64,000 bases of DNA from Corynebacterium frankenforstense DSM 45800 (GTDB lineage: Bacteria > Actinomycetota > Actinomycetes > Mycobacteriales > Mycobacteriaceae), in NCBI RefSeq assembly GCF_001941485.1, contig NZ_CP009247.1, positions 62,001 through 126,000 on the forward strand, given 5' to 3'. Numbering within the stretch: position 1 is the stretch's first letter; every line of letters begins with the position of its first letter. Shown here one piece after another: positions 1 through 64,000 of the stretch. Below the pieces are notes generated by a model that saw nothing but the letters and a program-made list of their open reading frames with translations, ran no database searches and was not told the DNA's origin. Both the position numbers and the translations under genes were made by a program.

Positions 1-98
1 GCGCGGTCGAAGGCGTTACGGGTGTCTTCGGCGGTGTGCGCGGTGACCTCGCCGAGTTCCTTGCCGGAACTCGGGGACACGACTGTGATGGCTGTCAT
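1..98 (-). CDS. Aldehyde dehydrogenase family protein, N-terminal part only (runs off the window)
   Basis: The reverse strand reads from an ATG at 98 for 32 codons without a stop: MTAITVVSPSSGKELGEVTA, then HTAEDTRNAFDR. The 'hxSPxoGxxhGEV, then TAEDhxxAh' pattern is the usual start of NAD(P)-dependent aldehyde dehydrogenases of the succinate-semialdehyde/betaine-aldehyde type, which oxidise aldehydes to carboxylates in the cytosol. The catalytic Cys and Glu would lie beyond the window edge, so substrate cannot be judged. The gene is divergent from the short-chain dehydrogenase at 111, with only 12 nt between the two start codons, suggesting linked alcohol/aldehyde oxidation. Family call is good; specific function unknown. 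Confidence 0.7.
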   Translation of the reverse strand, partial: MTAITVVSPSSGKELGEVTAHTAEDTRNAFDR

Positions 99-113
99 AT
101 CGTTGACTATATG
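96..113. promoter_or_regulatory. Interleaved divergent leaderless promoters
   Basis: On the + strand TATCGT (98-103) lies 7 nt before the ATG at 111. On the - strand TATAGT (complement of 106-111) lies 7 nt before the ATG at 98. Neither gene has a Shine-Dalgarno sequence. Each -10 box overlaps the other gene's start codon, so simultaneous transcription in both directions would be mutually exclusive. The -10 assignments are inferred from sequence only. Confidence 0.55.
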
Positions 114-863
114 TCATCCATCTTCATTTCTGGGGCCGCCGAGGGAATCGGTCGCGCGGTCGCCCACCGCTTCCTCGCCGAGGGCTGGACCGTCGGAGCC
201 TACGACATCGCCCCCGTCTCCTACTCCCACCCGAACCTGGTCGCCGGCCACCTCGACGCCACCGACGCCGAGAGCTGGGACGCCGCCCTGGCCGACTTCA
301 CCGCCCACACCGGCGGCAAGCTCGACGTGCTCGACAACAACGCCGGCATCATCGCCGACGGCGCGCTCGCCGCACTGCCGGCGCCCAAGGTTGCCGCACA
401 GATCCAGGTCAACGCCCTGGGGGTCACCCTCGGCGCGCGGGCCGCGCACCGCTATCTGGCGGCCACCGACGGCTCGCAGCTGGTGAACATGGGCTCGGCC
501 TCCGCGATCTACGGCCAGCCCGACATCGCCGTCTACTCGGCGACGAAGGCCTACGTCGGCGGGCTGACCGAGGCCCTCGGCCTGGAGTGGGAGCCCGACG
601 GCATCCGCGTGGTCGACATCTGGCCGCTGTGGGCCAAGACCAAGCTCAGCGACAATGACGCGACCTCGGTGCGCCGCCTCGGCGTGCACATCACCCCGGA
701 GCAGATCGCCGAGGTCATCTGGGACGCCACCCACCCGGCCAACCGCTGGCAGCGCGGCAAGATCCACTACGGGGTCTCGCTGCTGGACAAGGCGATGTAC
801 TGGGCGCGCTCGGTCAGCCCGGACCGCACGGCCCGCTTCGTCAACCGCTTCATCTCCGCCTAG
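111..863 (+). CDS. Short-chain dehydrogenase/reductase (SDR) family oxidoreductase
   Basis: A 250-residue classical SDR, a cytosolic NAD(P)(H)-dependent alcohol/ketone oxidoreductase. The Rossmann glycine motif SGAAEGIGRA is at about residues 7-16, the NNAG motif (as DNNAGIIADG) near 75-84, the catalytic Ser in NMGSAS near 127, and YSATK (Tyr/Lys pair) near 141-145. The ATG at 111 is preferred because it starts directly before the Rossmann strand and sits 7 nt after a -10 box; an in-frame GTG at 36 would add residues unlike the family and overlap the divergent gene. Substrate is not determinable; pairing with an aldehyde dehydrogenase suggests consecutive oxidation of an alcohol. Confidence 0.85.
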   Translation: MSSIFISGAAEGIGRAVAHRFLAEGWTVGAYDIAPVSYSHPNLVAGHLDATDAESWDAALADFTAHTGGKLDVLDNNAGIIADGALAALPAPKVAAQIQVNALGVTLGARAAHRYLAATDGSQLVNMGSASAIYGQPDIAVYSATKAYVGGLTEALGLEWEPDGIRVVDIWPLWAKTKLSDNDATSVRRLGVHITPEQIAEVIWDATHPANRWQRGKIHYGVSLLDKAMYWARSVSPDRTARFVNRFISA

Positions 864-1024
864 GGGCGAAGCCGCGCCCGCCCCGGGGAATCACCGCCCC
901 GCGGAAACCGCCGCCCGGCGCCGCCCCGCCCCGGAAACCGCCGCCCGCCCCGGAAACCGCCGTCCGGCGCCGCCCATCCGGGCAACCGCCCCGCCCCGGG
1001 AGACCCCCGCCCCCAGACGCTGAA

Positions 1025-1055
1025 ACGCCCCGCACACCGGTGATGTGCGGGGCGT
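1025..1055 (-). terminator. Intrinsic terminator of the POT transporter gene
   Basis: A perfect 12-bp inverted repeat (ACGCCCCGCACA / TGTGCGGGGCGT) with a 7-nt loop lies 17 nt beyond the stop of the minus-strand transporter gene. On that strand it is followed by TTTCA. The copy of the recurrent ATTGCCGACGCC motif (1051-1062) overlaps the outer part of the right arm. Confidence 0.75.
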
Positions 1056-1071
1056 CGGCAATTGCGGTGCG

Positions 1072-2748
<1,677 letters not shown>

Positions 2749-2885
2749 CGCGGCTTATTATCCGCCCTTAACCAGGGGTAAAGGCAACTTAGGACGCGTT
2801 GTGGGGCGGCTGGGCGCGGGCGTTGAGCCCGCCGGGAGTGGGTGCGTGGTGCGCATCTGCGCAGGTCGTGCGCCTGTGCGGCTCG

Positions 2886-2900
2886 ATTGACGACGTCGCG
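2886..2900 (+). repeat. Copy of recurrent intergenic motif ATTGACGACGTCGCG
   Basis: This 15-mer lies between the hydrolase 3' end and the POT transporter 5' end. The same core (ATTGMCGACGYC, either orientation) occurs between genes at 1051, 10915, 11009, 27013, 28892, 48695, 54134, 55761 and 62275 in this window. Its role is unknown. Confidence 0.6.
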
Positions 2901-2979
2901 TTGGTTTAAGTCGGTGGTTTTGTCCCGGTCGGGCACCGTGCGCTGGGGAAGCGGACCTCCGCGGCGGTCGCGCCGGCGG

Positions 2980-4116
2980 TCAGGGCCGCGGTCGATCGGA
3001 GCTTTCCGTGCTGTCCGCGCCGTCTGTGCCGTCTGTGCTGTCTGCGTCGCCGGTGCTGTCTGTGCTGTCTGCGTTGCCGGTGCTGTCCGCGCCGTCTGTG
3101 CTGCGGGTGCCGGTGCCGTTCGTGGTGTCCGTGCGGTTGGCGCGGTCGGCGCGGGAGTCGCCGACCGTCCACGGGTCGCCGACGCGGCACAGCCGGTCCA
3201 GGTCCGCGCGCACCAGCTGGCGCGCCGGGCGGGCGCGGGCCATCTGGTCGTGGGTGATGACCGCGGTCTCGTCGAGGGAGTCGACCCACAGGTTGCGCAC
3301 CGTGTCGTCGCCCGGGTCGCGCAGGAACACCGAGTTCGGCGGCTGGATCAGGGTGTCGAAGCGGGTGGCCAGGCAGGTGTAGGTCACGCCCTCGACCAGC
3401 TCGTCGCCGGCGTTGATCGCCTCGACGACCCCGGTGCCCGCGTCGCCGCGGATCTGGTCGAAGCCGGCGGGGCCGAACCAGTTCGTCACCAGCTCGCGCA
3501 TCAGGCCCGCGGCCACCGGCCCGCGCACGGCCGAGCTGACTATCCCGCCCATGGTCGTGCCGTGGTTCGGCGTCGACAGGCAGACCAGGTGGCGGATCTT
3601 GCCGGCGCCGCCGCCGAAGCGCAGCCACCAGCGGGCCAGCAGCCCGCCCTGGGAGTGGCCCACGACGACGGCCTTCTGCGAGCCGGTGACCTGCAGGACC
3701 GCGTCGATGTAGGCGCCGAGGTGGCCGGCGGACTCGGCCAGCGGGCCGGTCGCACGCCCGATGAGGTCCGGGGCGAAGACGGCCCAGCCGTCCGCGCGCA
3801 GGTCCGCGCCGAGCTCCTCCCAGTCGCCCTTGGTCGCCCCGGTGCCGTGCACCAGCACCACCGGCCAGGGGCGTCTCCTGGTGGGGCGGGCGCGCCAGTC
3901 GTCCTCGAAGCGGCCGTTGGGGCGCAGGCGGGACAGCAGCGGCACCCCGCTCGCCCCGCGGTCCAGGGTCGCGTCGGGGTGGTCGGCGGCGATGCGTCGG
4001 GCCAGGTCGTCGGGGATCTTCATCGAGTGCGGCGTGCCGGGCAGCTTCTCCACGGGCAGGTTGCGCCAGGCACGCCGCAGCAGGCGGACGAGTTCGGTGC
4101 GCAGGTCCTCAGCCAT
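2980..4116 (-). CDS. Lipase/esterase-like alpha/beta hydrolase with low-complexity acidic tail
   Basis: A 378-residue alpha/beta hydrolase. PVVLVHGTGATKGDW (oxyanion-hole HG region) is near residues 83-97, the nucleophile elbow GHSQGG near 150-155, and LSTPNHGTTMGG follows as in triacylglycerol lipases. A candidate catalytic His is in 'DETAVITHDQM'. No signal peptide follows the chosen ATG at 4116, so it is probably cytosolic. That ATG lies 7 nt after a reverse-strand TATCCT box with no Shine-Dalgarno. The last roughly 50 residues are Ser/Thr/Asp/Gly repeats encoded by tandemly repeated DNA (about 2995-3115). Substrate unknown. Confidence 0.8.
   Translation of the reverse strand: MAEDLRTELVRLLRRAWRNLPVEKLPGTPHSMKIPDDLARRIAADHPDATLDRGASGVPLLSRLRPNGRFEDDWRARPTRRRPWPVVLVHGTGATKGDWEELGADLRADGWAVFAPDLIGRATGPLAESAGHLGAYIDAVLQVTGSQKAVVVGHSQGGLLARWWLRFGGGAGKIRHLVCLSTPNHGTTMGGIVSSAVRGPVAAGLMRELVTNWFGPAGFDQIRGDAGTGVVEAINAGDELVEGVTYTCLATRFDTLIQPPNSVFLRDPGDDTVRNLWVDSLDETAVITHDQMARARPARQLVRADLDRLCRVGDPWTVGDSRADRANRTDTTNGTGTRSTDGADSTGNADSTDSTGDADSTDGTDGADSTESSDRPRP
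2995..3115. repeat. Minisatellite-like repeats coding the acidic tail of the hydrolase
   Basis: The + strand shows reiterated GTGCTGTCTG/CGCCGTCTGTG blocks, including two near-identical 27-nt units in tandem. Read on the minus strand these give DST/DGT/NAD-type residues. The unit length is a multiple of three, so expansion or contraction keeps the frame. A length-variable C-terminus is a plausible inference. Confidence 0.6.
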
Positions 4117-4123
4117 GGCCACG

Positions 4124-4161
4124 AGGATAGAGGCGCCTGGCCCCGCGCGCGCCGGTACGCT
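4124..4161. promoter_or_regulatory. Divergent leaderless promoters of the hydrolase and amn
   Basis: TATCCT on the reverse strand (4124-4129) is 7 nt before the hydrolase ATG (4116). TACGCT on the forward strand (4156-4161) is 7 nt before the amn ATG (4169). The whole divergent control region is 52 bp. -35 elements are not clear. Confidence 0.5.
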
Positions 4162-4168
4162 CGGGGGC

Positions 4169-5596
4169 ATGACTGGAGCCCACGGTGAGTTGGTCGAGGT
4201 CGACGGGGCACGCGAGGCCGTCGACAAGCTGGTCGAGCTGTACGAGACGGCGACGGCGCGCGCCCGGGAGATCCTGGCGAGCGGCGACTACGCCTCGTGG
4301 AACGAGGTGGTCTACCCCAAGCTCGCCGTCAACGTGCTCGAGTGGCGGCCCATCGACCGCTCCGAACCCTTCGGCTACGTCAACGCCGCCGGCCGCTACG
4401 TCGCCGAGTTCGCCCGGCCGCGGCTGCTGCGCGGCTACCTGATCGAGCAGCTCGAGGCCCTGACCGGCAACTACCCCTGCCGCATCCAGGTCGGGCCCAG
4501 CCAGACGCGCATCCCGCCGGAGTACATCCGCGGCGTCGGCAACGTCGATGAGGCGCGCCGGGCCGGGGACCTCGGTGACGCCGTGCCGCGGCCCACGCTC
4601 GACGACGTGCACGACGCGATCGTCGACGGCCACTGGGACGCGTTCCACGGTGAGGAGAAGCCGCTCTTCCAGTTCGGGCCGCAGCGCTTCGACCTGGCCT
4701 GCGCGCGCATCGAGCACTACACCGGCATCGACGTCGACAGCGTGCAGAAGTACATCCTGTTCACCAACTACGCGATGCACACCTCGGAGTTCGTGCGCTT
4801 CGGGCTGCGTGAGATCGACGACCCGGACTCCCGCTACACCCGCCTGCTGCTGCCCAACGGCGAGGTGCTCGAGGCCGGCCACGGCGCCGAGCTCGACGAC
4901 CTCGACCTGGCCTCGAGCCACCAGATGCCGCGCTACGACCTGGTCACCGAGGCCGGTGACGGGCTGACCATGATCAACATCGGGGTCGGGCCCTCCAACG
5001 CGAAGACCATCACGGACTCGCTGGCGGTGCTGCGCCCGGAGGCGTGGATCATGATCGGCCACTGCGCGGGTCTCGACGGGCGCATGCGCATCGGGGACCT
5101 CATCCTGGGCAACGCCTACCAGCGCGAGGACTCCATCCTGGACTCCCGGATCGCCCGCGACGTGCCGATCCCCGCCGTGCCCGAGGTGCAGCGCGCCCTC
5201 GAGGCCTCGGTCCACGACATCTACGGCGGCGACCGCTCGCTGATGCGCACCGGCACCGTGCTCTCCACCGGCGACCGCAACTGGGAGTGGCACACCCCGC
5301 GCGATCTGTGGGAGTGGCTGCGCGGCTCGACCGCCGTGGCCGTGGACATGGAGTCCTGCACGCTCGCGGCCAACGGCTACCGCTTCCGGGTGCCCTACGG
5401 CACGCTGCTCTCGGTCTCCGACCTGCCGCTGCACGCCGTGCCGAAGCTTCCCGCCCAGGCGCAGGCCTTCTACACCTCTTCCAAGGAGGCGCACGTGATG
5501 TGCGCGGTGCGCGCGATGGAGCGGCTGGCCCAGGACCCGACGAAGCTGCACACCCGCAAACTGCGCCGCACGATGGGCGAGGTTCCGTTCCGGTAG
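4169..5596 (+). CDS. amn: AMP nucleosidase
   Basis: A 475-residue protein, close to the usual length of about 484. AMP nucleosidase hydrolyses AMP to adenine and ribose 5-phosphate in the cytosol, adjusting the adenylate pool. The N-terminal half is the AMN-specific domain; the C-terminal half is a phosphorylase/nucleosidase fold with NIGVGPSNAKTITD, then IGHCAGL (about residues 294-300), LGNAYQRED and the active-site stretch AVDMESCTLAANGYRF near 390. The ATG at 4169 is 7 nt downstream of TACGCT with no ribosome-binding site, so translation is likely leaderless. The gene is convergent with the lipoprotein at 5604, separated by 7 nt; a small GGCCCG/CGGGCC hairpin spans that junction. Confidence 0.93.
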   Translation: MTGAHGELVEVDGAREAVDKLVELYETATARAREILASGDYASWNEVVYPKLAVNVLEWRPIDRSEPFGYVNAAGRYVAEFARPRLLRGYLIEQLEALTGNYPCRIQVGPSQTRIPPEYIRGVGNVDEARRAGDLGDAVPRPTLDDVHDAIVDGHWDAFHGEEKPLFQFGPQRFDLACARIEHYTGIDVDSVQKYILFTNYAMHTSEFVRFGLREIDDPDSRYTRLLLPNGEVLEAGHGAELDDLDLASSHQMPRYDLVTEAGDGLTMINIGVGPSNAKTITDSLAVLRPEAWIMIGHCAGLDGRMRIGDLILGNAYQREDSILDSRIARDVPIPAVPEVQRALEASVHDIYGGDRSLMRTGTVLSTGDRNWEWHTPRDLWEWLRGSTAVAVDMESCTLAANGYRFRVPYGTLLSVSDLPLHAVPKLPAQAQAFYTSSKEAHVMCAVRAMERLAQDPTKLHTRKLRRTMGEVPFR

Positions 5597-5603
5597 GGGC
5601 CCG

Positions 5604-6572
5604 CTACGGGCCGGGGTACCACTGCCCGCCCGAGCAGATGAGAACGTGGCCGGCGGCGTCCTGGCCGCCCTGCTCGCCGTCGACGCACTCGCCGCCGACC
5701 TCGGCCGTTCCGGCGCCCTGCGGCTCCGGTCCGTAGACCCACGTGTACTTGGAACCGCCCATGAACGCACAGACCAGTGGTTCGCCGGAGCCGTCGCGCG
5801 CGGGCATGCCCGCCTGCGAGGCTGAGCAACCGGCGCCGTACGCGGGAGCCCCGCCGGCGGCCGCGCCCGTCGCGTTGTCGGAACCGCCTGCGTTCCCGTC
5901 GTTCTCCTCCGCGGCCGGAGCGGCGGTGGACGCGGAGCTTTCCGCACCTGCGTCGGAGTCCGCGGCGTCGGCACCCGTCGTCGGGTGCGGGCCCTTGCCC
6001 TTGGGGCGCTCGGAGTCGATGCCGTCGATGGAGATGTAGGTCAGGTCGTCGAAGGAGTACTCGGGGTTGGCGAAGCCGAGCGCCGTGACCTTGCGGTCCT
6101 TCGGTACGACGAAAACCCAGGTCATTGTCGTGTCGAAGCCGGGGCCGAGATTGTCGTTGCACTCCGGGTTGCCGGGCACGCGGTAGAGGGAGTCCTCCGG
6201 GCCGTACTCGGCGGCCGGCTCGGTGACCAGCTTCGCCTGGACGGCGAAACCACAGGTCAGATCCATGTCCTGGGTGTCGTCGTTGCGCACCGTTGTGTCG
6301 ACCACGACGTACTTGCCGCCCTCGCGGACTTTCTCGGTGACGTTCGGGTCGGCGGTGGAGTGATCGCTGAGGAGCTCGATCTTGTCGGTCTCCGTCACCG
6401 CGTCGACGCGGAGTGCGACGCCCTCGGCCTCCACCATTTCGCCGACGGAGTGCCCGGCCGGTGCGCTGGACTCGGTCTCGCTTTCCGCCGGTGCGTCCGA
6501 TCCGCCGCCCCCGCCACATCCCGCGAGTGTCAGGGAGGCGACAGCGGCGAGTGCTAGGAGCAGGCGTTTCAC
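5604..6572 (-). CDS. DUF4352-like secreted lipoprotein
   Basis: A 322-residue exported lipoprotein starting at a GTG (6572) with an AAGGA ribosome-binding site about 10 nt upstream. The signal peptide ends in lipobox LTLAGC (about residues 14-19), followed by a Gly/Ser/Glu linker. Residues about 40-170 look like a DUF4352 Ig-type domain: 'VGEMVEAEGVALRVDAV' and 'KYVVVDTTVRNDD'. An acidic/Ala-rich linker leads to a separate C-terminal domain with four cysteines and aromatic residues (YTWVYGPE, ICSGGQWYP). It shares the N-terminal 'hGxxVxxxxhxVxVDxV' element with the proteins at 6821, 7554, 18216 and 19940. Function unknown; cell-envelope location is inferred from the lipobox. Confidence 0.75.
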   Translation of the reverse strand: MKRLLLALAAVASLTLAGCGGGGGSDAPAESETESSAPAGHSVGEMVEAEGVALRVDAVTETDKIELLSDHSTADPNVTEKVREGGKYVVVDTTVRNDDTQDMDLTCGFAVQAKLVTEPAAEYGPEDSLYRVPGNPECNDNLGPGFDTTMTWVFVVPKDRKVTALGFANPEYSFDDLTYISIDGIDSERPKGKGPHPTTGADAADSDAGAESSASTAAPAAEENDGNAGGSDNATGAAAGGAPAYGAGCSASQAGMPARDGSGEPLVCAFMGGSKYTWVYGPEPQGAGTAEVGGECVDGEQGGQDAAGHVLICSGGQWYPGP

Positions 6573-6750
6573 TTGTGGTTCCTTCGGGTCGCGCGGATGG
6601 GGAGGGCCTGCGCCTGAGCGGAGGAAAACTCCCGGCCTCAAGCTTGACGGCACCTGTATCCCATCGTATCGGAACCTGGATATGTGTGGCTCCCGCGAGC
6701 GCACCGGCGGGGCAGAGGTCTGCTTACTCCTTCCCGCTGAGGGAGGCGCT

Positions 6751-6820
6751 GCGTCTTCCGGCCGGGGCCGCCCGACGTCTCCCGGCCGGGGCCGCCCGAC
6801 GTCTTCCCGCCGCGCCCGTC
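6751..6820. repeat. Three tandem copies of a ~24-bp GC-rich repeat
   Basis: Units begin at 6751, 6774 and 6798, each of the form GACGTCTyCCGGCCGGGGCC, with the last degenerate. They fill the space just downstream of the minus-strand gene ending at 6821. Each unit contains the palindrome GGCCGGGGCC-like core, so the array could act as a terminator or structured 3' end. Confidence 0.5.
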
Positions 6821-7420
6821 CTAGGCCTGGGCTCCGAGGGAGACCGTGGCACGGGCCGGACCGCCGCCGGCCGGGGCGAAGCTGACCTTCTCGGCCTCGG
6901 TGTTCTCCGAGAGCAGGAACGCCAGGGTGACGGTGCCCTGCTCGCCCGGGTTGACCGCCGCGCCGTCGCCCGGGTTGCCGGCGATGCGCTCCGGCTCGCC
7001 GAGCGCGGCGTGCGGGGCGCCCGCGACATCGGTGACCTTGACGTCCAGCGCCCCGGCGCCGAGCAGGACGAGGGGCTGGCTGCCCCGGTTGACCTGCTGG
7101 ATGTTCAGGACGAGGAACCGCTGGCCGCCCGGGGCCATCGCGGTCGAGGCGGACGAGGAGCCGGACTGCGACGGCTCGCCCAGCTGGATCTCGCCGGCGA
7201 AGTAGGCGTCGGTGACGGTCACCGCGACGTCGTCGAAGGTGACCTCGTCGCCGATGCCGGCGTCCCCGTGGCCCGCGACGGTGGTCAGCGGGGCGGAGGA
7301 GGCGGCGTCGTCGGATCCGCCGAGGCCCGCGAGACCGTCCGAGCCGCACCCCACGAGCAGACCGGTGAGGGAGAGCATGACGGCCGCGGTCGCGCGGCGG
7401 CGGATCCGGTGGACGCGCAT
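6821..7420 (-). CDS. Small DUF4352-like lipoprotein
   Basis: A 199-residue lipoprotein. The basic N-terminus, hydrophobic core and lipobox LLVGC (Cys about residue 25) predict export and lipid anchoring. After a Gly/Ser/Asp linker the mature part begins 'IGDEVTFDDVAVTVTDAYF' and contains 'GGQRFLVLNIQQVNRG', the beta-strand pattern of DUF4352/telokin-like Ig domains. The ATG at 7420 has AGGAG at a good distance. It is divergent from the large relative at 7554 and follows the related gene at 5604, making a local family cluster. Ligand or partner unknown. Confidence 0.7.
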   Translation of the reverse strand: MRVHRIRRRATAAVMLSLTGLLVGCGSDGLAGLGGSDDAASSAPLTTVAGHGDAGIGDEVTFDDVAVTVTDAYFAGEIQLGEPSQSGSSSASTAMAPGGQRFLVLNIQQVNRGSQPLVLLGAGALDVKVTDVAGAPHAALGEPERIAGNPGDGAAVNPGEQGTVTLAFLLSENTEAEKVSFAPAGGGPARATVSLGAQA

Positions 7421-7540
7421 GGGACTCCTGAATCGGGACGACTGGCTTTCTGTCCGGGAGTTTAGCGCCCGCGGAGAGAACGGTGGCCGCCCCCGCGGAG
7501 AACGCTCCCCGGAACCTGGGGGTGTGTCACGGGGTCCGGA

Positions 7541-7546
7541 TAGTGT
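7541..7546 (+). promoter_or_regulatory. -10 box of a leaderless transcript
   Basis: TAGTGT lies 7 nt before the ATG at 7554. There is no purine-rich Shine-Dalgarno between them. The same arrangement precedes several other genes in this window. Confidence 0.5.
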
Positions 7547-7553
7547 TTAGGGC

Positions 7554-9368
7554 ATGGACACAATTCGAAGCCGCAGGTTCCCGGCGGCGGTCCTCGCCGC
7601 GGTGAGTGCGCTGCTCATCGTGGTGGGCTGCTCCTCCGCCCCGAAGGAACCCGAGATTCTCGCCGCGCCCAACCCGAACATGCCGACGATCGGTGACTTC
7701 GTCTCGGTCGGCGACCTCGAGGTGCGCGTCGACGACGTCGACCAGCGCAGCAGCTTCGATCCGGCCGACTACGACATCCCGGACCTCGTGGACCGCTCCG
7801 GGGTGACCACGCGTTCGGACCGGAGCTCGGATCACGGTTCGGACTCCGACTCGGACTCCGACTCCGGCTCGGGGTCGCACGGCGGTTCCGGCTCGGAGCC
7901 CGACTCCGACCGCGGATCGGGATCCGGCTCAGACTCCGGCGCGTCGGCTCACGGACCGCATCCGACCCTGGCCGACGGCACCACAGTCACACCCGGCGAC
8001 GGCGACGGTGACTCGGGCGCCCACGGTGGGGCAGACGCGACGTCGGCAAGCGAGGGCGACACCCCGCCGACCGAGAAGCTCGAGGCCGAGGACGGCGGCA
8101 GCTTCGGCGTCATCCCCGCCTCGGTGTGCCTGGGTGAGGGGCAGTCGGTGGAGCCCGGCGTGCAGCTGACCATCCACGCGGACCTGTCCACCGTCGACGC
8201 CAGCGGTTACGAGCCGATCCCGGGGCTGAACGCGCTCGTGGTCGAGCGCGTCGAGGGAGACGACGGCAACGGCTGCAACGGCCTGATGGTGAAGATCCTG
8301 TGGGTCTTCCAGCTGCCCGAGAACGAGCGCCCCTCGAGCATCGGCCTGAACGGGGCCGACCAGAGCATCCAGGACCGCAAGGTCATCGACCTGGGCGCCG
8401 GCGGCGGCGAGCAGTGCGAGGAGTACAACCTCGACCTGATGGAGACCGCGCTCGGGTACTGGCTGCAGACCGGCGCGGTGTTCACCAACCGGCGTGACGT
8501 CTCCTGGCTGGACACCGAGATCCGCAGCAACCAGTTCGACCCCTGCGCGCCGCTGAGCTGGGTGACCCTGCACCTGGAGACCGAACGACTCGAGCCGATT
8601 GAGACCGTGGTCTTCTTCCACGGCCCCGACCTGGTCACCGACCCCGGCCCCCTCACCGCGTCCAAGGTCGTGAACGTCACCCGCAAGGGCGCGGACGCGG
8701 TGAGCGTCGGTGTCAAGGGAGGAACCAGCGTGGACACCCCGACGACGATGGTCGACTACCGGCTCGAGGGCGACAAGCTGGTCGAGAGCGGATGGGAGGG
8801 GGACGACGCCTACCCGCGCCTCGACTTCGACCGCCAGGCGGTGCCCCGTGATTCGGTCGTCGGTTACCTGGGCAACGCCCGCAACCCCGCCTACGACTAC
8901 AAGGTCGACTGGAACGGCTACGACGCGGTCGACGTGCGCGTGCCCGTCGGCGAGGGCGGCGAGACCTACCTGAACTGCCGGATCGGCGGCGAGCAGGCGC
9001 TGGCCTGTGACGCCCCCGACGGCGAGCACTGGACGGCGAAGGACCTGCTGTCCGGGCCGCAGGACGAGACCCCGGAGGGCGAGCCGGCGAACCGCTTCGA
9101 GGCGGACCTCGGACTCGGCGGCGGGGCGCGCACCTACGCCACCGACAGCAGTCTGTCCGGCGGCGGCGAGGAGCTGCCGGACGAGGCCGTGATCAAGTTC
9201 GGCCCCTACGCCATGAGCACCCGCGGCCCCGGACTGACGGTGGGCAACAACTACTCCGGCTACTCGGTCACCCTCGGCGGTCCGGTCGAGGAGGCGGAGC
9301 CGCCGGTGCAGGTGTCCAAGTCGCGGTGGCCGGATCCGGAGTCGCTGAAGAGCTGGGACAGGACCTAG
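7554..9368 (+). CDS. Large exported protein, paralogue of 18216 and 19940; lipoprotein form
   Basis: A 604-residue protein with a signal peptide ending in LIVVGC (Cys about 26), so probably lipid-anchored. Residues about 41-62 read MPTIGDFVSVGDLEVRVDDV, shared almost exactly with the two paralogues; this resembles a DUF4352 start. Residues about 85-180 are a Ser/Asp/Gly-rich linker with repeated 'GSDSDSDSDS'. The folded rest carries family blocks: 'EYNLDLMETALGYWL', 'NQFDPCAPLSWVTL' and 'VVFFHGPDL'. Cysteines in 'PASVCLGEG', 'GNGCNGL', 'GGEQCEEY' and 'FDPCAP' suggest disulfides outside the cell. Function unknown; I do not recognise a catalytic motif. Confidence 0.7.
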   Translation: MDTIRSRRFPAAVLAAVSALLIVVGCSSAPKEPEILAAPNPNMPTIGDFVSVGDLEVRVDDVDQRSSFDPADYDIPDLVDRSGVTTRSDRSSDHGSDSDSDSDSGSGSHGGSGSEPDSDRGSGSGSDSGASAHGPHPTLADGTTVTPGDGDGDSGAHGGADATSASEGDTPPTEKLEAEDGGSFGVIPASVCLGEGQSVEPGVQLTIHADLSTVDASGYEPIPGLNALVVERVEGDDGNGCNGLMVKILWVFQLPENERPSSIGLNGADQSIQDRKVIDLGAGGGEQCEEYNLDLMETALGYWLQTGAVFTNRRDVSWLDTEIRSNQFDPCAPLSWVTLHLETERLEPIETVVFFHGPDLVTDPGPLTASKVVNVTRKGADAVSVGVKGGTSVDTPTTMVDYRLEGDKLVESGWEGDDAYPRLDFDRQAVPRDSVVGYLGNARNPAYDYKVDWNGYDAVDVRVPVGEGGETYLNCRIGGEQALACDAPDGEHWTAKDLLSGPQDETPEGEPANRFEADLGLGGGARTYATDSSLSGGGEELPDEAVIKFGPYAMSTRGPGLTVGNNYSGYSVTLGGPVEEAEPPVQVSKSRWPDPESLKSWDRT

Positions 9369-9562
9369 GCCGACGAGCCCGGGCCGGGGAGTGCCCCGCG
9401 CCGACGGGCCCGGGCAGGGGGGCGCCGCGCGCCGACGGTGCCGCGCCGGGGAGCGCCGTGCGCCGGGGAGCGCTCCTCACCTTCCGGGTGATCCGCACGG
9501 TGCGTCGTTAATTTCAGGGGTGCCCAGACAGTCATCCACCCCTTCCCGAAGAGGCGAACCGT

Positions 9563-10591
9563 ATGACCGAACGACCCGACGAGCTGATCCAGATCCTGCA
9601 CGACCTCGACGAGGGGATGCCGGAGGAGGACCGCGACACCCCCGAGGTGCTCGGGCACCGCGAGTGGGCGGCGGACGTGCTCGCCGAAGCCGGCCGGCAC
9701 GACGAGGCGATCGCCCAGTACCGCCTCGTCGTCGAGGGCCGGGCCCGGACGCTCGGACCCGACGACCCCGACACGCTGCTCTCCCGCGCGCAGCTGGCCT
9801 ACGCCCTCAACGACGCCGGCGAGCTGCACGCCGCGGTCGAGGAGCACCGCGCCCTGGCCCGGGACCTGACCCGGGTGATGGGCGGGGACTCCCATGAGAC
9901 GCTGATCATCCGCGGCAACCTCGCCCATATGCTCGACAAGGCGGGCCACCATGACGAGGCGATCGACGTGTATGAGTCGGTTCTCGCCGACCAGTGCCGC
10001 GTGGACGGCCCGGACGAGCCCCGGACGCTGGACACCCGCGACGCCCTCGCCGCCTGCCTCTTCGAGACGGGCCGGGCCGGCGAGGCGGCGGAGTACCACC
10101 GCGCCGACGTCGCGTCCCGGACGCGGTTGTCGGGCGCGGACTCCCCGGAGACGATGCTCAGCCGGGACAACCTCGCCTTCTGTCTCCTCGACGAGGGGCG
10201 CTACGAGGAGGCGATCACGGAGTACGAGTCGTTGCTCGCGGACCGCCTGCGGGTGCTCGGCCCGGAGGCGACCGACACCGTGGACTGCCGGGACTCCCTC
10301 GCCCTGTGCTACGGCAGGAGCGGGCGTGCCGCCGACGCCGTCCGGGAGTGCCGGGAGGTCCTCGCGCAGCGCTGCCGCGCGCTGGGCCCGGAGCATCCGC
10401 GCACGTTGACCACGCGCGGCCGTCTCGCCTCCTGGCTCGGAGACTTGGGTGAGTACGAGGAGGCCGCCGTCCACCACCGCCTGGTGGCCGAGGGCGGGAC
10501 ACGGGTGCCCGGTGGCCCGACTCCGCCCGGCGTCTCACCCGGTGGAGACCGTGGCGGCGACGGTGGTGGCGACGACGACGGCGGCGCCTAG
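9563..10591 (+). CDS. Tetratricopeptide repeat protein
   Basis: A 342-residue cytosolic protein made almost entirely of about seven 42-residue TPR units of the kinesin-light-chain/NB-ARC-associated type. The signature 'LGPDDPDTLLSRAQLAYALNDAGE' pattern recurs as LGP/DGP, ET/PRTL and LA-hh-GR-eEA steps. No signal peptide, kinase, STAND NTPase or HTH domain is present, so it is probably a scaffold or adaptor. The C-terminus is a Gly/Asp-rich tail (GGDRGGDGGGDDDGGA). The ATG at 9563 has only a weak purine stretch (AAGAGG). Its stop overlaps the stop of the convergent pspC-like gene by 3 nt. Partner unknown. Confidence 0.8.
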   Translation: MTERPDELIQILHDLDEGMPEEDRDTPEVLGHREWAADVLAEAGRHDEAIAQYRLVVEGRARTLGPDDPDTLLSRAQLAYALNDAGELHAAVEEHRALARDLTRVMGGDSHETLIIRGNLAHMLDKAGHHDEAIDVYESVLADQCRVDGPDEPRTLDTRDALAACLFETGRAGEAAEYHRADVASRTRLSGADSPETMLSRDNLAFCLLDEGRYEEAITEYESLLADRLRVLGPEATDTVDCRDSLALCYGRSGRAADAVRECREVLAQRCRALGPEHPRTLTTRGRLASWLGDLGEYEEAAVHHRLVAEGGTRVPGGPTPPGVSPGGDRGGDGGGDDDGGA

Positions 10592-10773
10592 ACCTGCGGG
10601 ATGACGATCCAGGCGACGATGTAGAACAGGATCGGCCAGCCCATCGCGAGGCCGAGGGCGGCGGCGACGAGGCGCACGATGACCGGGTCCCAGCCGTAGG
10701 TCTCGGCGACGCCGCCGCACACACCTCCGATCCAGCGGTCGACGGGCGAGCGGTGCAGGCGGGACGTGGACAT
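10588..10773 (-). CDS. PspC domain membrane protein
   Basis: A 61-residue protein consisting of a single PspC domain: 'RWIGGVCGGVAETYGWDPVIVRL' followed by one long hydrophobic segment (about residues 35-58). PspC proteins sit in the cytoplasmic membrane and are linked to envelope stress responses in other bacteria; small stand-alone PspC proteins are common in actinobacteria. The start at 10773 is preferred over an upstream ATG because it has a strong AGGAGG site and opens just before the domain. It is convergent with the TPR gene, overlapping by 3 nt. Confidence 0.85.
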   Translation of the reverse strand: MSTSRLHRSPVDRWIGGVCGGVAETYGWDPVIVRLVAAALGLAMGWPILFYIVAWIVIPQV

Positions 10774-10914
10774 GGTGGGCCTCCTCTGGCTCCGGCCGGG
10801 GGACGAATCCGCCGGTTGCGGCTTCCTTTCCCGGTTCACTTCCCAGTCAACCAATTTCCGCCGACGAATGCATCGGGGAGTGTCCCGGTCTCACCCCTAG
10901 GGGTCGCGCCTCCC

Positions 10915-11020
10915 GATTGACGACGTCGCGCCCCTCGCCGCCGGGCGAGCCCACGCCGCCCGCGCCGCGCGCACGCGCTGTGCGGGCGCGCCGACGGGGA
11001 CCACCGCGGCGTCGGCAATC
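10915..11020. repeat. 106-bp element bounded by 16-bp inverted repeats
   Basis: The left end reads GATTGACGACGTCGCG (10915-10930) and the right end, reverse-complemented, reads GATTGCCGACGCCGCG (11005-11020); 14 of 16 positions match. The interior is GC-rich with internal palindromes and no open frame of note. It fills the space between the Old Yellow Enzyme stop and the pspC start. It could be a REP/MITE-like extragenic palindrome or an extended terminator. Confidence 0.55.
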
Positions 11021-11032
11021 GCCGCCCAGCGC

Positions 11033-12157
11033 CTACAGCTGCGCCGCCGGGTAGTCGGTGTAGCCGCGCTCGAGGTGTGCGTGCGGGTTCTCGTAGGGCG
11101 GGTAGACCGTCTCGGTGACCAGCTCGTTGAGCTCCACCGAACCGACGCGGCGCGGCCAGTCCTCGCCCGAGCCGACCCCGCCGCGCGCGTCGGCGGCGAG
11201 CACCCGCTCGGCCAGGTCCGGGTTCGCGATGTACGCCTTGCCGAAGGCCACCGCGTCCACCGTGCCGGCCTCGATCAGGCGCTGCGCGTCCGCCGCGCTC
11301 ATCCGCTCGTTGCCGATCACGGGCCCGCCGAAGGCCTCCTTCATCGCCCCGAGCACGGAGTCCTCCGCCTCGTGCTCGCGCACGCACAGGTAGCCGACCT
11401 TGCCGGCCAGCGAGCCCGCGACGTGCGTGAACAGCCCGGCGAGGTCGGAGTCACCCATGTCGTGCTCGTCGGCGCGCGGCGCCAGATGCACGCCGACGCG
11501 GCCCGGCTCCCAGGCGTCCGAGCACGCGCCGACGACCTCGAGCAGGAAGCGCTCGCGGTTCGACATCGGCCCGCCGTAGGCGTCTTCGCGCCGGTTGGTG
11601 GAGTCCTGCAGGAACTGGTCGATCAGGTAGCCGTTGGCCGCGTGGATCTCCACGCCGTCGAAGCCGATCTCGCGCGCCCGGGCGGTGGCCGCGCCGTAGT
11701 CGGCGACGGTCGCGTTGATCTCGTCGAGCGTCATCTCCCGCGGGGTGACGTAACCGCGCATCGGCCGCAGGCGGCGCACCCGCCCGGCCGGCAGCACCGC
11801 CGAGGGGGCGACCGGGGTCATCCCGTCGAGCAGGTCCGGGTGCGAGATGCGCCCGACGTGCCAGAGCTGCAGCGCGATGCGCCCGCCGGCGTCGTGCACG
11901 GCGCGCACCACCGGCTCCCAGGCCTCGGCCTGCTCGTCGCTCCAGATGCCGGGGGTGTCCCGGTAGCCCACGCCCATCGGGGTGACGGCCGTGGCCTCGG
12001 AGATGATCAGCCCGGCGCCGGCGCGCTGGCGGTAGTACTCGGCCATCAGCGCGGTGGGGATCTGGTCCACGGCGCGGCTGCGCGTCAGCGGCGACATGAT
12101 GATCCGGTTCGGGATCTCGAGTGATCCCAGCGATAACGGTTCGTTCAAGATGCTCAT
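11033..12157 (-). CDS. NADH:flavin oxidoreductase of the Old Yellow Enzyme family (ene-reductase)
   Basis: A 374-residue FMN-dependent TIM-barrel enzyme; family members reduce activated C=C bonds of enones, nitro-olefins or nitrate esters with NAD(P)H. Visible landmarks are NRIIMSPLTRSRA near the N-terminus, LQLWHVGRISHPD (about 97-109), the substrate-binding HAAN (about 181-184: VEIHAANGYLIDQFLQ) followed by RRxDxYGG, and IGNERMSAADA near the phosphate site. The bulk fits NemA/alkene reductases. The ATG at 12157 lies 7 nt after TACAAA and lacks a Shine-Dalgarno. It is divergent from the lipoprotein at 12199. The natural substrate is not predictable. Confidence 0.9.
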   Translation of the reverse strand: MSILNEPLSLGSLEIPNRIIMSPLTRSRAVDQIPTALMAEYYRQRAGAGLIISEATAVTPMGVGYRDTPGIWSDEQAEAWEPVVRAVHDAGGRIALQLWHVGRISHPDLLDGMTPVAPSAVLPAGRVRRLRPMRGYVTPREMTLDEINATVADYGAATARAREIGFDGVEIHAANGYLIDQFLQDSTNRREDAYGGPMSNRERFLLEVVGACSDAWEPGRVGVHLAPRADEHDMGDSDLAGLFTHVAGSLAGKVGYLCVREHEAEDSVLGAMKEAFGGPVIGNERMSAADAQRLIEAGTVDAVAFGKAYIANPDLAERVLAADARGGVGSGEDWPRRVGSVELNELVTETVYPPYENPHAHLERGYTDYPAAQL

Positions 12158-12186
12158 GATCCCGTTTGTACCGCTTGCCGCGGCGT

Positions 12187-12192
12187 TACGCT
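12187..12192 (+). promoter_or_regulatory. -10 box of a leaderless transcript
   Basis: TACGCT ends 6 nt before the ATG at 12199, identical to the box before amn. The divergent TACAAA (reverse strand, 12165-12170) would serve the Old Yellow Enzyme gene. Confidence 0.45.
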
Positions 12193-12198
12193 GGTGGC

Positions 12199-12978
12199 AT
12201 GAACGCCCGCCCCGCCCTCGCCACCGCCGCGGTGCTCGCCGTCGCGGCACTCACCGCGTGCTCCCCGCCCTCCGACGAGGCCACGCCCGACCCCCAGGCT
12301 GAGGAGGCCAGCGTGCAGCCTTCGCCCTCGATTTCCGACGTCCCGTCCGACACCTCGGCGCACCCGACGACGTCGGCGGGCGACGCCGCGGCTGCGCCGC
12401 GGCCCACCGGCGGCGCGGGGGACTGCGCGCCGGGTGCCGCGGCGCAGGGCTCCGACTCCGCGAACGGGGCGGGTGACGGCGCCGGGGACTCCGACGTGTG
12501 CACCGGCTCCGACGGGGCGGGCGCCGGTACCGGCCCGGCGGGTGCGCAGCAGAACGGTGGTGCCGGGGTGCGCACGCTCACGGCGCCGGAGACGCCCTCG
12601 GCGCGCGACGCGATCGTCGTCAATCTGGGCGGGCACAAGGTGACCTGCAGCCTCTCGGCCTCCGAGCCCAGCGGGGTGTGCACCGCCGACGCTCCCGTGT
12701 GGCCGGACCAGTCCGGCACCGCGCGCAACCAGGCGACGTTCTCCTTCGCCGCCGGCGGCGTGGACGTCCACGACGGCCGGGGCGGCGGGGGCTACGCGCG
12801 CACGGTCGAGCTCGCGCCGGGCGAGACCCTGGTCGCCTACGGCTTCTACCGGGTCACCGCCGGCGCCGACGGGCTGACGATCACGACGCAGACCCCCGAC
12901 GACGGCTCGCCCGCCGACCCGTCGGTGGTGGGCAAGACCGTGCGGCTGACCGCGGACGCGGCGAGCTACCAGGGGTAG
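12199..12978 (+). CDS. Secreted lipoprotein of unknown function
   Basis: A 259-residue lipoprotein. The signal peptide ends in lipobox LTAC (Cys about 21). The next roughly 110 residues are a low-complexity Ser/Pro/Ala/Gly/Asp linker, and the C-terminal roughly 130 residues form a small domain ('VVNLGGHKVTCSLSASEPSGVCTAD', then 'TLVAYGFYRVTAGADGLTI'). Four cysteines in the linker and domain could form two disulfides. The C-terminal part resembles small mycobacterial/corynebacterial secreted domains, but I cannot name a family. It is likely leaderless, 6 nt after TACGCT. Confidence 0.7.
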   Translation: MNARPALATAAVLAVAALTACSPPSDEATPDPQAEEASVQPSPSISDVPSDTSAHPTTSAGDAAAAPRPTGGAGDCAPGAAAQGSDSANGAGDGAGDSDVCTGSDGAGAGTGPAGAQQNGGAGVRTLTAPETPSARDAIVVNLGGHKVTCSLSASEPSGVCTADAPVWPDQSGTARNQATFSFAAGGVDVHDGRGGGGYARTVELAPGETLVAYGFYRVTAGADGLTITTQTPDDGSPADPSVVGKTVRLTADAASYQG

Positions 12979-13085
12979 CCCGCCGCGCGCCGGGGGGACG
13001 GTTAGTCGGGGGCTGCATGCACCGGGCGGCTTGTGCGCCGGGCGGCGCCCCCGAATCCCCCGAGCCCCCGACCCCCGAGGGGGCG

Positions 13086-14600
13086 CTAGTTCTTGGCGCC
13101 CGCGTAGTCGAGGTCACGCCCGAAGACGGTGAGCCCGAGGATGTCCCGGTCGTAGCGGGAGGCGAACGGGAAGCTGGCCAGGTAGCCGACGATCACGGCC
13201 ACGCAGAAGCCGGCGATGGAGACCAGGAACGGCCCGATCTCCAGGGTGCCGACCCACCAGGCGGCCGCCGCACCGGCGAGCAGGCCGATGAGCACGCCGG
13301 CGGCGTTGGCGCGCCGGGTGAAGATGCCCAGGGCGAACACGCCGGCCAGCGGCACGCCGAACAGGCCGGTCATGGCCAGGAAGAGGTCCCACAGGTCGGA
13401 CTGGTCGGTGACGACCAGGTAGATCGCCGCGCTCACCGAGAACACGCCGGCGACGATGATGACCATCCGGGAGAAGGCCACGGAGGCCTCGCCGCGGAAG
13501 AAGCGGTTGCGGATGTCGGTGACCACGCAGGCCGAGATCGAGTTCAGCGACGAGGAGATCGTCGACTGGGCGGCGGCCAGGATCGCGCCGATCAGCAGGC
13601 CGGCGATGCCGGCGGGCAGCACGGTGAGGATGAAGTAGGGCACGACCGCGGAGGTGTTGACCGTCTCGGGCAGGCCGCCCTGGGCGGAGTAGTAGTTGTG
13701 CAGCGCGGTGCCCATGCCGTAGAACAGCGGGATCGTGACCAGGGCGAGGACACCGTTGACCAGCAGGGAACGCTTGGTCTCGTCGATGCTCGGGGTGGTC
13801 TGGTAGCGCTGGACGACGTCCTGGCTGGCGGTGTACTGGTGCAGGGCGTTGAGGATGTTGCCCACGAAGATGATCGGGATCGAGGCGGCGAAGTTGTCCA
13901 TCGAGAAGTTGCTCGAGGAGTAGAACTTGCCGTCGTCGGCCGCCTGGACGAGCGCGGAGGAGAAGCCGCCGGGGGTCAGCGCCATGGCGCTGATGACGAT
14001 CACGGCCGCGCCGACGAGGAGCAGGATGCCCTGGATCACGTCGGACCAGATCACGCCCTCCATGCCGCCGAGGAAGGTGTAGATGACGCACAGGACGCCG
14101 ATGGCCAGGGAGACGAGCACGGGGTTGATGTCGGCGACGGCGGTCAGCGCGAGCACCGGCAGGTAGATCACGATCGCGATGCGGCCGAGGTGGTAGAGGC
14201 AGAACAGCAGCGTGCCGACGATGCGGATGGTCGCGGAGAACCGGGCCTCGAGGTACTCGTAGGCGCTGGTGACGTTGAGCTTGCGGAAGAACGGCACGTA
14301 GTAGCCGATCAGGATGGGCACGATCGCGAAGATCGCGAGGTTGCCGGCCGAGTAGGCCCAGTCGGTCAGGAAGGCCTTCTCCGGGGTGGACATGAAGGTG
14401 ATCGCCGAGAGGGTCGTGGCGTAGATGGAGAATCCGGCCGCCCAGCCGGGGATGCGTCCGCCGGCCTTGAAGTAGTCGTCCTGGCTGTTGCCGGCGCGGC
14501 GGGCGAAGTAGGCGCCGACGCCGAGCATGCCGAGCAGGTAGAGGCTGATGACGATCCAGTTGAGTGTGCCGAGTCCTTGGGTGGCTGATGCCTGGTCCAT
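13086..14600 (-). CDS. Sodium:solute symporter (SSS family), probable sialic acid transporter
   Basis: A 504-residue membrane protein with about 13 transmembrane helices of the SSS/LeuT fold. 'SQDDYFKAGGRIPGWAAGFSIYATTLSAITFMSTP' (about residues 38-72) is the typical early SSS signature, and 'FLGGMEGVIWSDVIQGILLL' is the second conserved block. It probably imports sialic acid or an amino sugar with sodium ions; the specificity is inferred from nanE, nanK and nanA immediately upstream on the same strand. The ATG at 14600 has AAGGAA upstream. About 320 bp and a strong hairpin separate it from nanE, so it may be independently or attenuator-controlled. Confidence 0.85.
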   Translation of the reverse strand: MDQASATQGLGTLNWIVISLYLLGMLGVGAYFARRAGNSQDDYFKAGGRIPGWAAGFSIYATTLSAITFMSTPEKAFLTDWAYSAGNLAIFAIVPILIGYYVPFFRKLNVTSAYEYLEARFSATIRIVGTLLFCLYHLGRIAIVIYLPVLALTAVADINPVLVSLAIGVLCVIYTFLGGMEGVIWSDVIQGILLLVGAAVIVISAMALTPGGFSSALVQAADDGKFYSSSNFSMDNFAASIPIIFVGNILNALHQYTASQDVVQRYQTTPSIDETKRSLLVNGVLALVTIPLFYGMGTALHNYYSAQGGLPETVNTSAVVPYFILTVLPAGIAGLLIGAILAAAQSTISSSLNSISACVVTDIRNRFFRGEASVAFSRMVIIVAGVFSVSAAIYLVVTDQSDLWDLFLAMTGLFGVPLAGVFALGIFTRRANAAGVLIGLLAGAAAAWWVGTLEIGPFLVSIAGFCVAVIVGYLASFPFASRYDRDILGLTVFGRDLDYAGAKN

Positions 14601-14922
14601 GGGGGTTTCCTTAGGTCCGGAAGGTTCGAAGAAACGATGGGTTAGCGGCGTTCTCGGTCAATGGCCACGGTCCCGTTCGTGCCGGGACGGCCGGGTGCAA
14701 CTGGAGGTGCGAAATGTGTGTGAGACCACCGCACGGGATTGAGTTATCGGATCCTACGAAGAATGCAGGATGTCTGATGGCGCTGTGTTTATGTGTCGGG
14801 GTAGGGAGGTCCCGCTCGCGCCCGCCGGTCCCTCCCGGTCCCGGCCGGGCTTTGAGGGGCCCGGCCGGGCGCCGGTTCGGGATCGGCCGCGGGGCCGGTC
14901 CGGTGTTCCTGTGTTCTTGCTG
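14601..14922. other. Intergenic region between nanE and the symporter gene
   Basis: No convincing gene was found on either strand. It holds the 11-bp GC hairpin at 14840-14869 near nanE, then a less GC-rich stretch (about 14690-14790) that could carry the symporter promoter. A TGTGAGACCACCGCAC stretch at about 14717 only poorly resembles a GlxR/CRP site. Confidence 0.5.
14840..14869 (-). terminator. GC-rich hairpin downstream of nanE
   Basis: CCCGGCCGGGC and GCCCGGCCGGG form a perfect 11-bp stem with an 8-nt loop, 54-83 nt beyond the nanE stop. There is no U-tract on either side, so it may reduce read-through into the symporter gene or stabilise the nanAKE mRNA rather than be a classical terminator. 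Confidence 0.5.
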
Positions 14923-15654
14923 TCAGTCCCCGAGGGCCGCGGCGAAGTGCGCCGTGATCCAGTCGGGGGCGGTGATGGCGGTGCCGACGATGATCGCGTC
15001 CGCGCCGGCCTCGACGCCCTTGGGCAGGTCGGCCGGTTCGTGGAAGCGGCCCTCGCCGATGACGAAGACGTCGTCGCCGACCAGGCCGCGTGCCTCACGC
15101 AGGCACTCCAGGTCGGGGCCGACGGTCTGCTCGCGGTCGGGGGTGTAGCCGGCCATCGTCGTCGAGACGATGTCCGCCCCGGCCGCCGCGGCGCGCTCGG
15201 CGTCCTGCGGGGTGGCGCAGTCCGCCATGATCAGCGCGCCGTGCTCGTGGGCCACCGGCACCAGGTCGGCGAAGGTCGAGCCGTCCGGGCGCGGCCGGTC
15301 GGTCGCGTCCGCGCAGACCACGGCCGCGCCGGCGTCGGCGACGGCGGCGACCGACTCGCGGGTCGGGGTGATGTAGACCCCGGTGGTGCCTTCCTTGGTC
15401 AGCCCGAACACCGGCACGTCGACGGCGTCGACGATGGAGCGGATGTCCTCGAGCCCGCCGTAGCCGCCGCAGCGGATCGCCGGGGTGCCGCCGTCGACGC
15501 AGGCCATCGCGATGCGGGTCAGCGCGTAGGTGTCCCGCAGGGCGTGGCCGTCGGGCGCCTGGACGGAGACGATCAGCCGGCCGCGCACGGCGTCGAGGAT
15601 CTCTTTGCGGCGCGCGTCCATGTCGGACGCGGGAGCGGTGAAGGAAAAGGGCAT
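14923..15654 (-). CDS. nanE: N-acylmannosamine-6-phosphate 2-epimerase
   Basis: A 243-residue TIM-barrel enzyme that epimerises ManNAc-6-phosphate to GlcNAc-6-phosphate, the third step of sialic acid use. Family features: 'GRLIVSVQAP' at the first strand, 'MACVDGGTPAIRCGGYGGLEDI', 'VFGLTKEGTTGVYITPT' with the catalytic Lys, 'VVCADATDRPRPDG', 'MADCATPQDAERA', and the terminal phosphate-binding GEGRFHEPAD followed by 'AIIVGTAITAPDWIT'. The start at 15654 has AGGAG upstream and follows the nanK stop by 6 nt, so the genes are co-transcribed and probably translationally linked. Confidence 0.93.
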   Translation of the reverse strand: MPFSFTAPASDMDARRKEILDAVRGRLIVSVQAPDGHALRDTYALTRIAMACVDGGTPAIRCGGYGGLEDIRSIVDAVDVPVFGLTKEGTTGVYITPTRESVAAVADAGAAVVCADATDRPRPDGSTFADLVPVAHEHGALIMADCATPQDAERAAAAGADIVSTTMAGYTPDREQTVGPDLECLREARGLVGDDVFVIGEGRFHEPADLPKGVEAGADAIIVGTAITAPDWITAHFAAALGD

Positions 15655-15660
15655 GGGTAC

Positions 15661-16674
15661 TTACTCCTCTGTGTTGTGCTGAGGGCGTCCGGCCGCGACG
15701 TCGCGCCCGGCGACGGTGCGTGCGAAGCACGCGGCGGCGACCAGCGGGGCGTCGGAAATGAACGCGCTGGTGAGCACGGGGACCGTTTTGTTGGGCGCCA
15801 GGGCGGCCTCGCGGACGCCGGCGATGAGGGGGTCGGTGACCTCCGCGCCGATGCCGGTGACCCCGCCGCCGAGCACGATCGCACTCAGGTCGAGGCCGCT
15901 GGCCAGCGCGCCGAGGCAGCGGCCGAGGCCGGCGAGGTTGCCCTCGATGATCGAGCGGGCCAGGGCGTCGCCGGCGCGCATGCGCTCGAGGATCTCGGGC
16001 AGGCGCAGGTCGGTCTCGCGCCAGGCGCGCCACTCGACGCGGCCGTGGTCGGGGTCGGCGCTCAGCTCGTTGTAGTAGCGGGCCAGCGAGTTGCCGCTGG
16101 CGATGTTCTCGGCGCGGTCGGCCATCCCGCGGAAGTCGGCGCAGACCAGCTCGGAGATCTCCCCGGCGGTGCCCGTCGGTCCCGCGGCGAGCTCGCCGTC
16201 GCTGACCAGTGCGCCACCGACGCCGGTGCCCAGCGAGACGTAGAGCACCCGCCCGCGGTCGAGGTCGGCCGACCCCGTGCGCCCGGCGCCGATGAGGTGC
16301 TCGCCGAAGGCCCAGACGCGCACGTCGTTGTGGCAGGCCACGGGCACGTCGAGCTCGGAGCGCACCACGGCGTTCAGGTCGGTGCCGGCCCAGCCGGGCA
16401 GCGTGTCGCCGTTGTGGACGACGACGCCCTCCCGGTCGATGACGCCGGGGGCGCCGACGCCGACGCGGACGACGTCACTCGGGGCGTCGGGCTGCTCGAG
16501 CGCGGCGCGCACGGCCGCGGCGATCTGCCCGGCGGCCTGGCGGGCCCCGAACTTCGCGGGGTCAGGCTGGGTGGGCAGCACGCCGGTGGCGTGGGCGGTC
16601 AGCGGGTCGGAGTCGTCGACGAAGCCGTAGGCGACCTTCGTCGCGCCGACGTCGAGGGCGAGGGTGGCGGTCAC
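15661..16674 (-). CDS. nanK: ROK family sugar kinase, probable N-acetylmannosamine kinase
   Basis: A 337-residue cytosolic ROK kinase. The ATP-binding 'LALDVGATKVAYG' is at about residues 5-17, the catalytic Asp is in 'VACHNDVRVWAFGEH' (about 119), and 'YVSLGTGVGGALV' is the phosphate loop. The usual zinc-binding ROK cysteines are largely missing ('VCADFRGMADRAENIASG'), so metal binding may differ. ManNAc kinase activity is inferred from its position between nanA and nanE. It starts with GTG at 16674, 5 nt after the nanA stop. Confidence 0.85.
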   Translation of the reverse strand: MTATLALDVGATKVAYGFVDDSDPLTAHATGVLPTQPDPAKFGARQAAGQIAAAVRAALEQPDAPSDVVRVGVGAPGVIDREGVVVHNGDTLPGWAGTDLNAVVRSELDVPVACHNDVRVWAFGEHLIGAGRTGSADLDRGRVLYVSLGTGVGGALVSDGELAAGPTGTAGEISELVCADFRGMADRAENIASGNSLARYYNELSADPDHGRVEWRAWRETDLRLPEILERMRAGDALARSIIEGNLAGLGRCLGALASGLDLSAIVLGGGVTGIGAEVTDPLIAGVREAALAPNKTVPVLTSAFISDAPLVAAACFARTVAGRDVAAGRPQHNTEE

Positions 16675-16679
16675 GGGAC

Positions 16680-17648
16680 TCAGGGCTCCCGGATCTGGGC
16701 GGCGTCGACGATGGCGTTGATCTTCTCGATCTCCTCGTCGGTGAACGGCTCGTGCGGGTCGAACATCTTCAGCGACGGGAAGTGGCCGAGGTGCTTGAGG
16801 GCGACCTTGAAGGAGCCCACGCCGGCGGCCGAGCCGCCCATGCGCGGGGCGTCGCCGACGGCCGTGATGGTCATCAGCTCGGTCAGGCGGGCCTGCTGCT
16901 TCTTGCCCTCGGCGAAGTCGCCGGCGGCCAGGGTGCGGGCCAGCTCGACGTAGCCGACCGGGTCGACGTTGCCCAGGCCGGGCACGACGCCGTCGACCCC
17001 GGCGAGGTAGTCCATGTCGACCGTGGTCTCGGAGCCGGTGAGCACGACGAAGTCGCTCAGGCCGGCCTTGTCACGGGCGTCGCAGAGGTTGCGGGTGTAG
17101 GAGTCCGAGCCGCCGGAGTCCTTCACACCGGCGAGCACGCCCTCGCGGGCCAGGGTGATCACGTCCGCGATGTCGAGGACGGTGTGGACGCTGACCGGGA
17201 TGTTGTAGGCGAACAGCGGCAGCTCGGGGGCGGCGGCGTGGATGAGGCGGAAGTGGTTGGCGATCTCCGTGCCGGAGATGCGCACGTAGTACGGGGCGGT
17301 GGCGACCAGGCCGTTGGCGCCGCACTCGACGGCGTCGGCGACGTGCTCGATCACGCGCGGGGCGGTGGCGTCGATGACGCCGGCGATGACCGGCACGCGG
17401 CCGGCGGCCTGCTCCACGGTCGCGGTGATGATCGCGCGGCGGTTCTCGCGGGTCAGGAAGACGGCCTCGGAGGAGGAGCCGAGCACGAACAGGGCGTCGA
17501 CGCCGGCCTTGATGAGGCGCTCGGCGTGGGCGCGCAGGGTCTCCAGGTCGACCTCGCCGGCCTCGGTCAGCGGGGTGAGCACGGGCGGGACGACGCCGCG
17601 CAGCTGATCCGGGGTGGCGGGGGCGCCGGCGGTGATCGTGGTGGTCAT
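16680..17648 (-). CDS. nanA: DapA-family aldolase, probable N-acetylneuraminate lyase
   Basis: A 322-residue member of the DHDPS/NAL class I aldolases, which cleave Neu5Ac to ManNAc and pyruvate through a Schiff base. 'FVLGSSSEAVFLT' carries the GxxGE-like carboxylate site, 'LFAYNIPV' the catalytic Tyr, and 'AGVKDSGGS' the Schiff-base Lys (about residue 174). Lyase rather than dihydrodipicolinate synthase is inferred from the following nanK and nanE. ATG 17648 is chosen because GGAAGG lies about 10 nt upstream; a longer start at 17711 adds a nonconserved tail. It is the first gene of nanAKE. A decayed LacI-family gene lies immediately upstream. Confidence 0.85.
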   Translation of the reverse strand: MTTTITAGAPATPDQLRGVVPPVLTPLTEAGEVDLETLRAHAERLIKAGVDALFVLGSSSEAVFLTRENRRAIITATVEQAAGRVPVIAGVIDATAPRVIEHVADAVECGANGLVATAPYYVRISGTEIANHFRLIHAAAPELPLFAYNIPVSVHTVLDIADVITLAREGVLAGVKDSGGSDSYTRNLCDARDKAGLSDFVVLTGSETTVDMDYLAGVDGVVPGLGNVDPVGYVELARTLAAGDFAEGKKQQARLTELMTITAVGDAPRMGGSAAGVGSFKVALKHLGHFPSLKMFDPHEPFTDEEIEKINAIVDAAQIREP

Positions 17649-17782
17649 GGTGGTGGACCTTCCTTCGGGCGCCGTGTCCGCGGCGCCGCGGTTAGGGGGT
17701 GGTGTGATCATGCGATGTCAGACATTCGATTTTCGGCGTACTGAATCGCGAAGTTTTTTCGGGTGGGAGGGGGTGGGTTCCG

Positions 17783-17926
17783 TCACCCTCCGGGCGAGGC
17801 GCGGCCGGCGCCGGCCCCGGAGGTCTGCTCCGTGCGGGCCAGGGGGCGCCATGCGAAAGACACGGAGACGGCGGCGAACCATGCGACGTGCTCTGACGTC
17901 GGACGGTGCGTGCGGCCGGAGGTCAT
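17783..17926 (-). pseudogene. Remnant of a LacI-family regulator (HTH part only)
   Basis: A 47-codon frame begins ATG at 17926: MTSGRTHRPTSEHVAWFAAV then SVSFAWRPLA. It aligns with the start of the intact RbsR at 36314 (MTVSRTHRPTLKDVARAADV then SVSTASRALA), and the DNA match extends upstream through the shared 'CGAGGAGTCGA' leader. The helix-turn-helix residues are damaged and everything after about residue 40 is gone. It sits directly upstream of nanA, where a nan operon repressor gene would be expected. A short live peptide is unlikely. Confidence 0.7.
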
Positions 17927-17959
17927 CTCGACTCCTCGTCTTCCGTGCCGTTGGAATCT

Positions 17960-17975
17960 GCGCAAAGGTTTACGC
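17960..17975. promoter_or_regulatory. Degenerate LacI-type operator upstream of the remnant
   Basis: GCGCAAAGGTTTACGC occupies the same place relative to the remnant as the perfect GTGCAAACGTTTGCAC does relative to rbsR. It differs at 4 positions and is no longer fully palindromic. Whether any LacI protein still binds is unknown. Confidence 0.45.
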
Positions 17976-18215
17976 TGACTCTCAGATTAGTCCTGTGGCG
18001 GTGGCGAGAGCAAGAATGCCGTTCAGGTGATACCGGATCGTGACCGCGGGTGTCGTCCCCGTCACCGGGGGTGAACGGGGGTACCCCCGGTGGTGGGGTG
18101 GGTTGGGGTTGTGTGGGGTCGTCGGAGGGCTCCGGCGCGGGCCGGTGGGCCCGCACGGGGCGGGTGTGGCGGTGCCGCGCCGGGCGGGCGTCGGGTGCGG
18201 GGCTGCCTGCGTCGC
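17976..18215. other. Intergenic region between the LacI remnant and the exported paralogue
   Basis: No gene is supported. The segment includes a G-rich stretch (about 18055-18125) and likely the 3' end of the minus-strand gene that starts at 19838. No clear U-tract terminator was seen. Confidence 0.4.
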
Positions 18216-19838
18216 TCAGGCCCAGCGGGAGGTGTCCAGGCCGTAGGGGTTGTCCGGGTCGTCGACCGGGAGGTCCTGGACCTGTTCGCTGTCGAGCTGG
18301 AGGACGCGCGGGGAGCCGTTGAAGGCCAGGGAGATGCGGAGGGTGCCGTCGGTGGTGTCGACGATGAAGGCCGAGTGGAACATGACCCGAGATCCCGGGG
18401 GGATCGTCAGAGTCTTCCCTTCGCGCGGGCGGTTGCCCGAGGGGTGCTCCGTATAGAACTCGATTCTGGGGTTGCGATCGTCGGGCATCGCATTGACGAA
18501 CGAGATGTCGACGTAGTCACTGGCGGTCCCGTTCTCAAGCGACCAGGTCCCGGAGTCGCGCCAGCAGGACACGCCTGCATCGTTGGCGACGGAGCAGACG
18601 ACGGGGACTCCTCCGGCTTCAGTGCGGAAATTCCGGTCCTCGATGTCGAGCCAGGCGTCTTCGAGCGGGGCCGCAGAGTGGACGTTGCCGTAGGGCAAAG
18701 GGACCTTCTTGTGGAAGGGCGAGTCGTCGCTGAGCGCGGCGGTGTCGAAGTTGATGCGTCCGTTGGCGAGTGGAGGCTCGTCGGGATCGCCGGCGCCCGC
18801 GGGAGTGTAGGGGACGGTGAGGAAGGGGTCCTCCATGTTGCGGTAGGTGTTGTAGCTCAAGGTGACCTCGTCGGGGCGGGTCCGGCGGACCTCGCCGAGC
18901 TGCTGGTAGACGCTCATGTCGAAGTCAGCGAGGTGGTCGCCGGTGAAGAACACGACGGCTGTGCGCGTCGGGTTGAACGCGGGCTCGGGGTCCGATCCGG
19001 TCGGGCTGCCGACCAGGGTGACCCAGCTCAGCGGGGCGCAGGGGTCGAACTGGTTGTCCACCAGGCGCAGGTTGTTCACGTGTGTGAAGCCGCTGTCTGC
19101 CAGCGGCAGCTCGCCGATGGAGAGGAACGGCCCGAGTTCGGTCTCCGAGAGGTCGAGGTCCGCCGCCTCGCAGGTGTCCGGGGCCTCGTCGCCACCGCCG
19201 ACGTCGATGGTCGCGGTCTGGCCGGTGTCGGGGTCGGTCCACTGGCTCCAGCCGGGATCCTCGCCGGCGGGGACGCGGTAGGCGCCCACGCCGGGCAGGG
19301 TCTCGCCGGGCTCGACGATCTGGTCCTCGGGGGCGGCCTCGACGAGGGTGCCGCACGCCGGTGTGGCCCTGGTGCCGTTGACGGTCTGCAGGTTCATCGT
19401 CGGCGGCGTGGTCTCGCGGAAGTCGACCGGGGAGTCGCCGTTGTTGCGGAAGGTGACCTTCATGAGCACCAGCTCGGTGTCGCCTGGGGCGCCGGAGGTG
19501 CCGGAGGTGGCGGCGTCCTCGTCGTCCCCGCTGCTCGTGCGGGGCTCGGCGAGGCAGCCGGTGATCGCTTCGATGGGGACACCGCCGAGGGCGGAGTGGT
19601 AGCCGCCCATGGACTCCTCCGCCTCGGCCGGGTCCGGCTTGTCGACCTCGTCGACGCGGACCTCGAGGTCGCCGAGGGAGACGTAGTCGCCGATGCCGGG
19701 CATCTTGCCGGAGCCCTGGGCGAAGATCGACGGCTCGAGGATCTTGCGCGAGAACGCCGTGGTGGCGAGCATGCCGAACACGACGAGGAGGATCGCGATG
19801 ATCGCGAGCATGACACGGTTGCGGCGGGTTTTCAGCAC
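18216..19838 (-). CDS. Large exported protein, paralogue of 7554 and 19940
   Basis: A 540-residue protein beginning with GTG. Residues about 9-29 form a hydrophobic signal anchor (VMLAIIAILLVVFGMLATTAF) without a lipobox, so it is probably tethered by its N-terminus with the rest outside. The shared family blocks are MPGIGDYVSLGDLEVRVDEV (about 46-65), 'CEAADLDLSETELGPFL', 'NQFDPCAPLSWVTL', 'AVVFFTGDHLADF' and 'LPYGNVHSAAPLED'. It is the second of a tandem pair with 19940, which has the same promoter sequence. Function unknown. Conserved Cys pairs suggest an extracytoplasmic disulfide-bonded domain. Confidence 0.75.
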   Translation of the reverse strand: MLKTRRNRVMLAIIAILLVVFGMLATTAFSRKILEPSIFAQGSGKMPGIGDYVSLGDLEVRVDEVDKPDPAEAEESMGGYHSALGGVPIEAITGCLAEPRTSSGDDEDAATSGTSGAPGDTELVLMKVTFRNNGDSPVDFRETTPPTMNLQTVNGTRATPACGTLVEAAPEDQIVEPGETLPGVGAYRVPAGEDPGWSQWTDPDTGQTATIDVGGGDEAPDTCEAADLDLSETELGPFLSIGELPLADSGFTHVNNLRLVDNQFDPCAPLSWVTLVGSPTGSDPEPAFNPTRTAVVFFTGDHLADFDMSVYQQLGEVRRTRPDEVTLSYNTYRNMEDPFLTVPYTPAGAGDPDEPPLANGRINFDTAALSDDSPFHKKVPLPYGNVHSAAPLEDAWLDIEDRNFRTEAGGVPVVCSVANDAGVSCWRDSGTWSLENGTASDYVDISFVNAMPDDRNPRIEFYTEHPSGNRPREGKTLTIPPGSRVMFHSAFIVDTTDGTLRISLAFNGSPRVLQLDSEQVQDLPVDDPDNPYGLDTSRWA

Positions 19839-19844
19839 GTTTTC

Positions 19845-19850
19845 AGCTTA
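19845..19850 (-). promoter_or_regulatory. -10 box of leaderless transcript for the 19838 gene
   Basis: On the reverse strand GATAAGCTGAAAACGTG runs into the GTG start at 19838; TAAGCT is the -10 box with a 6-nt spacing. The same block with one change precedes the paralogue at 21616, so the promoter duplicated with the gene. Confidence 0.55.
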
Positions 19851-19939
19851 TCCGGTGCCGGCGTCCAGGTGCAGGGTTGCGGGGAACGGTGCCCGGAGGC
19901 GGGACTGCACGTAGGTGACGGGGCCGGTCGTTTACCGCC

Positions 19940-21616
19940 TCACGGCTCCGGGGTCTCGGTGGCCTCCCGTGACTTGTGGTGCGGCCAGCGGGAGAGATCC
20001 AGGTTGTAGGGGTTGGTCTGGTTCTCGATGGTGGCGACCTGCGCGCGTTCGGAGTCGAGCTGGAGCATGTACTGGACGCCCATGCGTGCGACGAAGATGC
20101 GCACGATGCCACCGCGGGTGTCGACGAGGAGGGTCCGGCGAAGGAGGGCCATGGAGTCCGACGGGATGTCGAACGCGTCGCTCGAGAACCCGTCCGGTTC
20201 GCCGGCCGCGGACCCGGGCTCCCTGCCCTCGAGGTCGAGGCCGTAACTGCCGCGCTCGTATCCGGTCTTGGTGAGGTCGGCGGTGATGCTGTCGGTCTCC
20301 GTGCCGTCGGGCAGCGTCCAGGTCCCGGATTCCCTCCTGCAGGTGACGCCCGGCTCCGCGGCGAGAGAACAGAAGACGGAGAGACCGTGCGTCTGTGCGC
20401 GGAAGTAGCGCTCGTACCGGCCGAGGTCGGCCTGCCGGAGGGGCGTGGCGGAGTGGACGTTGCCGTAGGGCAACGGTGAGTTAAAGGCGGTGCCGCCGAG
20501 AGCACCGATCACTTTCGCGAATTCGAAGTCGACGTGCTCGTCCGCGCCGTCCGTGGAGGGGTCGACCAGGCCGTCCGCGTCGTAGGTGTCTTCGTTGCCG
20601 GCCTTGTCGGTCACGGTCACCGAACCGTCGTCGTCACGGTGCACGGACACGCTGTCGCGGTAGACGGGGGAATCGAAGGGAGCGACGTGGTCTCCGGTGA
20701 AGAACACGACGATATGACTCAAGTCGGTGTCACCGCTTTCCCTCGCTTCGGAGTCCGACGATCCGCTGAGGAGAGCCCAGCTCAGCTCGGCGCACGGGTC
20801 GAACTGGTTGGAGTCCACCTGAAGATCGGTAATCAATTCCGGGTACTGGCCCCCCTCCGCCAGGGGCAGCGTGTTGACGGCGAGGAAGTTGCCCAACTCG
20901 GTCTCCATCAGGTCGACGTCGGAGTTCTCGCAGGTGCCGGGGACCTCGTCGCCGCCGCCGATGTCGGTGGTGGCGCTCTGACCGGTCGAGGGATCGGACC
21001 AGCGGACCCAGCCGGGCTCGGAGCCGGCGGGGACGTCGACGACGACGGCGCCGGGGATGGAGTCGCCGGGCTGGAGGACCTGGTTCTCGGCGTCGACGTC
21101 GGCGAGGATCTCCGTCAAGGGCGCGGCGCGGGTGCCGTCGGCGGTCTGCACGTTGACCGAAGGTGGGGTGATCTCGTGGAAGTCGACCGGGGAGTCGCCG
21201 TTGTTGCGGATGTCGACCTTGATGACGGTCAGGTCGGAGCCGCTGCCGGAGCTGCCACCGGAATTGCTGTCATTTGATCCGCTGCCACCGGAACCACCGC
21301 CGCCGGCTCCGTCGTCGCCGCGCCGTTCGAAGAGGTCGTCGACATTCTCCACGGCCTTCCCACCGAGGACCGTGCGGTAGTCGGCGGTGGCCTCCTTCAC
21401 ACCGGCGGCGTCCCGCTTGTCGACCTCGTCGACGCGGACCTCGAGATCCCCCAGCGAGACGTAGTCGCCGATGCCGGGCATCTCGTCGGAGCCGAGGGCG
21501 AAGACGTCGGGGTCGAGGACCTTGCGCGAGAACGCCGTGGTGGCGAGCATCCCGAGCAGGACGAGGAGGACCGCGATGATCGCGATCAGGACACGGTTCC
21601 GGCGGTTCTGCAGCAC
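19940..21616 (-). CDS. Large exported protein, paralogue of 7554 and 18216
   Basis: A 558-residue protein with an N-terminal signal anchor (about residues 9-29: VLIAIIAVLLVLLGMLATTAF) nearly identical to its neighbour. It carries MPGIGDYVSLGDLEVRVDEV, then a Gly/Ser/Asp linker (about 105-125), 'CENSDVDLMETELGNFL', 'NQFDPCAELSWALL', 'IVVFFTGDHVAPF' and 'LPYGNVHSATPLRQ'. The strong identity of the first 70 residues against weaker similarity later suggests a duplication followed by divergence of the outer domain. It starts with GTG immediately after a -10 box. Function unknown. Confidence 0.75.
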   Translation of the reverse strand: MLQNRRNRVLIAIIAVLLVLLGMLATTAFSRKVLDPDVFALGSDEMPGIGDYVSLGDLEVRVDEVDKRDAAGVKEATADYRTVLGGKAVENVDDLFERRGDDGAGGGGSGGSGSNDSNSGGSSGSGSDLTVIKVDIRNNGDSPVDFHEITPPSVNVQTADGTRAAPLTEILADVDAENQVLQPGDSIPGAVVVDVPAGSEPGWVRWSDPSTGQSATTDIGGGDEVPGTCENSDVDLMETELGNFLAVNTLPLAEGGQYPELITDLQVDSNQFDPCAELSWALLSGSSDSEARESGDTDLSHIVVFFTGDHVAPFDSPVYRDSVSVHRDDDGSVTVTDKAGNEDTYDADGLVDPSTDGADEHVDFEFAKVIGALGGTAFNSPLPYGNVHSATPLRQADLGRYERYFRAQTHGLSVFCSLAAEPGVTCRRESGTWTLPDGTETDSITADLTKTGYERGSYGLDLEGREPGSAAGEPDGFSSDAFDIPSDSMALLRRTLLVDTRGGIVRIFVARMGVQYMLQLDSERAQVATIENQTNPYNLDLSRWPHHKSREATETPEP

Positions 21617-21622
21617 ATTTTC

Positions 21623-21628
21623 AGCTTA
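21623..21628 (-). promoter_or_regulatory. -10 box of leaderless transcript for the 21616 gene
   Basis: GATAAGCTGAAAATGTG on the reverse strand places TAAGCT 6 nt before the GTG start. It is essentially the same promoter as at 19845. Confidence 0.55.
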
Positions 21629-21653
21629 TCGGTAGCTGTTTATCAAGGAAGGG

Positions 21654-21685
21654 GCCTGTGGGGAGCGCTGCCTACCCCACAAGGC
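21654..21685 (-). terminator. Terminator of the hut operon (after hutI)
   Basis: GCCTGTGGGG and CCCCACAAGGC form an inverted repeat (7 bp perfect core TGTGGGG/CCCCACA) 21 nt past the hutI stop. On the minus strand CCCCTTCCTTGATAAAC follows, with only a weak U-tract. Confidence 0.6.
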
Positions 21686-21705
21686 CCAGGCCGCACGCTC
21701 GCCGA

Positions 21706-22887
21706 TCAGGCGACGCGCTCGCCCGCGAGGTAGGTCGCCGCGGTGACCGGCATGCCGGGGCGGTAGGCCAGGTCGATCGCCGTGGCCGAGCGCAGCACGT
21801 GCAGGTTCGCGGCCGCACCCTCGACCAGCGTGCCCACGGCCGGGCGGCCCTGGGAGTCACGCCCGTCGCCGACATTCTGGCGTCGCAGCGCCACCGCACC
21901 GCCGTGGGTGCCCGCGGCGATCGCCTCGTCCAGGGAGAGGTGCTGCTGGAGCACCGCCGTGGTCACGCAGAAGTTCATGCTCGACGTGTACGAGGTGCCG
22001 GGGTTGAGGTTGCTGGCGATGGCCACCGTCGCACCCGCGTCGATCAGCCGGCGCGCAGGGGCCAGCGGCATGCGCGTCGACAGGTCGCAGGCGGGCAGGA
22101 TCGTCGCGACCGTCTTCGAGGCGGCCAGCGCCTCGACGTCGGCGTCGGTGAGGAAGTTGACGTGGTCGACGCTGGCGGCGTCGTAGTTCACCGCGAGGCT
22201 CACCCCGGGCCCCTCGCCGAGCTGGTTGCCGTGCACGCGCACGCCCAGCCCCTTGGCCTTGCCTGCCTCGATGACCCGGCGCGACTGGTCCTCGTCGAAG
22301 GCGCCGCGCTCGCAGAAGACGTCGATCCAGCCGACGTGCGGGGCCACCGCGTCGAGCATCTCGCCGCAGACCAGGTCGACGTACTCGCCGGCGTCGGCTC
22401 CCGGCGGCACCAGGTGCGCGCCGAGGAAGGTGACCTCGTCGACGTGGCGGCCGGCGATCTCGGCGGCCTGCTTCTCGCTGGCCGTGTCCAGCCCGTAGCC
22501 CGTCTTGGTCTCCAGGGTGGTCGTGCCGCCGGCGCGGGCGGCCGCGACGCGACCGGCCACCAGCTCGTCGAGGCGCTCCGCCCCGGCCGAGCGGGTCGCC
22601 TCCATGGTCACCGCGATGCCGCCGGCGGCGTACTCGCCGCCGGACATGCGGGCCTCGAACTCCTCGGCGCGGTTGCCGTCGAAGACCATGTGGGTGTGCG
22701 AGTCCACCCAGCCGGGCAGCACGGCCGCCCCGCCGAGGTCCTCGGCCCGGTCGGCCTCGGGGGCCTTGGCGGCCTCGCCGATCCAGGTGATCACGCCGTC
22801 TTCGGCGACGATCGCGGCGTCGTTGAGGGTGCCGCGCTCGGAGACGGTGCGCAGCTCGCCGATGTTGGTGAACAGGGTGGAGGTCAT
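21706..22887 (-). CDS. hutI: Imidazolonepropionase
   Basis: A 393-residue metal-dependent amidohydrolase that opens 4-imidazolone-5-propionate to N-formimino-L-glutamate, the third step of histidine catabolism. Key elements: 'LPGWVDSHTHMVFDG' (metal-binding HxH, about residues 55-69), 'LETKTGYGLD', 'GAHLVPPGA', 'RVHGNQLGEGPG' with a metal His (about 220), 'DHVNFLTD' and 'ASNLNPGTSYTSSM'. Length is normal (about 400). GAAAGG precedes the ATG. It is the last gene of the hutU-acd-CoA transferase-yjiH-hutI run. Confidence 0.95.
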   Translation of the reverse strand: MTSTLFTNIGELRTVSERGTLNDAAIVAEDGVITWIGEAAKAPEADRAEDLGGAAVLPGWVDSHTHMVFDGNRAEEFEARMSGGEYAAGGIAVTMEATRSAGAERLDELVAGRVAAARAGGTTTLETKTGYGLDTASEKQAAEIAGRHVDEVTFLGAHLVPPGADAGEYVDLVCGEMLDAVAPHVGWIDVFCERGAFDEDQSRRVIEAGKAKGLGVRVHGNQLGEGPGVSLAVNYDAASVDHVNFLTDADVEALAASKTVATILPACDLSTRMPLAPARRLIDAGATVAIASNLNPGTSYTSSMNFCVTTAVLQQHLSLDEAIAAGTHGGAVALRRQNVGDGRDSQGRPAVGTLVEGAAANLHVLRSATAIDLAYRPGMPVTAATYLAGERVA

Positions 22888-22963
22888 GGGGTCCTTTCTG
22901 GGGTTCGCGGTAGCTGGAAGGAAGCGGTGACGAGAGTCAGAGGAAGAAGGTCACGCCTACGGT

Positions 22964-24340
22964 CTATCCGCCGGTGACGAGGAACGCGACCGGGACGGTG
23001 ATGATCAGGGTCAGCACCACGCGCTGGAACCAGATGACCACCATGTGCCAGATCTTGATCGGGATGTCGGTGCCCAGCACGGCGGGGATCATCGAGGAGA
23101 AGAAGAAGATCTGCGAGATCGAGACGACGGCGACGATGAAGCGGAGCGTCTCGCTCGGGGCGTCGGCGACCAGGGTGGCCGGCAGGAAGAGCTCGGACAG
23201 GCCGATGGCCAGTGCCTCGGAAGCCAGCTGGGGGTCCGGGACCTGCAGCGCCCAGGTGAACGGCAGGAAGAGGAAGCCCAGCCAGGTGAACACCGGGGTG
23301 TAGAAGGCCAGCGTCAGGCCGATGAAGCCGACCGACATGATGCCCGGCAGGATCTGCATGGTCATCAGCACGCCGTCGGCGAAGTTGACCCACAGCACGC
23401 GCAGCACGCCGGGGCAGCGCTTGAGCACCTCCTCGGCCTCGCCCCAGGCGCGGCGCAGGCGGTTGGACGTGACCTGCTCCTCCGGATCCGGGTGGGAGCC
23501 GGGGTAGTACTCGTCCGGAATGCGCGACAGCGGCGGGATCCACACGATGATCGCGCTGACGATGAAGGTGATGATGAACGTCGCGGCGAAGTAGATGCCC
23601 CAGACCGGCATCAGGTCCAGGGTGCGTGCGATGACGACCATGAAGGTCACCGAGGCCGTGGAGAAGCACGAGGTGATGATCGCGGCCTCACGCGCCGTGT
23701 AGCCGCCGGCCTTGTAAACGCGGTTGGTGATCAGCAGGCCCAGCGAGTAGCTGCCCACGAAGGAGGCCACCGCGTCGACCGCGGAGCGCCCGGGCACCCG
23801 GTAGGCCGGTCGCATGATCCGCTGGACGAGCACCCCGATGAACTCCATCAGACCGAAGCCGACGAGCAGCCCCAGGAACACGGAGCCGACCGGGACGAGC
23901 AGGCCGACCGGGATGACCAGCTTGTCCATCAGGAAGGGACCGAGGTCCTCGCGGAAGAGGAAGGCCGGGCCGAAGTTGAACACGAGCATCGTCGCGACGA
24001 CAGAGCCCAGGACGTTGAGGAAGGCGAAGACCCGGCGGGCCATCGACTGCTTCCAGCGCCCGGAGGCGAACTGGAAGACGGTGCCGGCCAGGATGATCGC
24101 GTAGGCGACGAACTTGTTGGCGTCGCCGAGCACGTCGTCGATGATCGTCACCAGGTGGTCCAGGAGGATCGAGTTGGAGCCCTGGTAGGGGAACGGCACG
24201 AAGAAGGCGAAGATGCCGATCGCGCTGTAGACGAAAAACCGCCAGCGCCCACGCACGGGCTTGTCCATGCGGCGCGCGCCGGGCGCCTGCGTGGGCGCCT
24301 CCTCGGGGCGTACCGGATCAGCGGTGGAGTTCTCGGACAT
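22964..24340 (-). CDS. YjiH family (nucleoside-recognition GATE domain) membrane protein, probable hut permease
   Basis: A 458-residue polytopic membrane protein with about 10-11 hydrophobic helices. 'FFVYSAIGIFAFFVPFPYQG' starts the first helix at about residue 34, and 'SYSLGLLITNRVYKAGGYTAREAAIITSCFSTAS' contains the GATE-type polar signature. YjiH-like proteins are often found beside amino-acid catabolic genes. Here its place between a CoA transferase and hutI suggests import of an imidazole compound such as histidine, urocanate or imidazolepropionate (inference). The nearest upstream gene ends 30 nt before its ATG. Confidence 0.75.
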   Translation of the reverse strand: MSENSTADPVRPEEAPTQAPGARRMDKPVRGRWRFFVYSAIGIFAFFVPFPYQGSNSILLDHLVTIIDDVLGDANKFVAYAIILAGTVFQFASGRWKQSMARRVFAFLNVLGSVVATMLVFNFGPAFLFREDLGPFLMDKLVIPVGLLVPVGSVFLGLLVGFGLMEFIGVLVQRIMRPAYRVPGRSAVDAVASFVGSYSLGLLITNRVYKAGGYTAREAAIITSCFSTASVTFMVVIARTLDLMPVWGIYFAATFIITFIVSAIIVWIPPLSRIPDEYYPGSHPDPEEQVTSNRLRRAWGEAEEVLKRCPGVLRVLWVNFADGVLMTMQILPGIMSVGFIGLTLAFYTPVFTWLGFLFLPFTWALQVPDPQLASEALAIGLSELFLPATLVADAPSETLRFIVAVVSISQIFFFSSMIPAVLGTDIPIKIWHMVVIWFQRVVLTLIITVPVAFLVTGG

Positions 24341-24370
24341 GGTGTCCTCCGTTTCGGGGGATGGGCCGGG

Positions 24371-25546
24371 TCAGCGTTCGGCGGAACCGGACTCGTCGGG
24401 GACGCGCTCAGGCTCGGCGAGCCATTCGGCGATGAGGTCGTTGTGCTCCCCGAGCCCCGGGGCCGGCCGCGGGGCGACGGAGCCGTGCAGCTTGATCGGG
24501 GAGGCGAGGGTGCGGAAGCCGTCCGACTCCTCGGCGACGACGCCGCGTTCGCGGCCCAGCTCGCCGGTGAGGGCGTCGTGGACGTCGTGCACGCGCGACG
24601 TCGGGACGCCGTGCTCGGCGAGGTGCTTGAGCGCCTCGTCGGCGGTGTAGTCCGCCAGCTTCTCCTCGAAGAGGCGGCGGACCTCGTCGCGGCGCTCGCG
24701 GCGCGCGGCGTTCGTGTTGAAACGGGGGTCGTCGACCATGTAGCCCAGGTCGAGGGCCTCGGCGACGCGGCCGAAGAGGGTCTCGTTGGTCACGGCGATG
24801 ACGACCTCGCCGTCCTTGGCCGCGTAGGTGCTGAACGGCACGGTCATCGCGTGGTCGTTGCCCACGGCGGTGGGGGTCTCGTCCTCGTAGAGCTCACGCA
24901 TGGCCACCGATTCGAGGACGGAGACCAGCGAGTCGTACATCGCCAGGTCGACGTGCTGGCCGCGACCGGAGTGGTTGCGCTCGAGCACCGCGCCGAGGGT
25001 GGCGATCGCGGCGTAGAGGCCCGGGATCAGGTCGCCGAGGCTGACGCCGGTGCGCGTCGGGCGGCCGCCGGGCCAGCCGGTGACGGACATCAGGCCGCTC
25101 ATCGCCTGCGCGACGAGGTCGTAGGCGGGCGCCTTGCTCATCGAGCCGGTCTGGCCGAAGCCGCTGATGCTCGTGATGATCAGGCCGGGGTTGGCCTCGA
25201 GCAGGTCCTTCGGGGCGATGCCGAGGCGCTCCATGACGCCGGGACGGAAGTTCTCCACCAGCACGTCGGCGCGCTTGGCCAGCTCGATGAGGGTCTCGCG
25301 GTCCTCGTCGGACTTCAGGTCGAGGGTGATGCCCTTCTTGGTGCGGTTGAACAGGCGGTAGTAGGCGGAGTGTCCCTCCCAGAACGGGCCGAACTCGCGG
25401 GAGTCGTCGCCCCAGGGGGTCTCGATCTTGATCACGTCCGCACCGAGGTCGGCGAGGATGGAGGCGCAGAACGGTCCGGCGAGGACCCGGGACATGTCGA
25501 GGACGCGGATGCCGTCGAGCGCGCTGCGGTGGTCGGCGGTGGTCAT
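24371..25546 (-). CDS. CaiB/BaiF family (class III) CoA transferase in the hut operon
   Basis: A 391-residue class III CoA transferase, which moves CoA between carboxylic acids through an aspartyl-CoA intermediate. 'LDGIRVLDMSRVLAGPFCASILADLGADVIKIE' is the family N-terminus, 'HSAYYRLFNRTKKGITLDLKS' and 'VLVENFRPGVMERLG' bind CoA, and the catalytic Asp lies in 'HVDLAMYDSLV' (D about 198 or 203). It has no known role in the standard hut pathway. Together with the acyl-CoA dehydrogenase upstream it resembles the CaiB/CaiA pair of carnitine metabolism. GAAAGGAGA precedes the ATG. A strong hairpin separates it from the dehydrogenase gene. Confidence 0.9.
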   Translation of the reverse strand: MTTADHRSALDGIRVLDMSRVLAGPFCASILADLGADVIKIETPWGDDSREFGPFWEGHSAYYRLFNRTKKGITLDLKSDEDRETLIELAKRADVLVENFRPGVMERLGIAPKDLLEANPGLIITSISGFGQTGSMSKAPAYDLVAQAMSGLMSVTGWPGGRPTRTGVSLGDLIPGLYAAIATLGAVLERNHSGRGQHVDLAMYDSLVSVLESVAMRELYEDETPTAVGNDHAMTVPFSTYAAKDGEVVIAVTNETLFGRVAEALDLGYMVDDPRFNTNAARRERRDEVRRLFEEKLADYTADEALKHLAEHGVPTSRVHDVHDALTGELGRERGVVAEESDGFRTLASPIKLHGSVAPRPAPGLGEHNDLIAEWLAEPERVPDESGSAER

Positions 25547-25591
25547 GGTGGTCTCCTTTCGGTCGGCCGCGGGCGGGCCCGATGCCGTAGG

Positions 25592-25632
25592 GCCCGCCGG
25601 CCCGGACTGCGGTGCGGTCCGGGCCGGCGGGC
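25592..25632 (-). terminator. Very stable hairpin between the acyl-CoA dehydrogenase and CoA transferase genes
   Basis: GCCCGCCGGCCCGGAC (25592-25607) and GTCCGGGCCGGCGGGC (25617-25632) give a perfect 16-bp stem with a 9-nt loop, 12 nt after the dehydrogenase stop. There is no U-tract, so an mRNA-stabilising or attenuating role within the operon is as likely as termination. Confidence 0.65.
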
Positions 25633-25644
25633 TCGAGGGGGTGT

Positions 25645-26811
25645 CTAGACGAAGGCGGACTCTCCGGTGATGGAGCGGGCGACGATCAGCTGGTTGATGT
25701 CGTAGGTGCCCTCGTAGGAGTAGAGCGCCTCGGCGTCGCAGAAGATCTTGGCCATGTGGTAGTCGGTGACCAGGCCGTTGCCGCCCTGCACCTCGCGGCC
25801 GAGGGCGACGGTCTCGCGCATCAGGCGGGTGACCTGGGCCTTGGCCAGGGCGGAGTGCTCGTTGTGGTCGGCGTCGCGGTCCTGCATGCGGTTGAGGGTG
25901 TACATCATCGACTCGGAGGCGATGAGGTTGCCCAGCATGGTGGCCAGCTTCGACTGGTTGATCTGGAAGGAGCTGATCTTCCTGCCGAACTGCTCGCGCT
26001 CGTCGGCGTAGTCCAGGGTCGCGTCGAGCGCCCCCATCTGCAGGCCGACGGCCTGCCAGCCCACGGTGGCGCGGGCGGACTTGAAGACCTTGTTGGTGTC
26101 CTTGAAGGTGTTGGCGCCCTCGAGCTTGTCGGCGTCCGGCACGAAGCAGTCGGTCAGGTGGATCTCCGCGTTCTGCACGGCGCGCAGCGCGATGCGGTTC
26201 TCCATCAGCTCCGCGCGGTAGCCCTCCGCGGAGGTGTCGACGACGAAGCCCTTGACCTGGTCGTCGGCGATGTCGCGGGCGTAGATGACCGCGTAGTCGG
26301 ACCAGGTGGCGTTGCCGATCCAGCGCTTGGTGCCGTTGAGCTTCCAGCCGCCGTCGACCTTCTCGGCGGTGGTGCGCATGCCCTTGGCCACGTCGGAGCC
26401 GGCCTCCGGCTCGGTGATCGCCAGCACGCCGGTCTTGCGCACGGCGTAGAGGTCCGGCAGCCAGCGCTGCTTCTGCTCCTCGCTGCCGAGCAGCTCGATT
26501 GAGCCGGTGAACAGGCCGTCGTGGCCGCTGAAGAACGTGCCCACCGAGGCGTCTGCGCGGTGGATCTCGGCGGTGACCAGGCCGGCGAGCAGGCGGCTGC
26601 GGCCCTTGTGGCGCACCAGGCTGATGATGTCGAGGTCCGCGATGGAGTCCATCAGCTCGTGGGGGAACTCCCAGCGGTTCCAGTAGTCCGCGGCGACGGG
26701 CTTGACGGTGTTCTGCGCCCAGTCGCGCACCTTCAGCAGGATCTCGCGCTCCTCGGCGGAGAGCTCCTGCTCGAATCCGTAGAAGTCGCCCTCGGGGTAA
26801 CGTCCGGCCAT
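25645..26811 (-). CDS. Acyl-CoA dehydrogenase in the hut operon (glutaryl-CoA dehydrogenase-like, but Arg missing)
   Basis: A 388-residue flavoprotein that introduces an alpha,beta double bond into an acyl-CoA. 'VLAITEPEAGSDVAKGMRTTA' (FAD/substrate loop), 'LNGTKRWIGNATWSDYAVIYAR', 'REQFGRKISSFQINQSKLATML' and the catalytic-Glu block 'ALYSYEGTYDINQLIVARSITG' (E about 368) match the glutaryl-CoA dehydrogenase branch. The position of the glutarate-binding Arg of that branch (GYRSAMS) reads SVGTFFS, so glutaryl-CoA is unlikely to be the substrate. Its place after hutU and before a CoA transferase suggests action on an imidazole-acyl-CoA (inference). GAAAGGA precedes the ATG at 26811. Confidence 0.88.
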   Translation of the reverse strand: MAGRYPEGDFYGFEQELSAEEREILLKVRDWAQNTVKPVAADYWNRWEFPHELMDSIADLDIISLVRHKGRSRLLAGLVTAEIHRADASVGTFFSGHDGLFTGSIELLGSEEQKQRWLPDLYAVRKTGVLAITEPEAGSDVAKGMRTTAEKVDGGWKLNGTKRWIGNATWSDYAVIYARDIADDQVKGFVVDTSAEGYRAELMENRIALRAVQNAEIHLTDCFVPDADKLEGANTFKDTNKVFKSARATVGWQAVGLQMGALDATLDYADEREQFGRKISSFQINQSKLATMLGNLIASESMMYTLNRMQDRDADHNEHSALAKAQVTRLMRETVALGREVQGGNGLVTDYHMAKIFCDAEALYSYEGTYDINQLIVARSITGESAFV

Positions 26812-26929
26812 TGTCTCGGTCCTTTCTCTGCGGCTTGTCGTCTGCTGCTGTTGTCTTCGTGTCTCTCGGTTCTTCTTCGGGTTCGCGCCACCGGCGCGGT
26901 GCTCGCCGCGTCGCCGGGGCAGTGCCCCA

Positions 26930-27019
26930 CCGACGCGATGCACCACCGCGGCGCGGCGCCGCCCAGGCGGCGCCTGGGCCGCAGCCGGCGCACCCGACGT
27001 GGGGCACGCGCGGCGTCGG
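26930..27019. repeat. GC-rich extragenic palindromic element in the hutU-acd gap
   Basis: The 216-bp gap after hutU contains an element with outer arms CCGACGC (26930) and GCGTCGG (27013-27019) and an internal near-palindrome GGCGCCGCCCAGGCGGCGCC. The right end CGCGGCGTCGGCAATC (27009-27024) is identical over 16 nt to the right end of the 10915-11020 element, and ACCACCGCGGCG is shared. It may weaken or time expression of the genes after hutU. Confidence 0.5.
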
Positions 27020-27027
27020 CAATCGGA

Positions 27028-28731
27028 TCAGTCGCGCTGGTTGAAGTCCATCGGCACGCGCACGCCGCGCTCGTCGGCGACCTCCTTGGCGCGGGAGTAG
27101 CCGGCGTCGTAGTGGCGCAGCACGCCCATGGCGGGGTCGTTGGTGAGCACGCGCTCGAGCTTCTGGGCGGCCAGCTCGGTGCCGTCGGCCAGCGAGACCT
27201 GGCCGGCGTGGATGGAGCGGCCCATGCCCACGCCGCCGCCGTGGTGGATGGACACCCAGGTCGCACCGGAGGAGGTGGCGGTCAGGGCGTTGAGCAGCGG
27301 CCAGTCGGCGATGGCGTCGGAGCCGTCGATCATCGCCTCGGTCTCGCGGTAGGGGCTGGCCACGGAGCCGGAGTCGAGGTGGTCGCGGCCGATGGCGATC
27401 GGCGCGGAGATCTTGCCCTCGGCGACGAGCTCGTTGAAGCGCACGCCGGCCTTCTGGCGCTCGTCGTAGCCGAGCCAGCAGATGCGGGCGGGCAGCCCCT
27501 CGAACTCGACGTACTCCTCGGCGGCGTCGAGCCAGCGGTGCAGGTGCTCGTTGTCCGGGAAGAGCTCCTTGAGCGCCTCGTCGGTGACCTTGATGTCGGC
27601 CGGGTCGCCGGAGAGCGCCACCCAGCGGAAGGGCCCGAGGCCCTCGCAGAACAGCGGGCGGATGTAGGCGGGCACGAAGCCGGGGAACTCGAAGGCGCGG
27701 TTGTAGCCGGCGTGGCGGGCCTCGTCGCGGATGGAGTTGCCGTAGTCGAAGACCTCGGCGCCCTCGTCCTGGAACTCGACCATGGCCTGGACCTGCATGG
27801 CCATCGACTCGCGGGACTTCTTGGTGAAGGTCTCCGGGTCGTCGGCGGCCTCGCGGTGCCAGTCCTCGACGGTGATCTCGCTGGGCAGGTAGCTCAGGGG
27901 ATCGTGGGCGGAGGTCTGGTCGGTGACGACGTCGACGGTGATCTCGCCGGCGCGGTGGCGGTTGAGCAGCTCGGGGAAGACGTCGGCGGCGTTGGCGACG
28001 ATGCCGATGGAGACGGCCTCCTTGTCCTCCTTGGCCTGGCGGGCGCGGGCGACGGCCTCGTCGAGGTCGGTGTAGACCTCGTCGAGGTAGCGCTTGGACT
28101 GGCGGCGCTTCAGGCGGGTCTCGTCGACGTCGGCGATCAGGCAGACACCGCCGTTGAGGGTGACGGCCAGGGGCTGGGCGCCGCCCATGCCGCCGCAGCC
28201 GCCGGTCAGGGTCAGGGTGCCGGCGAGCGTGCCGTTGAAGCGCTTCTGGGCGACGGCGGCGAAGGTCTCGTAGGTGCCCTGCAGGATGCCCTGGGTGGCG
28301 ATGTAGATCCAGGAGCCGGCGGTCATCTGGCCGTACATGATCAGGCCCTCGGCCTCGAGCTTGCGGAACTCCGGCCAGTTGGCCCAGTCGCCGACGAGGT
28401 TGGAGTTGGCGATGAGCACGCGCGGGGCCCACTCGTGGGTGCGCAGCACGCCGACGGGCTTGCCGGACTGCACGAGCAGGGTCTCGTCCTCCTCGAGGTC
28501 CTTGAGGGTCTCGACGATCTTGTCGAAGGCCTCCCAGCTGCGTGCGGCCTTGCCGGTGCCGCCGTAGACGACGAGGTCCTCGGGGCGCTCGGCGACCTCG
28601 GGGTCGAGGTTGTTCATCAGCATGCGCAGCGGCGCCTCGGTCTGCCAGCTCTTGGCGCTGAGCTCGGTGCCGCGCGGGGCGCGCACGGTGCGCGGGCCGG
28701 ACTGGGCGGTGTCGGTGTTCTGCTCGGTCAC
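27028..28731 (-). CDS. hutU: Urocanate hydratase
   Basis: A 567-residue NAD+-dependent urocanase (family about 555), cytosolic, converting urocanate to 4-imidazolone-5-propionate. Family signatures include '[23 protein letters not shown]', '[22 protein letters not shown]', the NAD-binding '[17 protein letters not shown]' (about 168-184), the active-site '[17 protein letters not shown]' with its Cys, and '[19 protein letters not shown]'. It starts with GTG (28731) behind a strong GAGGAGG. It is the first gene of the five-gene run; the HutR-like site at 28855-28870 lies in its promoter region. No histidase gene accompanies it here. Confidence 0.96.
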
Positions 28732-28795
28732 TGTTCCTCCTCGGGTCTGCGACATCCGGGCGCGGCCGGTGCGGCGCGCTATGTCGTGGATCAAC

Positions 28796-28823
28796 TGTGA
28801 CCGTGACGGTAACGGCGGTCACA
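28796..28823. promoter_or_regulatory. Inverted repeat TGTGACC-(14)-GGTCACA upstream of hutU
   Basis: Seven-base arms flank 14 nt containing a further ACCGTGACGGT palindrome. The TGTGA/TCACA ends recall CRP/GlxR sites, but the spacing is longer than the standard 6 nt. It may bind a global regulator or another repressor. Confidence 0.35.
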
Positions 28824-28854
28824 TGTGGCGCGGTAGATCTGTCGAGGGGGTGGT

Positions 28855-28870
28855 GTCTGGTATCCGAGAC
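28855..28870. promoter_or_regulatory. Putative HutR operator upstream of hutU
   Basis: GTCTGGTATCCGAGAC matches the site between hutR and hutG (GTCTCGCATCCGAGAC) at 14 of 16 positions. The core TCTGGTATCCGAGA resembles the TCTGwwATwCCAGA motif I recall for HutR of Corynebacterium resistens. It lies about 125 bp before the hutU start. Confidence 0.65.
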
Positions 28871-29007
28871 AGTGCAGGCAGGCGCAGTTAAATTGACGAC
28901 GTCCCGGTGGTCGCCGGCGGCGGTGCCGTGCGGGCGGGTGCGGGGAGGCGTGGGCGCCGGGGCCGGGTGCGGTGTCGGTCGCGGGGTTGGGCTGCTGGGC
29001 ACGCGCC

Positions 29008-29889
29008 TCAGCGCGCGCCGAAGACGGCCGCGCCAAGCGCGGCCGAGGCCTCCCGCAGGCTGCGCACCAGGCCCGCGCGGCCGGCCTGGTCGAGGCTGTC
29101 GAGCGGGTGGGTGACCGTGATCGCGGCGGCCGGGCGGCCCAGGTGGTCGCGCACGGGCACGGAGACGGACTCCTGGCCGCGGGCGACGGCCTCGCGCTCG
29201 AGGGCGAAGCCGCGGGTGCGGATCTCGCCGAGCTCCGCGAGCAGCCGGCGCAGCGTGGGGCGGGTGGTGCCGGTCGATGCGGCGAAGTCGCCGGTGGCGG
29301 GGGTGGGGTTGAGGTCTGCGCCGGCGCTGTGTTCGGCGGCAGGCGCGGCGGCGTCCGCGTCGCCCGCCGACGACGGTGCGGGAACCGGGGCGGGGCCCGA
29401 CGGGACGTCGGGAAGGCTGGCCAACACGGCCTTGACCTGGGCGTCGTTGAGCACGGAGAGCATCGCCAGGCCGGAGGCGGTGCGCAGGGCGGGAAGCCGC
29501 ACGCCGACGTCGGTGATCAGCGCCTGCGCGCCGGGGGAGCGGACCTCGACCAGGTAGACGATCTCGGGGCCGACCAGCCGCGAGAGGTGCCCGGAGCCGC
29601 CGGCCTGCACGGCCAGCTCGCGCAGCCGCTTCTGGCCGAGGCGCACCAGCGGCTGCTGGGTCGTGTAGGCCTGGGCCATCTCGTAGGCGGCCACGCCGAG
29701 TCCGTAGGTCTGCTCGCCGGGGATGTGCATGACGAATCCGGCGGCCTCCATCTCGCGCAGCAGGTGGTAGGTGCTCGAGCGTGGCAGGTCGAGCTCGGCG
29801 CGGATGCGCGCGGCGGAGACGGGTACGTCGATTCGCGAGAGCAGCGCGAGGATGCGCAGCGTGTTCCGGGCGGCGGGGACCTGGGCCAT
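29008..29889 (-). CDS. hutR: IclR family transcriptional regulator of the hut genes
   Basis: A 293-residue IclR-type protein. The N-terminal winged helix 'ARNTLRILALLSRIDVPVSAARIRAELDLPRSSTYHLLREME' is at about residues 7-48. The effector domain contains 'SGHLSRLVGPEIVYLVEV', 'TASGLAMLSVL' and the terminal 'PVRDHLGRPAAAITVTHP'. A roughly 45-residue Ala/Pro/Ser-rich insertion (about 165-210) splits the effector domain. HutR identity is inferred from its place between hutU and divergent hutG and from the matching operators. The operator at 29897-29912 lies 7 bp upstream of the start, implying autoregulation. Confidence 0.85.
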   Translation of the reverse strand: MAQVPAARNTLRILALLSRIDVPVSAARIRAELDLPRSSTYHLLREMEAAGFVMHIPGEQTYGLGVAAYEMAQAYTTQQPLVRLGQKRLRELAVQAGGSGHLSRLVGPEIVYLVEVRSPGAQALITDVGVRLPALRTASGLAMLSVLNDAQVKAVLASLPDVPSGPAPVPAPSSAGDADAAAPAAEHSAGADLNPTPATGDFAASTGTTRPTLRRLLAELGEIRTRGFALEREAVARGQESVSVPVRDHLGRPAAAITVTHPLDSLDQAGRAGLVRSLREASAALGAAVFGAR

Positions 29890-29896
29890 GGTGCAA

Positions 29897-29912
29897 GTCT
29901 CGCATCCGAGAC
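29897..29912. promoter_or_regulatory. Putative HutR operator between hutR and hutG
   Basis: GTCTCGCATCCGAGAC is an inverted repeat with 6-bp arms (GTCTCG/CGAGAC) in the 78-bp divergent region. It shares 14 of 16 bases with the site before hutU. Confidence 0.65.
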
Positions 29913-29954
29913 GCGCCGGTGGGTCGAGGCGCGGCGCGCCGGGTGCGCGGGAAC

Positions 29955-29960
29955 TAGGGT
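29955..29960 (+). promoter_or_regulatory. -10 box of leaderless hutG transcript
   Basis: TAGGGT ends 7 nt before the hutG ATG at 29968, and no Shine-Dalgarno is present. Confidence 0.5.
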
Positions 29961-29967
29961 GCGCGGC

Positions 29968-31080
29968 ATGTACACCCCCTTTGACCCCGCAGACTGGACC
30001 GGACGCGACGACGGACCCGGGCGCGAGCACGCCCGCTGGCACTCGGTGATCGAGGGCCTCGACCCGCGGGAGGCGGGTTCGAGTTCTGGCTCGGGTGTCG
30101 GGGGCGCCTCCGGTTCCGGTGCCGGGGCCGCCGGGGTGGCGCTGCTCGGCTTCGAGAGCGACGAGGGCGTGGAGCGCAACGGCGGGCGCCGCGGCGCGGC
30201 GGCCGGGCCCGCGGCGATCCGCTCGGCGCTGGCCAGCCTCGCCGTCCACGACGAGGTGGCTCGCGCCGACGCCGGCACCGTGCGCACCGAGGACCCGGAC
30301 CTGGAGGGCGCGCAGCGCGAGCTCTCCGACGCCGTGCGTGACCTCGTGCGTGCCGGGCGCCTGGTGGTCGCGCTGGGCGGCGGCCACGAGATCGCGTGGG
30401 CGACGCACCGCGGGCTCTTCGAGGCGGTGACCGGTTCGGGTGCCGCAGGTTCGGGAGCGGGCGATTCCGGCGCGGGCGACGCCGCGCCGGCACCGGCGGG
30501 GGAGCGCGGGCGCATCGCCGTGGTGAACCTGGACGCGCACTTCGACCTGCGCGCCGCGGACCGCCCGACCTCGGGCACGCCGTTCCTGCAGATCGCGCGC
30601 CTGCATGGCGCGGGCGGTCCCGCGGCGGACGCCCCGATCCCGGACTCGGCGCCCGCTGAGCAGTCCGAATCACACGACTTCGACTACACGGTGCTCGGCA
30701 TCTCGGAGCCGAACAACACCCGAGTCCTCTTCGAGACCGCCGAGGCTCTCGGCGTGCGCACCGTGCTCGACGACGAGCTGGCGGAGATGACCCCGCAGCA
30801 GGCCGGCGAGCTGGTCGCGAAGGCCGTGGCGGACGCGGATCACGTGCACCTGAGCATCGACCTCGACGGGCTGCCGGCCTCGGTCGCGCCCGGTGTGAGC
30901 GCGCCGGCGGCGGTCGGTGTCAGCCTGGCGCACTACCGGGCGATGGCGCGCGCGGCGGCGGCCTCGGGCAAGCTGCGCCTGGTCGACGTCGCCGAGCTCA
31001 ACCCCGAGTTCGACGTGGACAACCGCACCGCGAAGGTCGCTGCCCGTCTGATCAGCGACATCACGAGCGTCGAGGGCTGA
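29968..31080 (+). CDS. hutG: Formimidoylglutamase (arginase family)
   Basis: A 370-residue ureohydrolase that splits N-formimino-L-glutamate into glutamate and formamide, closing the urocanate route. Manganese ligands are visible in 'VALGGGHEIAW' (about 131-141), 'VVNLDAHFDLR' (about 184-194) and 'LSIDLDGLPASVAPGVSAPA' (about 294-313), with the catalytic Glu in 'DVAELNPEFD'. Two Gly/Ser/Ala-rich insertions (about 37-56 and 151-173) make it longer than the usual roughly 315 residues; both lie in loops. It is transcribed away from hutR. Its convergent neighbour is the rbs operon. Confidence 0.93.
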   Translation: MYTPFDPADWTGRDDGPGREHARWHSVIEGLDPREAGSSSGSGVGGASGSGAGAAGVALLGFESDEGVERNGGRRGAAAGPAAIRSALASLAVHDEVARADAGTVRTEDPDLEGAQRELSDAVRDLVRAGRLVVALGGGHEIAWATHRGLFEAVTGSGAAGSGAGDSGAGDAAPAPAGERGRIAVVNLDAHFDLRAADRPTSGTPFLQIARLHGAGGPAADAPIPDSAPAEQSESHDFDYTVLGISEPNNTRVLFETAEALGVRTVLDDELAEMTPQQAGELVAKAVADADHVHLSIDLDGLPASVAPGVSAPAAVGVSLAHYRAMARAAAASGKLRLVDVAELNPEFDVDNRTAKVAARLISDITSVEG

Positions 31081-31094
31081 CTCCGACCCCCGGA

Positions 31095-31150
31095 ACAACA
31101 AAAAGAGAGGGGGACCGCCCGGGCGCGAGGCATGGAGTCGGGCGCCCGGA
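31095..31150 (-). terminator. Terminator of the rbs operon (between hutG and rbsD)
   Basis: CCGGGCGC (31119-31126) and GCGCCCGG (31142-31149) form a stem with a 15-nt loop. On the minus strand it is followed by CCTCTCTTTTTGTTGTT, a good U-tract. It may also stop hutG transcripts from the other side. Confidence 0.75.
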
Positions 31151-31162
31151 CGATCCCGGTCT

Positions 31163-31540
31163 CTAGAACGGCACCCCGCTGCGCAGGATGACGTTGGCGT
31201 AGGGCGTGGTCTCGCCGGTGCGGACCACGAAGCTGGCGTCGGCGACCCGGGCCTTGAGCTCCTCGTGGTCGACCTCGTCGAGCTCGACCTCGGCGGGCAC
31301 GATCGCGCGGATCTCCTCTGGGGCCTGGGTGGCGATGGTGGCGTGCTCGATCTCGAGCACGTCGGTCAGCGCGTCGAGGACGTCGACGAAGCGGGGGATG
31401 CCGAAGACGATCGCGAGGTCGATGACGGGCACGTCCGCGGGCACGGGCAGGCCGCAGTCGGCGATGACGAAGGTGTCGGTGTGGCCCAGCCGGGCGAGGC
31501 GTCCGGCCAGCGGGGCGTTGAGGATGCCCTTCTTGAGCAT
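31163..31540 (-). CDS. rbsD: D-ribose pyranase
   Basis: A 125-residue RbsD/FucU family protein that interconverts pyranose and furanose forms of ribose so that ribokinase can use it. 'MLKKGILNAPLAGRLARLGHTD' is the family start, with the catalytic His (about 20), 'VIADCGLPVP' follows, and the C-terminal 'VVRTGETTPYANVILRSGVPF' is typical. The start is 11 nt from the rbsB stop, so it is the last gene of rbsRACBD. No rbsK is present in the operon. Confidence 0.95.
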   Translation of the reverse strand: MLKKGILNAPLAGRLARLGHTDTFVIADCGLPVPADVPVIDLAIVFGIPRFVDVLDALTDVLEIEHATIATQAPEEIRAIVPAEVELDEVDHEELKARVADASFVVRTGETTPYANVILRSGVPF

Positions 31541-31551
31541 GGTGTTCTCCT

Positions 31552-32517
31552 TTACTGGTGCTCGGCGACGTTCTCGGCGGTCACGGTGACCACGTCGACG
31601 GGCAGGACGTCGGCGACCTCCTTGCCCTGCAGCAGCAGGGCGGCCTGGTCGACGGCGGCCACGCCGAGCTGGTCGGGCTGCTGGGCGATGGTGGCGGCCA
31701 TGGTGCCGGCGGCCACCGCCTCAAGGCCCTCGAGGGTGCCGTCGAAGCCGACGACGGCGATGTCGTCACCGGCGCGCCCGCCGACGGCCTCGATCGCGCC
31801 GAGCGCCATCTCGTCGTTCTCGGCGAAGATGCCCACGACGTCGGGGTTGGCCTGCAGCAGGTTGGACGCGACGTCGAGACCCTTGGTGCGGTCGAAGCCG
31901 GCGGTCTGCATGCCGACGATCTCGATGTCGGGGTACTTGGCGATGCCCTCCTTGAAGCCCTGCCCGCGGTCGCGCGAGGACGACGAGCCGGCGATGCCCT
32001 GCAGGACGATGATCTTGCCCTTGCCACCGATGGCCTTCGCCATGGCGTCGGCCGCCTGGCGCCCGCCGGCGATGTTGTCGCTGGCCACGTAGGAGGCCAG
32101 CTCGCCGCCGTTGGAGGTGCGGTCGACGGCGACGACGGGGATGTCGGCCTGGTTGAGCGCGGTCACGGAGTTGGCCACGGCGTCGGAGTCGACGGGGTTG
32201 GCGATGACCACTCCGGTGTGCATGGCCGCGGCGTTGTTGAGCTGGTCGGCCTGCTTGAGGGCGTCGTCGCCGGCGTCCTGGATATTCAGCGGGATGCCGA
32301 GCTCCTCGGCGCGTTGTTGCGCGCCGTCGCGCACCTGCACGAAGAACGGGTTGGACTGCGTGGACAGCGCCAGCGTGATCTCCTGCTCGGCCTCGCCGCG
32401 CCCGCATGCGCTTAACGACGTCGCGAGTGCCACGGCGGCGACCAACGCTGCGGCCCGGCGGGCGGGACGGGCTGCGCCCGCCCGACGGCCGCGTGACCGG
32501 TTGATGAACGTGAACAT
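31552..32517 (-). CDS. rbsB: Ribose ABC transporter substrate-binding lipoprotein
   Basis: A 321-residue type 1 periplasmic-binding-fold protein. The signal peptide has an arginine-rich start (NRSRGRRAGAARPARR) and lipobox SLSAC (Cys about 38). The mature part begins 'ITLALSTQSNPFFVQVRDGAQQRAEELG' and includes 'VVAVDRTSNGG', 'YVASDNIAGGRQAADAM' and 'VVGFDGTLEGLEAV', the ribose-binding pattern (hinge Asp and Arg). As an actinobacterial lipoprotein it is anchored outside the membrane and delivers ribose to RbsAC. Confidence 0.93.
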   Translation of the reverse strand: MFTFINRSRGRRAGAARPARRAAALVAAVALATSLSACGRGEAEQEITLALSTQSNPFFVQVRDGAQQRAEELGIPLNIQDAGDDALKQADQLNNAAAMHTGVVIANPVDSDAVANSVTALNQADIPVVAVDRTSNGGELASYVASDNIAGGRQAADAMAKAIGGKGKIIVLQGIAGSSSSRDRGQGFKEGIAKYPDIEIVGMQTAGFDRTKGLDVASNLLQANPDVVGIFAENDEMALGAIEAVGGRAGDDIAVVGFDGTLEGLEAVAAGTMAATIAQQPDQLGVAAVDQAALLLQGKEVADVLPVDVVTVTAENVAEHQ

Positions 32518-32550
32518 GTTGTGCTCCTCTGTCCTTTCCGGGTGCGGTCG

Positions 32551-33555
32551 CTACTGGGCGATGGTCTTGTTGCGGATGACATCGAAGCCGACGGCGGCGG
32601 CGATGACGATGCCGATGACGATCTGCTGCCAGAAGGAGGAGACGTTGAGCAGGTTCAGGCCGTTGCGGATGACGGCGAGCAGCAGCGCGCCGACGAAGGT
32701 GCCGGTGGCCTTGCCACGGCCGCCCGACAGCGACGCGCCGCCGATGACGACGGCGGCGATGGCGTCGAGCTCGTAGCTGACACCGGCCTGCGGCTGGGCC
32801 GAGGACAGGCGGGCGGTCATGACCAGGCCCGCCCAGGCGGCGAAGAGCCCGGAGAGGGTGTAGACGGCGATGAGGATCTGGCGCACGGGCAGGCCGGACA
32901 GGCGGGCGGCCTCGATGTTGCCGCCGATGGCGTACATGGAGCGGCCGAGCACGGTGCGCGAGAGCACGAACCAGCAGATCAGACCGGCCAGGAGCATCAT
33001 CACGATCGGCATCGGCAGGAAGCCGACGTCGGTGCCCATCCAGTTGACGGCGTCCGGGCTGGGCTGCGGGGAGCCCTCGGAGATGACCAGGGTCAGGCCG
33101 CGGGCGATGGACATCATCGCCAGGGTGGCGATGAAGGCGGGCAGTTTGCCGTAGGCGATGGAGGCGCCGGCGATCGCACCGCAGGCCAGGCCGGTGAGCA
33201 GGCCGAGGATCAGGGTGATCCAGCCGGGTAGGGCCATCTCGGCGAAGGAGTATGCGGTGACCATGCCGCCGAGGGCGGCCACTGCGCCGACGGACAGGTC
33301 GATGCCGCCGGTGACGATGACGAAGGTCATGCCGAAGGCCAGGATGGCGATGGCGGCGGCCTGCACGCCGACATTGATGAGGTTGTCGACGCTCAGGAAG
33401 TGCGGGGTGGCGATGACCAGGATGACGATCAGGGCGATCAGGCCGACGAGGGCGCCGTTGTCCATCGCCCAGTTGCCCAGGCGGCGGCCGAACGAGGGGG
33501 ACTTCTCCGCTGCGGCGGTGGCGCCGGAGCCGGGGGAGGCTGTGGTGGTGGTCAT
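32551..33555 (-). CDS. rbsC: Ribose ABC transporter permease
   Basis: A 334-residue BPD_transp_2 (AraH/RbsC) permease with 8-10 transmembrane helices. 'FGMTFVIVTGGIDLSVGAVAALGG' is the family signature, 'RTVLGRSMYAIGGNIEAARLSGLPV' is the cytoplasmic coupling region, and 'DAIAAVVIGGASLSGGRGKATGTFVGALLL' follows. The hydrophilic first 30 residues are Thr/Ser-rich. ATG overlaps the rbsA stop (ATGA), which indicates translational coupling. Confidence 0.95.
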   Translation of the reverse strand: MTTTTASPGSGATAAAEKSPSFGRRLGNWAMDNGALVGLIALIVILVIATPHFLSVDNLINVGVQAAAIAILAFGMTFVIVTGGIDLSVGAVAALGGMVTAYSFAEMALPGWITLILGLLTGLACGAIAGASIAYGKLPAFIATLAMMSIARGLTLVISEGSPQPSPDAVNWMGTDVGFLPMPIVMMLLAGLICWFVLSRTVLGRSMYAIGGNIEAARLSGLPVRQILIAVYTLSGLFAAWAGLVMTARLSSAQPQAGVSYELDAIAAVVIGGASLSGGRGKATGTFVGALLLAVIRNGLNLLNVSSFWQQIVIGIVIAAAVGFDVIRNKTIAQ

Positions 33556-35156
33556 TGCTGGTTCTCCTTCTCGGCGGTGTCGGTGCCGGTGCGCCCGGCG
33601 GTGTCGGTCGTGTCGGTGCTTGTGGTGCCAGTGCTGTCGGAGTCGGTGGAGTCGGTGGCGTCGGAGAGGCGGGAAACCGCGAGGGTCATCACCTCGTCCT
33701 GGGTGGCCTCGGGGGTCAGTTCGCCGGCGAGGCGTCCGCCGGACATGACGAGGATGCGGTCGGACATGCCGAGGACCTCGGGGAGGTCCGAGGAGACCAT
33801 GAGCACGCCGCCACCGGCGGCGGTGAGGGTGTTGATGATGTTGTAGATCTCGACCTTGGCGCCGACGTCGACGCCGCGGGTGGGCTCGTCGAGAAGCAGG
33901 ACCATGGAGTTGGCCATGACCCACTTGCCGAAGACGGCCTTCTGCTGGTTGCCGCCGGACAGATCGCGCACGGGCTGGTCGATGCCGGCCATGCGCACGC
34001 GCAGCTTCTCGGCGACGGAGTTCGCCAGGGTGCGCTGGCCCTTCAGGTCGGCCAGACCGGCGGTCGCCGAGGACGACAGGGTGGCCAGGCCGATGTTCTC
34101 GCCGACGGAGGCGTCGAGGACGAGGCCCTGGTTCTTGCGGTCCTCGGGCACCAGGCCCACGCCGTGGTCGATCGCGCCCTTGACGTCGCCCTTGCGCAGC
34201 TTCTTGCCGCGCACGGTCACGGTGCCGGAGTCGTAGGAGTCGGCCCCGGCGATGGCGCGGACCAGCTCGGTGCGCCCGGCGCCGACAAGGCCGGCGACGC
34301 CGACGACCTCGCCGCCGCGGACGGTGAGGCTGACGTCCTCGAACTTGCCGTCCGAGGAGAGGTGCTCGACGACGAGCAGCGGTTCGCCGGGGGTGCCGGC
34401 CTGGCGCGGGTACTGGTCGTCGATGTCGCGGCCGACCATGAGGCGGACGAACTCGGCCTCCTCGGTGTCGGGGGCGACCTCGGCGACGAACGAGCCGTCG
34501 CGCAAGACGCTCACGGAGTCGGAGATGCGCGCGATCTCGTCGAGGTGGTGGGAGATGAAGACCATGCCCACGCCGGCGGCCTTGAGCTCGTCGACCACAC
34601 GGAAGAGCTGGTCGATCTCGTGGCCGGTCAGCGAGGCGGTGGGCTCGTCGAGGATGAGGATGCGGGCGTTGGTGGACAGCGCCTTGGCGATCTCGACGAG
34701 CTGCTGGCGGGCCACGGACAGCTCGCCGACGGGGGTGTCCAGGTCGGCCTCGAGGCCGACGCGGTCGAGCGCCTCGGCGGCGCGGCGGCGCAGTTCGGTG
34801 AAGTTGACCAGTCCGCCGCGCGCCGGGGTGCGCCCGAGCATGATGTTCTCGGCGACGGACAGGGTGGGCACCAGGTTGAGTTCCTGGTAGATGGTGGCGA
34901 TGCCGAAGGACTCGGCGGTCTTGGTGTCGGGGATGCGCACGGGCTCTCCGTCGACGAGGATCTCGCCGGAGTCGGGTTCGTGCACGCCGGCCATCATCTT
35001 GATGATGGTGGACTTTCCGGCGCCGTTCTCGCCGAGCAGGGCCTGTACCTGGCCCGGGCGCACGGCCACGGAGACGTCGTCAATCACTCGGACCGGGCCG
35101 AAGGACTTGCTCACGTGGCGCAGCTCGATCAGCGGCGCGGTGTCTGGGGCGGTCAT
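33552..35156 (-). CDS. rbsA: Ribose ABC transporter ATP-binding protein
   Basis: A 534-residue protein with two fused ABC domains. The first has GENGAGKST (Walker A, about 41-49), 'LSVARQQLVEIAKAL' signature and 'ILILDEPTAS' Walker B; the second has 'GLVGAGRTELVRAI' and 'LSGGNQQKAVFGKWV', with 'VLLLDEPTRGVDVGAK'. It energises ribose import by RbsC. The last roughly 35 residues are a Ser/Thr/Asp repeat tail (TDSTDSDSTGTTSTDTTDTA) that is not usual in RbsA. Its stop overlaps the rbsC start. Confidence 0.95.
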   Translation of the reverse strand: MTAPDTAPLIELRHVSKSFGPVRVIDDVSVAVRPGQVQALLGENGAGKSTIIKMMAGVHEPDSGEILVDGEPVRIPDTKTAESFGIATIYQELNLVPTLSVAENIMLGRTPARGGLVNFTELRRRAAEALDRVGLEADLDTPVGELSVARQQLVEIAKALSTNARILILDEPTASLTGHEIDQLFRVVDELKAAGVGMVFISHHLDEIARISDSVSVLRDGSFVAEVAPDTEEAEFVRLMVGRDIDDQYPRQAGTPGEPLLVVEHLSSDGKFEDVSLTVRGGEVVGVAGLVGAGRTELVRAIAGADSYDSGTVTVRGKKLRKGDVKGAIDHGVGLVPEDRKNQGLVLDASVGENIGLATLSSSATAGLADLKGQRTLANSVAEKLRVRMAGIDQPVRDLSGGNQQKAVFGKWVMANSMVLLLDEPTRGVDVGAKVEIYNIINTLTAAGGGVLMVSSDLPEVLGMSDRILVMSGGRLAGELTPEATQDEVMTLAVSRLSDATDSTDSDSTGTTSTDTTDTAGRTGTDTAEKENQQ

Positions 35157-35204
35157 CGTTCACCTCCTGGGGTGGTGGCTGATGGTGGGGAGGGGTGTCG
35201 GTGT

Positions 35205-36314
35205 TCAGGGGATCTGCGGCACGGAGCGGCGGGCGATCAGGCGCGTGGGCACGCGGACGTGTGCCGGGGTGCCGGTGGGATGGGTTTCAGTTGTGGCGTC
35301 GCCGGGGGTGCCGGTGACGAGGGCGGTGAGGATCTGCAGGGCGGTCAGGGCCATGCGGCGCACGTCCTGGTCGATGACGGTGATGGGGCGCGGCTGCAGG
35401 TCGAACAGGGGCTGGTTGTCGAATCCGATGACGGCGATGTCGACGCCGACCTCGAGGTCGCGGCGGTGGCACGCCTCGATGACGCCGACGGTCATCATGG
35501 AGTCGCCGGCGAAGAGGGCGGCCACACCTTGGTCGATGAGTTCCTCGGCGCCGTGGCGCCCGAGTTCCTGCTCGTAGCCGCCGTGGAAGACGTGCGAGGT
35601 GTCGAGGCCGAGTTTGGTGGCGGCGGAGATGAAGACCTCGAGGCGCTCGCGTCCGGTGGAGGTGGACATCGGCCCGGAGAGGTAACCGACGGGCAGGCTG
35701 CCGGCGTCGGCGAGCAGCTCGAGGGCGGCGGTCATGCCGGGGCGCGGGGCCGAGGTCACCGTCGGAATGGTGGGCGTCGTCTGCGGTGCAGGTGTGTTTG
35801 CCGACGCCGCGTCCTTGGCGGTGCCTGCCGTCTGCGGTGCCGGGTCGGGCAGGGTGCGGTCGACGAGGACGACGGGAGTGCCGCCGGCGGCCAGTGCCCG
35901 GATCTGGGCGGCGCAGTCCTCGTGGGGCACGCAGATGATGCCGGCGACGCGCTGGTCGGTCAGGGCGTTAAGCGCCTTGGTTTGCTCGGTGGCAGACTCG
36001 TTGGTCGCGGCGACGATGGTGGTGATCCCCCGGGTGGCCGCGTGCTCCTGGATCGCGGTGACCATGGCGGCAAAGTAGTGGTTGACCAGGCTGGGCACGA
36101 CCACGGCGATGGTGGTGGAGCGCGACATGCGTAGCGCGCGGGCCTGGATGTTGGGGCGGTAGCCGATCTCGGCGGCGGCCTGGGCGACGAGTTCGCGGGT
36201 GGCCCGGGAGATGCGGTCGCTTCCGGCGAGGGCGCGGGAGGCGGTGGACACGGAGACGTCGGCGGCGCGTGCGACGTCCTTCAACGTCGGGCGGTGTGTG
36301 CGGCTGACGGTCAT
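35205..36314 (-). CDS. rbsR: LacI family transcriptional regulator of the ribose operon
   Basis: A 369-residue LacI-type repressor. The HTH and hinge helix are at residues about 10-62 (PTLKDVARAADVSVSTASRALAGSD, 'ARALRMSRSTTIAVVV'). The sugar-binding domain has 'FAGDSMMTVGVIEACHRR' and 'IAVIGFDNQPLFDLQPRPITVIDQD'. A Pro/Ala/Thr-rich insertion of about 35 residues (about 180-215) interrupts the effector domain. The start at 36314 has GAGGAG upstream; a longer frame would run through the operator. It is first in rbsRACBD, and the palindrome 36349-36364 upstream implies autoregulation of the operon. Confidence 0.9.
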   Translation of the reverse strand: MTVSRTHRPTLKDVARAADVSVSTASRALAGSDRISRATRELVAQAAAEIGYRPNIQARALRMSRSTTIAVVVPSLVNHYFAAMVTAIQEHAATRGITTIVAATNESATEQTKALNALTDQRVAGIICVPHEDCAAQIRALAAGGTPVVLVDRTLPDPAPQTAGTAKDAASANTPAPQTTPTIPTVTSAPRPGMTAALELLADAGSLPVGYLSGPMSTSTGRERLEVFISAATKLGLDTSHVFHGGYEQELGRHGAEELIDQGVAALFAGDSMMTVGVIEACHRRDLEVGVDIAVIGFDNQPLFDLQPRPITVIDQDVRRMALTALQILTALVTGTPGDATTETHPTGTPAHVRVPTRLIARRSVPQIP

Positions 36315-36348
36315 GTCGACTCCTCGTCTCCCGTGCCACGGGGGTGGC

Positions 36349-36364
36349 GTGCAAACGTTTGCAC
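36349..36364. promoter_or_regulatory. LacI-type operator of the rbs operon
   Basis: GTGCAAACGTTTGCAC is a perfect 16-bp palindrome with the CAAACGTTTG core typical of LacI-family operators. It lies 34 bp before the rbsR start, next to a TTGACT element and a TAGCGT box on the reverse strand. Confidence 0.8.
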
Positions 36365-36534
36365 TAGAGTCAACGCTAGCCAGGATGTGGGGCGGGGGCA
36401 AGAGGCGGGGGTGGGATGAGATCGGATCGTGACCGGGGGAGGGTGGGGGAGATTTCTTTAACTTGCCCGGTAAGCTTGTTGGCGCGAATGGGCGCGATTT
36501 GCATCCCGGGATCTACTTGTGTTGGAGGTGGGCG

Positions 36535-37194
36535 ATGGCTTACACGGTTGAGCTCGCCATAGTTCTAACCGGGGCGAGTCGTGATCAGCTCTACAGGTGG
36601 AATCGGGATGGCCTTTTGGTGCCAGAAATTTCACAGGACCCGTATGAAGGCTTCTTATGGTCTTTCCGGGATATTCTTGCGCTTCGGACAATGGTTCGGC
36701 TTCGGATGCGCCATTCGCTACAGGAGATTCGTAAGGCTTACGAGAGTCTCCGTGAGCTCAACTTGACGGACCATCCTGCTGGAGTGACTCTCATCGAGGA
36801 CGAGCGTGGTATCTATCTAGTGGAAGCAAACGGGGAAGAGATCACTGATCTCTTGGGCGTTAAGCATCACATGGTCTTCCCAACGCTTGTCGACGTTATG
36901 GATCAGTTCCCGCATCCTCATGAGGATGGGGTCGTCGTTGATCTTCGCGCTCCCAGAGAACGGCTCCGCGTCAACGAGCATCGCCTCGGGGGTCATCCGA
37001 CGGTTGGTGACACCCGGATCCCATATGACGACGTAGCGGCACTGGTTGCAACCGGCGAGGTCCGACCAGAAGAGGTTGCGGAATATTATCCCGGAGTGAC
37101 CGCTGAGCATGCACGCCAAGCTGTTGATCTCGCAGCGCAAGTCGACGCAGGGCAAGGGTGGGTTCCCCTGGAGAATGCGGGGCGTACAGCGTGA
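36535..37194 (+). CDS. MerR-like HTH plus DUF433 protein, probable antitoxin/regulator
   Basis: A 219-residue cytosolic protein. Residues about 1-75 look like a MerR-type winged helix ('VELAIVLTGASRDQLYRWNRDGLLVPEI', 'FRDILALRTMVRLRMRHSLQEIRKAYESL'). Residues about 155-205 are a DUF433 domain ('LGGHPTVGDTRIPYDDVAALVATGEVRPEEVAEYYPGVTAEHARQAVDLA'). DUF433 proteins are commonly paired with DUF5615 PIN-like proteins, as here. ATG 36535 has GGAGG. The stop overlaps the next start by GTGA. AT-richer codon use than the neighbours suggests acquisition. Autorepression through the HTH is inferred. Confidence 0.8.
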   Translation: MAYTVELAIVLTGASRDQLYRWNRDGLLVPEISQDPYEGFLWSFRDILALRTMVRLRMRHSLQEIRKAYESLRELNLTDHPAGVTLIEDERGIYLVEANGEEITDLLGVKHHMVFPTLVDVMDQFPHPHEDGVVVDLRAPRERLRVNEHRLGGHPTVGDTRIPYDDVAALVATGEVRPEEVAEYYPGVTAEHARQAVDLAAQVDAGQGWVPLENAGRTA

Positions 37195-37637
37195 AGGTTG
37201 TGATCGACGCCAATGAAATGCCTCGATTGGCTCAGCTGCTTGGGAATTTGTTTACGGATATAGAGTTTGTTCATGTAAGAGACCTGGGGTTGATGGAGGC
37301 GTCAGATCAGCAGCTTTTCGAGGAATTGAATTCTCGAGGTTTCGATTTGCTGATCACGAGAGATCTGAATCAACTGCGGAATCCAGACGAGATGGAGGGG
37401 TTGCGAGGGTCTGGCCTGAGCTGGATAGGGCACAAGGAATCGAAGAAGAATGGGCTAGCTGGTTTGCGCGAGATTCTCGCGACCTATTCTGTGGCATTGC
37501 CACACGTGCAGAGTGTCCTGCGGGAGTCTGGGGAGGCCATGTATTTCAAGCTAAGAAAGCTACCGGCGGGTGCCTCGCAGCTGATCCAGTACGCGCGCAA
37601 CTTCCGCGACGGAGAGGCGTTCAAGCTGCCACGCTGA
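37191..37637 (+). CDS. DUF5615 PIN-like protein, probable toxin
   Basis: A 148-residue protein starting with GTG inside the previous stop codon. It has the PIN-like order of acidic residues: 'VVIDANEMPRLAQLLG' (Asp about 5), 'IEFVHVRDLGLMEASDQQLFEEL' and 'FDLLITRDLNQLRNPDEM' (Asp about 69), as in DUF5615/Mut7-C-like nucleases. The C-terminal half (about 90-148) is extra to the minimal domain. Pairing with a DUF433 protein by 4-nt overlap supports a type II toxin-antitoxin module; RNA cleavage is the family expectation, not shown. Confidence 0.75.
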   Translation: MKVVIDANEMPRLAQLLGNLFTDIEFVHVRDLGLMEASDQQLFEELNSRGFDLLITRDLNQLRNPDEMEGLRGSGLSWIGHKESKKNGLAGLREILATYSVALPHVQSVLRESGEAMYFKLRKLPAGASQLIQYARNFRDGEAFKLPR

Positions 37638-37829
37638 GCCCTGCATCGCTAAGCGATGGGAAATGGTGGGACTGATCGCTGGAGTAGCTAGGTATCAATA
37701 GAAAGTGTTTACTTCCGTCGGGGCTCTAAGACGAGACGGATCGCTGGTCCTGCTTCTACCCGGGGGTCTTCCCATAGCTACCCTCCGCGCTTCGGGGCTT
37801 TCGTCCGTGCCCAAAGTAGTCTTTCCTTC

Positions 37830-38230
37830 ATGGCAGACATCGAGACGGCGGACATCACCGCCGCGCAGGACAGCCTCGCCCCCGGCGTCCTCGGCGAGGT
37901 TTGCGACGAGAAGTGGCTGGCCACTTCCGTCAACACGGTGGAGGAGCCCGCCGGCACCGCCTACGAGGTCCACACCCGCGGCGTCTCGGACTACGTGCGC
38001 GACCAGACGGCGACTTTCTTCACCTCCCTGGAGCCGGTCGAGGTCATCGACCCCACGGACGTCACCCGGAGACGGACACCTCCGGCGGCTACCGGCACTC
38101 CCGCATCTGGCTCGAGTCCACGCTGCGCAACACCCCGGTGCCGCTCTACCAGCCGAAGCTCTCGGTGGCGGACCAGATGCTGCTCGATCTGCTGGGCCGG
38201 TACTCCCCCCTGGATCGCCCGTGTGTCGGA
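37830..38230 (+). pseudogene. Frameshifted, truncated gene of unknown family
   Basis: Translation from ATG 37830 reads MADIETADITAAQDSLAPGV and continues sensibly to '...EPVEVIDPTDV' near 38065. The logical continuation then switches frame ('ETDTSGGYRHSRIWLESTLR', 'VPLYQPKLSVADQMLLDLLGRY'), consistent with loss of one C in a CCC run near 38068. The frame then merges directly into recombinase sequence near 38231. I do not recognise the family; its GC content and codon use are like the host core genes, so it may be a native gene cut by the island. Confidence 0.55.
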
Positions 38231-38725
38231 TACGCACTGGTGGTGACCAAGCTCGACCGCCTAGCCCGCTCGGTGGCAGGGGCCCATGCCACCGCCCGGG
38301 AAATCGAGGCCACGGACGTTCGGCTGCAGGTTGGCGCGGACACCTACGACCTGGCGGGGCCCATGGGTGCGCTGATGTTCAAGATGGTAGCGACCATCGC
38401 CCAGCTCAAAGCGGACCTGATCTCGGTACGCACGGAAAAGGGCATGGAGGTCGCTCGCCAGCGCGGTCACTCGAGAGGTATTCCACCGAAGCTCATGAAG
38501 CGGCAAGGGCAGCTGGTCAAAGAGTGGCCTCCGGCCGACAAGATGAGCTATCGAGAGGTGGTCGCCGCCTTTGGCGTCTCCGCATCGACGATCACGAGGA
38601 CGAACCGGCACCTCATTGAGGCTGGCGAGCTGGACCCGGATGACCTACAGCGAACGGGAGCCGGATGCCACTTGTTAGTACACGTGTTCGATGAACTTTC
38701 AGTTCATGTCCCGTCAGCCAGCTAG
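38231..38725 (+). pseudogene. Serine recombinase (resolvase/invertase) fragment lacking the catalytic N-terminus
   Basis: The frame carries 'ALVVTKLDRLARSVAGAHAT', then 'DLAGPMGALMFKMVATIAQLKADLISVRTEKGMEVARQRG', the conserved middle and E-helix of small serine recombinases, and a C-terminal HTH ('MSYREVVAAFGVSASTITRTNRHL'). The first roughly 60 residues with the catalytic Ser and the RVSTxxQ motif are absent. It follows in frame from an unrelated sequence, so it cannot be an active recombinase. It marks the edge of the restriction island. Confidence 0.75.
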
Positions 38726-38765
38726 TGTGAATGCTGGTAGGGCGCAACACAAAGGATAAACAACG

Positions 38766-40760
38766 ATGAGCCACCAGAAACTGACCCAGAGCGCGGTATG
38801 GGATACTGCCGACAAGCACCTGCGCAATGTCGTGGAGCCGCACGAGTATGGCGACTACATTTTGCCGTTTACAGTTCTGCGCCGCATTGAATGTGTGCTG
38901 GAGCCGACGAAGCAGGAACTCCTCGATGAGATCGAGAGTCTCAAGGCACGTGAAGTCGCGCGCGGTGAGCGTGATGCGGACGCTGACAATGCCGTGCCGC
39001 TGACGAGCGGGTCGATCTCCCGGCTTGACTCAATGGCACGTCACGGGCTGCAGCTGCCGTTCTACAACACGTCAACGAAGTCGCTGAAGCGCATTGCCCA
39101 GACTGACGATGCGCTGATTGACGCGATGGAGGAATACCTTTCAGGGTTTTCCGAGGACATCGATGACATCTGGGTGAACTTCGAGTTCTCGGACAAGATT
39201 CACAAGCTCGACGCGGAAGGCATTTTGTTGCCCATGATCCGCCACTTCGCCAGTCTCGACCTGTCGCCGGAAACGATGGACGAGTACTCGATGGGCGACC
39301 TCTTCGAGAACCTGATGTACCGCTCCTTCTCGCTCAAGGGTGCGGGTGCCGGCGCTTTCTACACCCCGCGCGATGCTGTGGCGTTGGCTGTTGATGTGCT
39401 GTTGGCCAGCGATGACCACGGGCTGACGGAGGCAGGCGCGAGGCCGGTGCGCTCTGTGTATGATCCCACCGCGGGTACCGGAGGCATGCTGATCTTCGGT
39501 GCCAAGGGTATTAAGTCGATGAACCCCAACGCAACGGTGGACATCTTTGGCCAGGAGAAGATGCCGGTTGCATACGCCACGGGTAAGTCTGACATCCTCA
39601 TTGCGGGTGGCCGTCCTGACTCTGTGCGCAAGGGTAATACCCTGTTGGAAGACCTCTACGAGGGCATGACCTTCGATTACGTGCTGTCAAATCCGCCGTT
39701 TGGCTCGGACTGGTCGAATGAATACGAGTCCGTCCTGGAGGAGTCGGCGGTTGATGGCACGCGCTTTGGCCACGGCCTGCCAAGTAAGAGTGATGGCCAG
39801 TCACTATTTATGTGCCACGTGGCACATAAGCTGCGCCCTGCCGGTCCTGACGGCCAGGGTGGCCGTGGTGCGGTGTTCTCTAATGGGTCGCCACTGTTCA
39901 CAGGTGCACCGGAGTCAGGCCCGGACTCGATTCGTAAGTGGCTGTTGACTTCGGATCTGGTGGACTGCATCATCCAGTTGCCGACGAACATCTTCTACGG
40001 CACCGGTATCTCGACCTACGTTTGGATTCTCGACACCAACAAAGAGGATCGTCGCAAGGGTTACATTCAGCTCATTGACGGCTCCGAGTGCTGGCAGCCC
40101 ATGGCCAAGGGCATGGGTGACAAACGACGCGAGATCAGCGAGTCCGGGCGCCTCAAGATTCTGGCGGAGTACCAGGCCTTCGAGAACACTTACATGTCTC
40201 GCATCGTCACCGCGAATGACCTGGGCTTCAAGGATGTGCCAGTGAAACGGCAGGCTCGTTTGCGTGTCGTCGTCACCGATGAGTCACGCGACCAGGTGCG
40301 CGCGCATGAGAAGGGTGGCGAGGAGTATGTCGCGCTGTTAGACGGTCTTGACGGCTTGGGCTTCGCTGAGCTGGAAAAGACGCTCAAGGCGCGCGCCAAG
40401 GGTGCAGGTCTGAAACTGCCAGCAACACTGAAGAAGGACATCATCGCGGCGATTACGGTGCATGACCCCGAGATAGAGCCAGTGATTGATAAGAAAGGCA
40501 AGCCGGTACTCGACCCCCTGTTCTCGATGACAGAGCGCATCCCACTGAGTGAGGATGTCGATGAGCACATGGAGCGCGAGGTGGTGCCGTTTGCATCAGA
40601 TGTGGTTTGGGACGAGTCCAAGGCGAAGACCGGCTACGAGATTCCGTTTACCAGGATTTTCTACAAGCCCGAGCCGGTACGGGATCTCGACGAGATCGAC
40701 GCCGATGTCCAGCGCGTCATGGGTGAGTTGGCTGAACTCTTCGAGTCGGTGAAAGAGTGA
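38766..40760 (+). CDS. hsdM: Type I restriction-modification system DNA methyltransferase subunit
   Basis: A 664-residue N6-adenine methyltransferase. The helical N-terminus ('VWDTADKHLRNVVEPHEYGDYILPFTVLRRIE') is the HsdM_N domain. The SAM motif 'DPTAGTGGML' is near 237-246 and the catalytic NPPF motif ('DYVLSNPPFGSDW') near 308. The C-terminal extension (about 470-664) is of the long HsdM type. It methylates adenines at the site read by HsdS and forms M2S1 with it, or R2M2S1 with HsdR. Codon use is more AT-rich than the genome core. Its stop overlaps the hsdS start. Confidence 0.95.
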   Translation: MSHQKLTQSAVWDTADKHLRNVVEPHEYGDYILPFTVLRRIECVLEPTKQELLDEIESLKAREVARGERDADADNAVPLTSGSISRLDSMARHGLQLPFYNTSTKSLKRIAQTDDALIDAMEEYLSGFSEDIDDIWVNFEFSDKIHKLDAEGILLPMIRHFASLDLSPETMDEYSMGDLFENLMYRSFSLKGAGAGAFYTPRDAVALAVDVLLASDDHGLTEAGARPVRSVYDPTAGTGGMLIFGAKGIKSMNPNATVDIFGQEKMPVAYATGKSDILIAGGRPDSVRKGNTLLEDLYEGMTFDYVLSNPPFGSDWSNEYESVLEESAVDGTRFGHGLPSKSDGQSLFMCHVAHKLRPAGPDGQGGRGAVFSNGSPLFTGAPESGPDSIRKWLLTSDLVDCIIQLPTNIFYGTGISTYVWILDTNKEDRRKGYIQLIDGSECWQPMAKGMGDKRREISESGRLKILAEYQAFENTYMSRIVTANDLGFKDVPVKRQARLRVVVTDESRDQVRAHEKGGEEYVALLDGLDGLGFAELEKTLKARAKGAGLKLPATLKKDIIAAITVHDPEIEPVIDKKGKPVLDPLFSMTERIPLSEDVDEHMEREVVPFASDVVWDESKAKTGYEIPFTRIFYKPEPVRDLDEIDADVQRVMGELAELFESVKE

Positions 40761-42055
40761 TGGAAGCCATGATGCCGAAGCTGGGCGAGCAGGTAGAGCT
40801 GCTGCGGGAGCGGCGAGATGCGGTCATCTCCCCGAGGTTGGGAAACCTCGGGGAGTCTCATCTCGGTCCACACACGGAGCTTGTACGGCGAGGAATTTCC
40901 CCTGTTTACGCTGATGATGGCGATGTCCAAGTCATCAATCAGAAATGTGTGAGGCCGGGATCCTCACTCGACTTGAGCTTTTCGAAACGGAATGATTCAA
41001 GGCAAAAGAATGTCCCGTTCGAGCTTCTAGTTAGACCTGGAGATGTTCTCATCAACTCGACAGGTACAGGCACATTGGGTAGAAGCGTGTGTGTAGTTGA
41101 TGAGGTTCCAGCGGCAACTATTGACGGGCACGTAACTTTAGTCCGGCCAAACGGATCCTCACTGATGGGTGAGTTCTTGGCCTATTACTTGAGTTGTCGT
41201 GAGGATTGGCTGGTGCTCGAGTCACGGGGGAGTACGAACCAGATCGAGCTGTCGCGAGACACGATTTTGGCGATACCTGTTCCACTCCCACCCCTCCGCG
41301 TCCAGCGCCGCATTGCTAGCTACCTTGATGCCGAGACCGATCGGATTGACGCCATGACCGCAAAGCTGGACGAGCAGGTGGAGCTTTTGCGGGAGAGGCG
41401 GGTATCGGTGGTGCAGGATGTTCTAGCGGGATTTCCGAGCACTGGCAGCACTTCGCTGGGGCTGCAACTTGAGACGCACTTCCCAGGTGAATGGGGAGAC
41501 GATCCCGGAAGAGGGGGGCTGGATGTCAAATGCGTGAGGGTAGCTGATTTCGACCGAGCTACCAAGACGGCAAACGATGATGTGCGAACAATACGGTCGA
41601 TTGTCCCGGGAAAGGTTTTTAGTAAAGCTTTGAAATCGGGGGATCTGCTCGTAGAAAGGTCGGGTGGTTCAGAGAAGAAGCCCGTCGGAAGTGCGTTCTT
41701 CTACGAAGGAAGCTCTCTAGCTGTTTGTGCGAACTTCATCGAAGTGCTGCGCTTTGATAGCAAGAATGATTCACGGTACTGGTTTTATCTATTAGTCAAT
41801 TCCTATGATAAAGGCGATTTTTCTACCCTTTATAACCAAACGACAGGAATTCAGAACCTAAAAATGGACTTGTTCCTGCAAAGGCGATTCCCTGTGCATT
41901 CCCTCGATGAACAGCGTCGCATCGTTGCTGATCTGGACGAGAGGACAGCCCGAATCGACACCATGATCGACAAATGTACGGAGCTGCGAGAGTTACTTCG
42001 GGAGCGCCGTGCAGCACTGATTAGAGCAGTCGTTACTGGCCAGAAAGAGGTCTAG
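40760..42055 (+). CDS. hsdS: Type I restriction-modification system specificity subunit
   Basis: A 431-residue HsdS with two target-recognition domains (about residues 30-170 and 220-375), each followed by a coiled-coil spacer ('QRRIASYLDAETDRIDAMTAKLDEQVELLRERR' and 'QRRIVADLDERTARIDTMIDKCTELRELLRERR'). Unusually, the protein also begins with part of that spacer: 'MPKLGEQVELLRERRDAVI'. The matching DNA is a direct repeat. The TRD DNA is notably AT-rich. Start ATG 40760 overlaps the hsdM stop (TGATG); a GTG at 40757 is an alternative. Confidence 0.9.
   Translation: MEAMMPKLGEQVELLRERRDAVISPRLGNLGESHLGPHTELVRRGISPVYADDGDVQVINQKCVRPGSSLDLSFSKRNDSRQKNVPFELLVRPGDVLINSTGTGTLGRSVCVVDEVPAATIDGHVTLVRPNGSSLMGEFLAYYLSCREDWLVLESRGSTNQIELSRDTILAIPVPLPPLRVQRRIASYLDAETDRIDAMTAKLDEQVELLRERRVSVVQDVLAGFPSTGSTSLGLQLETHFPGEWGDDPGRGGLDVKCVRVADFDRATKTANDDVRTIRSIVPGKVFSKALKSGDLLVERSGGSEKKPVGSAFFYEGSSLAVCANFIEVLRFDSKNDSRYWFYLLVNSYDKGDFSTLYNQTTGIQNLKMDLFLQRRFPVHSLDEQRRIVADLDERTARIDTMIDKCTELRELLRERRAALIRAVVTGQKEV
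40767..41402 (+). repeat. Direct repeats flanking the first recognition domain of hsdS
   Basis: About 52 bp at 40767-40818 and 41351-41402 are similar, including GAGCAGGTrGAGCT and GCGGGAG blocks, 584 bp apart. They code the spacer coiled coil. Recombination between them would remove or swap the first target-recognition domain in frame (584 is not a multiple of three, so an exact exchange needs checking). Confidence 0.6.
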
Positions 42056-42057
42056 CC

Positions 42058-45000
42058 ATGGCTAAGGCAAATCTCGAGATCGGTCTCGAAGACACGATCT
42101 GCTCAGAGCTGACTGACTACGGCTGGCTGTATGAGGCAGGCGGCGCCGACAAGGGCTTCGACGCCGGCCTAGCGCTCTACCCCGAAGATGTACTGGCGTG
42201 GCTGAGTAGCCAGTACCCCGACGAGTATCGCAAGGTGATCCCGGACAGGCTGACGGGCCGCGACCTTAAGCGGGCGCAGCGCTCGCTGTTGGAGGACTTG
42301 GCCACGCAGCTGGACAAGAAGCCCGTGGTCAACCGCAAGACCGGACAGTCCACAGGCGGGTTGATGGGTGTCCTACATACGGGCTTTGTCTACTCACGCC
42401 CGGGGCGCAGCACGGCGAGATTCGGCGCCATGGTGGCGTTCTCCCCTGCTGATCCCACCATCATCGCAGCAAGAAAGCGCTCTCAGGCGAACGTCCTGCG
42501 CGTGATCCGCCAGGTCCACTTCGACACGGAGCGCACCAAGGACACCATTGACGTGATGCTGCTGGTCAACGGAATACCCGTGGTGACCATGGAGTTGAAA
42601 GCCGACTCATCGCAGAATGTCATCGACGCAATGGAGCAGTACAAGTCCGACCGCAAGCCGGTCAAGACGTCACGCGTGCTGCGACCGGGCCGGTGCCTGG
42701 TGCATTTCGCGGTGTCTGATGCCGAGGTCTACATGACCACGAAGCTGGCCGGCAACGCCACAACCTTCTTGCCGTTCAACCGTGGGCGCGAGAACGGCCA
42801 TGCGGGCAACGACCCCATCCCAGGTGGCATCGCAACAGAGTATCTGTGGAAGCAGGTGTTGGAACGCGAGCTGTTCCTGCGGATTTTGGGTAATTTCGCC
42901 TTTTTCGAGCCAAAGAACAAACGTGTCGGTGCGGACGGCACGTTGATCTTTCCGCGCTACCACCAGCTTCGCGCTGTGGAGCGTGTTGTAGCCGATATCA
43001 GTGAGCAGGGTCCGGGACAGCCATACCTCATTTGGCACTCGGCGGGTTCCGGCAAGACAAAGACGATTGCGTGGTTGGCGCACCGGCTGAGCCGCCACGT
43101 GATGCCCAATGGTGAGCCTACCTTTGACTCGGTGATCCTTGTTTCTGACAGGACGGTGCTGGACAAGAACCTGCGTGACAGCGTGCAGATGCTGCGCGCG
43201 TCCGAAGGCTTGGTTGTGCCTATCGAACATGGCTCAGAAGCGAAGTCGGAGCGCCTGAATGAGGCTCTGACCGTTGGTAATGCGATTATCACTTGCACGC
43301 TGCAGACCTTCCCCGAGGTGCTTAGTCGTATCGAGTCCCGTGAGGATCTCGAAGGCAGGCGCTGGGCAGTCATTGCCGATGAGGCTCACTCCAGCCAGAC
43401 GGGTCGCACGGCGAATGCGCTGCGCGAACTGTTGGCTGATGATGGTGAGCTGGGTGATGACGAAGATGAGATCGCAGCCGATGACCTGTTGCTTTTGAAG
43501 AAGCGCCGGACGGCACAGGCTGCGAACATTACCTTCATCGCTTTTACTGCCACGCCGAAGGAAAAAACGCTGGCGCTCTTCGGTACCGCGCATGGCGGCA
43601 AGAAAGCGGCGTTCGATACCTACACGATGGCACAGGCAATCCAGGAGGGCTTCATCCTGGACGTGCTCACGAACTACTCGACCTACGAGATGTTCGCCCG
43701 CGTGGCGGCTAAGGCTGAGGAGTCAGACGAGGTGGAGCTCGACCGTGCAGTGTCAGATGTCTACAAGTTCGTTCGGCTCCATGACACGGCGATCTCACAG
43801 AAGGTGCAGATCGTCGTCGAGCACTTCAAGGAGAACGTGCTCGGTGAGTTGGATGGCCAGGCCCGCGCCATGGTCGTCACATCGTCACGTGCCAATGCAG
43901 TGCGGTGGGCTCTGCAGATGAACAAGTACATCGAGGCGAAGGGTTACGGGCGGCTGTTCAAGGCGTTGGTGGCGTTTTCCGAGAAAGTAACGCTCAAGGA
44001 GACAGGTGACCTTGAGTACACCGAGGCGTCGATGAATGGGGGCGGTGATGTCGAGGAGAAATTTAAGGACGATAAGCAGGACTACCGCGTGATGATCGTG
44101 GCGAACAAGTTCCAGACGGGATTCAATGAGCCACGCCTGATCGCGATGTACGTGGACAAGAAGCTCAATGGCGTCGCCACGGTACAGACACTGTCCAGGC
44201 TTAACCGCACGCACGCGGGCAAGACGACGACGATGGTGCTCGACTTCGTGAACGATCCAGAGTCGATTCTTACGGACTTCAAGAAGTACTACCAGTCGGC
44301 GTCGATCACCGAGGAACTGGACCCGGCCGAGCTGCCGGAGATGGGTACGCAGTTAGACGCCTACGGTTTCTACGACCATGACGACATGGACGCCATTACG
44401 AAGGCTGAGTTGGATGGCAAGGACGCCACGCACCGGGACTTCGTGAAGGTGCTGCAGCCCATCGCAGATGCGTGGCTGACTGAGTTGATGGATGCCCGCC
44501 GTACCGGTGACGACGATGCCGTGAAGACCGTCATGGACTTCCGCAGGCTGGTGCGCTCATACATCTCGGCGTGGGAGCTCTACACCCAGATCCTCGACTA
44601 CCGCGATGCTGACCTACATAAACGTGCATTACTCCTGTCGCACCTGCAACGCTACCTGGTTGACCGCCACGGCCCGTCTGAGGAGGATTATGCTGCTCGC
44701 GTGCGGCTTGAAGGTTTGTCGATGCAGCCGAAACTTATCGAGGAAGACCTGGGCTTGACGAAAACTGACAGCGAAGATGACGAGTGGGGTGCTCTGTCGT
44801 TCGTGCCATCACGCATTGGTGGCGGGGCAGACACACCTGAGCTTGGGCCGCTGGATAAGGTCGTGGACGCGGTTAACGAGATGCTGGCTGCTCAAAACGC
44901 CGGCGTCGAGCGCCAGGCAGTGGCAGGCTTCATCTCGACCACGTGGGGCAAGGTGATGGCTAATCAAGAAATTAAGGGGACGGTGCTGGACAACACACCG

Positions 45001-45180
45001 GAACAACTGCGCAACTCCACCGCCTTCTCAGAAAAGCTCCTGCAATTGCTCTGGCAGCAGCGCAAGAGCAACGAAGAGATCAGCGATCTGGTGATGTTCG
45101 ACGAGAAGGGGCGACGGATGTTCGCGTCGCAGCTTCTGGAAGAGATGATCCGTCTTCGCGAGAACGGCGAACTCGAGTAA
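42058..45180 (+). CDS. hsdR: Type I restriction-modification system endonuclease subunit
   Basis: A 1040-residue HsdR, normal length. The N-terminal PD-(D/E)xK nuclease shows 'TIDVMLLVNGIPVVTMELKAD' (about 165-185, catalytic D, ExK). The SF2 translocase has Walker A 'HSAGSGKTKTIAW' (about 329), DEAH 'VIADEAHSS' (about 441) and 'FIAFTATPKEKTL' motif III (about 494). The helical C-terminus binds HsdM. It translocates DNA and cuts unmodified foreign DNA. ATG 42058 begins 2 nt after the hsdS stop, completing the hsdMSR operon. Confidence 0.95.
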   Translation: MAKANLEIGLEDTICSELTDYGWLYEAGGADKGFDAGLALYPEDVLAWLSSQYPDEYRKVIPDRLTGRDLKRAQRSLLEDLATQLDKKPVVNRKTGQSTGGLMGVLHTGFVYSRPGRSTARFGAMVAFSPADPTIIAARKRSQANVLRVIRQVHFDTERTKDTIDVMLLVNGIPVVTMELKADSSQNVIDAMEQYKSDRKPVKTSRVLRPGRCLVHFAVSDAEVYMTTKLAGNATTFLPFNRGRENGHAGNDPIPGGIATEYLWKQVLERELFLRILGNFAFFEPKNKRVGADGTLIFPRYHQLRAVERVVADISEQGPGQPYLIWHSAGSGKTKTIAWLAHRLSRHVMPNGEPTFDSVILVSDRTVLDKNLRDSVQMLRASEGLVVPIEHGSEAKSERLNEALTVGNAIITCTLQTFPEVLSRIESREDLEGRRWAVIADEAHSSQTGRTANALRELLADDGELGDDEDEIAADDLLLLKKRRTAQAANITFIAFTATPKEKTLALFGTAHGGKKAAFDTYTMAQAIQEGFILDVLTNYSTYEMFARVAAKAEESDEVELDRAVSDVYKFVRLHDTAISQKVQIVVEHFKENVLGELDGQARAMVVTSSRANAVRWALQMNKYIEAKGYGRLFKALVAFSEKVTLKETGDLEYTEASMNGGGDVEEKFKDDKQDYRVMIVANKFQTGFNEPRLIAMYVDKKLNGVATVQTLSRLNRTHAGKTTTMVLDFVNDPESILTDFKKYYQSASITEELDPAELPEMGTQLDAYGFYDHDDMDAITKAELDGKDATHRDFVKVLQPIADAWLTELMDARRTGDDDAVKTVMDFRRLVRSYISAWELYTQILDYRDADLHKRALLLSHLQRYLVDRHGPSEEDYAARVRLEGLSMQPKLIEEDLGLTKTDSEDDEWGALSFVPSRIGGGADTPELGPLDKVVDAVNEMLAAQNAGVERQAVAGFISTTWGKVMANQEIKGTVLDNTPEQLRNSTAFSEKLLQLLWQQRKSNEEISDLVMFDEKGRRMFASQLLEEMIRLRENGELE

Positions 45181-45190
45181 GCGTGAGGGG

Positions 45191-45239
45191 CCTGGCGCTT
45201 AGCTGTTTACGTCTGTAGGCGGCGCCAGGTCTTGTCGCG
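45191..45239 (+). terminator. Possible terminator after hsdR
   Basis: CCTGGCGC (45191-45198) and GCGCCAGG (45232-45239) are perfect 8-bp arms, but the loop is 33 nt and no U-tract follows. It is weak evidence. Confidence 0.4.
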
Positions 45240-45467
45240 TCCCCAGTTATATAAACAACGCTGATTTTCTTGAAGGCTCGAATCATTTCCATGTGATCTA
45301 CACCCGCTAGGGGATCTTGGCCACCAAGATCTCCTCGGTGATGGAGACGTCCACCGAACCTAGGCCAGTGAGATGTGGAGCTCGTTCACAGCGAAGAGCC
45401 CCCTCGTACTGGCGGTCCAATCAGGACGACGGTAAGCACCGGAAGTCGGGGTAGCGGGCACCACACG
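45240..45467. other. Intergenic region at the right edge of the restriction island
   Basis: No gene is supported. It contains an AT-rich stretch (about 45246-45290) and a perfect small hairpin GATCTTGG-CCA-CCAAGATC at 45313-45331. Base composition returns to the genome norm within this segment, so the island boundary is probably here. No tRNA gene or att-like repeat was recognised. Confidence 0.5.
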
Positions 45468-45473
45468 TAGTGT
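45468..45473 (+). promoter_or_regulatory. -10 box of leaderless MMPL transcript
   Basis: TAGTGT ends 7 nt before the GTG start at 45481, without a Shine-Dalgarno. Confidence 0.5.
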
Positions 45474-45480
45474 CGTTGTT

Positions 45481-47586
45481 GTGACTTCCACACGTATGAA
45501 GGCCTTCCGCTGGCTCGCGCTGTTGCTCATCGCCCTCGGCATCGGGGCGATGGCCATTGGAGCGGCCGACAAACCCAACTCACCGACCGCCACCCTTCCC
45601 GACGGGTTCGACTCCACCCGGGTCGCCGAACTGCAGCAGCAGGCCTCGGAGGATGAGGCGGGCTCGGACGGCGAGGCGAACTCCCAGGCCGCCGTCGTGC
45701 TGTTCAACACCGACGACGGCGCCACCCTGCAACCCGACGCCCTCGCCACGCTGCAGCAGCGCGCCGAGGAACTGGGCGGCCCGCTCATCCCCTCCGAGGA
45801 CGCCACGGCCGCCATCGTGCCCGTCGAGGTGACCTCCGAGGGGCTCACCGAGAACGCCGACGCCGTCACCGAACTGCGCGACGACGCCGCCGCCGACCTG
45901 CCCGAGGGCGTCAGCTCTCAGGTCACCGGTCCTGCAGCAGTCGAGGCCGACCTCTCCGGCGTCTTCTCCGGCGCCAACGTGCTGCTGCTGTCCGTCACCG
46001 GCGCGATCGTGGCGGTGCTGCTCATCGTCACCTACCGCTCGCCGGTGCTCTGGCTGCTTCCGCTGATCGTCATCGGCATCGCTGACCGCGTGGCCGCCAC
46101 CGTGTTCACCTGGGTGCTCTCCGCCACCGGCACCGTGTGGAACGAGTCCACTGCCGGCATCCTCTCCGTGCTCGTCTTCGGCGCCGGCACCAACTACGCG
46201 CTGCTGCTGATCTCCCGCTACCGCGAGGAACTCGCCGCCACCGACGACCGCTTCGCCGCCATGGCGCGGGCCTGGACCCCGACGCTGCGCACCGTGACCG
46301 CCTCAGCCTCCACTGTCGTGCTCGGCGTGGCCTGCCTGCTCGCCAGCGTCGTTCCGACCACCCGCGGCCTGGGCCTTTCGGCGATGATCGGCATCGTCGT
46401 CGCCTTCATCTTCGCGATGTTCGTGCTGCCCGGCGTGCTCGTGACCTTCGGCCGCTGGGTCTTCTGGCCGCGCATCCCGAAGGTCGGCGACGAGCCCGAG
46501 CACAAGCTGTGGGACAAGGTCGCCGGCTTCGTGGAGAAGAAGCCGGTCGCCGTCACCGTGACCTCGCTGATCGTCATCGGTGCGGCCTGCACCGGTGCAC
46601 TCGGCATCACCACGGGGCTGAACCAGTCCGACCAGTTCCTCGACACGCCCGAGTCCATCACCGCCGCCGAGGATCTCGAGGCGGCCTTCCCCGAGCAGGA
46701 CGCCACCCCGGCGCATGTGGCCACCCGCGACGCGGCCGCCGCGACCACCGCCCTCGAGGACGCCGGTGCGACCGTGCGCGAGCAGGGCACCGCCGGCGAG
46801 TACGCCATGCTGAGTGTCTCCAACCTCGACACCAATGCCGCCCGCGAGGCGCTCTCCGGCGTCGGCTCCGAGTCCCTCGTCGGCGGCCAGGACGCCCAGC
46901 TCGTCGACGCCGAGGAGGCCGCCGCGCGCGACCGCACCGTCGTCTTCCCGCTGATCCTCGGTCTGATCTTCATCGCCCTGGTGTTCCTGCTGCGCAGCTT
47001 CCTCGCGCCGCTGATCATGACCGCCACCGTGCTGCTGACCAACATCGCGGCGCTCGGCCTGGGCTGGTGGGTCTCCACCGGGATCTTCGGCTTCGACCGC
47101 TTCGACTCGACCACCCCGCTCTACGCGTTCGTCTTCCTGGTCGCCCTCGGCATCGACTACTCGATCTTCCTGGTCACCCGAGCCAAGGAGGAGGCGGCCG
47201 CGTTGGCTGGGGACAAGGTCGGCGGCTCCGGGGTCGGGGACGGCGATGGTGCCGCAACCGGCTCGAGCGCTGAGGGCGGCTCGGTCGCCGTCGGCGTCGC
47301 CGCGCCGGGCGAGGCCACCCGCCGCGGCGTGCTGCGCGCACTCTCCGCGACCGGTGGCGTGATCACCTCCGCGGGCATTCTGCTGGCCTCCGTCTTCGCG
47401 GCCCTCGGCGTGCTGCCCCTGGTGGTGCTCGCCCAGATCGGCATCGTTATCTTCCTCGGCGTCCTGCTGGACACCCTGGTGGTGCGCACACTGCTCATCC
47501 CCGCGGTGGTGCAGCTGCTCGGCGAGAAGTTCTGGTGGCCGGCCAAGCCTTTCGCCAAGGTGCGGAAGGACGAGGCTGCCGCGTAG
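45481..47586 (+). CDS. MMPL family RND transporter
   Basis: A 701-residue membrane protein of the MmpL/RND superfamily. The first helix is at about residues 7-27; an extracytoplasmic domain is followed by five helices (about 160-335), with 'FGAGTNYALLLISRYREEL' holding the proton-relay Tyr, and the pattern repeats in the second half ('VALGIDYSIFLVTRAKEEA'). MmpL proteins export lipids or small hydrophobic molecules using the proton gradient. A Gly/Ala/Ser-rich insertion (about 575-610) lengthens a cytoplasmic loop. Cargo unknown; no lipid-synthesis gene adjoins it. Confidence 0.88.
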   Translation: MTSTRMKAFRWLALLLIALGIGAMAIGAADKPNSPTATLPDGFDSTRVAELQQQASEDEAGSDGEANSQAAVVLFNTDDGATLQPDALATLQQRAEELGGPLIPSEDATAAIVPVEVTSEGLTENADAVTELRDDAAADLPEGVSSQVTGPAAVEADLSGVFSGANVLLLSVTGAIVAVLLIVTYRSPVLWLLPLIVIGIADRVAATVFTWVLSATGTVWNESTAGILSVLVFGAGTNYALLLISRYREELAATDDRFAAMARAWTPTLRTVTASASTVVLGVACLLASVVPTTRGLGLSAMIGIVVAFIFAMFVLPGVLVTFGRWVFWPRIPKVGDEPEHKLWDKVAGFVEKKPVAVTVTSLIVIGAACTGALGITTGLNQSDQFLDTPESITAAEDLEAAFPEQDATPAHVATRDAAAATTALEDAGATVREQGTAGEYAMLSVSNLDTNAAREALSGVGSESLVGGQDAQLVDAEEAAARDRTVVFPLILGLIFIALVFLLRSFLAPLIMTATVLLTNIAALGLGWWVSTGIFGFDRFDSTTPLYAFVFLVALGIDYSIFLVTRAKEEAAALAGDKVGGSGVGDGDGAATGSSAEGGSVAVGVAAPGEATRRGVLRALSATGGVITSAGILLASVFAALGVLPLVVLAQIGIVIFLGVLLDTLVVRTLLIPAVVQLLGEKFWWPAKPFAKVRKDEAAA

Positions 47587-47640
47587 CGGTTAGGGCGTCG
47601 GCACCCGGTTGCGTCGGCGCCGGGAGCGGTCCTCGCTCCG

Positions 47641-47646
47641 TAAAGT
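47641..47646 (+). promoter_or_regulatory. -10 box of leaderless mrr transcript
   Basis: TAAAGT ends 7 nt before the ATG at 47654. Confidence 0.5.
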
Positions 47647-47653
47647 GGTGGTC

Positions 47654-48631
47654 ATGAACACCTCCGTGCCGAAGCTCGATGACGTCCGTCCGGTCGTACT
47701 CTCCGTCCTCGTCGATAAAGAAGAGCCGGTGCGGTTGCGCGATCTCATGAAGCTTGTCGCGGACCGGATGGGCCTCGATGAGGCCGCGAGGGCGGAGACC
47801 GTGAGCTCGGGGCAAAACCGGCTGGCCAATCGAGTCTCCTGGGCTTGTTCGGGGCTCTCTCACGCCGGGCTGGTGAGTAAACCCTCCCGAGGTGTGTACC
47901 TGGTCACCGACGACGGCCGCGAGGTGGCTGGCCGGGGGCTGACCACGTACACCGAGAAAGACATGGTCGAGTGGCCCAAATGGGCGAAGTACCAGGAGGA
48001 GGTCGCCGCCCGAAAGGGTAAGAAGCAGTCGGAAGGCTCCGAGGTGTCGGCCTCGGCTCCCGGGGTTCGGGTCTCTGCGACCTCGCCGACCCCGGAAGAG
48101 CCGGCGGAGGACCCGGTCGAGATCATCTCCGAGAACGTCGAGGCCCTCAACGCCGCGGTGGCCACCGAGCTGCGGACCCGCCTGCAGGAGGCCTCGCCCG
48201 AGTTCTTCGAGAACGCCGTGGTCGAGCTGCTCTGGGCGATGGGTTACGGAGGTGCCAACGGCACCCGCCAGCACATCGGCGGCACCGGAGACGGCGGTGT
48301 GGACGGTGTGATCAACCAGGACGCCCTCGGCCTGCAGCAGATCTACATCCAGGCCAAGCGCTACGCCGACGGCAACACCGTCGGCCGCCCGGAGATCCAG
48401 CAGTTCTTCGGCGCCCTGCACAGCAAGGGTGCCAACGGCGGCGTCTTCATCACCACCTCGAGTTTCACCTCGGGAGCCGTCACCGAGGCCCGCGGCTACG
48501 CCGGGCAGATGGTGCTCGTCGACGGCATTCGGCTCACGGAGCTGATGCTCCACTACGGCGTCGCGGTTCAGCCGGCGAAGAAGTTCACCGTCTTCGAGGT
48601 CGACGAGGAGTTCTTCGACGACGAGATCTGA
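47654..48631 (+). CDS. Mrr-type restriction endonuclease (first copy)
   Basis: A 325-residue protein. The N-terminal winged-helix Mrr_N domain ('LDDVRPVVLSVLVDKEEPVRLRDLMKLVADRMGL ... NRVSWACSGLSHAGLVSKPSRGVYLVTDDG') is at about 8-95. A charged linker follows, then the Mrr nuclease domain (about 175-310): 'FFENAVVELLWAMGYGG', the catalytic Asp in 'GTGDGGVDGVI' and the QAK motif in 'YIQAKRYADGN'. Mrr proteins cut modified DNA and act as stress nucleases. It is about half identical to the copy at 57943. The start at 47654 is leaderless; a longer frame has no support. Confidence 0.9.
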   Translation: MNTSVPKLDDVRPVVLSVLVDKEEPVRLRDLMKLVADRMGLDEAARAETVSSGQNRLANRVSWACSGLSHAGLVSKPSRGVYLVTDDGREVAGRGLTTYTEKDMVEWPKWAKYQEEVAARKGKKQSEGSEVSASAPGVRVSATSPTPEEPAEDPVEIISENVEALNAAVATELRTRLQEASPEFFENAVVELLWAMGYGGANGTRQHIGGTGDGGVDGVINQDALGLQQIYIQAKRYADGNTVGRPEIQQFFGALHSKGANGGVFITTSSFTSGAVTEARGYAGQMVLVDGIRLTELMLHYGVAVQPAKKFTVFEVDEEFFDDEI

Positions 48632-48674
48632 GCCGCGACGGCGCAGCCGTCGCGCTCCACCAACCGCAAGAAAA

Positions 48675-48700
48675 GACGCCCCGGGTGACCCCGGGGCGTC
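48675..48700 (-). terminator. Intrinsic terminator of the hyuAB operon
   Basis: GACGCCCCGGG / CCCGGGGCGTC form a perfect 11-bp stem with a 4-nt loop. On the minus strand, just after the hyuB stop, TCTTTTCTTG follows. It also separates the convergent mrr gene. Confidence 0.85.
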
Positions 48701-48721
48701 GTCAATTGAAGTGCGAGGCGA

Positions 48722-50689
48722 TCACCAGGCGCTCGCCGACCGACGCTGCATCGTCTCCCGGTACTGCTCGGTGGTCTTCGGCAGCAGCTCGCCGGAGCCC
48801 CACTCGAGGATCACGCCGTGCCGGCGGACCACGTCGTAGACGTCCAGCTCGCCCTCGCGGTAGCCACGGGCGACCTCCTCGGGATCGGTGTAGAGCCACT
48901 CCGCGCGCGCCGCACGGAACTCCTCGCGGCGGGCGGCGGTGGCGGCCTTGTCGATCTCGTACTCGTCGAGCTCCGCGTCGATCTCGTGGATGACCACGCC
49001 GTAGTCGCGCTCGGCGCGGCGCACGCTGACGTAGCCGTCGATGACGTCCTCCAGCACCGCCTCCGGATCGCGCTCCAGCGCGTCGCCGTAGCCGCCGCCA
49101 CCGGCCGAGGGGCGGGTGAAGGTGTCGCCCGGGCGGATCTTCACGTCCGAGAACGTCGCGCCCAGGTAGCGCTCCTCCTCGCTGCCCTTGTTCAGCCACA
49201 CCCCGTGCGGCACCGACGGCAGGCCGCCCTCGATGCCCCAGGTCACCGAGCGGCCGCGGTCGCAGCAGTAGCTCATCACGGCCTTGAGCGCGTCGGTGAG
49301 CGTGCCGCCCTTCTCCACGCCGCAGCCGCCGCGGAACTTACCCGGGCCGCCCGAGTCCGCCTTGATCTCGTGGCCGGTGGTCAGCACCGGGTTGAGGCGC
49401 TCCTGGCCCTCGACCGACTGCACCGCCAGGCCCGTGCCGAACACCGGTGCCGTCGCCGAGGAACCATCCTTGGTCGAGCGGCCACCCCAGCCGCCGGCCA
49501 TCCAGTCGTACCACATGAAGTAGCGCTGCTCCTCGGTGCGCGCGTCATGCCCGCCGACCAGCAAGTACTCCAGGTTGAACGCACACGCCATGGCACGCTC
49601 CGGCATGATCTGGCTCCACAGCTCGAAGACGGCGTTCATCACCTTCTCGTACGGACCCGAGCAGAAGCCGGAGACCGCGTAGGGCCAACCGGCGTTGACC
49701 ACCGAGCCCTCCTCGCCGAGCTCCGCGGTCACCGCGGCGTAGAAGCCCGAGTTGAGCGGCACCTCCGGGAAGAAGGTCTTCGTGCCCGCGTAGATCGCCG
49801 AGTGCGTCGCGCCGTAACCGGAGTTGAGGAACGTCGAGACCGCCGGCGCCGACTCCGAGAGGTCGTAGTGGATGCCCTCGCCGTCGAGGGTGAGCTTGAC
49901 CTTGATCGGCACCAGGCCCTCGCCGAAGGCCGGGTCGGAGTCGATGTAGTCCACCGTCTCCCACTCGCCGTGCGGCAGGTCCGCCAGGCTGCCGAGCACC
50001 GTGCGGCGCACGTAGTCCTGCGTCTCGCGCATCGCGGTGACCACGGTGTCCTTGGAGTACTTGTCCACCAGGCGCAGCACCTCGCGCTCGCAGACGGCCG
50101 TCGCCTCGGTCTGCGCGTTGAGGTCGCCGAAGGCCTGCTCGGGCGCGCGGGTGTTGGACACCAGCAGCTGCGCGACGTCGTGAAGCAGACGGCCCTCGCT
50201 GCGCACGCGCACCGGGGTGATGCGCAGGCCCTCGGAGAAGTGCTCCCGGGCGTTGACGTCGAAGGAGCCCGGCACGTTGCCGCCGATGTCCGCCCAGTGG
50301 CCCTTGTTCTGGGCGAAGCCGATGATCTCGTCGCCGACGAAGATCGGGCGGATGAAGCTGACGTCGTTGATGTGGGTGCCGCCGCGGTACGGGTCGTTGA
50401 CGCAGAAGACGTCGCCCGGGTGGATGTCGCCGGCGAACTCCTCGAGCACCGCCTTGCACTGGAAGTGCAGCGTGCCGACGTGCACGGCGATGTCTCCGGA
50501 CCCTTGCATGACTGTGTTGCCCTCGGCGTCGCACAGGGCCGAGGAGAAGTCCCGCGAGTAGATCACGAAGGAGTAGCAGGTGCGCAGGATCTGCTCGCTC
50601 ATCAGGTCCACGCTGGTGGCGAAGGCGTTCTTGAGCACCTCGAAGGTGACCGGGTGCAGGCTGGTGGGCGAATCGGTTGTGGTGGTCAC
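48722..50689 (-). CDS. hyuB: Hydantoinase B/oxoprolinase family protein (HyuB)
   Basis: A 655-residue beta subunit of the N-methylhydantoinase/5-oxoprolinase/acetone-carboxylase-type family, acting with HyuA in ATP-dependent ring opening of cyclic amides in the cytosol. 'LHPVTFEVLKNAFATSVDLMSEQILRTCYS' is the typical start, 'HPGDVFCVNDPYRGGTHINDV' and 'GHWADIGGNVPGS' form the metal site, and 'DSGGPGKFRGGCGV' and 'RPSAGGGGYGDALERDPE' are family blocks. It starts GTG at 50689 overlapping the hyuA stop (GTGA). Whether the substrate is hydantoin, oxoproline or another lactam cannot be read from sequence. Confidence 0.92.
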   Translation of the reverse strand: MTTTTDSPTSLHPVTFEVLKNAFATSVDLMSEQILRTCYSFVIYSRDFSSALCDAEGNTVMQGSGDIAVHVGTLHFQCKAVLEEFAGDIHPGDVFCVNDPYRGGTHINDVSFIRPIFVGDEIIGFAQNKGHWADIGGNVPGSFDVNAREHFSEGLRITPVRVRSEGRLLHDVAQLLVSNTRAPEQAFGDLNAQTEATAVCEREVLRLVDKYSKDTVVTAMRETQDYVRRTVLGSLADLPHGEWETVDYIDSDPAFGEGLVPIKVKLTLDGEGIHYDLSESAPAVSTFLNSGYGATHSAIYAGTKTFFPEVPLNSGFYAAVTAELGEEGSVVNAGWPYAVSGFCSGPYEKVMNAVFELWSQIMPERAMACAFNLEYLLVGGHDARTEEQRYFMWYDWMAGGWGGRSTKDGSSATAPVFGTGLAVQSVEGQERLNPVLTTGHEIKADSGGPGKFRGGCGVEKGGTLTDALKAVMSYCCDRGRSVTWGIEGGLPSVPHGVWLNKGSEEERYLGATFSDVKIRPGDTFTRPSAGGGGYGDALERDPEAVLEDVIDGYVSVRRAERDYGVVIHEIDAELDEYEIDKAATAARREEFRAARAEWLYTDPEEVARGYREGELDVYDVVRRHGVILEWGSGELLPKTTEQYRETMQRRSASAW

Positions 50690-52725
50690 TGGTCGTCTCC
50701 CGTCAGGTGGATGCGGATGTTGAGCCATTCGTCGATCTCGGCGCGAGTCTCCGGCGGCACGACCGTGGTCGAGTCCAGCTGGTTGATGATCGCCGGCCCG
50801 GCGATCTCCATGCCGGGGCCCAGCGCGTCGCGGTCGTAGACCGGGGTGTCGTGCCAGTCGCGGCGGAAGTGCACCTGGCGCGTGCCCGTCGGCTCCGGGG
50901 TCTTCTCGCCGGCATCCGCGGTCGGGGTGAACGCCGGCTTCGGCGTCTTGCCCACGGCCTTGAGGTGCAGCTGGTAGATCTCCACCGGGGTCTCGTCGTT
51001 GCGGAAGGAGAACTGGCGCTCGTGCTCCTCGTGGAAGCGGGCGACCGCGGAGTCCAGGGCGTCCGGGCCGGAGCCGATCGGGACCTGCAGGGAGCGCCAC
51101 TGCCCGGCGTAGCGCATCGAGATACCGCGGCGCAGCTCCCGGTCCTCCTCGGCGACACCCTCGTGGCGCAGCCGCTCGGTGGCCTCGTCCTCCAGGGCGG
51201 CGAACTCGTGCTCCAGGTGGTCGCGGTCCGCGTTATCGGTGGAGGTGGTGTACATCGTGGCCAGGTCGTGCTGGACGTCGACGAGCAGGCAGCCCATCGC
51301 CGAGGTGACACCCGGGTTCGGCGGCACCACCACGGTCGGGATACCCAGCTCGCGGGCGACCTCCGCGCCGTGCAGCGCGCCGGCGCCGCCGAAGGCGATC
51401 AGCGCGAAGTCGCGCGGGTCCAGGCCGCGGCGGATGGAGACCAGGCGCACCGCGTCCGCCATGTTCGCGTTGGCGACCTTGAGGATCGACTCCGCGGCCT
51501 CCGCGGTGTCCAGGTCGAGCGGCCCGGCGATCGTCTCGTTGACGGCCTTCTCCGCCAGCTCCGCGTTCAGGTTCATCGCGCCGCCCGCGAGCTGCGTGCC
51601 CAGGCGGCCGAGCACCAGGTTCGCGTCGGTGTTGGTCGGCTCCGTGCCGCCCTGGTCGTAACAGGCCGGGCCCGGGTCCGCGCCCGCGGACTGCGGGCCG
51701 TTGCGCAGGGAACCGGCGATGTCGATGTGCGCCAGCGAACCGCCGCCGGCGCCGATGGTCAGTACCTCGATGCTGGGGAAGACGATCGGGTGGCCGTATT
51801 CGACCTCCCACTCCTTGGTCACACGCAGTTCGCCGTCGGCGACGATCGAGATGTCCGTCGAGGTGCCGCCCATGTCCAGGCCGACGGCGTTGCGGTAGCC
51901 GCACTGCTCGGCGATGTGCTGGGCGGCAATCGCCCCGGCCGCGATGCCCGAGGCCGCCAGGCGGACGGGGAAGCGCTTGACCATCGTCGGCGTCATCGAC
52001 CCGCCGCCGGAGTGCAGCAGGAGCAGGTCGCCGTCGTAGCCGCCGTCCTTGAGCTTGCCGTCCAGGCGCTCGACGTACCCGGAGACCAGGGGGCCGAGCA
52101 CCGCATTGGAGACGGTGGTGTTGAAGCGCTCGTGCTCGAAGATCTCCGGCAGGATCTCCGCCGAGGTCGACACCGTCGCCTCCGGCAACTCCTCCTCGAG
52201 GATCTCGCGCATGCGCACCTCGTTGTCGCCGTTGGCGTAGGAGTTGATGAAGCACACGGCCACCGTGCCCACGCCGCGCTTGCGCAAAAGCCGGGCCAGG
52301 TCGCGGGCCTCGTCCTCGTCGAGCGGCTCGACGACGCGGCCGGCGGAGTCGACGCGCTCGGTGACCTCGAAGCGGTCGCGGCGGCGCAGGTAGGGCCCGG
52401 AGACGTCCTTGTAGGCGTCCCACAGCTCGTCCTTGGTGCCGTCGCGGATCTCGAGGACATCCCGGAAGCCCTTCGTGGTGACCATCGCGGCCTTGGGGAA
52501 GCGGCGGGTGATCAGGGAGTTGGTGGCCACGGTGGTGCCGTGGGAGAACAACTCGACGTTGCTGAGGTCGATCTCGCCGCGCTCGACGCCGGCGATGACG
52601 GCCCGCATCGGGTCGTCGGGGGTGGACGGGACCTTGGTGACTCGCATGGACTTCTCGGTGTCGTCGAAGATGCAGACGTCGGTGAAGGTTCCGCCGACGT
52701 CGACCGCGACTCTGAGCTCTGACAT
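50686..52725 (-). CDS. hyuA: Hydantoinase A/oxoprolinase family protein (HyuA)
   Basis: A 679-residue ATP-binding subunit. 'LRVAVDVGGTFTDVCIFD' (about 4-21) is the phosphate loop of the ASKHA-like fold, 'HGTTVATNSLI' follows near 64, 'GLDMGGTSTDISIV' is the second phosphate loop and 'IGAGGGSLAHID' the adenosine motif. 'FALIAFGGAGALHG' marks the end of the Hydantoinase_A domain, and the C-terminal roughly 180 residues are the HyuA_C domain. AGAGGAGGAA precedes the ATG at 52725. It is the first gene of hyuAB and divergent from the PucR-type regulator. Confidence 0.92.
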   Translation of the reverse strand: MSELRVAVDVGGTFTDVCIFDDTEKSMRVTKVPSTPDDPMRAVIAGVERGEIDLSNVELFSHGTTVATNSLITRRFPKAAMVTTKGFRDVLEIRDGTKDELWDAYKDVSGPYLRRRDRFEVTERVDSAGRVVEPLDEDEARDLARLLRKRGVGTVAVCFINSYANGDNEVRMREILEEELPEATVSTSAEILPEIFEHERFNTTVSNAVLGPLVSGYVERLDGKLKDGGYDGDLLLLHSGGGSMTPTMVKRFPVRLAASGIAAGAIAAQHIAEQCGYRNAVGLDMGGTSTDISIVADGELRVTKEWEVEYGHPIVFPSIEVLTIGAGGGSLAHIDIAGSLRNGPQSAGADPGPACYDQGGTEPTNTDANLVLGRLGTQLAGGAMNLNAELAEKAVNETIAGPLDLDTAEAAESILKVANANMADAVRLVSIRRGLDPRDFALIAFGGAGALHGAEVARELGIPTVVVPPNPGVTSAMGCLLVDVQHDLATMYTTSTDNADRDHLEHEFAALEDEATERLRHEGVAEEDRELRRGISMRYAGQWRSLQVPIGSGPDALDSAVARFHEEHERQFSFRNDETPVEIYQLHLKAVGKTPKPAFTPTADAGEKTPEPTGTRQVHFRRDWHDTPVYDRDALGPGMEIAGPAIINQLDSTTVVPPETRAEIDEWLNIRIHLTGDDQ

Positions 52726-52812
52726 GGTTTCCTCCTCTGTATGAGTTGTGCCATATCTTGCGCTCGGTGTGTCCGCGACGACCATGAAAAAACTATGATT
52801 CTTCCCAACCGG

Positions 52813-52831
52813 ATTTGTGGAAACCACAAAT
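52813..52831. promoter_or_regulatory. Palindromic operator between hyuA and the PucR-type gene
   Basis: ATTTGTGG-AAA-CCACAAAT is a perfect 8+3+8 palindrome, 40 bp before the regulator start and 88 bp before hyuA. It is AT-richer than its surroundings. It is the likely binding site of the adjacent regulator (inference). Confidence 0.7.
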
Positions 52832-52870
52832 TGCCGTGTGACCAGGTCCGGCCAGACGAGGAGAGCGGGA

Positions 52871-54097
52871 ATGGGCGAACCACAAGACGAGCTCGCGGTC
52901 ATGCGCGCCGTACTTCGTGCCGGGACCGGTCCCGCGCCCCTGACCGGGTTGGTCGAGGCTCTCGCGCAGGCGGTCAACGGTGCGGCACTCGTCTTCGGCG
53001 ATGGGACGCAACTCCTCGCCTCCTCGGGCGGGGCCCCGGTGGCTCTAGTGCGGGAGTGGTTGGCCGGCACGGGCGGTGACGGAGAAATAGGACGCTGGTT
53101 CACCGCCGCCCGCGAGATTCGCGTCGGTGCGCACGCTTACCAGTTCGTGTTAGCCGCCTTCGATGCCGGGCACGTGCGCGACGTCGCCTCGCCGGCGTTC
53201 GAGGCGGTCGAGGCGATTCTCGGCTCCTACGGAGCCGTCGACGAGTTCTCGCGCACCCAGCGCAGTATCGGGTCCGCGAAATTGTTGCGCGACCTGCGGC
53301 TCGGGGTCAGCCCGGCCGGTGAGCACCGGGCCTGGCGTCGCATGGCCGAGTTCGGTTTCGCCCCCTATGCCCCGTTGAGACTGGCCGTGTGCACCGATGT
53401 GGCCGGTGGCAGATTGCCTCCCGAGGCGGTGGCCGCGCTCGCCGATGCCGCAGCCACCGATGGCCTGCCGTTGCTCGCCCTCGAGGCGAGCGGACAGGAC
53501 GGGGTTGAACTGCTCCTGGCGTTGCCCGCGGAGACCGCGCGCGCCGGGCTCGCCGCTGCGCTCGCAGCGGTGGCCGACCGGTTCGGAGCGGGGGAGGGGG
53601 AGCCCGGCGACGCTGCGGATGATGAAACTGCGTCGCCGGTGGCCGCCGGACTCTCAGCCGCTTTCGACCAGCTCACGCGCGTCCCGGAGGCAGTGCGGAC
53701 GGCGTGTACGGCCGTCGAGGTCGCGCGGCGGCGGGCTCCGGTCGAAGCTGACGGGGAAACGGGCGCGGTGGCTACAGTGATCGCGGCCGAGGAACTCACA
53801 CCGGCGGAGTGGCTGCTCGCGGCCAACCGCATGCGGGCCGGCCGGGAAGCGCTCACCGGATTCGTCGCGCCGCTGGGCGAGCATCCCGAGCTGCTTGAGA
53901 CCCTCATCGTCTACCTGCGTTCGCGGATGACTGTCTTCAGTACGGCCAGCAAGTTACGCGTCCACGAAAACACGGTGCGATATCGACTTCGGCGCATCGA
54001 GGGGCTGCTCGGGGAGTCACTCTCGGACCCGTTGGCCCTGACCAACCTGTGCCTGTCGCTGTACCCGGAGGTCTCAGAGGAAACAAACGGTGTGTAA
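52871..54097 (+). CDS. PucR family transcriptional regulator
   Basis: A 408-residue regulator. The N-terminal part (about 1-130) resembles a GAF-like sensing domain ('ALVFGDGTQLLASSGGAPVALV'). The C-terminus has the PucR/CdaR HTH_30: 'LIVYLRSRMTVFSTASKLRVHENTVRYRLRRIEGLLG' (about 350-390). PucR-type proteins control purine, allantoin, GABA or hydantoin use. Divergence from hyuAB and the operator at 52813 suggest substrate-dependent activation of that operon. ATG 52871 has GAGGAG; an in-frame ATG at 52817 lies inside the operator and is less likely. Confidence 0.88.
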   Translation: MGEPQDELAVMRAVLRAGTGPAPLTGLVEALAQAVNGAALVFGDGTQLLASSGGAPVALVREWLAGTGGDGEIGRWFTAAREIRVGAHAYQFVLAAFDAGHVRDVASPAFEAVEAILGSYGAVDEFSRTQRSIGSAKLLRDLRLGVSPAGEHRAWRRMAEFGFAPYAPLRLAVCTDVAGGRLPPEAVAALADAAATDGLPLLALEASGQDGVELLLALPAETARAGLAAALAAVADRFGAGEGEPGDAADDETASPVAAGLSAAFDQLTRVPEAVRTACTAVEVARRRAPVEADGETGAVATVIAAEELTPAEWLLAANRMRAGREALTGFVAPLGEHPELLETLIVYLRSRMTVFSTASKLRVHENTVRYRLRRIEGLLGESLSDPLALTNLCLSLYPEVSEETNGV

Positions 54098-54249
54098 CCA
54101 CAACCGCAACCCTTCCCGCCCCAGGCGGCTCACCGCGACGTCGTCAAGCGGTAGGCGTCCGCACCGGGCAACGTAGGTCCCCAACTATGCGGAAGCGACC
54201 GGCCCCGCAGCGCTCATCGCACGGAGACCGGCCGCCGCCCTAGACCAAC

Positions 54250-55605
54250 TCAGTCGTCGAAGTAGTGCTCGACGTCGACGGTGCCGCCGGCGGCCTCGAA
54301 CTCCTCCTTGACCGCCTCACGCAGCTTGGCGTCCGTCATGAAGTCCAGCGCCACCTGCGCCAGCCCGTAGGCGCCGTCGACGGCCGCCTTGTCGCCGGCA
54401 GGTGTCCCCGCCGCCTTGGCGAAGGCGCGCGTGTGCAGCGCCTCGTCCTCCGCGCCGACCTTGATCAGCGGGTGGATGCCCGGCACCCGGTAGGAGACGT
54501 TGCCGAAGTCCGTCGACGCCGCGATGATCTCAGAGACCACGCCCAGCGGCAGCGGCTCGCGGCCGCGCTTGCGCTGCGCCTCCACCCACCGGCTGGTCAG
54601 CTGGTCATTCGTGCGCACACCCAGGGTGGCCGGTGAGTAGTCCCAGTCGAGCTCCACGGCGCAGTCGGTCATCATCGCCGCGCCCTTGAGCACCTTCTCC
54701 ACCCGCCGCGACAGGTCCTTGAGCGTGTCCGGGTACTTCGAGCGGACGTAGAACTTCATCTCCGCGCGCTCGGTGATGATGGACTGCCGGGTGCCGCCCT
54801 CCGTGATGATCGCGTGGATGCGGTCGCTCGGCGGCACCTGCTGGCGCAGCACCGCCAGCCCCTGGTACGCCAGCGCCGCCGCGTCCAGGGCGTTGCGCCC
54901 CATGAACGGCTGCGAGGACGCGTGCGCGGCCACGCCGGTGAACGTCGCGGTGAGCACGCGGCGGCCCAGCCAGATCTGGTCGGCCAGGTCGTAGCCGTAG
55001 GAGTGCAGCATGATCGCCGCGTCCATGTCCTCCGGCTTGAAGGCCCCGCCGCGGGCCATGACCTCCTTGCCCGAGGAGCCCTCCTCGGCCGGGGTGCCGA
55101 TGTACTTCACCGTGCCGTGAAAGGCCTCCGGGTCCTCCTTGACCAGCGCGGCGAGCCCCAGATAGGCGCCCAGGCCCGTGGCCGCCATGACGTTGTGGCC
55201 GCAGGCGTGCCCGATGTTCGGCAGCGCGTCATACTCCGACAGGATCGCGATAGTGGGGCCCTCGCCGTTTTCCAGGTGCGACTCGAAGGCCGTCTCCACG
55301 CCGTAGACGCCCTTTTCCGCCTCCAGGCCGTGCTTGTTCAGGATCTCCACGATCTTGTCCACGGAGCCGTACTCCTCGAAGGCCGTCTCCGGGTGGGCGT
55401 GAAGGTGCTGCGACAGCCCCACGATGTCCTCGCGGAAGGAGTCGACCAGCTCCTCGAGCCGCCCGCTCAGCTTCTCCGGCGCGCCGGCCTGCGTGGGCTC
55501 GTGGTAGCGCATCGTGTCCTTGGCCTCCTGCGTGGCGGCGGCCAGGTGCCGGGTGAAGGCGGGGTTCGGGGCGACCGGTTCGGTCAAATCGCGGGTCTCA
55601 CACAT
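54250..55605 (-). CDS. M20 family amidohydrolase/peptidase
   Basis: A 451-residue zinc hydrolase related to p-aminobenzoyl-glutamate hydrolase B and N-acyl-amino-acid amidohydrolases. 'LHAHPETAFEEYGS' (metal His about 107), 'LSEYDALPNIGHACGHNVMAA' (DALP.GHACGHN), 'GTPAEEGSSGK' with the catalytic Glu, and 'STDFGNVSYRVPGIHP' are all present. Within the hydantoinase region it could hydrolyse the N-carbamoyl or N-acyl amino acid released by HyuAB (inference). GAAAGGAAAGAG precedes the ATG at 55605. It follows the Dcu-type transporter on the same strand with a 212-bp gap filled by tandem repeats. Confidence 0.88.
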   Translation of the reverse strand: MCETRDLTEPVAPNPAFTRHLAAATQEAKDTMRYHEPTQAGAPEKLSGRLEELVDSFREDIVGLSQHLHAHPETAFEEYGSVDKIVEILNKHGLEAEKGVYGVETAFESHLENGEGPTIAILSEYDALPNIGHACGHNVMAATGLGAYLGLAALVKEDPEAFHGTVKYIGTPAEEGSSGKEVMARGGAFKPEDMDAAIMLHSYGYDLADQIWLGRRVLTATFTGVAAHASSQPFMGRNALDAAALAYQGLAVLRQQVPPSDRIHAIITEGGTRQSIITERAEMKFYVRSKYPDTLKDLSRRVEKVLKGAAMMTDCAVELDWDYSPATLGVRTNDQLTSRWVEAQRKRGREPLPLGVVSEIIAASTDFGNVSYRVPGIHPLIKVGAEDEALHTRAFAKAAGTPAGDKAAVDGAYGLAQVALDFMTDAKLREAVKEEFEAAGGTVDVEHYFDD

Positions 55606-55677
55606 TTCTCTTTCCTTTCTCTCCCGGCCTGCCGGCCGGGGCGGTTGGTTCAGGTTCGGGGTGTTTGCGCGCGCCGC

Positions 55678-55820
55678 GCGTACCCGGCGCGGGTGCGCCG
55701 GCGCGGCGCGGGCAAGTGGGCGGCGCACCACGCGGTGCGTACCCGGGGTGGGTGTGCTCGCGCGGCGTCGGCAAGCGGTCACTTACGACGCCGGGCGTAC
55801 GCGGCGCAGGTGCGCGGTCA
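55678..55820. repeat. Tandem repeat of ~59 bp (about 2.5 copies)
   Basis: Units beginning GCGTACCCGG at 55678 and 55737, and a shorter one (GCGTACGCGGCGCAGGTGCGC) at 55795, share GGGTG(C/T)GC..GCGCGGCG..GGCAAG. The second contains CGCGGCGTCGGCAAGC, a variant of the recurrent intergenic motif. The last unit overlaps the stop codon of the minus-strand transporter gene. Confidence 0.6.
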
Positions 55821-57290
55821 CCCCACGACGCCGGCGATGGCCAGGCCGGAGGCGACGGCGGCGACCACGGCCGTCACGCCGGGCACCATGAAGGAGTGGT
55901 TGAAGACGAACTTGCCGATGCCGGTGGTACCCGTGCGGTCGAAGTTCATCGCGGCGACGATCGTGCCGTAGGTCGGCAGGAAGAACGCGCCGTTGACCGC
56001 CGGCCACATCGCCGCCAGCGAGGCCGGCCCCAGGCCCAGGGAAAGCCCCAGCGGCATCAGGGTGCGCGTGGTCGAGGCCTGCGAGAACAGCACGATCGAG
56101 CAGGCGAACAGTGCCACGGCGAACGTCCAGGGGCGCTCGGTGACCAGGCCCTCGAGCCCGCCGACGATCAGCTCCTCGTTCGCCGCGATCACCGTCAGGC
56201 CCAGCCAGGCCAGCCCGAAGATGCCGACCAGGGCGATCACTCCGGTGCGCGCGATCGACGAGGACGCGATCGGGCCGACCTTGACGTGGGTGACGGCGAC
56301 CATGATCGCGGCCGCGGAGAGCATCAGGATCTGCAGCAGCAGCGCGATGCCCATCGGCTCGCCGTCCTCTCCCGGTGGGCGCAGGCCCGGGAACGCGCCG
56401 AAGACCACGACGAGGACCACGGTGGCCAGGAAGACCGCCGCGGTGATGCGCGGGGAACCGGGGCGCGCGCCGTTCTTCTCGGCGAGGATGTCCTCCTCCA
56501 GGCGGCCGTCGGCACTGACGGAGGCCGAGGCGACGGCGACCTGGGAGTCGGCCTCGGAGTCGGGGTCGTGGCCGAGCTCGGCGAGCGCGGCGTCCATGCT
56601 GATCTTCTCGCGGCGGGCCTTGCGCTGGGCGCGGACCATCACGGGGATGTCCTCGACCTCGCCAGCGGCCACGCGGCGCTGGAACTCGGGGTCGTCCTCG
56701 AGCTCCTTGCCCCAGCGCAGCATGACCAGGGCGGCGACGATCACGCCGATCAGCGTGGCCGGCACGGCGATGAGCATGATCTTCGGCAGGGAGTAGCCCT
56801 GGGTCTCCACGACGACGATGAAGGCGGCCATCGCCGCGGAGACCGGCGAGGCCGTGATGCCCTGCAGGGAGGCGACCACGGAGACGGTCATGGGCCGCTC
56901 CGGGCGGATGCCGTTGCGCAGTGCCGTGTCATGGATGACCGGCAACAGCGGGTAGAGGATGTGGCCCGTGCCGGCGGCGAAGGTGAACAGGTAGGCGACC
57001 AGCGGGGCGATGATGGTGATGCGCTCCGGGTAGCGCTTGATGATCTTCTCCGCCATGCGCACGAAGAACGCGATGCCGCCGGCGGCCTGCATGGTGGCGG
57101 TGGCGCAGGTGACCGCGAGGATGATCAGCATGACGTCGACCGGGGGCTTGGCAGGTGCCTCGCGGAAGACGAACGTGATGATCAGAAGGCCGACGCCGCC
57201 CCAGAAACCGAGGGCGATGCCGCCGTGACGCGATCCCAGCCAGATGCATGCGAGCATCACCGCCAGCTCGGCGATGAGGATCCATGTCAT
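55818..57290 (-). CDS. Anaerobic C4-dicarboxylate transporter (DcuA/DcuB type) homologue
   Basis: A 490-residue membrane protein with about 10-12 helices. 'MTWILIAELAVMLACIWLGSRHGGIALGFWGGVGLLIITFVF' is the typical Dcu N-terminus, and 'FTFAAGTGHILYPLLPVIHDTALRNGIRPERPMTVSVVASLQG' the signature. A roughly 70-residue charged cytoplasmic loop (about 200-275) makes it longer than the usual 430-440. Dcu proteins exchange aspartate, fumarate, malate and succinate. In this cluster it may import the carboxylated substrate of the hydrolases (inference). ATG 57290 has AGGAG. Confidence 0.88.
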   Translation of the reverse strand: MTWILIAELAVMLACIWLGSRHGGIALGFWGGVGLLIITFVFREAPAKPPVDVMLIILAVTCATATMQAAGGIAFFVRMAEKIIKRYPERITIIAPLVAYLFTFAAGTGHILYPLLPVIHDTALRNGIRPERPMTVSVVASLQGITASPVSAAMAAFIVVVETQGYSLPKIMLIAVPATLIGVIVAALVMLRWGKELEDDPEFQRRVAAGEVEDIPVMVRAQRKARREKISMDAALAELGHDPDSEADSQVAVASASVSADGRLEEDILAEKNGARPGSPRITAAVFLATVVLVVVFGAFPGLRPPGEDGEPMGIALLLQILMLSAAAIMVAVTHVKVGPIASSSIARTGVIALVGIFGLAWLGLTVIAANEELIVGGLEGLVTERPWTFAVALFACSIVLFSQASTTRTLMPLGLSLGLGPASLAAMWPAVNGAFFLPTYGTIVAAMNFDRTGTTGIGKFVFNHSFMVPGVTAVVAAVASGLAIAGVVG

Positions 57291-57942
57291 GAGGGGGCTC
57301 CTAAAGAGTTTTCTTTGATTGTGTGGTGAGGGTTCGGCCTGGCCTGGCCTGGTTGGGCCGGGCCGCGGGCTGCGCCCGGGCGGGGCCGGGTCGTGTTGTA
57401 CCCGGTCGTTCCGGGTTGTGGGCGGCGCCTGGGCTGAGCCGGAGCGCCGCCGCGTCGTCCGGGGCCGGGAACGGTCGGGCCTTGCGGGGCCGGGGCCGTG
57501 CCGGGGGCCGGACCCTGTGCGTCGGCGGCGGAGGCGCGCTGGTGCGGGCCGCGTCGCCGGCGGTGGGATGGGCGTCCACAAGGCTCGGCCCGTCGCGGGA
57601 TCTCTGTGGCTATCGTGGCGGAAGGTTAAACCTATGTGGAACTGATTCTATAGTACGGACGGATGACCTACTGAGCCACAATAAGTAGCTAATAACGCGC
57701 ATGATGTGGCTCACTCCATATGGTCTGGGGGCGGAGTCGCGGGGCTTGGTGGGGTCGGTGGGTGCCGGAGCTGTCACCGCGCGGTACACCTCGGCCGCGA
57801 GCGGACAGGCCAGGGGAGACCTGGGCGTCCGTAGAGTGGACACATGCAGGGGAAGTATGCATTCGCCTGAGGCGAAGGCCCAGGGAATCTGCCGCTCCCT
57901 ACAGTTCAACGAACTTCGTAGCCCCGAAGGAGCCCGCACCTG
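57291..57942. other. Long intergenic region upstream of the second mrr-like gene
   Basis: No credible gene. 57310-57600 is GC-rich low-complexity DNA with reiterated GGCCTG/GGCCGGG blocks. 57620-57720 is AT-rich, with a good -10 box TATAGT (57649-57654) and perfect 9-bp inverted arms TGAGCCACA (57672-57680) and TGTGGCTCA (57705-57713), which look like an operator. A second box TAGAGT (57832-57837) lies 6 nt before ATG 57844, which opens an 8-codon frame (MQGKYAFA) containing a TTCGCC-TGA-GGCGAA hairpin (57862-57876). The last could be a leader for mrr. Confidence 0.5.
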
Positions 57943-58932
57943 ATGATCTCGGAAATGCCCAACATCGACGGCCTCCGTCCCGCAGTGCTGGCGGTGCTGG
58001 CCGCCAAGCGGGAGCCGGTCCGCCTCCTCGACCTACTGGTCATGGCCGCCGACCATGTAGGGCTCGACGAGGACATGCGCGAGGAAACCCTTGCTTCCGG
58101 CGGAAACCGGCTGCGGCTCCGGGTCAGCTACGCGTGCTCGAGTCTGACCATCGCCGATCTGCTCGAGCGGCCACAGCGGGGCTTCTACAGGATCACCGAC
58201 AACGGGCGTGCGGTCGCCGAGCGTCACCTCGAGGCCTACCGCGAACGTGACCTGGAGGAGTGGCCGCAGTGGCGGTCCTATCAAGAGGAACTGGCCGAGC
58301 GCCGAGAACATAAAGCAAGCGAGTCGGAGGGGGCCGGCGGTTCCGGGGCGGGTGGCAGTTCTCCCGCCCCGGCGGCCCAAAGCAGCGATGAAGACGGGCA
58401 GAGTCTTCTGGAGCGGGTCCGTGGCGGCATCGACGAGCTCAACAACGCGGTGGAGACCCGCCTGCGTGCTCGGCTGCAGCAGGCGTCCCCGCAGTTCTTT
58501 GAAAAGGCCGTCGTCGAACTGCTCAAAAAGATGGGATACAGCGGGACGAACGGGCGTGGTCGTACGGTCGGCGGCAGCGGCGACGGTGGCATCGACGGGG
58601 TCATCGATCAGGACGCCCTCGGTCTGCAGAAGATCTACATCCAGGCCAAGCGTTACGCCGACGGCAACGCCGTGCAGCGGCCCGCCATCCAGCAATTCTT
58701 CGGCGCCCTGAGCGGTAAAGGTGCCGGCAGGGGTGTCTTCATCACCACCTCCACATTCACCCGCGGCGCCCGTGAGGAAGCTCAGCGCTACGGCGGGCAG
58801 ATGGTCCTCATCGACGGCATCAGGCTCACCGCCCTGATGCGGCACTACGGCGTCGCAGTCCAACCGTTGCAGGACCTGGAGATCTACCAGATCGACGAGG
58901 ACTTCTTCGAGGAGGACGAGGAGCTGGGCTGA
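57943..58932 (+). CDS. Mrr-type restriction endonuclease (second copy)
   Basis: A 329-residue paralogue of the protein at 47654 with the same architecture: winged helix (about 8-95, 'LRPAVLAVLAAKREPVRLLDLLVMAADHVGL'), a low-complexity Gly/Ser/Ala linker (about 125-145), and the Mrr nuclease domain with 'FFEKAVVELLKKMGYSG', catalytic Asp in 'GSGDGGIDGVI' and QAK in 'YIQAKRYADGNAVQ'. AAGGAG precedes the ATG. It heads a cluster with a toxin-antitoxin-like pair. The nuclease domains of the two copies are closer than their linkers. Confidence 0.9.
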   Translation: MISEMPNIDGLRPAVLAVLAAKREPVRLLDLLVMAADHVGLDEDMREETLASGGNRLRLRVSYACSSLTIADLLERPQRGFYRITDNGRAVAERHLEAYRERDLEEWPQWRSYQEELAERREHKASESEGAGGSGAGGSSPAPAAQSSDEDGQSLLERVRGGIDELNNAVETRLRARLQQASPQFFEKAVVELLKKMGYSGTNGRGRTVGGSGDGGIDGVIDQDALGLQKIYIQAKRYADGNAVQRPAIQQFFGALSGKGAGRGVFITTSTFTRGAREEAQRYGGQMVLIDGIRLTALMRHYGVAVQPLQDLEIYQIDEDFFEEDEELG

Positions 58933-59090
58933 TCCTTCCGCGAAGATGAGTGGGGCTTTGGCCAGCGAAGCGGTGGGAACCGGCGCGCGTGCCACGCCGT
59001 CTAAGTCAATGGAGAGAGAAACGCGCGTGAGGCCGCGATAATGGAGTCGACGGGCAGCATGAGATGACTCCCCAGGGGGAGGAGGCGGAT

Positions 59091-60245
59091 ATGACGAAGC
59101 GGGTCAACGTCAACCCGACGATGATGCGTTGGGCGGCCGAGCGTGCCGGGCTCGGGGAAGAGCAGCTGGCCACGTGGCCGAAGTGGCGTGCCTGGTTTGA
59201 CGGCGCGGCCCAGCCGACGGTGCAGCAGGCTCGGGCCTTCGCCAAACGCACCCACATCCCCTTCGGGGTCCTGCTCCTCGACGAACCGCCGGAAGTGAAC
59301 CTGCCCGTCGCCGACTTCCGCGCCGGCCGAGGCCGCTCTTGCAGAGTCAGCCCGCAGTTGCTGGACACGGTCTATGCATGTCAGCGGGTCCAGGACTGGT
59401 ACGTCGACTACGCACGGGACGAAGGCGCGGAGCCGTTGGGCTTTCCTGGGAGCGCCGGAAAGGGCATAGGCGAAACCGCTGCCGCTATCGCGACCACGCT
59501 CCAGTTCACCGTGCCCGCGCGGCGGCGAGGCAAACTCCGGGACGCGACAACCGCCCTGCGCTACGTGGCCGACCGGTTTGAAAAGCTCGGTGGCCTGGCG
59601 ATGTTCAACTCCGTAGTCGGCAACAACACTCACCGCACGCTTTTCCTCGAGGAGGTACGTGGGCTGAGCCTGAACAGTGATATTGCCCCGCTGATCTTTG
59701 TCAACAGTGCCGACACCAAGGCGGGCCAACTGTTCTCCTTTTTCCACGAGTGCGCGCATATCTGGCGCGGGGACAGCGGGGTCAGCGTGGATATCTCCCC
59801 GGATTCTCGCGCCGGCGGCGGGGTGGAAGCCTGGTGCAACAAGGTCGCCGCCGAAGTGCTGGTGCCGGCCGACGATCTGCGGGCGGAAGGCGTCCGCGCC
59901 GCCGCGCTCGCCGAGGACGCGGAGCGCTTGGCCCGCGAGCGTTATCTGTGCTCCCCGCTGGTGGTGATCCTCGCCGCCAAGGCGGCGGGACTTGTGGACG
60001 CTGAGCGCGCGGACCGGGTCTTCAGCCGCGAAAGCGCCCGGCTTGCGGCCCTGGCGGCCAAGACCGGCAAAGGCGGCGGAGACTTCTACCGCACGCTGCC
60101 CGCCCGCATCGGTCGTACCGCCTACGAGGCCATCCTGCGCCAGGTGCGCGACGGGGTGACCTCTTACACCGAGGCGATGAGCCTCCTCGATGTGCGGCTG
60201 GGCACCCTCGACCGGCTGCTTGACCGGAACGAGAACGCGGCGTGA
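59091..60245 (+). CDS. ImmA/IrrE family metallo-endopeptidase with XRE-like N-terminus
   Basis: A 384-residue cytosolic protein. Residues about 1-65 resemble the degenerate XRE-type HTH of COG2856 proteins ('MTKRVNVNPTMMRWAAERAG', 'QARAFAKRTHIPFGVLLLDEPPE'). The zinc site HExxH appears as 'LFSFFHECAHIWRG' (about 220), followed by 'VEAWCNKVAAEVLVPADDL' with the third ligand Glu. Such proteins act as antitoxins/regulators by proteolysis. ATG 59091 has GGAGGAGG. Its stop overlaps the start of the DUF4411 gene (GTGA), so the two form one unit. Confidence 0.88.
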   Translation: MTKRVNVNPTMMRWAAERAGLGEEQLATWPKWRAWFDGAAQPTVQQARAFAKRTHIPFGVLLLDEPPEVNLPVADFRAGRGRSCRVSPQLLDTVYACQRVQDWYVDYARDEGAEPLGFPGSAGKGIGETAAAIATTLQFTVPARRRGKLRDATTALRYVADRFEKLGGLAMFNSVVGNNTHRTLFLEEVRGLSLNSDIAPLIFVNSADTKAGQLFSFFHECAHIWRGDSGVSVDISPDSRAGGGVEAWCNKVAAEVLVPADDLRAEGVRAAALAEDAERLARERYLCSPLVVILAAKAAGLVDAERADRVFSRESARLAALAAKTGKGGGDFYRTLPARIGRTAYEAILRQVRDGVTSYTEAMSLLDVRLGTLDRLLDRNENAA

Positions 60246-60733
60246 GTTACCTGTTAGATGCAAATATTTTCATGGCGGCGGCCCGTACTTACTACCACCC
60301 GGAACTTGTCCCGTCGTTTTGGGGCTGGTTGGAACGAGAAGTAGCGGCCGGGCATGTCCATTCGATCGTCAATGTTCGGGAAGAGATCGAGGGCGGCGAT
60401 GATGGGGACTTTCTGAAGCGCTGGATCGAGCCTCTTCCTGACAGCTTCTGGTTGGACCCCCACGCTGATGCCCAGCGCGAGATCAAGCGCGTCACGCGGT
60501 GGGCAACGTGCCGAGATCTGGATTACAAAGAAGCTGCGCGGGCTAAGTTCCTGACGGGCGCCGATTCCTTCCTGGTTGCGATGGCGCTCGCGGAGGGCCA
60601 CGTCGTGGTAACCAGCGAGGTGTCAGAGCCGAACTCGAAGAAGAACATTAAGATTCCTGATGCCTGCACCGCTCATGGTGTGGGTTACAAAAACCCACTC
60701 GATCTCTACCGCCAGCTGGGTATGCGGTTCTGA
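60242..60733 (+). CDS. DUF4411 PIN-like protein, probable toxin
   Basis: A 163-residue protein. 'YLLDANIFMAAARTYY' (Asp about 6) and 'FLTGADSFLVAMALAEGHVVVTSE' (Asp about 108) form a PIN-type acidic site, and 'KIPDACTAHGV' is the DUF4411 C-terminal motif. DUF4411 proteins are regularly encoded next to COG2856 peptidases and have been predicted to be PIN-fold toxins. GTG start inside the previous stop codon means translational coupling. RNase activity is the family expectation only. Confidence 0.8.
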   Translation: MSYLLDANIFMAAARTYYHPELVPSFWGWLEREVAAGHVHSIVNVREEIEGGDDGDFLKRWIEPLPDSFWLDPHADAQREIKRVTRWATCRDLDYKEAARAKFLTGADSFLVAMALAEGHVVVTSEVSEPNSKKNIKIPDACTAHGVGYKNPLDLYRQLGMRF

Positions 60734-60940
60734 AGGTAGGCCGCGAAGCGAAAGCGCGAGGTGCTTTAGGGGCGGCGAACGGGGCTGCACGGTTGTGCGC
60801 CCACCGCCGCCACCGCAACTAATTGAGGCCCACACCGCCCACGGCGGCGTCGGAAATTTGGCCCCGCAACCAGGCTGCGGTGTCCCTGCGTACCCGCGCG
60901 CCTCGGCCCTCCACCGCCGCCGCCCGCGCCGGGCCGCCCC

Positions 60941-62179
60941 TCAGCGCTTGACGTTGGTGAACGCCGAGACACCCGTGATCTCGCGGCCGAGGATGAGCGC
61001 CTGCATGGAGTCGGTGCCCTCGTAGGTGGCCACGACCTCCATGTCGGAGAGGTGGCGGGCCACGCGGTTCTCCAGCAGCACGCCGTTGCCGCCCATCATG
61101 TCGCGGCCGATGCGGCAGACCTCGAGCGAGTTGCGCACCGTCTGCATCTTCATCATGGAGGCCATCGCGTGGGTGAACTCGCCGCGGTCGATCAGTTCGA
61201 TCATCCGGCGGCACAGCAGCTCGTTCTGGGTGACCCCGGCGAGCATCGTGGCCAGCTTCTCCTGCACGAGCTGGTAGCCGGCGATCGGGGCGCCGAACTG
61301 CGTGCGGTCCAGCGCGTACTGGCGCGCCACGGCGAAGGCGGCCACACCGTGCCCGGCGGCCTCCCAGGCCACGCCGCCGCGGGTGGCGCCGAGGACCTTG
61401 TTGACGTCCTTGAAGCTGTTGCAGTTCTGCAGGCGCTCGGTCTCCGCGATGCGCAGGTCCTCGATCTCGATGTCGGCCTGCTGGATGGCGCGCTTGCCGA
61501 ACTTGCCCTCGATCGCCGTCGGCCGGTAGCCCTCCGGGTAGCTGCCGTCCTCGCGCTTCTCCACGACGAAGGCCTTGACCTGGCCGTCGGCCTCGTCACG
61601 GGCGAAGATGACGATCACGTCGCCCTGGTGGCCGTTGCCGATCCAGCGCTTGTGGCCGTTGAGCACCCACTCGTCGCCCTCGCGGCGCGCGGAGGTCTCC
61701 AGGGAGACCGCGTCGGAGCCGTGGTAGGGCTCGGTCAGGCCGAACGCGCCGGTCTTCTCGAAGCGCGCCATCGCCGGCAACCAGCGCTCGCGCTGCTCCT
61801 CGTCGCCGAGGGTGTGGATCGCGCCCATGCCGAGCCCGGAGTGCACGCCGAAGAAGGTGTTGACGGAGCCGTCGATCATGGCCAGCTCGCGGGCGACGAT
61901 GCCCATGGCCAGCTCGGACAGTCCCGGGCAGCCGTAGCCGGAGATCTGGCCGCCGGCGATGCCGAGCTCGGCGAGGCCCTTGATGACCTCGGGCGGGAAC
62001 TCGGCGCGCTCCCAGTACTCGTTGATCACGTCGAAGACGACGTCGCGGCCGAAGGCGCGGATGCGGTCGCGCAGCTCGATGACGTCGGCCGGGAGGTCGG
62101 CGTCGAGCAGCAGGAAGTCGGGGTAGTCAGCGTCGGTGAGCTTCTTGGCCTCGGGGTGCGGGGTGGGCTGCAGGGACAT
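60941..62179 (-). CDS. Acyl-CoA dehydrogenase (second copy)
   Basis: A 412-residue flavoprotein of the same subfamily as the one at 25645. 'AFGLTEPYHGSDAVSLETSARR', 'LNGHKRWIGNGHQGDVIVIFARD', 'RTQFGAPIAGYQLVQEKLATML' and the catalytic-Glu block 'VVATYEGTDSMQALILGREITGVSAF' are present. Like its relative it has 'DGSVNTFFGVHSGLG' where glutaryl-CoA dehydrogenases carry the carboxylate-binding Arg. GAGGAGG precedes the ATG at 62179. The 3' end of a CoA transferase gene lies 1.7 kb upstream on the same strand, beyond a divergent lipoprotein gene. Substrate unknown. Confidence 0.88.
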   Translation of the reverse strand: MSLQPTPHPEAKKLTDADYPDFLLLDADLPADVIELRDRIRAFGRDVVFDVINEYWERAEFPPEVIKGLAELGIAGGQISGYGCPGLSELAMGIVARELAMIDGSVNTFFGVHSGLGMGAIHTLGDEEQRERWLPAMARFEKTGAFGLTEPYHGSDAVSLETSARREGDEWVLNGHKRWIGNGHQGDVIVIFARDEADGQVKAFVVEKREDGSYPEGYRPTAIEGKFGKRAIQQADIEIEDLRIAETERLQNCNSFKDVNKVLGATRGGVAWEAAGHGVAAFAVARQYALDRTQFGAPIAGYQLVQEKLATMLAGVTQNELLCRRMIELIDRGEFTHAMASMMKMQTVRNSLEVCRIGRDMMGGNGVLLENRVARHLSDMEVVATYEGTDSMQALILGREITGVSAFTNVKR

Positions 62180-62274
62180 GTCGGCCTCCTCGGGTCCGGG
62201 TGTGTGGGTTTCCGTGTGCGTACGGGGTTGTGCGAAGGCGATACGAATCGCCGTTCGTTTGTGATGCACGCTAC

Positions 62275-62289
62275 ATTGCCGACGTCCCG
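62275..62289 (+). repeat. Copy of recurrent intergenic motif ATTGCCGACGTCCCG
   Basis: It lies in the 216-bp divergent gap between the acyl-CoA dehydrogenase and the glycine-rich lipoprotein, here not at a gene 3' end. The gap has no other recognised gene. Confidence 0.5.
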
Positions 62290-62395
62290 TGCGTCCCCGT
62301 TTCCGTGAGTTCTTCCGCGCTGCGATGTGTGCGACGTGGCTAATATCTCCACCATCCAGGTGGTTCACAGGGGGCGCATATGAGAGAATAAGCCC

Positions 62396-63805
62396 ATGAA
62401 TAGTGTCCGGGGCTTGTTGGCTGCGCTTGTCTGCGCACCTCTCGTCCTGAGCCTCGCCGCGTGCGGGGGTGACACGGGGGTAGACGGGGGTGATTCCGTC
62501 GGGTCCCACATCGGCGCGAAGGGACGCGACGGGCTGAAGCGGCCGAAGGTCAGCGAGAGCCCCGAGGGGCTCAGCCCCGGCGGCGCGATGGGCGAGATCT
62601 CCGGCTGCGGCGACTGGCGTGCCGACGAGCTGGGCACCACCTACTTCGCCGACGGCAGCGTCGGGCTGACCGGGCGCTGCTTCAACCTGATGTGGGACGA
62701 GTGGGAGGCCGAGCGCGACGGAAAGGCCCCGCGCCGCTCCTCCGCCGCGCGTCCGTCCGGGCAGACCAATATCGCGCAGGGTCGCGGCGGTGCCGCGGGC
62801 TCCGCCGGTTCGGCGGGCTCTGCCGGTTCCGCCGGCTCCGCGGGTTCCCGTGTGGCCCCGGGGCGCACCGGCGGCAACGGCGCCGGGGGCTCCGGCGGTG
62901 CGTCCGTCGTCGCCGGCGGCGGTGGTGCCGGCGGTAATGGCACCGGCGGTACCGGATGGGGCCGCTGGGGTGGTGGCACTCCGGCGCCGAGCCAGAACGA
63001 CAACGGCTGGGGCGGTGGCGCCCCGGCGCCGGATCAGGGCGGCCACGGCTGGGGCGGCTGGACCGTTGCTCCGGGCAACGGCGGCGGCAACGGTGGCTCC
63101 GGTAACGGCGGCAACGGTGGCAAGGGCGATTCCGGCGTGTCGGCCGGCGGGGGCGACGGCACGACCGTCATCGCCGGACCGACTCCGACCCCGCCCGGCG
63201 AGGACGCCGGTTCCGGCGGCCTCGTCCTGGTCCCGGGCAACGGTTCCGTCCCCGGCGGGATGCTCGAGCCGGTTGAGCCGGGCCAGCCCTCGAAGCCCGG
63301 GGACCCGGCCGCGCCGGGTGAGACCCCGAAGCCGGGCACGGGTGGCTCCTCCTCGGACTCCTCCGGGTCGTCGACGCAACGCGGGACGGACGAGGACGAC
63401 CCGGACAACCCGGGTACGTCCGAGCCGGGTACGTCTGAGCCTGGGCCGACCGAGCCGGGGACCACCGAGCCCGGCGGGACCGGGCACTGGGTGCCCTGGA
63501 CTCCGGTGGGCCCGTCGCAGCCCGTCGATCCGGAGGACCCGGACAAGGGCGGTGACCGGGACAAGCCGGACGACCCGGATGACCCGGACGTGCCTGATGA
63601 GCCCGGTGACACCGGTCGGCCGGGGGACTCTGACCGGCCCGATCCCGGCGAGACCGACGAGCCCGGTGACTCCGATAAGGCTGATGACTCCGGTCAGCCC
63701 GGTGACTCCGATAAGTCCGACGGCTCCGACAAGCTCGATAAGCCGGGTGGAGGTTCCGTCGTGATCGTCATCAAGCACCCGCACGGCCACCTGCACGCGG
63801 ACTAG
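62396..63805 (+). CDS. Glycine-rich, repetitive secreted lipoprotein with acidic tail
   Basis: A 469-residue lipoprotein. The signal peptide ends in LSLAAC (Cys about 23). A short folded part follows (about 60-105: 'ISGCGDWRADELGTTYFADGSVGLTGRCFNLMWDEW', two Cys). Then come five SAG repeats, Gly/Asn/Trp-rich stretches (GWGRWGGG, GWGGGAPAP), Pro/Gly/Glu/Thr and Asp-Pro/Asp-Lys repeats, and a hydrophobic, His-rich end (SVVIVIKHPHGHLHAD). It looks like a wall-spanning or matrix-like surface protein. No sortase motif is seen. Function unknown; repeat number probably varies between strains. Confidence 0.75.
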   Translation: MNSVRGLLAALVCAPLVLSLAACGGDTGVDGGDSVGSHIGAKGRDGLKRPKVSESPEGLSPGGAMGEISGCGDWRADELGTTYFADGSVGLTGRCFNLMWDEWEAERDGKAPRRSSAARPSGQTNIAQGRGGAAGSAGSAGSAGSAGSAGSRVAPGRTGGNGAGGSGGASVVAGGGGAGGNGTGGTGWGRWGGGTPAPSQNDNGWGGGAPAPDQGGHGWGGWTVAPGNGGGNGGSGNGGNGGKGDSGVSAGGGDGTTVIAGPTPTPPGEDAGSGGLVLVPGNGSVPGGMLEPVEPGQPSKPGDPAAPGETPKPGTGGSSSDSSGSSTQRGTDEDDPDNPGTSEPGTSEPGPTEPGTTEPGGTGHWVPWTPVGPSQPVDPEDPDKGGDRDKPDDPDDPDVPDEPGDTGRPGDSDRPDPGETDEPGDSDKADDSGQPGDSDKSDGSDKLDKPGGGSVVIVIKHPHGHLHAD

Positions 63806-63872
63806 GTACGGGCGCCGCGGTTCGTCAGTGGCCCGCTTTCCGGATCGCCGGGGACGAGCGTGTTCCCGGCGA

Positions 63873-64000
63873 TCACCGGGGGCGGGCGGGCTCTTCCGAC
63901 GGCTGCGCCCCAGTCGACGCCCCGGCCGTCGTCGGCTCACGATCTTCCAGCCACGCGAGGATTTCCGCGCGGTGTTCGTCAACCCCGGGCGGAGCCAGCC
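63873..64000 (-). CDS. CaiB/BaiF family CoA transferase, C-terminal end only
   Basis: The reverse strand is open from the window edge to a TGA at 63875-63873 and reads LAPPGVDEHRAEILAWLEDRE before an Ala/Thr/Pro/Glu-rich end. The 'PPGhxEHpxEIL' pattern is the usual C-terminal closing motif of class III CoA transferases (compare PGLGEHNDLIAEWLAEPE in the one at 24371). Only 42 codons are visible, so the call rests on this motif. It would make a second CoA transferase/acyl-CoA dehydrogenase neighbourhood. Confidence 0.5.
   Translation of the reverse strand, partial: LAPPGVDEHRAEILAWLEDREPTTAGASTGAQPSEEPARPR

Follow-up and report, generated by a model that had tools for sequence, protein, structure and literature searches.

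The window analysed here, the whole 64,000-nucleotide stretch of Corynebacterium frankenforstense DSM 45800, carries a hut locus in which five genes run along the minus strand. These are hutU, for urocanate hydratase (27028 to about 28731; TIGR01228, 894.3 bits against a cut-off of 375), an acyl-CoA dehydrogenase (ACD) of a hut-type clade (25645–26811; N-terminal, middle and C-terminal Pfam ACD domains), a class III (CaiB/BaiF) CoA-transferase (24371–25546; PF02515, 396.8 bits), a YjiH/Gate-domain permease (22964–24340; PF07670 (Gate), 50.0 bits) and hutI, for imidazolonepropionase (21706–22887). A HutR-like regulator of the IclR family lies upstream on the same strand (29008–29889; PF01614 and PF09339), while hutG, for formimidoylglutamase, is divergent on the plus strand (29968–31080; TIGR01227, 249.5 bits, cut-off 229.15). 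HutR-type operators are found upstream of the five-gene run (GTCTGGTATCCGAGAC, 28855–28870) and between the regulator and hutG (GTCTCGCATCCGAGAC, 29897–29912). The call of hutI is marginal, since its 297.9 bits fall 0.25 bit short of the TIGR01224 cut-off of 298.15 in the profile search; the gene shares 73–76% with hutI of relatives. The start of hutU at 28731 (GTG) was picked for its upstream AGGAGG, the open reading frame itself opening at 28794. Open reading frame calling was incomplete, missing both the CaiB-type and the IclR gene of the window, and neighbouring genes were therefore also placed by tblastn. Taken together, the profile matches bore out the gene content and positions given in the original prediction.

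With hutU, hutI (marginally) and hutG all present, the pathway gene missing from the locus is that for histidase, HutH. A profile search of the closed genome of 2,604,152 bases with PF00221 returned 0 matches, which confirms the predicted absence of hutH; the same profile matched in 5 of 14 known genomes used as a control, and the HutH of a relative gave a best tblastn hit of only E 1.3 against window positions 28501–30000. It had been hinted that the ACD and CoA-transferase stand in for histidase. This was not upheld: a PF00221 lyase was also present in 15 of the 16 genomes with an ACD orthologue in our sample of 201 Corynebacterium genomes, and two genomes with hutU (G060 and G128) had neither a PF00221 match nor an ACD orthologue. 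The pair is an added branch and not a histidase substitute. The gene order in the window equals that of a relative's locus (L040 of genome G197) minus hutH, which is more simply read as a loss of hutH; the strain seems to have retained an imidazolepropionate branch while losing histidase.

The window ACD carries the three Pfam domains of the superfamily together with the Glu of the YEGT motif, which we take to be the catalytic Glu of acyl-CoA dehydrogenases; this residue, E367, is invariant in alignments of 16 of 16 and of 37 of 37 sequences. The hut-type ACDs form one clade with a shared pocket-helix signature. The Arg of the Thermus structure 2eba (RVDSGLRSFVS), presumably the glutarate carboxylate-binding residue (human Arg94), aligns with G91 of the window ACD, and hut-type ACDs have Gly there in 29 of 29 cases, as expected from the predicted lack of this Arg. 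An Asp lies in the pocket helix of the same 29 of 29; judging from helix periodicity and homology, this residue (D98) would face the pocket. An AlphaFold model (pLDDT 87.7) gave the fold and the helix borders. By sequence and by fold (Foldseek) the nearest solved relative is the plant acyl-CoA oxidase ACX4, with identities of 26–42% to glutaryl-CoA dehydrogenase and ACX4 entries among the Foldseek matches listed. ACDs outside hut loci share 45–58% identity with the hut-type ACD, and so the fold serves other substrates as well. Genes for the electron-transferring flavoprotein (ETF) are present.

The CoA-transferase likewise has the features of its class, namely the PF02515 domain and an Asp (D205, found in 28 of 28 sequences) that we take to be the catalytic Asp of class III CoA-transferases. 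It reached no NCBIfam equivalog cut-off in the profile search, scoring 132.6 bits against CaiB (cut-off 413), 307.9 against oxalate CoA-transferase (522), 279.9 against succinyl-CoA:mesaconate CoA-transferase (700) and 286.5 against the succinate-glutarate profile SucGlutTfsCaiB (750). The ACD similarly stayed below the cut-offs of CaiA (NF002885; 107.1 bits, cut-off 540) and GlutCoADH_Des (NF045552; 136.8 bits, cut-off 470). With the glutarate Arg absent and these cut-offs missed, a glutarate pathway was rejected. More broadly, the pair might act on an unrelated acyl-CoA, from glutarate or a short-chain acid, and be merely co-regulated with hut, as its nearest named relatives (ACX4, glutaryl-CoA dehydrogenases, and oxalate or succinate-glutarate CoA-transferases) might suggest; we regard this as quite unlikely, given the uniform Gly at the Arg position, the low GlutCoADH_Des and SucGlutTfsCaiB scores, and an operator and a hutU linkage that it would leave unexplained. 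The YjiH-type permease, the sole copy in its own genome (one match), is a candidate importer. It falls together with the copy next to CaiB in G197, although the YjiH copies in that position do not form a clean clade (2 changes).

The original prediction had been made to depend beforehand on the pair recurring at hut loci of relatives, and it does so in Corynebacterium and in Arthrobacter-type loci. Among the 201 Corynebacterium genomes, 83 had hutU (two of these weakly) and 16 had an ACD orthologue, all 16 of them with hutU, a co-occurrence inflated by kinship among the genomes. Of 18 distinct Corynebacterium loci, all 18 had CaiB and YjiH following the ACD, and 15 had hut genes within the fetched stretch. 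The pair is carried also by Arthrobacter, Glutamicibacter and Leucobacter; carriers of environmental origin include Arthrobacter silviterrae, Glutamicibacter protophormiae and Corynebacterium glaucum. In Arthrobacter-type loci, hutU lay downstream of the ACD in 9 of 9 and CaiB was present in 8 of 9; hutU is single-copy there, and hutH sits on other contigs of these genomes. Near the ACD of three Corynebacterium loci and two from Leucobacter, no hutU was found. When 394 genomes sampled across the class were searched with the ACD, 40 of them passed E 1e-120; the seven short loci fetched from these, besides that of the strain itself, comprised three with the Sinomonas-type GVHDGLFTGS and four with neither type, and none of the seven had a HutR-type operator in about 4 kb. 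A search of plasmids with the ACD matched 1660 records, none at 60% or more, the best (56.3%) being an unannotated Arthrobacter plasmid.

These neighbourhoods also bear on whether the pair, while part of the hut regulon, handles a different acid, either histidine-derived or with an imidazole ring, such as a substituted imidazolepropionate or a derivative of imidazolelactate, with urocanate not its direct product. Leucobacter loci with lactate-dehydrogenase-like, glycolate-oxidase-like and HisC-like aminotransferase genes beside ACD and CaiB would fit such a role, as would the aminotransferase in 5 of 9 Arthrobacter-type loci. However, the Corynebacterium modules consist of ACD, CaiB and YjiH only, the recurring neighbours (judged from sequence starts) included no recognisable hydratase or dehydratase, and the Arthrobacter-type loci have a single-copy hutU downstream of the ACD; we consider this alternative unlikely.

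The HutR motif of corynebacteria was taken from PMC8222616. Allowing up to 2 mismatches, the strict published operator gave no site in the window. A degenerate pattern was read in part from the window's own palindromes, which means that its match to the window is no independent evidence; it was tested by the counts in other genomes, a reversed-pattern control and other ACD homologues. In the strain's own genome the degenerate pattern occurred at 2 sites, both at the hut locus, and the reversed pattern at 0. An operator lay within 300 bp upstream of the ACD at 23 of 29 distinct hut-type loci versus 0 of 46 other ACD homologues, and the operator-preceded loci include three without a nearby hut gene. 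In C. propinquum, one of 3 sites genome-wide is at an ACD far from hut and another at hutU. The reversed pattern gave 0 in 11 of 14 genomes and 1 each in G197, G011 and G203, while random stretches, drawn from the same loci with true operators included, contained an operator in 41 of 3320. With up to one mismatch, the operator was absent upstream of the ACD in Leucobacter and in loci L034 and L069; there was no exact site anywhere in G197 and none in the hut locus of G052. Chance neighbourhood was rejected by the conservation and operator results together. Membership of the pair in a predicted HutR regulon is thus well supported by these pattern counts, the strongest of the new evidence, and HutR presumably binds at the operator.

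We propose that the ACD and the CoA-transferase probably form a HutR-controlled imidazolepropionate branch of the hut pathway that feeds urocanate to HutU. Imidazolepropionate is suggested as the substrate because urocanate, at once the putative ACD product and the HutU substrate, has it as its saturated acid. The permease would import imidazolepropionate; the transferase, after priming from another acyl-CoA, would move CoA to it from urocanoyl-CoA; and the ACD would oxidise imidazolepropionyl-CoA to urocanoyl-CoA, with electrons passing to ETF. Urocanate would be released as the next imidazolepropionate is loaded, HutU, HutI and HutG would convert it to glutamate, and HutR would control the branch and the hut genes jointly. 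What the sequence itself shows is the genes, their conservation as a unit, the HutR-type operator, the ACD clade with its pocket signature, the ETF genes and the lack of hutH in the genome; the presumed substrate, CoA cycle and direction, like HutR binding and the role of the permease, are inferred from these. The need for CoA priming and for an ACD that accepts an imidazole ring speaks against the proposal. Of the original prediction, the feeding of HutU was strengthened by the hut-locus linkage in relatives, the shared operator and the pocket signature, whereas the suggestion of a histidase substitute fell away.

Two further readings keep urocanate and change what is done with it. The pair could run in reverse, activating urocanate and reducing it to imidazolepropionate as an electron sink: the enzyme classes are those of the reductive carnitine system, in which CaiB/CaiA use crotonobetaine reductively, and the reaction is reversible in principle. 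Yet no dedicated electron-transfer genes were recognised beside the pair, its linkage to hutU and permeases suggests feeding of HutU, and the Arthrobacter relatives are aerobic, which makes this direction very unlikely. Alternatively, the pair could salvage cis-urocanate, a skin photoproduct, by redox-neutral isomerisation of the thioester to the trans form on which HutU acts, and some carriers do come from human skin or airways. But those of Arthrobacter, Glutamicibacter and Leucobacter are mostly environmental, and isomerisation would be a new activity for ACDs, which are dehydrogenases; we would give this idea hardly any weight.

Imidazole propionate is a gut-microbial product of histidine that is linked to insulin resistance and diabetes, and older growth studies on its breakdown exist. 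In the open literature, the scope of our search, no genes for bacterial breakdown of imidazole propionate were found, nor any mention of urocanoyl-CoA. It therefore seems reasonably likely that the branch proposed here represents the first gene-level bacterial route for imidazole propionate breakdown: a CoA-recycling pair with a new intermediate, urocanoyl-CoA, forming a HutR-controlled second entry to hut in Corynebacterium and Micrococcales. On this reading the lineage of the window would have done away with histidase and might subsist on imidazolepropionate and urocanate that other organisms produce. A 2025 review (PMC11872695) calls imidazole propionate a non-metabolizable product; if correct, a two-gene oxidation route would revise this for bacteria, provide enzymes for its assay or removal, and place unexplained hut-linked genes in one pathway.

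Several known systems share parts of this arrangement. The carnitine pair CaiB/CaiA has the same combination of class III CoA-transferase and ACD, with a like passing of CoA between product and substrate proposed here, but the window proteins lie far below both profile cut-offs, and their proposed direction is oxidative, on an imidazole acid. FldA/AcdA of Clostridium sporogenes similarly couple a CoA-transferase and an ACD on an aryl-propionate/aryl-acrylate pair; that system differs in being reductive and anaerobic, with a dehydratase, and in its substrates, phenyl- and indolepropionate. Glutaryl-CoA dehydrogenase and ACX4 have the fold in common with the window ACD, which lacks the glutarate Arg and has pocket-helix residues of its own. 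As far as the accessible text goes, the hut cluster of C. resistens with HutR (PMC3350403, PMC8222616) shares hutU, hutI, hutG, the IclR regulator and the operator type, whereas the window lacks hutH and has the ACD, CoA-transferase and permease built in; the portion of PMC3350403 available to us does not mention these three, and its figure has further grey genes. Finally, the urocanate reductase UrdA (PMC7921117, PMC11872695, PMC13320830), a flavin reductase that acts on free acids and converts urocanate to imidazolepropionate, performs the same interconversion, which the window pair would carry out via CoA and in the opposite direction.

The window, which spans bases 62001–126000 of its closed genome, carries a minus-strand run of hutU, an acyl-CoA dehydrogenase gene (ACD, 25645–26811), a class III (CaiB/BaiF) CoA-transferase gene (CaiB, 24371–25546), a YjiH/Gate-domain permease gene (22964–24340) and hutI, preceded in the same orientation by an IclR-family regulator gene and with hutG divergent, as described in the original prediction. 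The reported lack of the histidase gene hutH was confirmed genome-wide, since a search of the closed 2.6 Mb genome for PF00221 (aromatic amino acid lyase) gave no match; no hutH remnant was seen at 28501–30000. With hutH gone, the strain is expected to use urocanate and not histidine via the hut pathway, and also imidazolepropionate if the reading set out below is right. Apart from hutH, the gene order of the comparison genome G197 (hutI-yjiH-caiB-acd-hutU-hutH-iclR-hutG) is that of the window. A second YjiH copy lies near hutG in many relatives; the single YjiH gene of the window strain's genome clusters with the CaiB-adjacent copy of G197 (tree support 99/97).

Beside hutI lie two related tandem genes (18216–21616) with matches to DUF4352 and an LppP/LprE lipoprotein, and adjoining hutG are genes for a ribose-type ABC transporter and a LacI-type regulator (31163–36401, named by ORF reading). 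The region 36463–45180 falls in a stretch of low G+C (57–60% in 36001–44000 versus about 70% around it) and holds genes for type I restriction (HsdM, HsdS and HsdR, 38766–45180), preceded by DUF433 and PIN-like genes (36463–37637) that look like a toxin-antitoxin pair.

To assess co-occurrence, the same 201 genus genomes were searched for an ACD orthologue (at least 68% identity; next best match 48%), PF00221 and a hutU homologue, which were found in 16 (counting the window's genome), 80 and 83 genomes (two of the 83 weak), respectively. All 16 ACD-bearing genomes had hutU (chance probability 2.8e-7, assuming independent genomes, an assumption not met), and 15 of them had PF00221, the sole exception being the window's genome. 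The ACD/CaiB pair therefore goes with hutU, and its role as a replacement for hutH was ruled out. Two genomes (G060 and G128) had hutU with neither a PF00221 match nor an ACD orthologue.

A scan of genome contigs with an ACD alignment, which required conserved peptides and so missed distant relatives, gave 68 loci, eight of which were set aside as repeats of other records. The distinct loci termed hut-type here number 29, 18 in Corynebacterium (counting the window) and 11 elsewhere. As anticipated, the pair recurred at hut loci in relatives: CaiB and YjiH followed ACD in 18/18 Corynebacterium loci, and hut genes lay within the retrieved stretch in 15, the others being those of C. propinquum, C. 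pseudodiphtheriticum and genome G052. In nine Arthrobacter/Glutamicibacter-type loci (ACDs 61–64% identical), an NCS1-type permease adjoined ACD and hutU lay downstream, about 0.1 to 9.4 kb away, in every case (in L069 the contig ends inside hutU); CaiB was present in 8/9 and a HisC-like aminotransferase in 5/9. The linked hutU was the only one found in 7/9 of these genomes, that of L060 having a second copy (46% identity), and hutH lay on other contigs. One of the nine, L054, is labelled Sporosarcina beigongshangi (65% G+C) and has an ACD nested within Arthrobacter, so that the assembly may be mislabelled or contaminated, or the transfer recent. Two Leucobacter loci had ACD and CaiB, with hutU not found. 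Near the pair, these loci (L061:87–15923 and L062) hold genes for a P450, a HisC-like aminotransferase and another HutH-like lyase as well as glycolate-oxidase-like and L-lactate-dehydrogenase-like genes, which would suit an imidazolelactate route, as a lead only. In a maximum-likelihood tree of 89 ACD proteins, all 29 hut-type ACDs formed one group (95/98) within which the 18 Corynebacterium proteins were nested (100/100); three Sinomonas ACDs were its weakly supported sister (86/38).

The C. resistens motif of HutR, the IclR-family hut regulator, is GTCTGWWATWCCAGAC (PMC8222616, which cites a 2012 binding study). HutR-type operators were found upstream of the hutU run (GTCTGGTATCCGAGAC, 28855–28870) and between the regulator gene and hutG (GTCTCGCATCCGAGAC, 29897–29912); these are the only two sites of the common form GTCTSNNATNNSAGAC in the whole genome, and the reversed pattern had none. 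The core pattern gave 38 sites over 32 stretches, where order-one Markov sequences predict 1.5. With one mismatch permitted, an operator was predicted no more than 300 bp upstream of ACD at 31/37 hut-type loci, or 23/29 without the eight repeats (Corynebacterium 15/18, others 8/11), at 0/46 other ACD homologues and in 41/3320 random stretches. In the window and G197 (no exact site genome-wide) ACD sits behind hutU with no operator directly upstream; L034, L069 and both Leucobacter loci also had none by these criteria. C. propinquum has three sites genome-wide, one 109 bp upstream of ACD and two on another contig, where they precede hutU and a YjiH gene. The single exact operator of G052 precedes ACD, its hut locus having none, and C. 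pseudodiphtheriticum likewise has one upstream of ACD. Seven further stretches, retrieved around some other operator sites in four Arthrobacter genomes, showed an operator at the hutI start in all four genomes and at hutG in two stretches; in one of these (L125) an operator lay upstream of an IclR gene adjoining hutH, and in the other (L124) about 1 kb from hutH. Another of the seven (L123:5075–8563, genome G203) holds a third HutR-type regulator gene, two operators and a fragmented PF00221 lyase, perhaps a decayed second hut cluster. The predicted operators at ACD modules away from hut and at Arthrobacter hut genes give the strongest evidence for counting ACD and CaiB as hut genes, and the pair very likely belongs to the hut regulon.

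Since ACD would yield an α,β-unsaturated acyl-CoA and the other enzymes of the run start from urocanate, the substrate would be imidazolepropionate, the saturated acid giving urocanate. The CoA-transferase alone could load substrate and unload product; no ligase or thioesterase was recognised among recurring neighbours, as judged from sequence starts (part scanned). The permease adjoining ACD in Arthrobacter, of the cytosine/purine/allantoin family, fits putative transport of a nitrogen-containing ring. Elsewhere in the window's genome there are two adjacent matches to ETF domains. Bacterial oxidation of imidazolepropionate to urocanate was reportedly described decades ago; the open literature searched yielded no paper on it. 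We consider the whole mechanism with this substrate likely, its activity, direction, HutR binding and transport being predictions.

Twelve residues (A76, H84, G91, S95, G96, D98, F101, Y122, V129, I132, A137 and Y173) were invariant in 29/29 hut-type ACDs, each being shared by no more than 5% of 57 other ACDs, and D205 of the CoA-transferase was kept in 28/28. The three Sinomonas ACDs, kept outside the 57, share D98 and F101 and not S95 or G96; Sinomonas-type loci (L063, L064, L067, L128–L130) encode G95/V96 there and had no operator upstream or nearby, and these ACDs are possibly ancestral to the hut type or act on a related substrate. In a structure model, a single predicted helix (88–108) contains G91, S95, G96, D98 and F101, and from it D98 could contact the imidazole ring. 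By sequence and fold, the closest solved relatives of ACD are the plant short-chain acyl-CoA oxidase ACX4 and glutaryl-CoA dehydrogenases, whose glutarate-binding Arg is replaced by G91 in ACD, in agreement with the original prediction.
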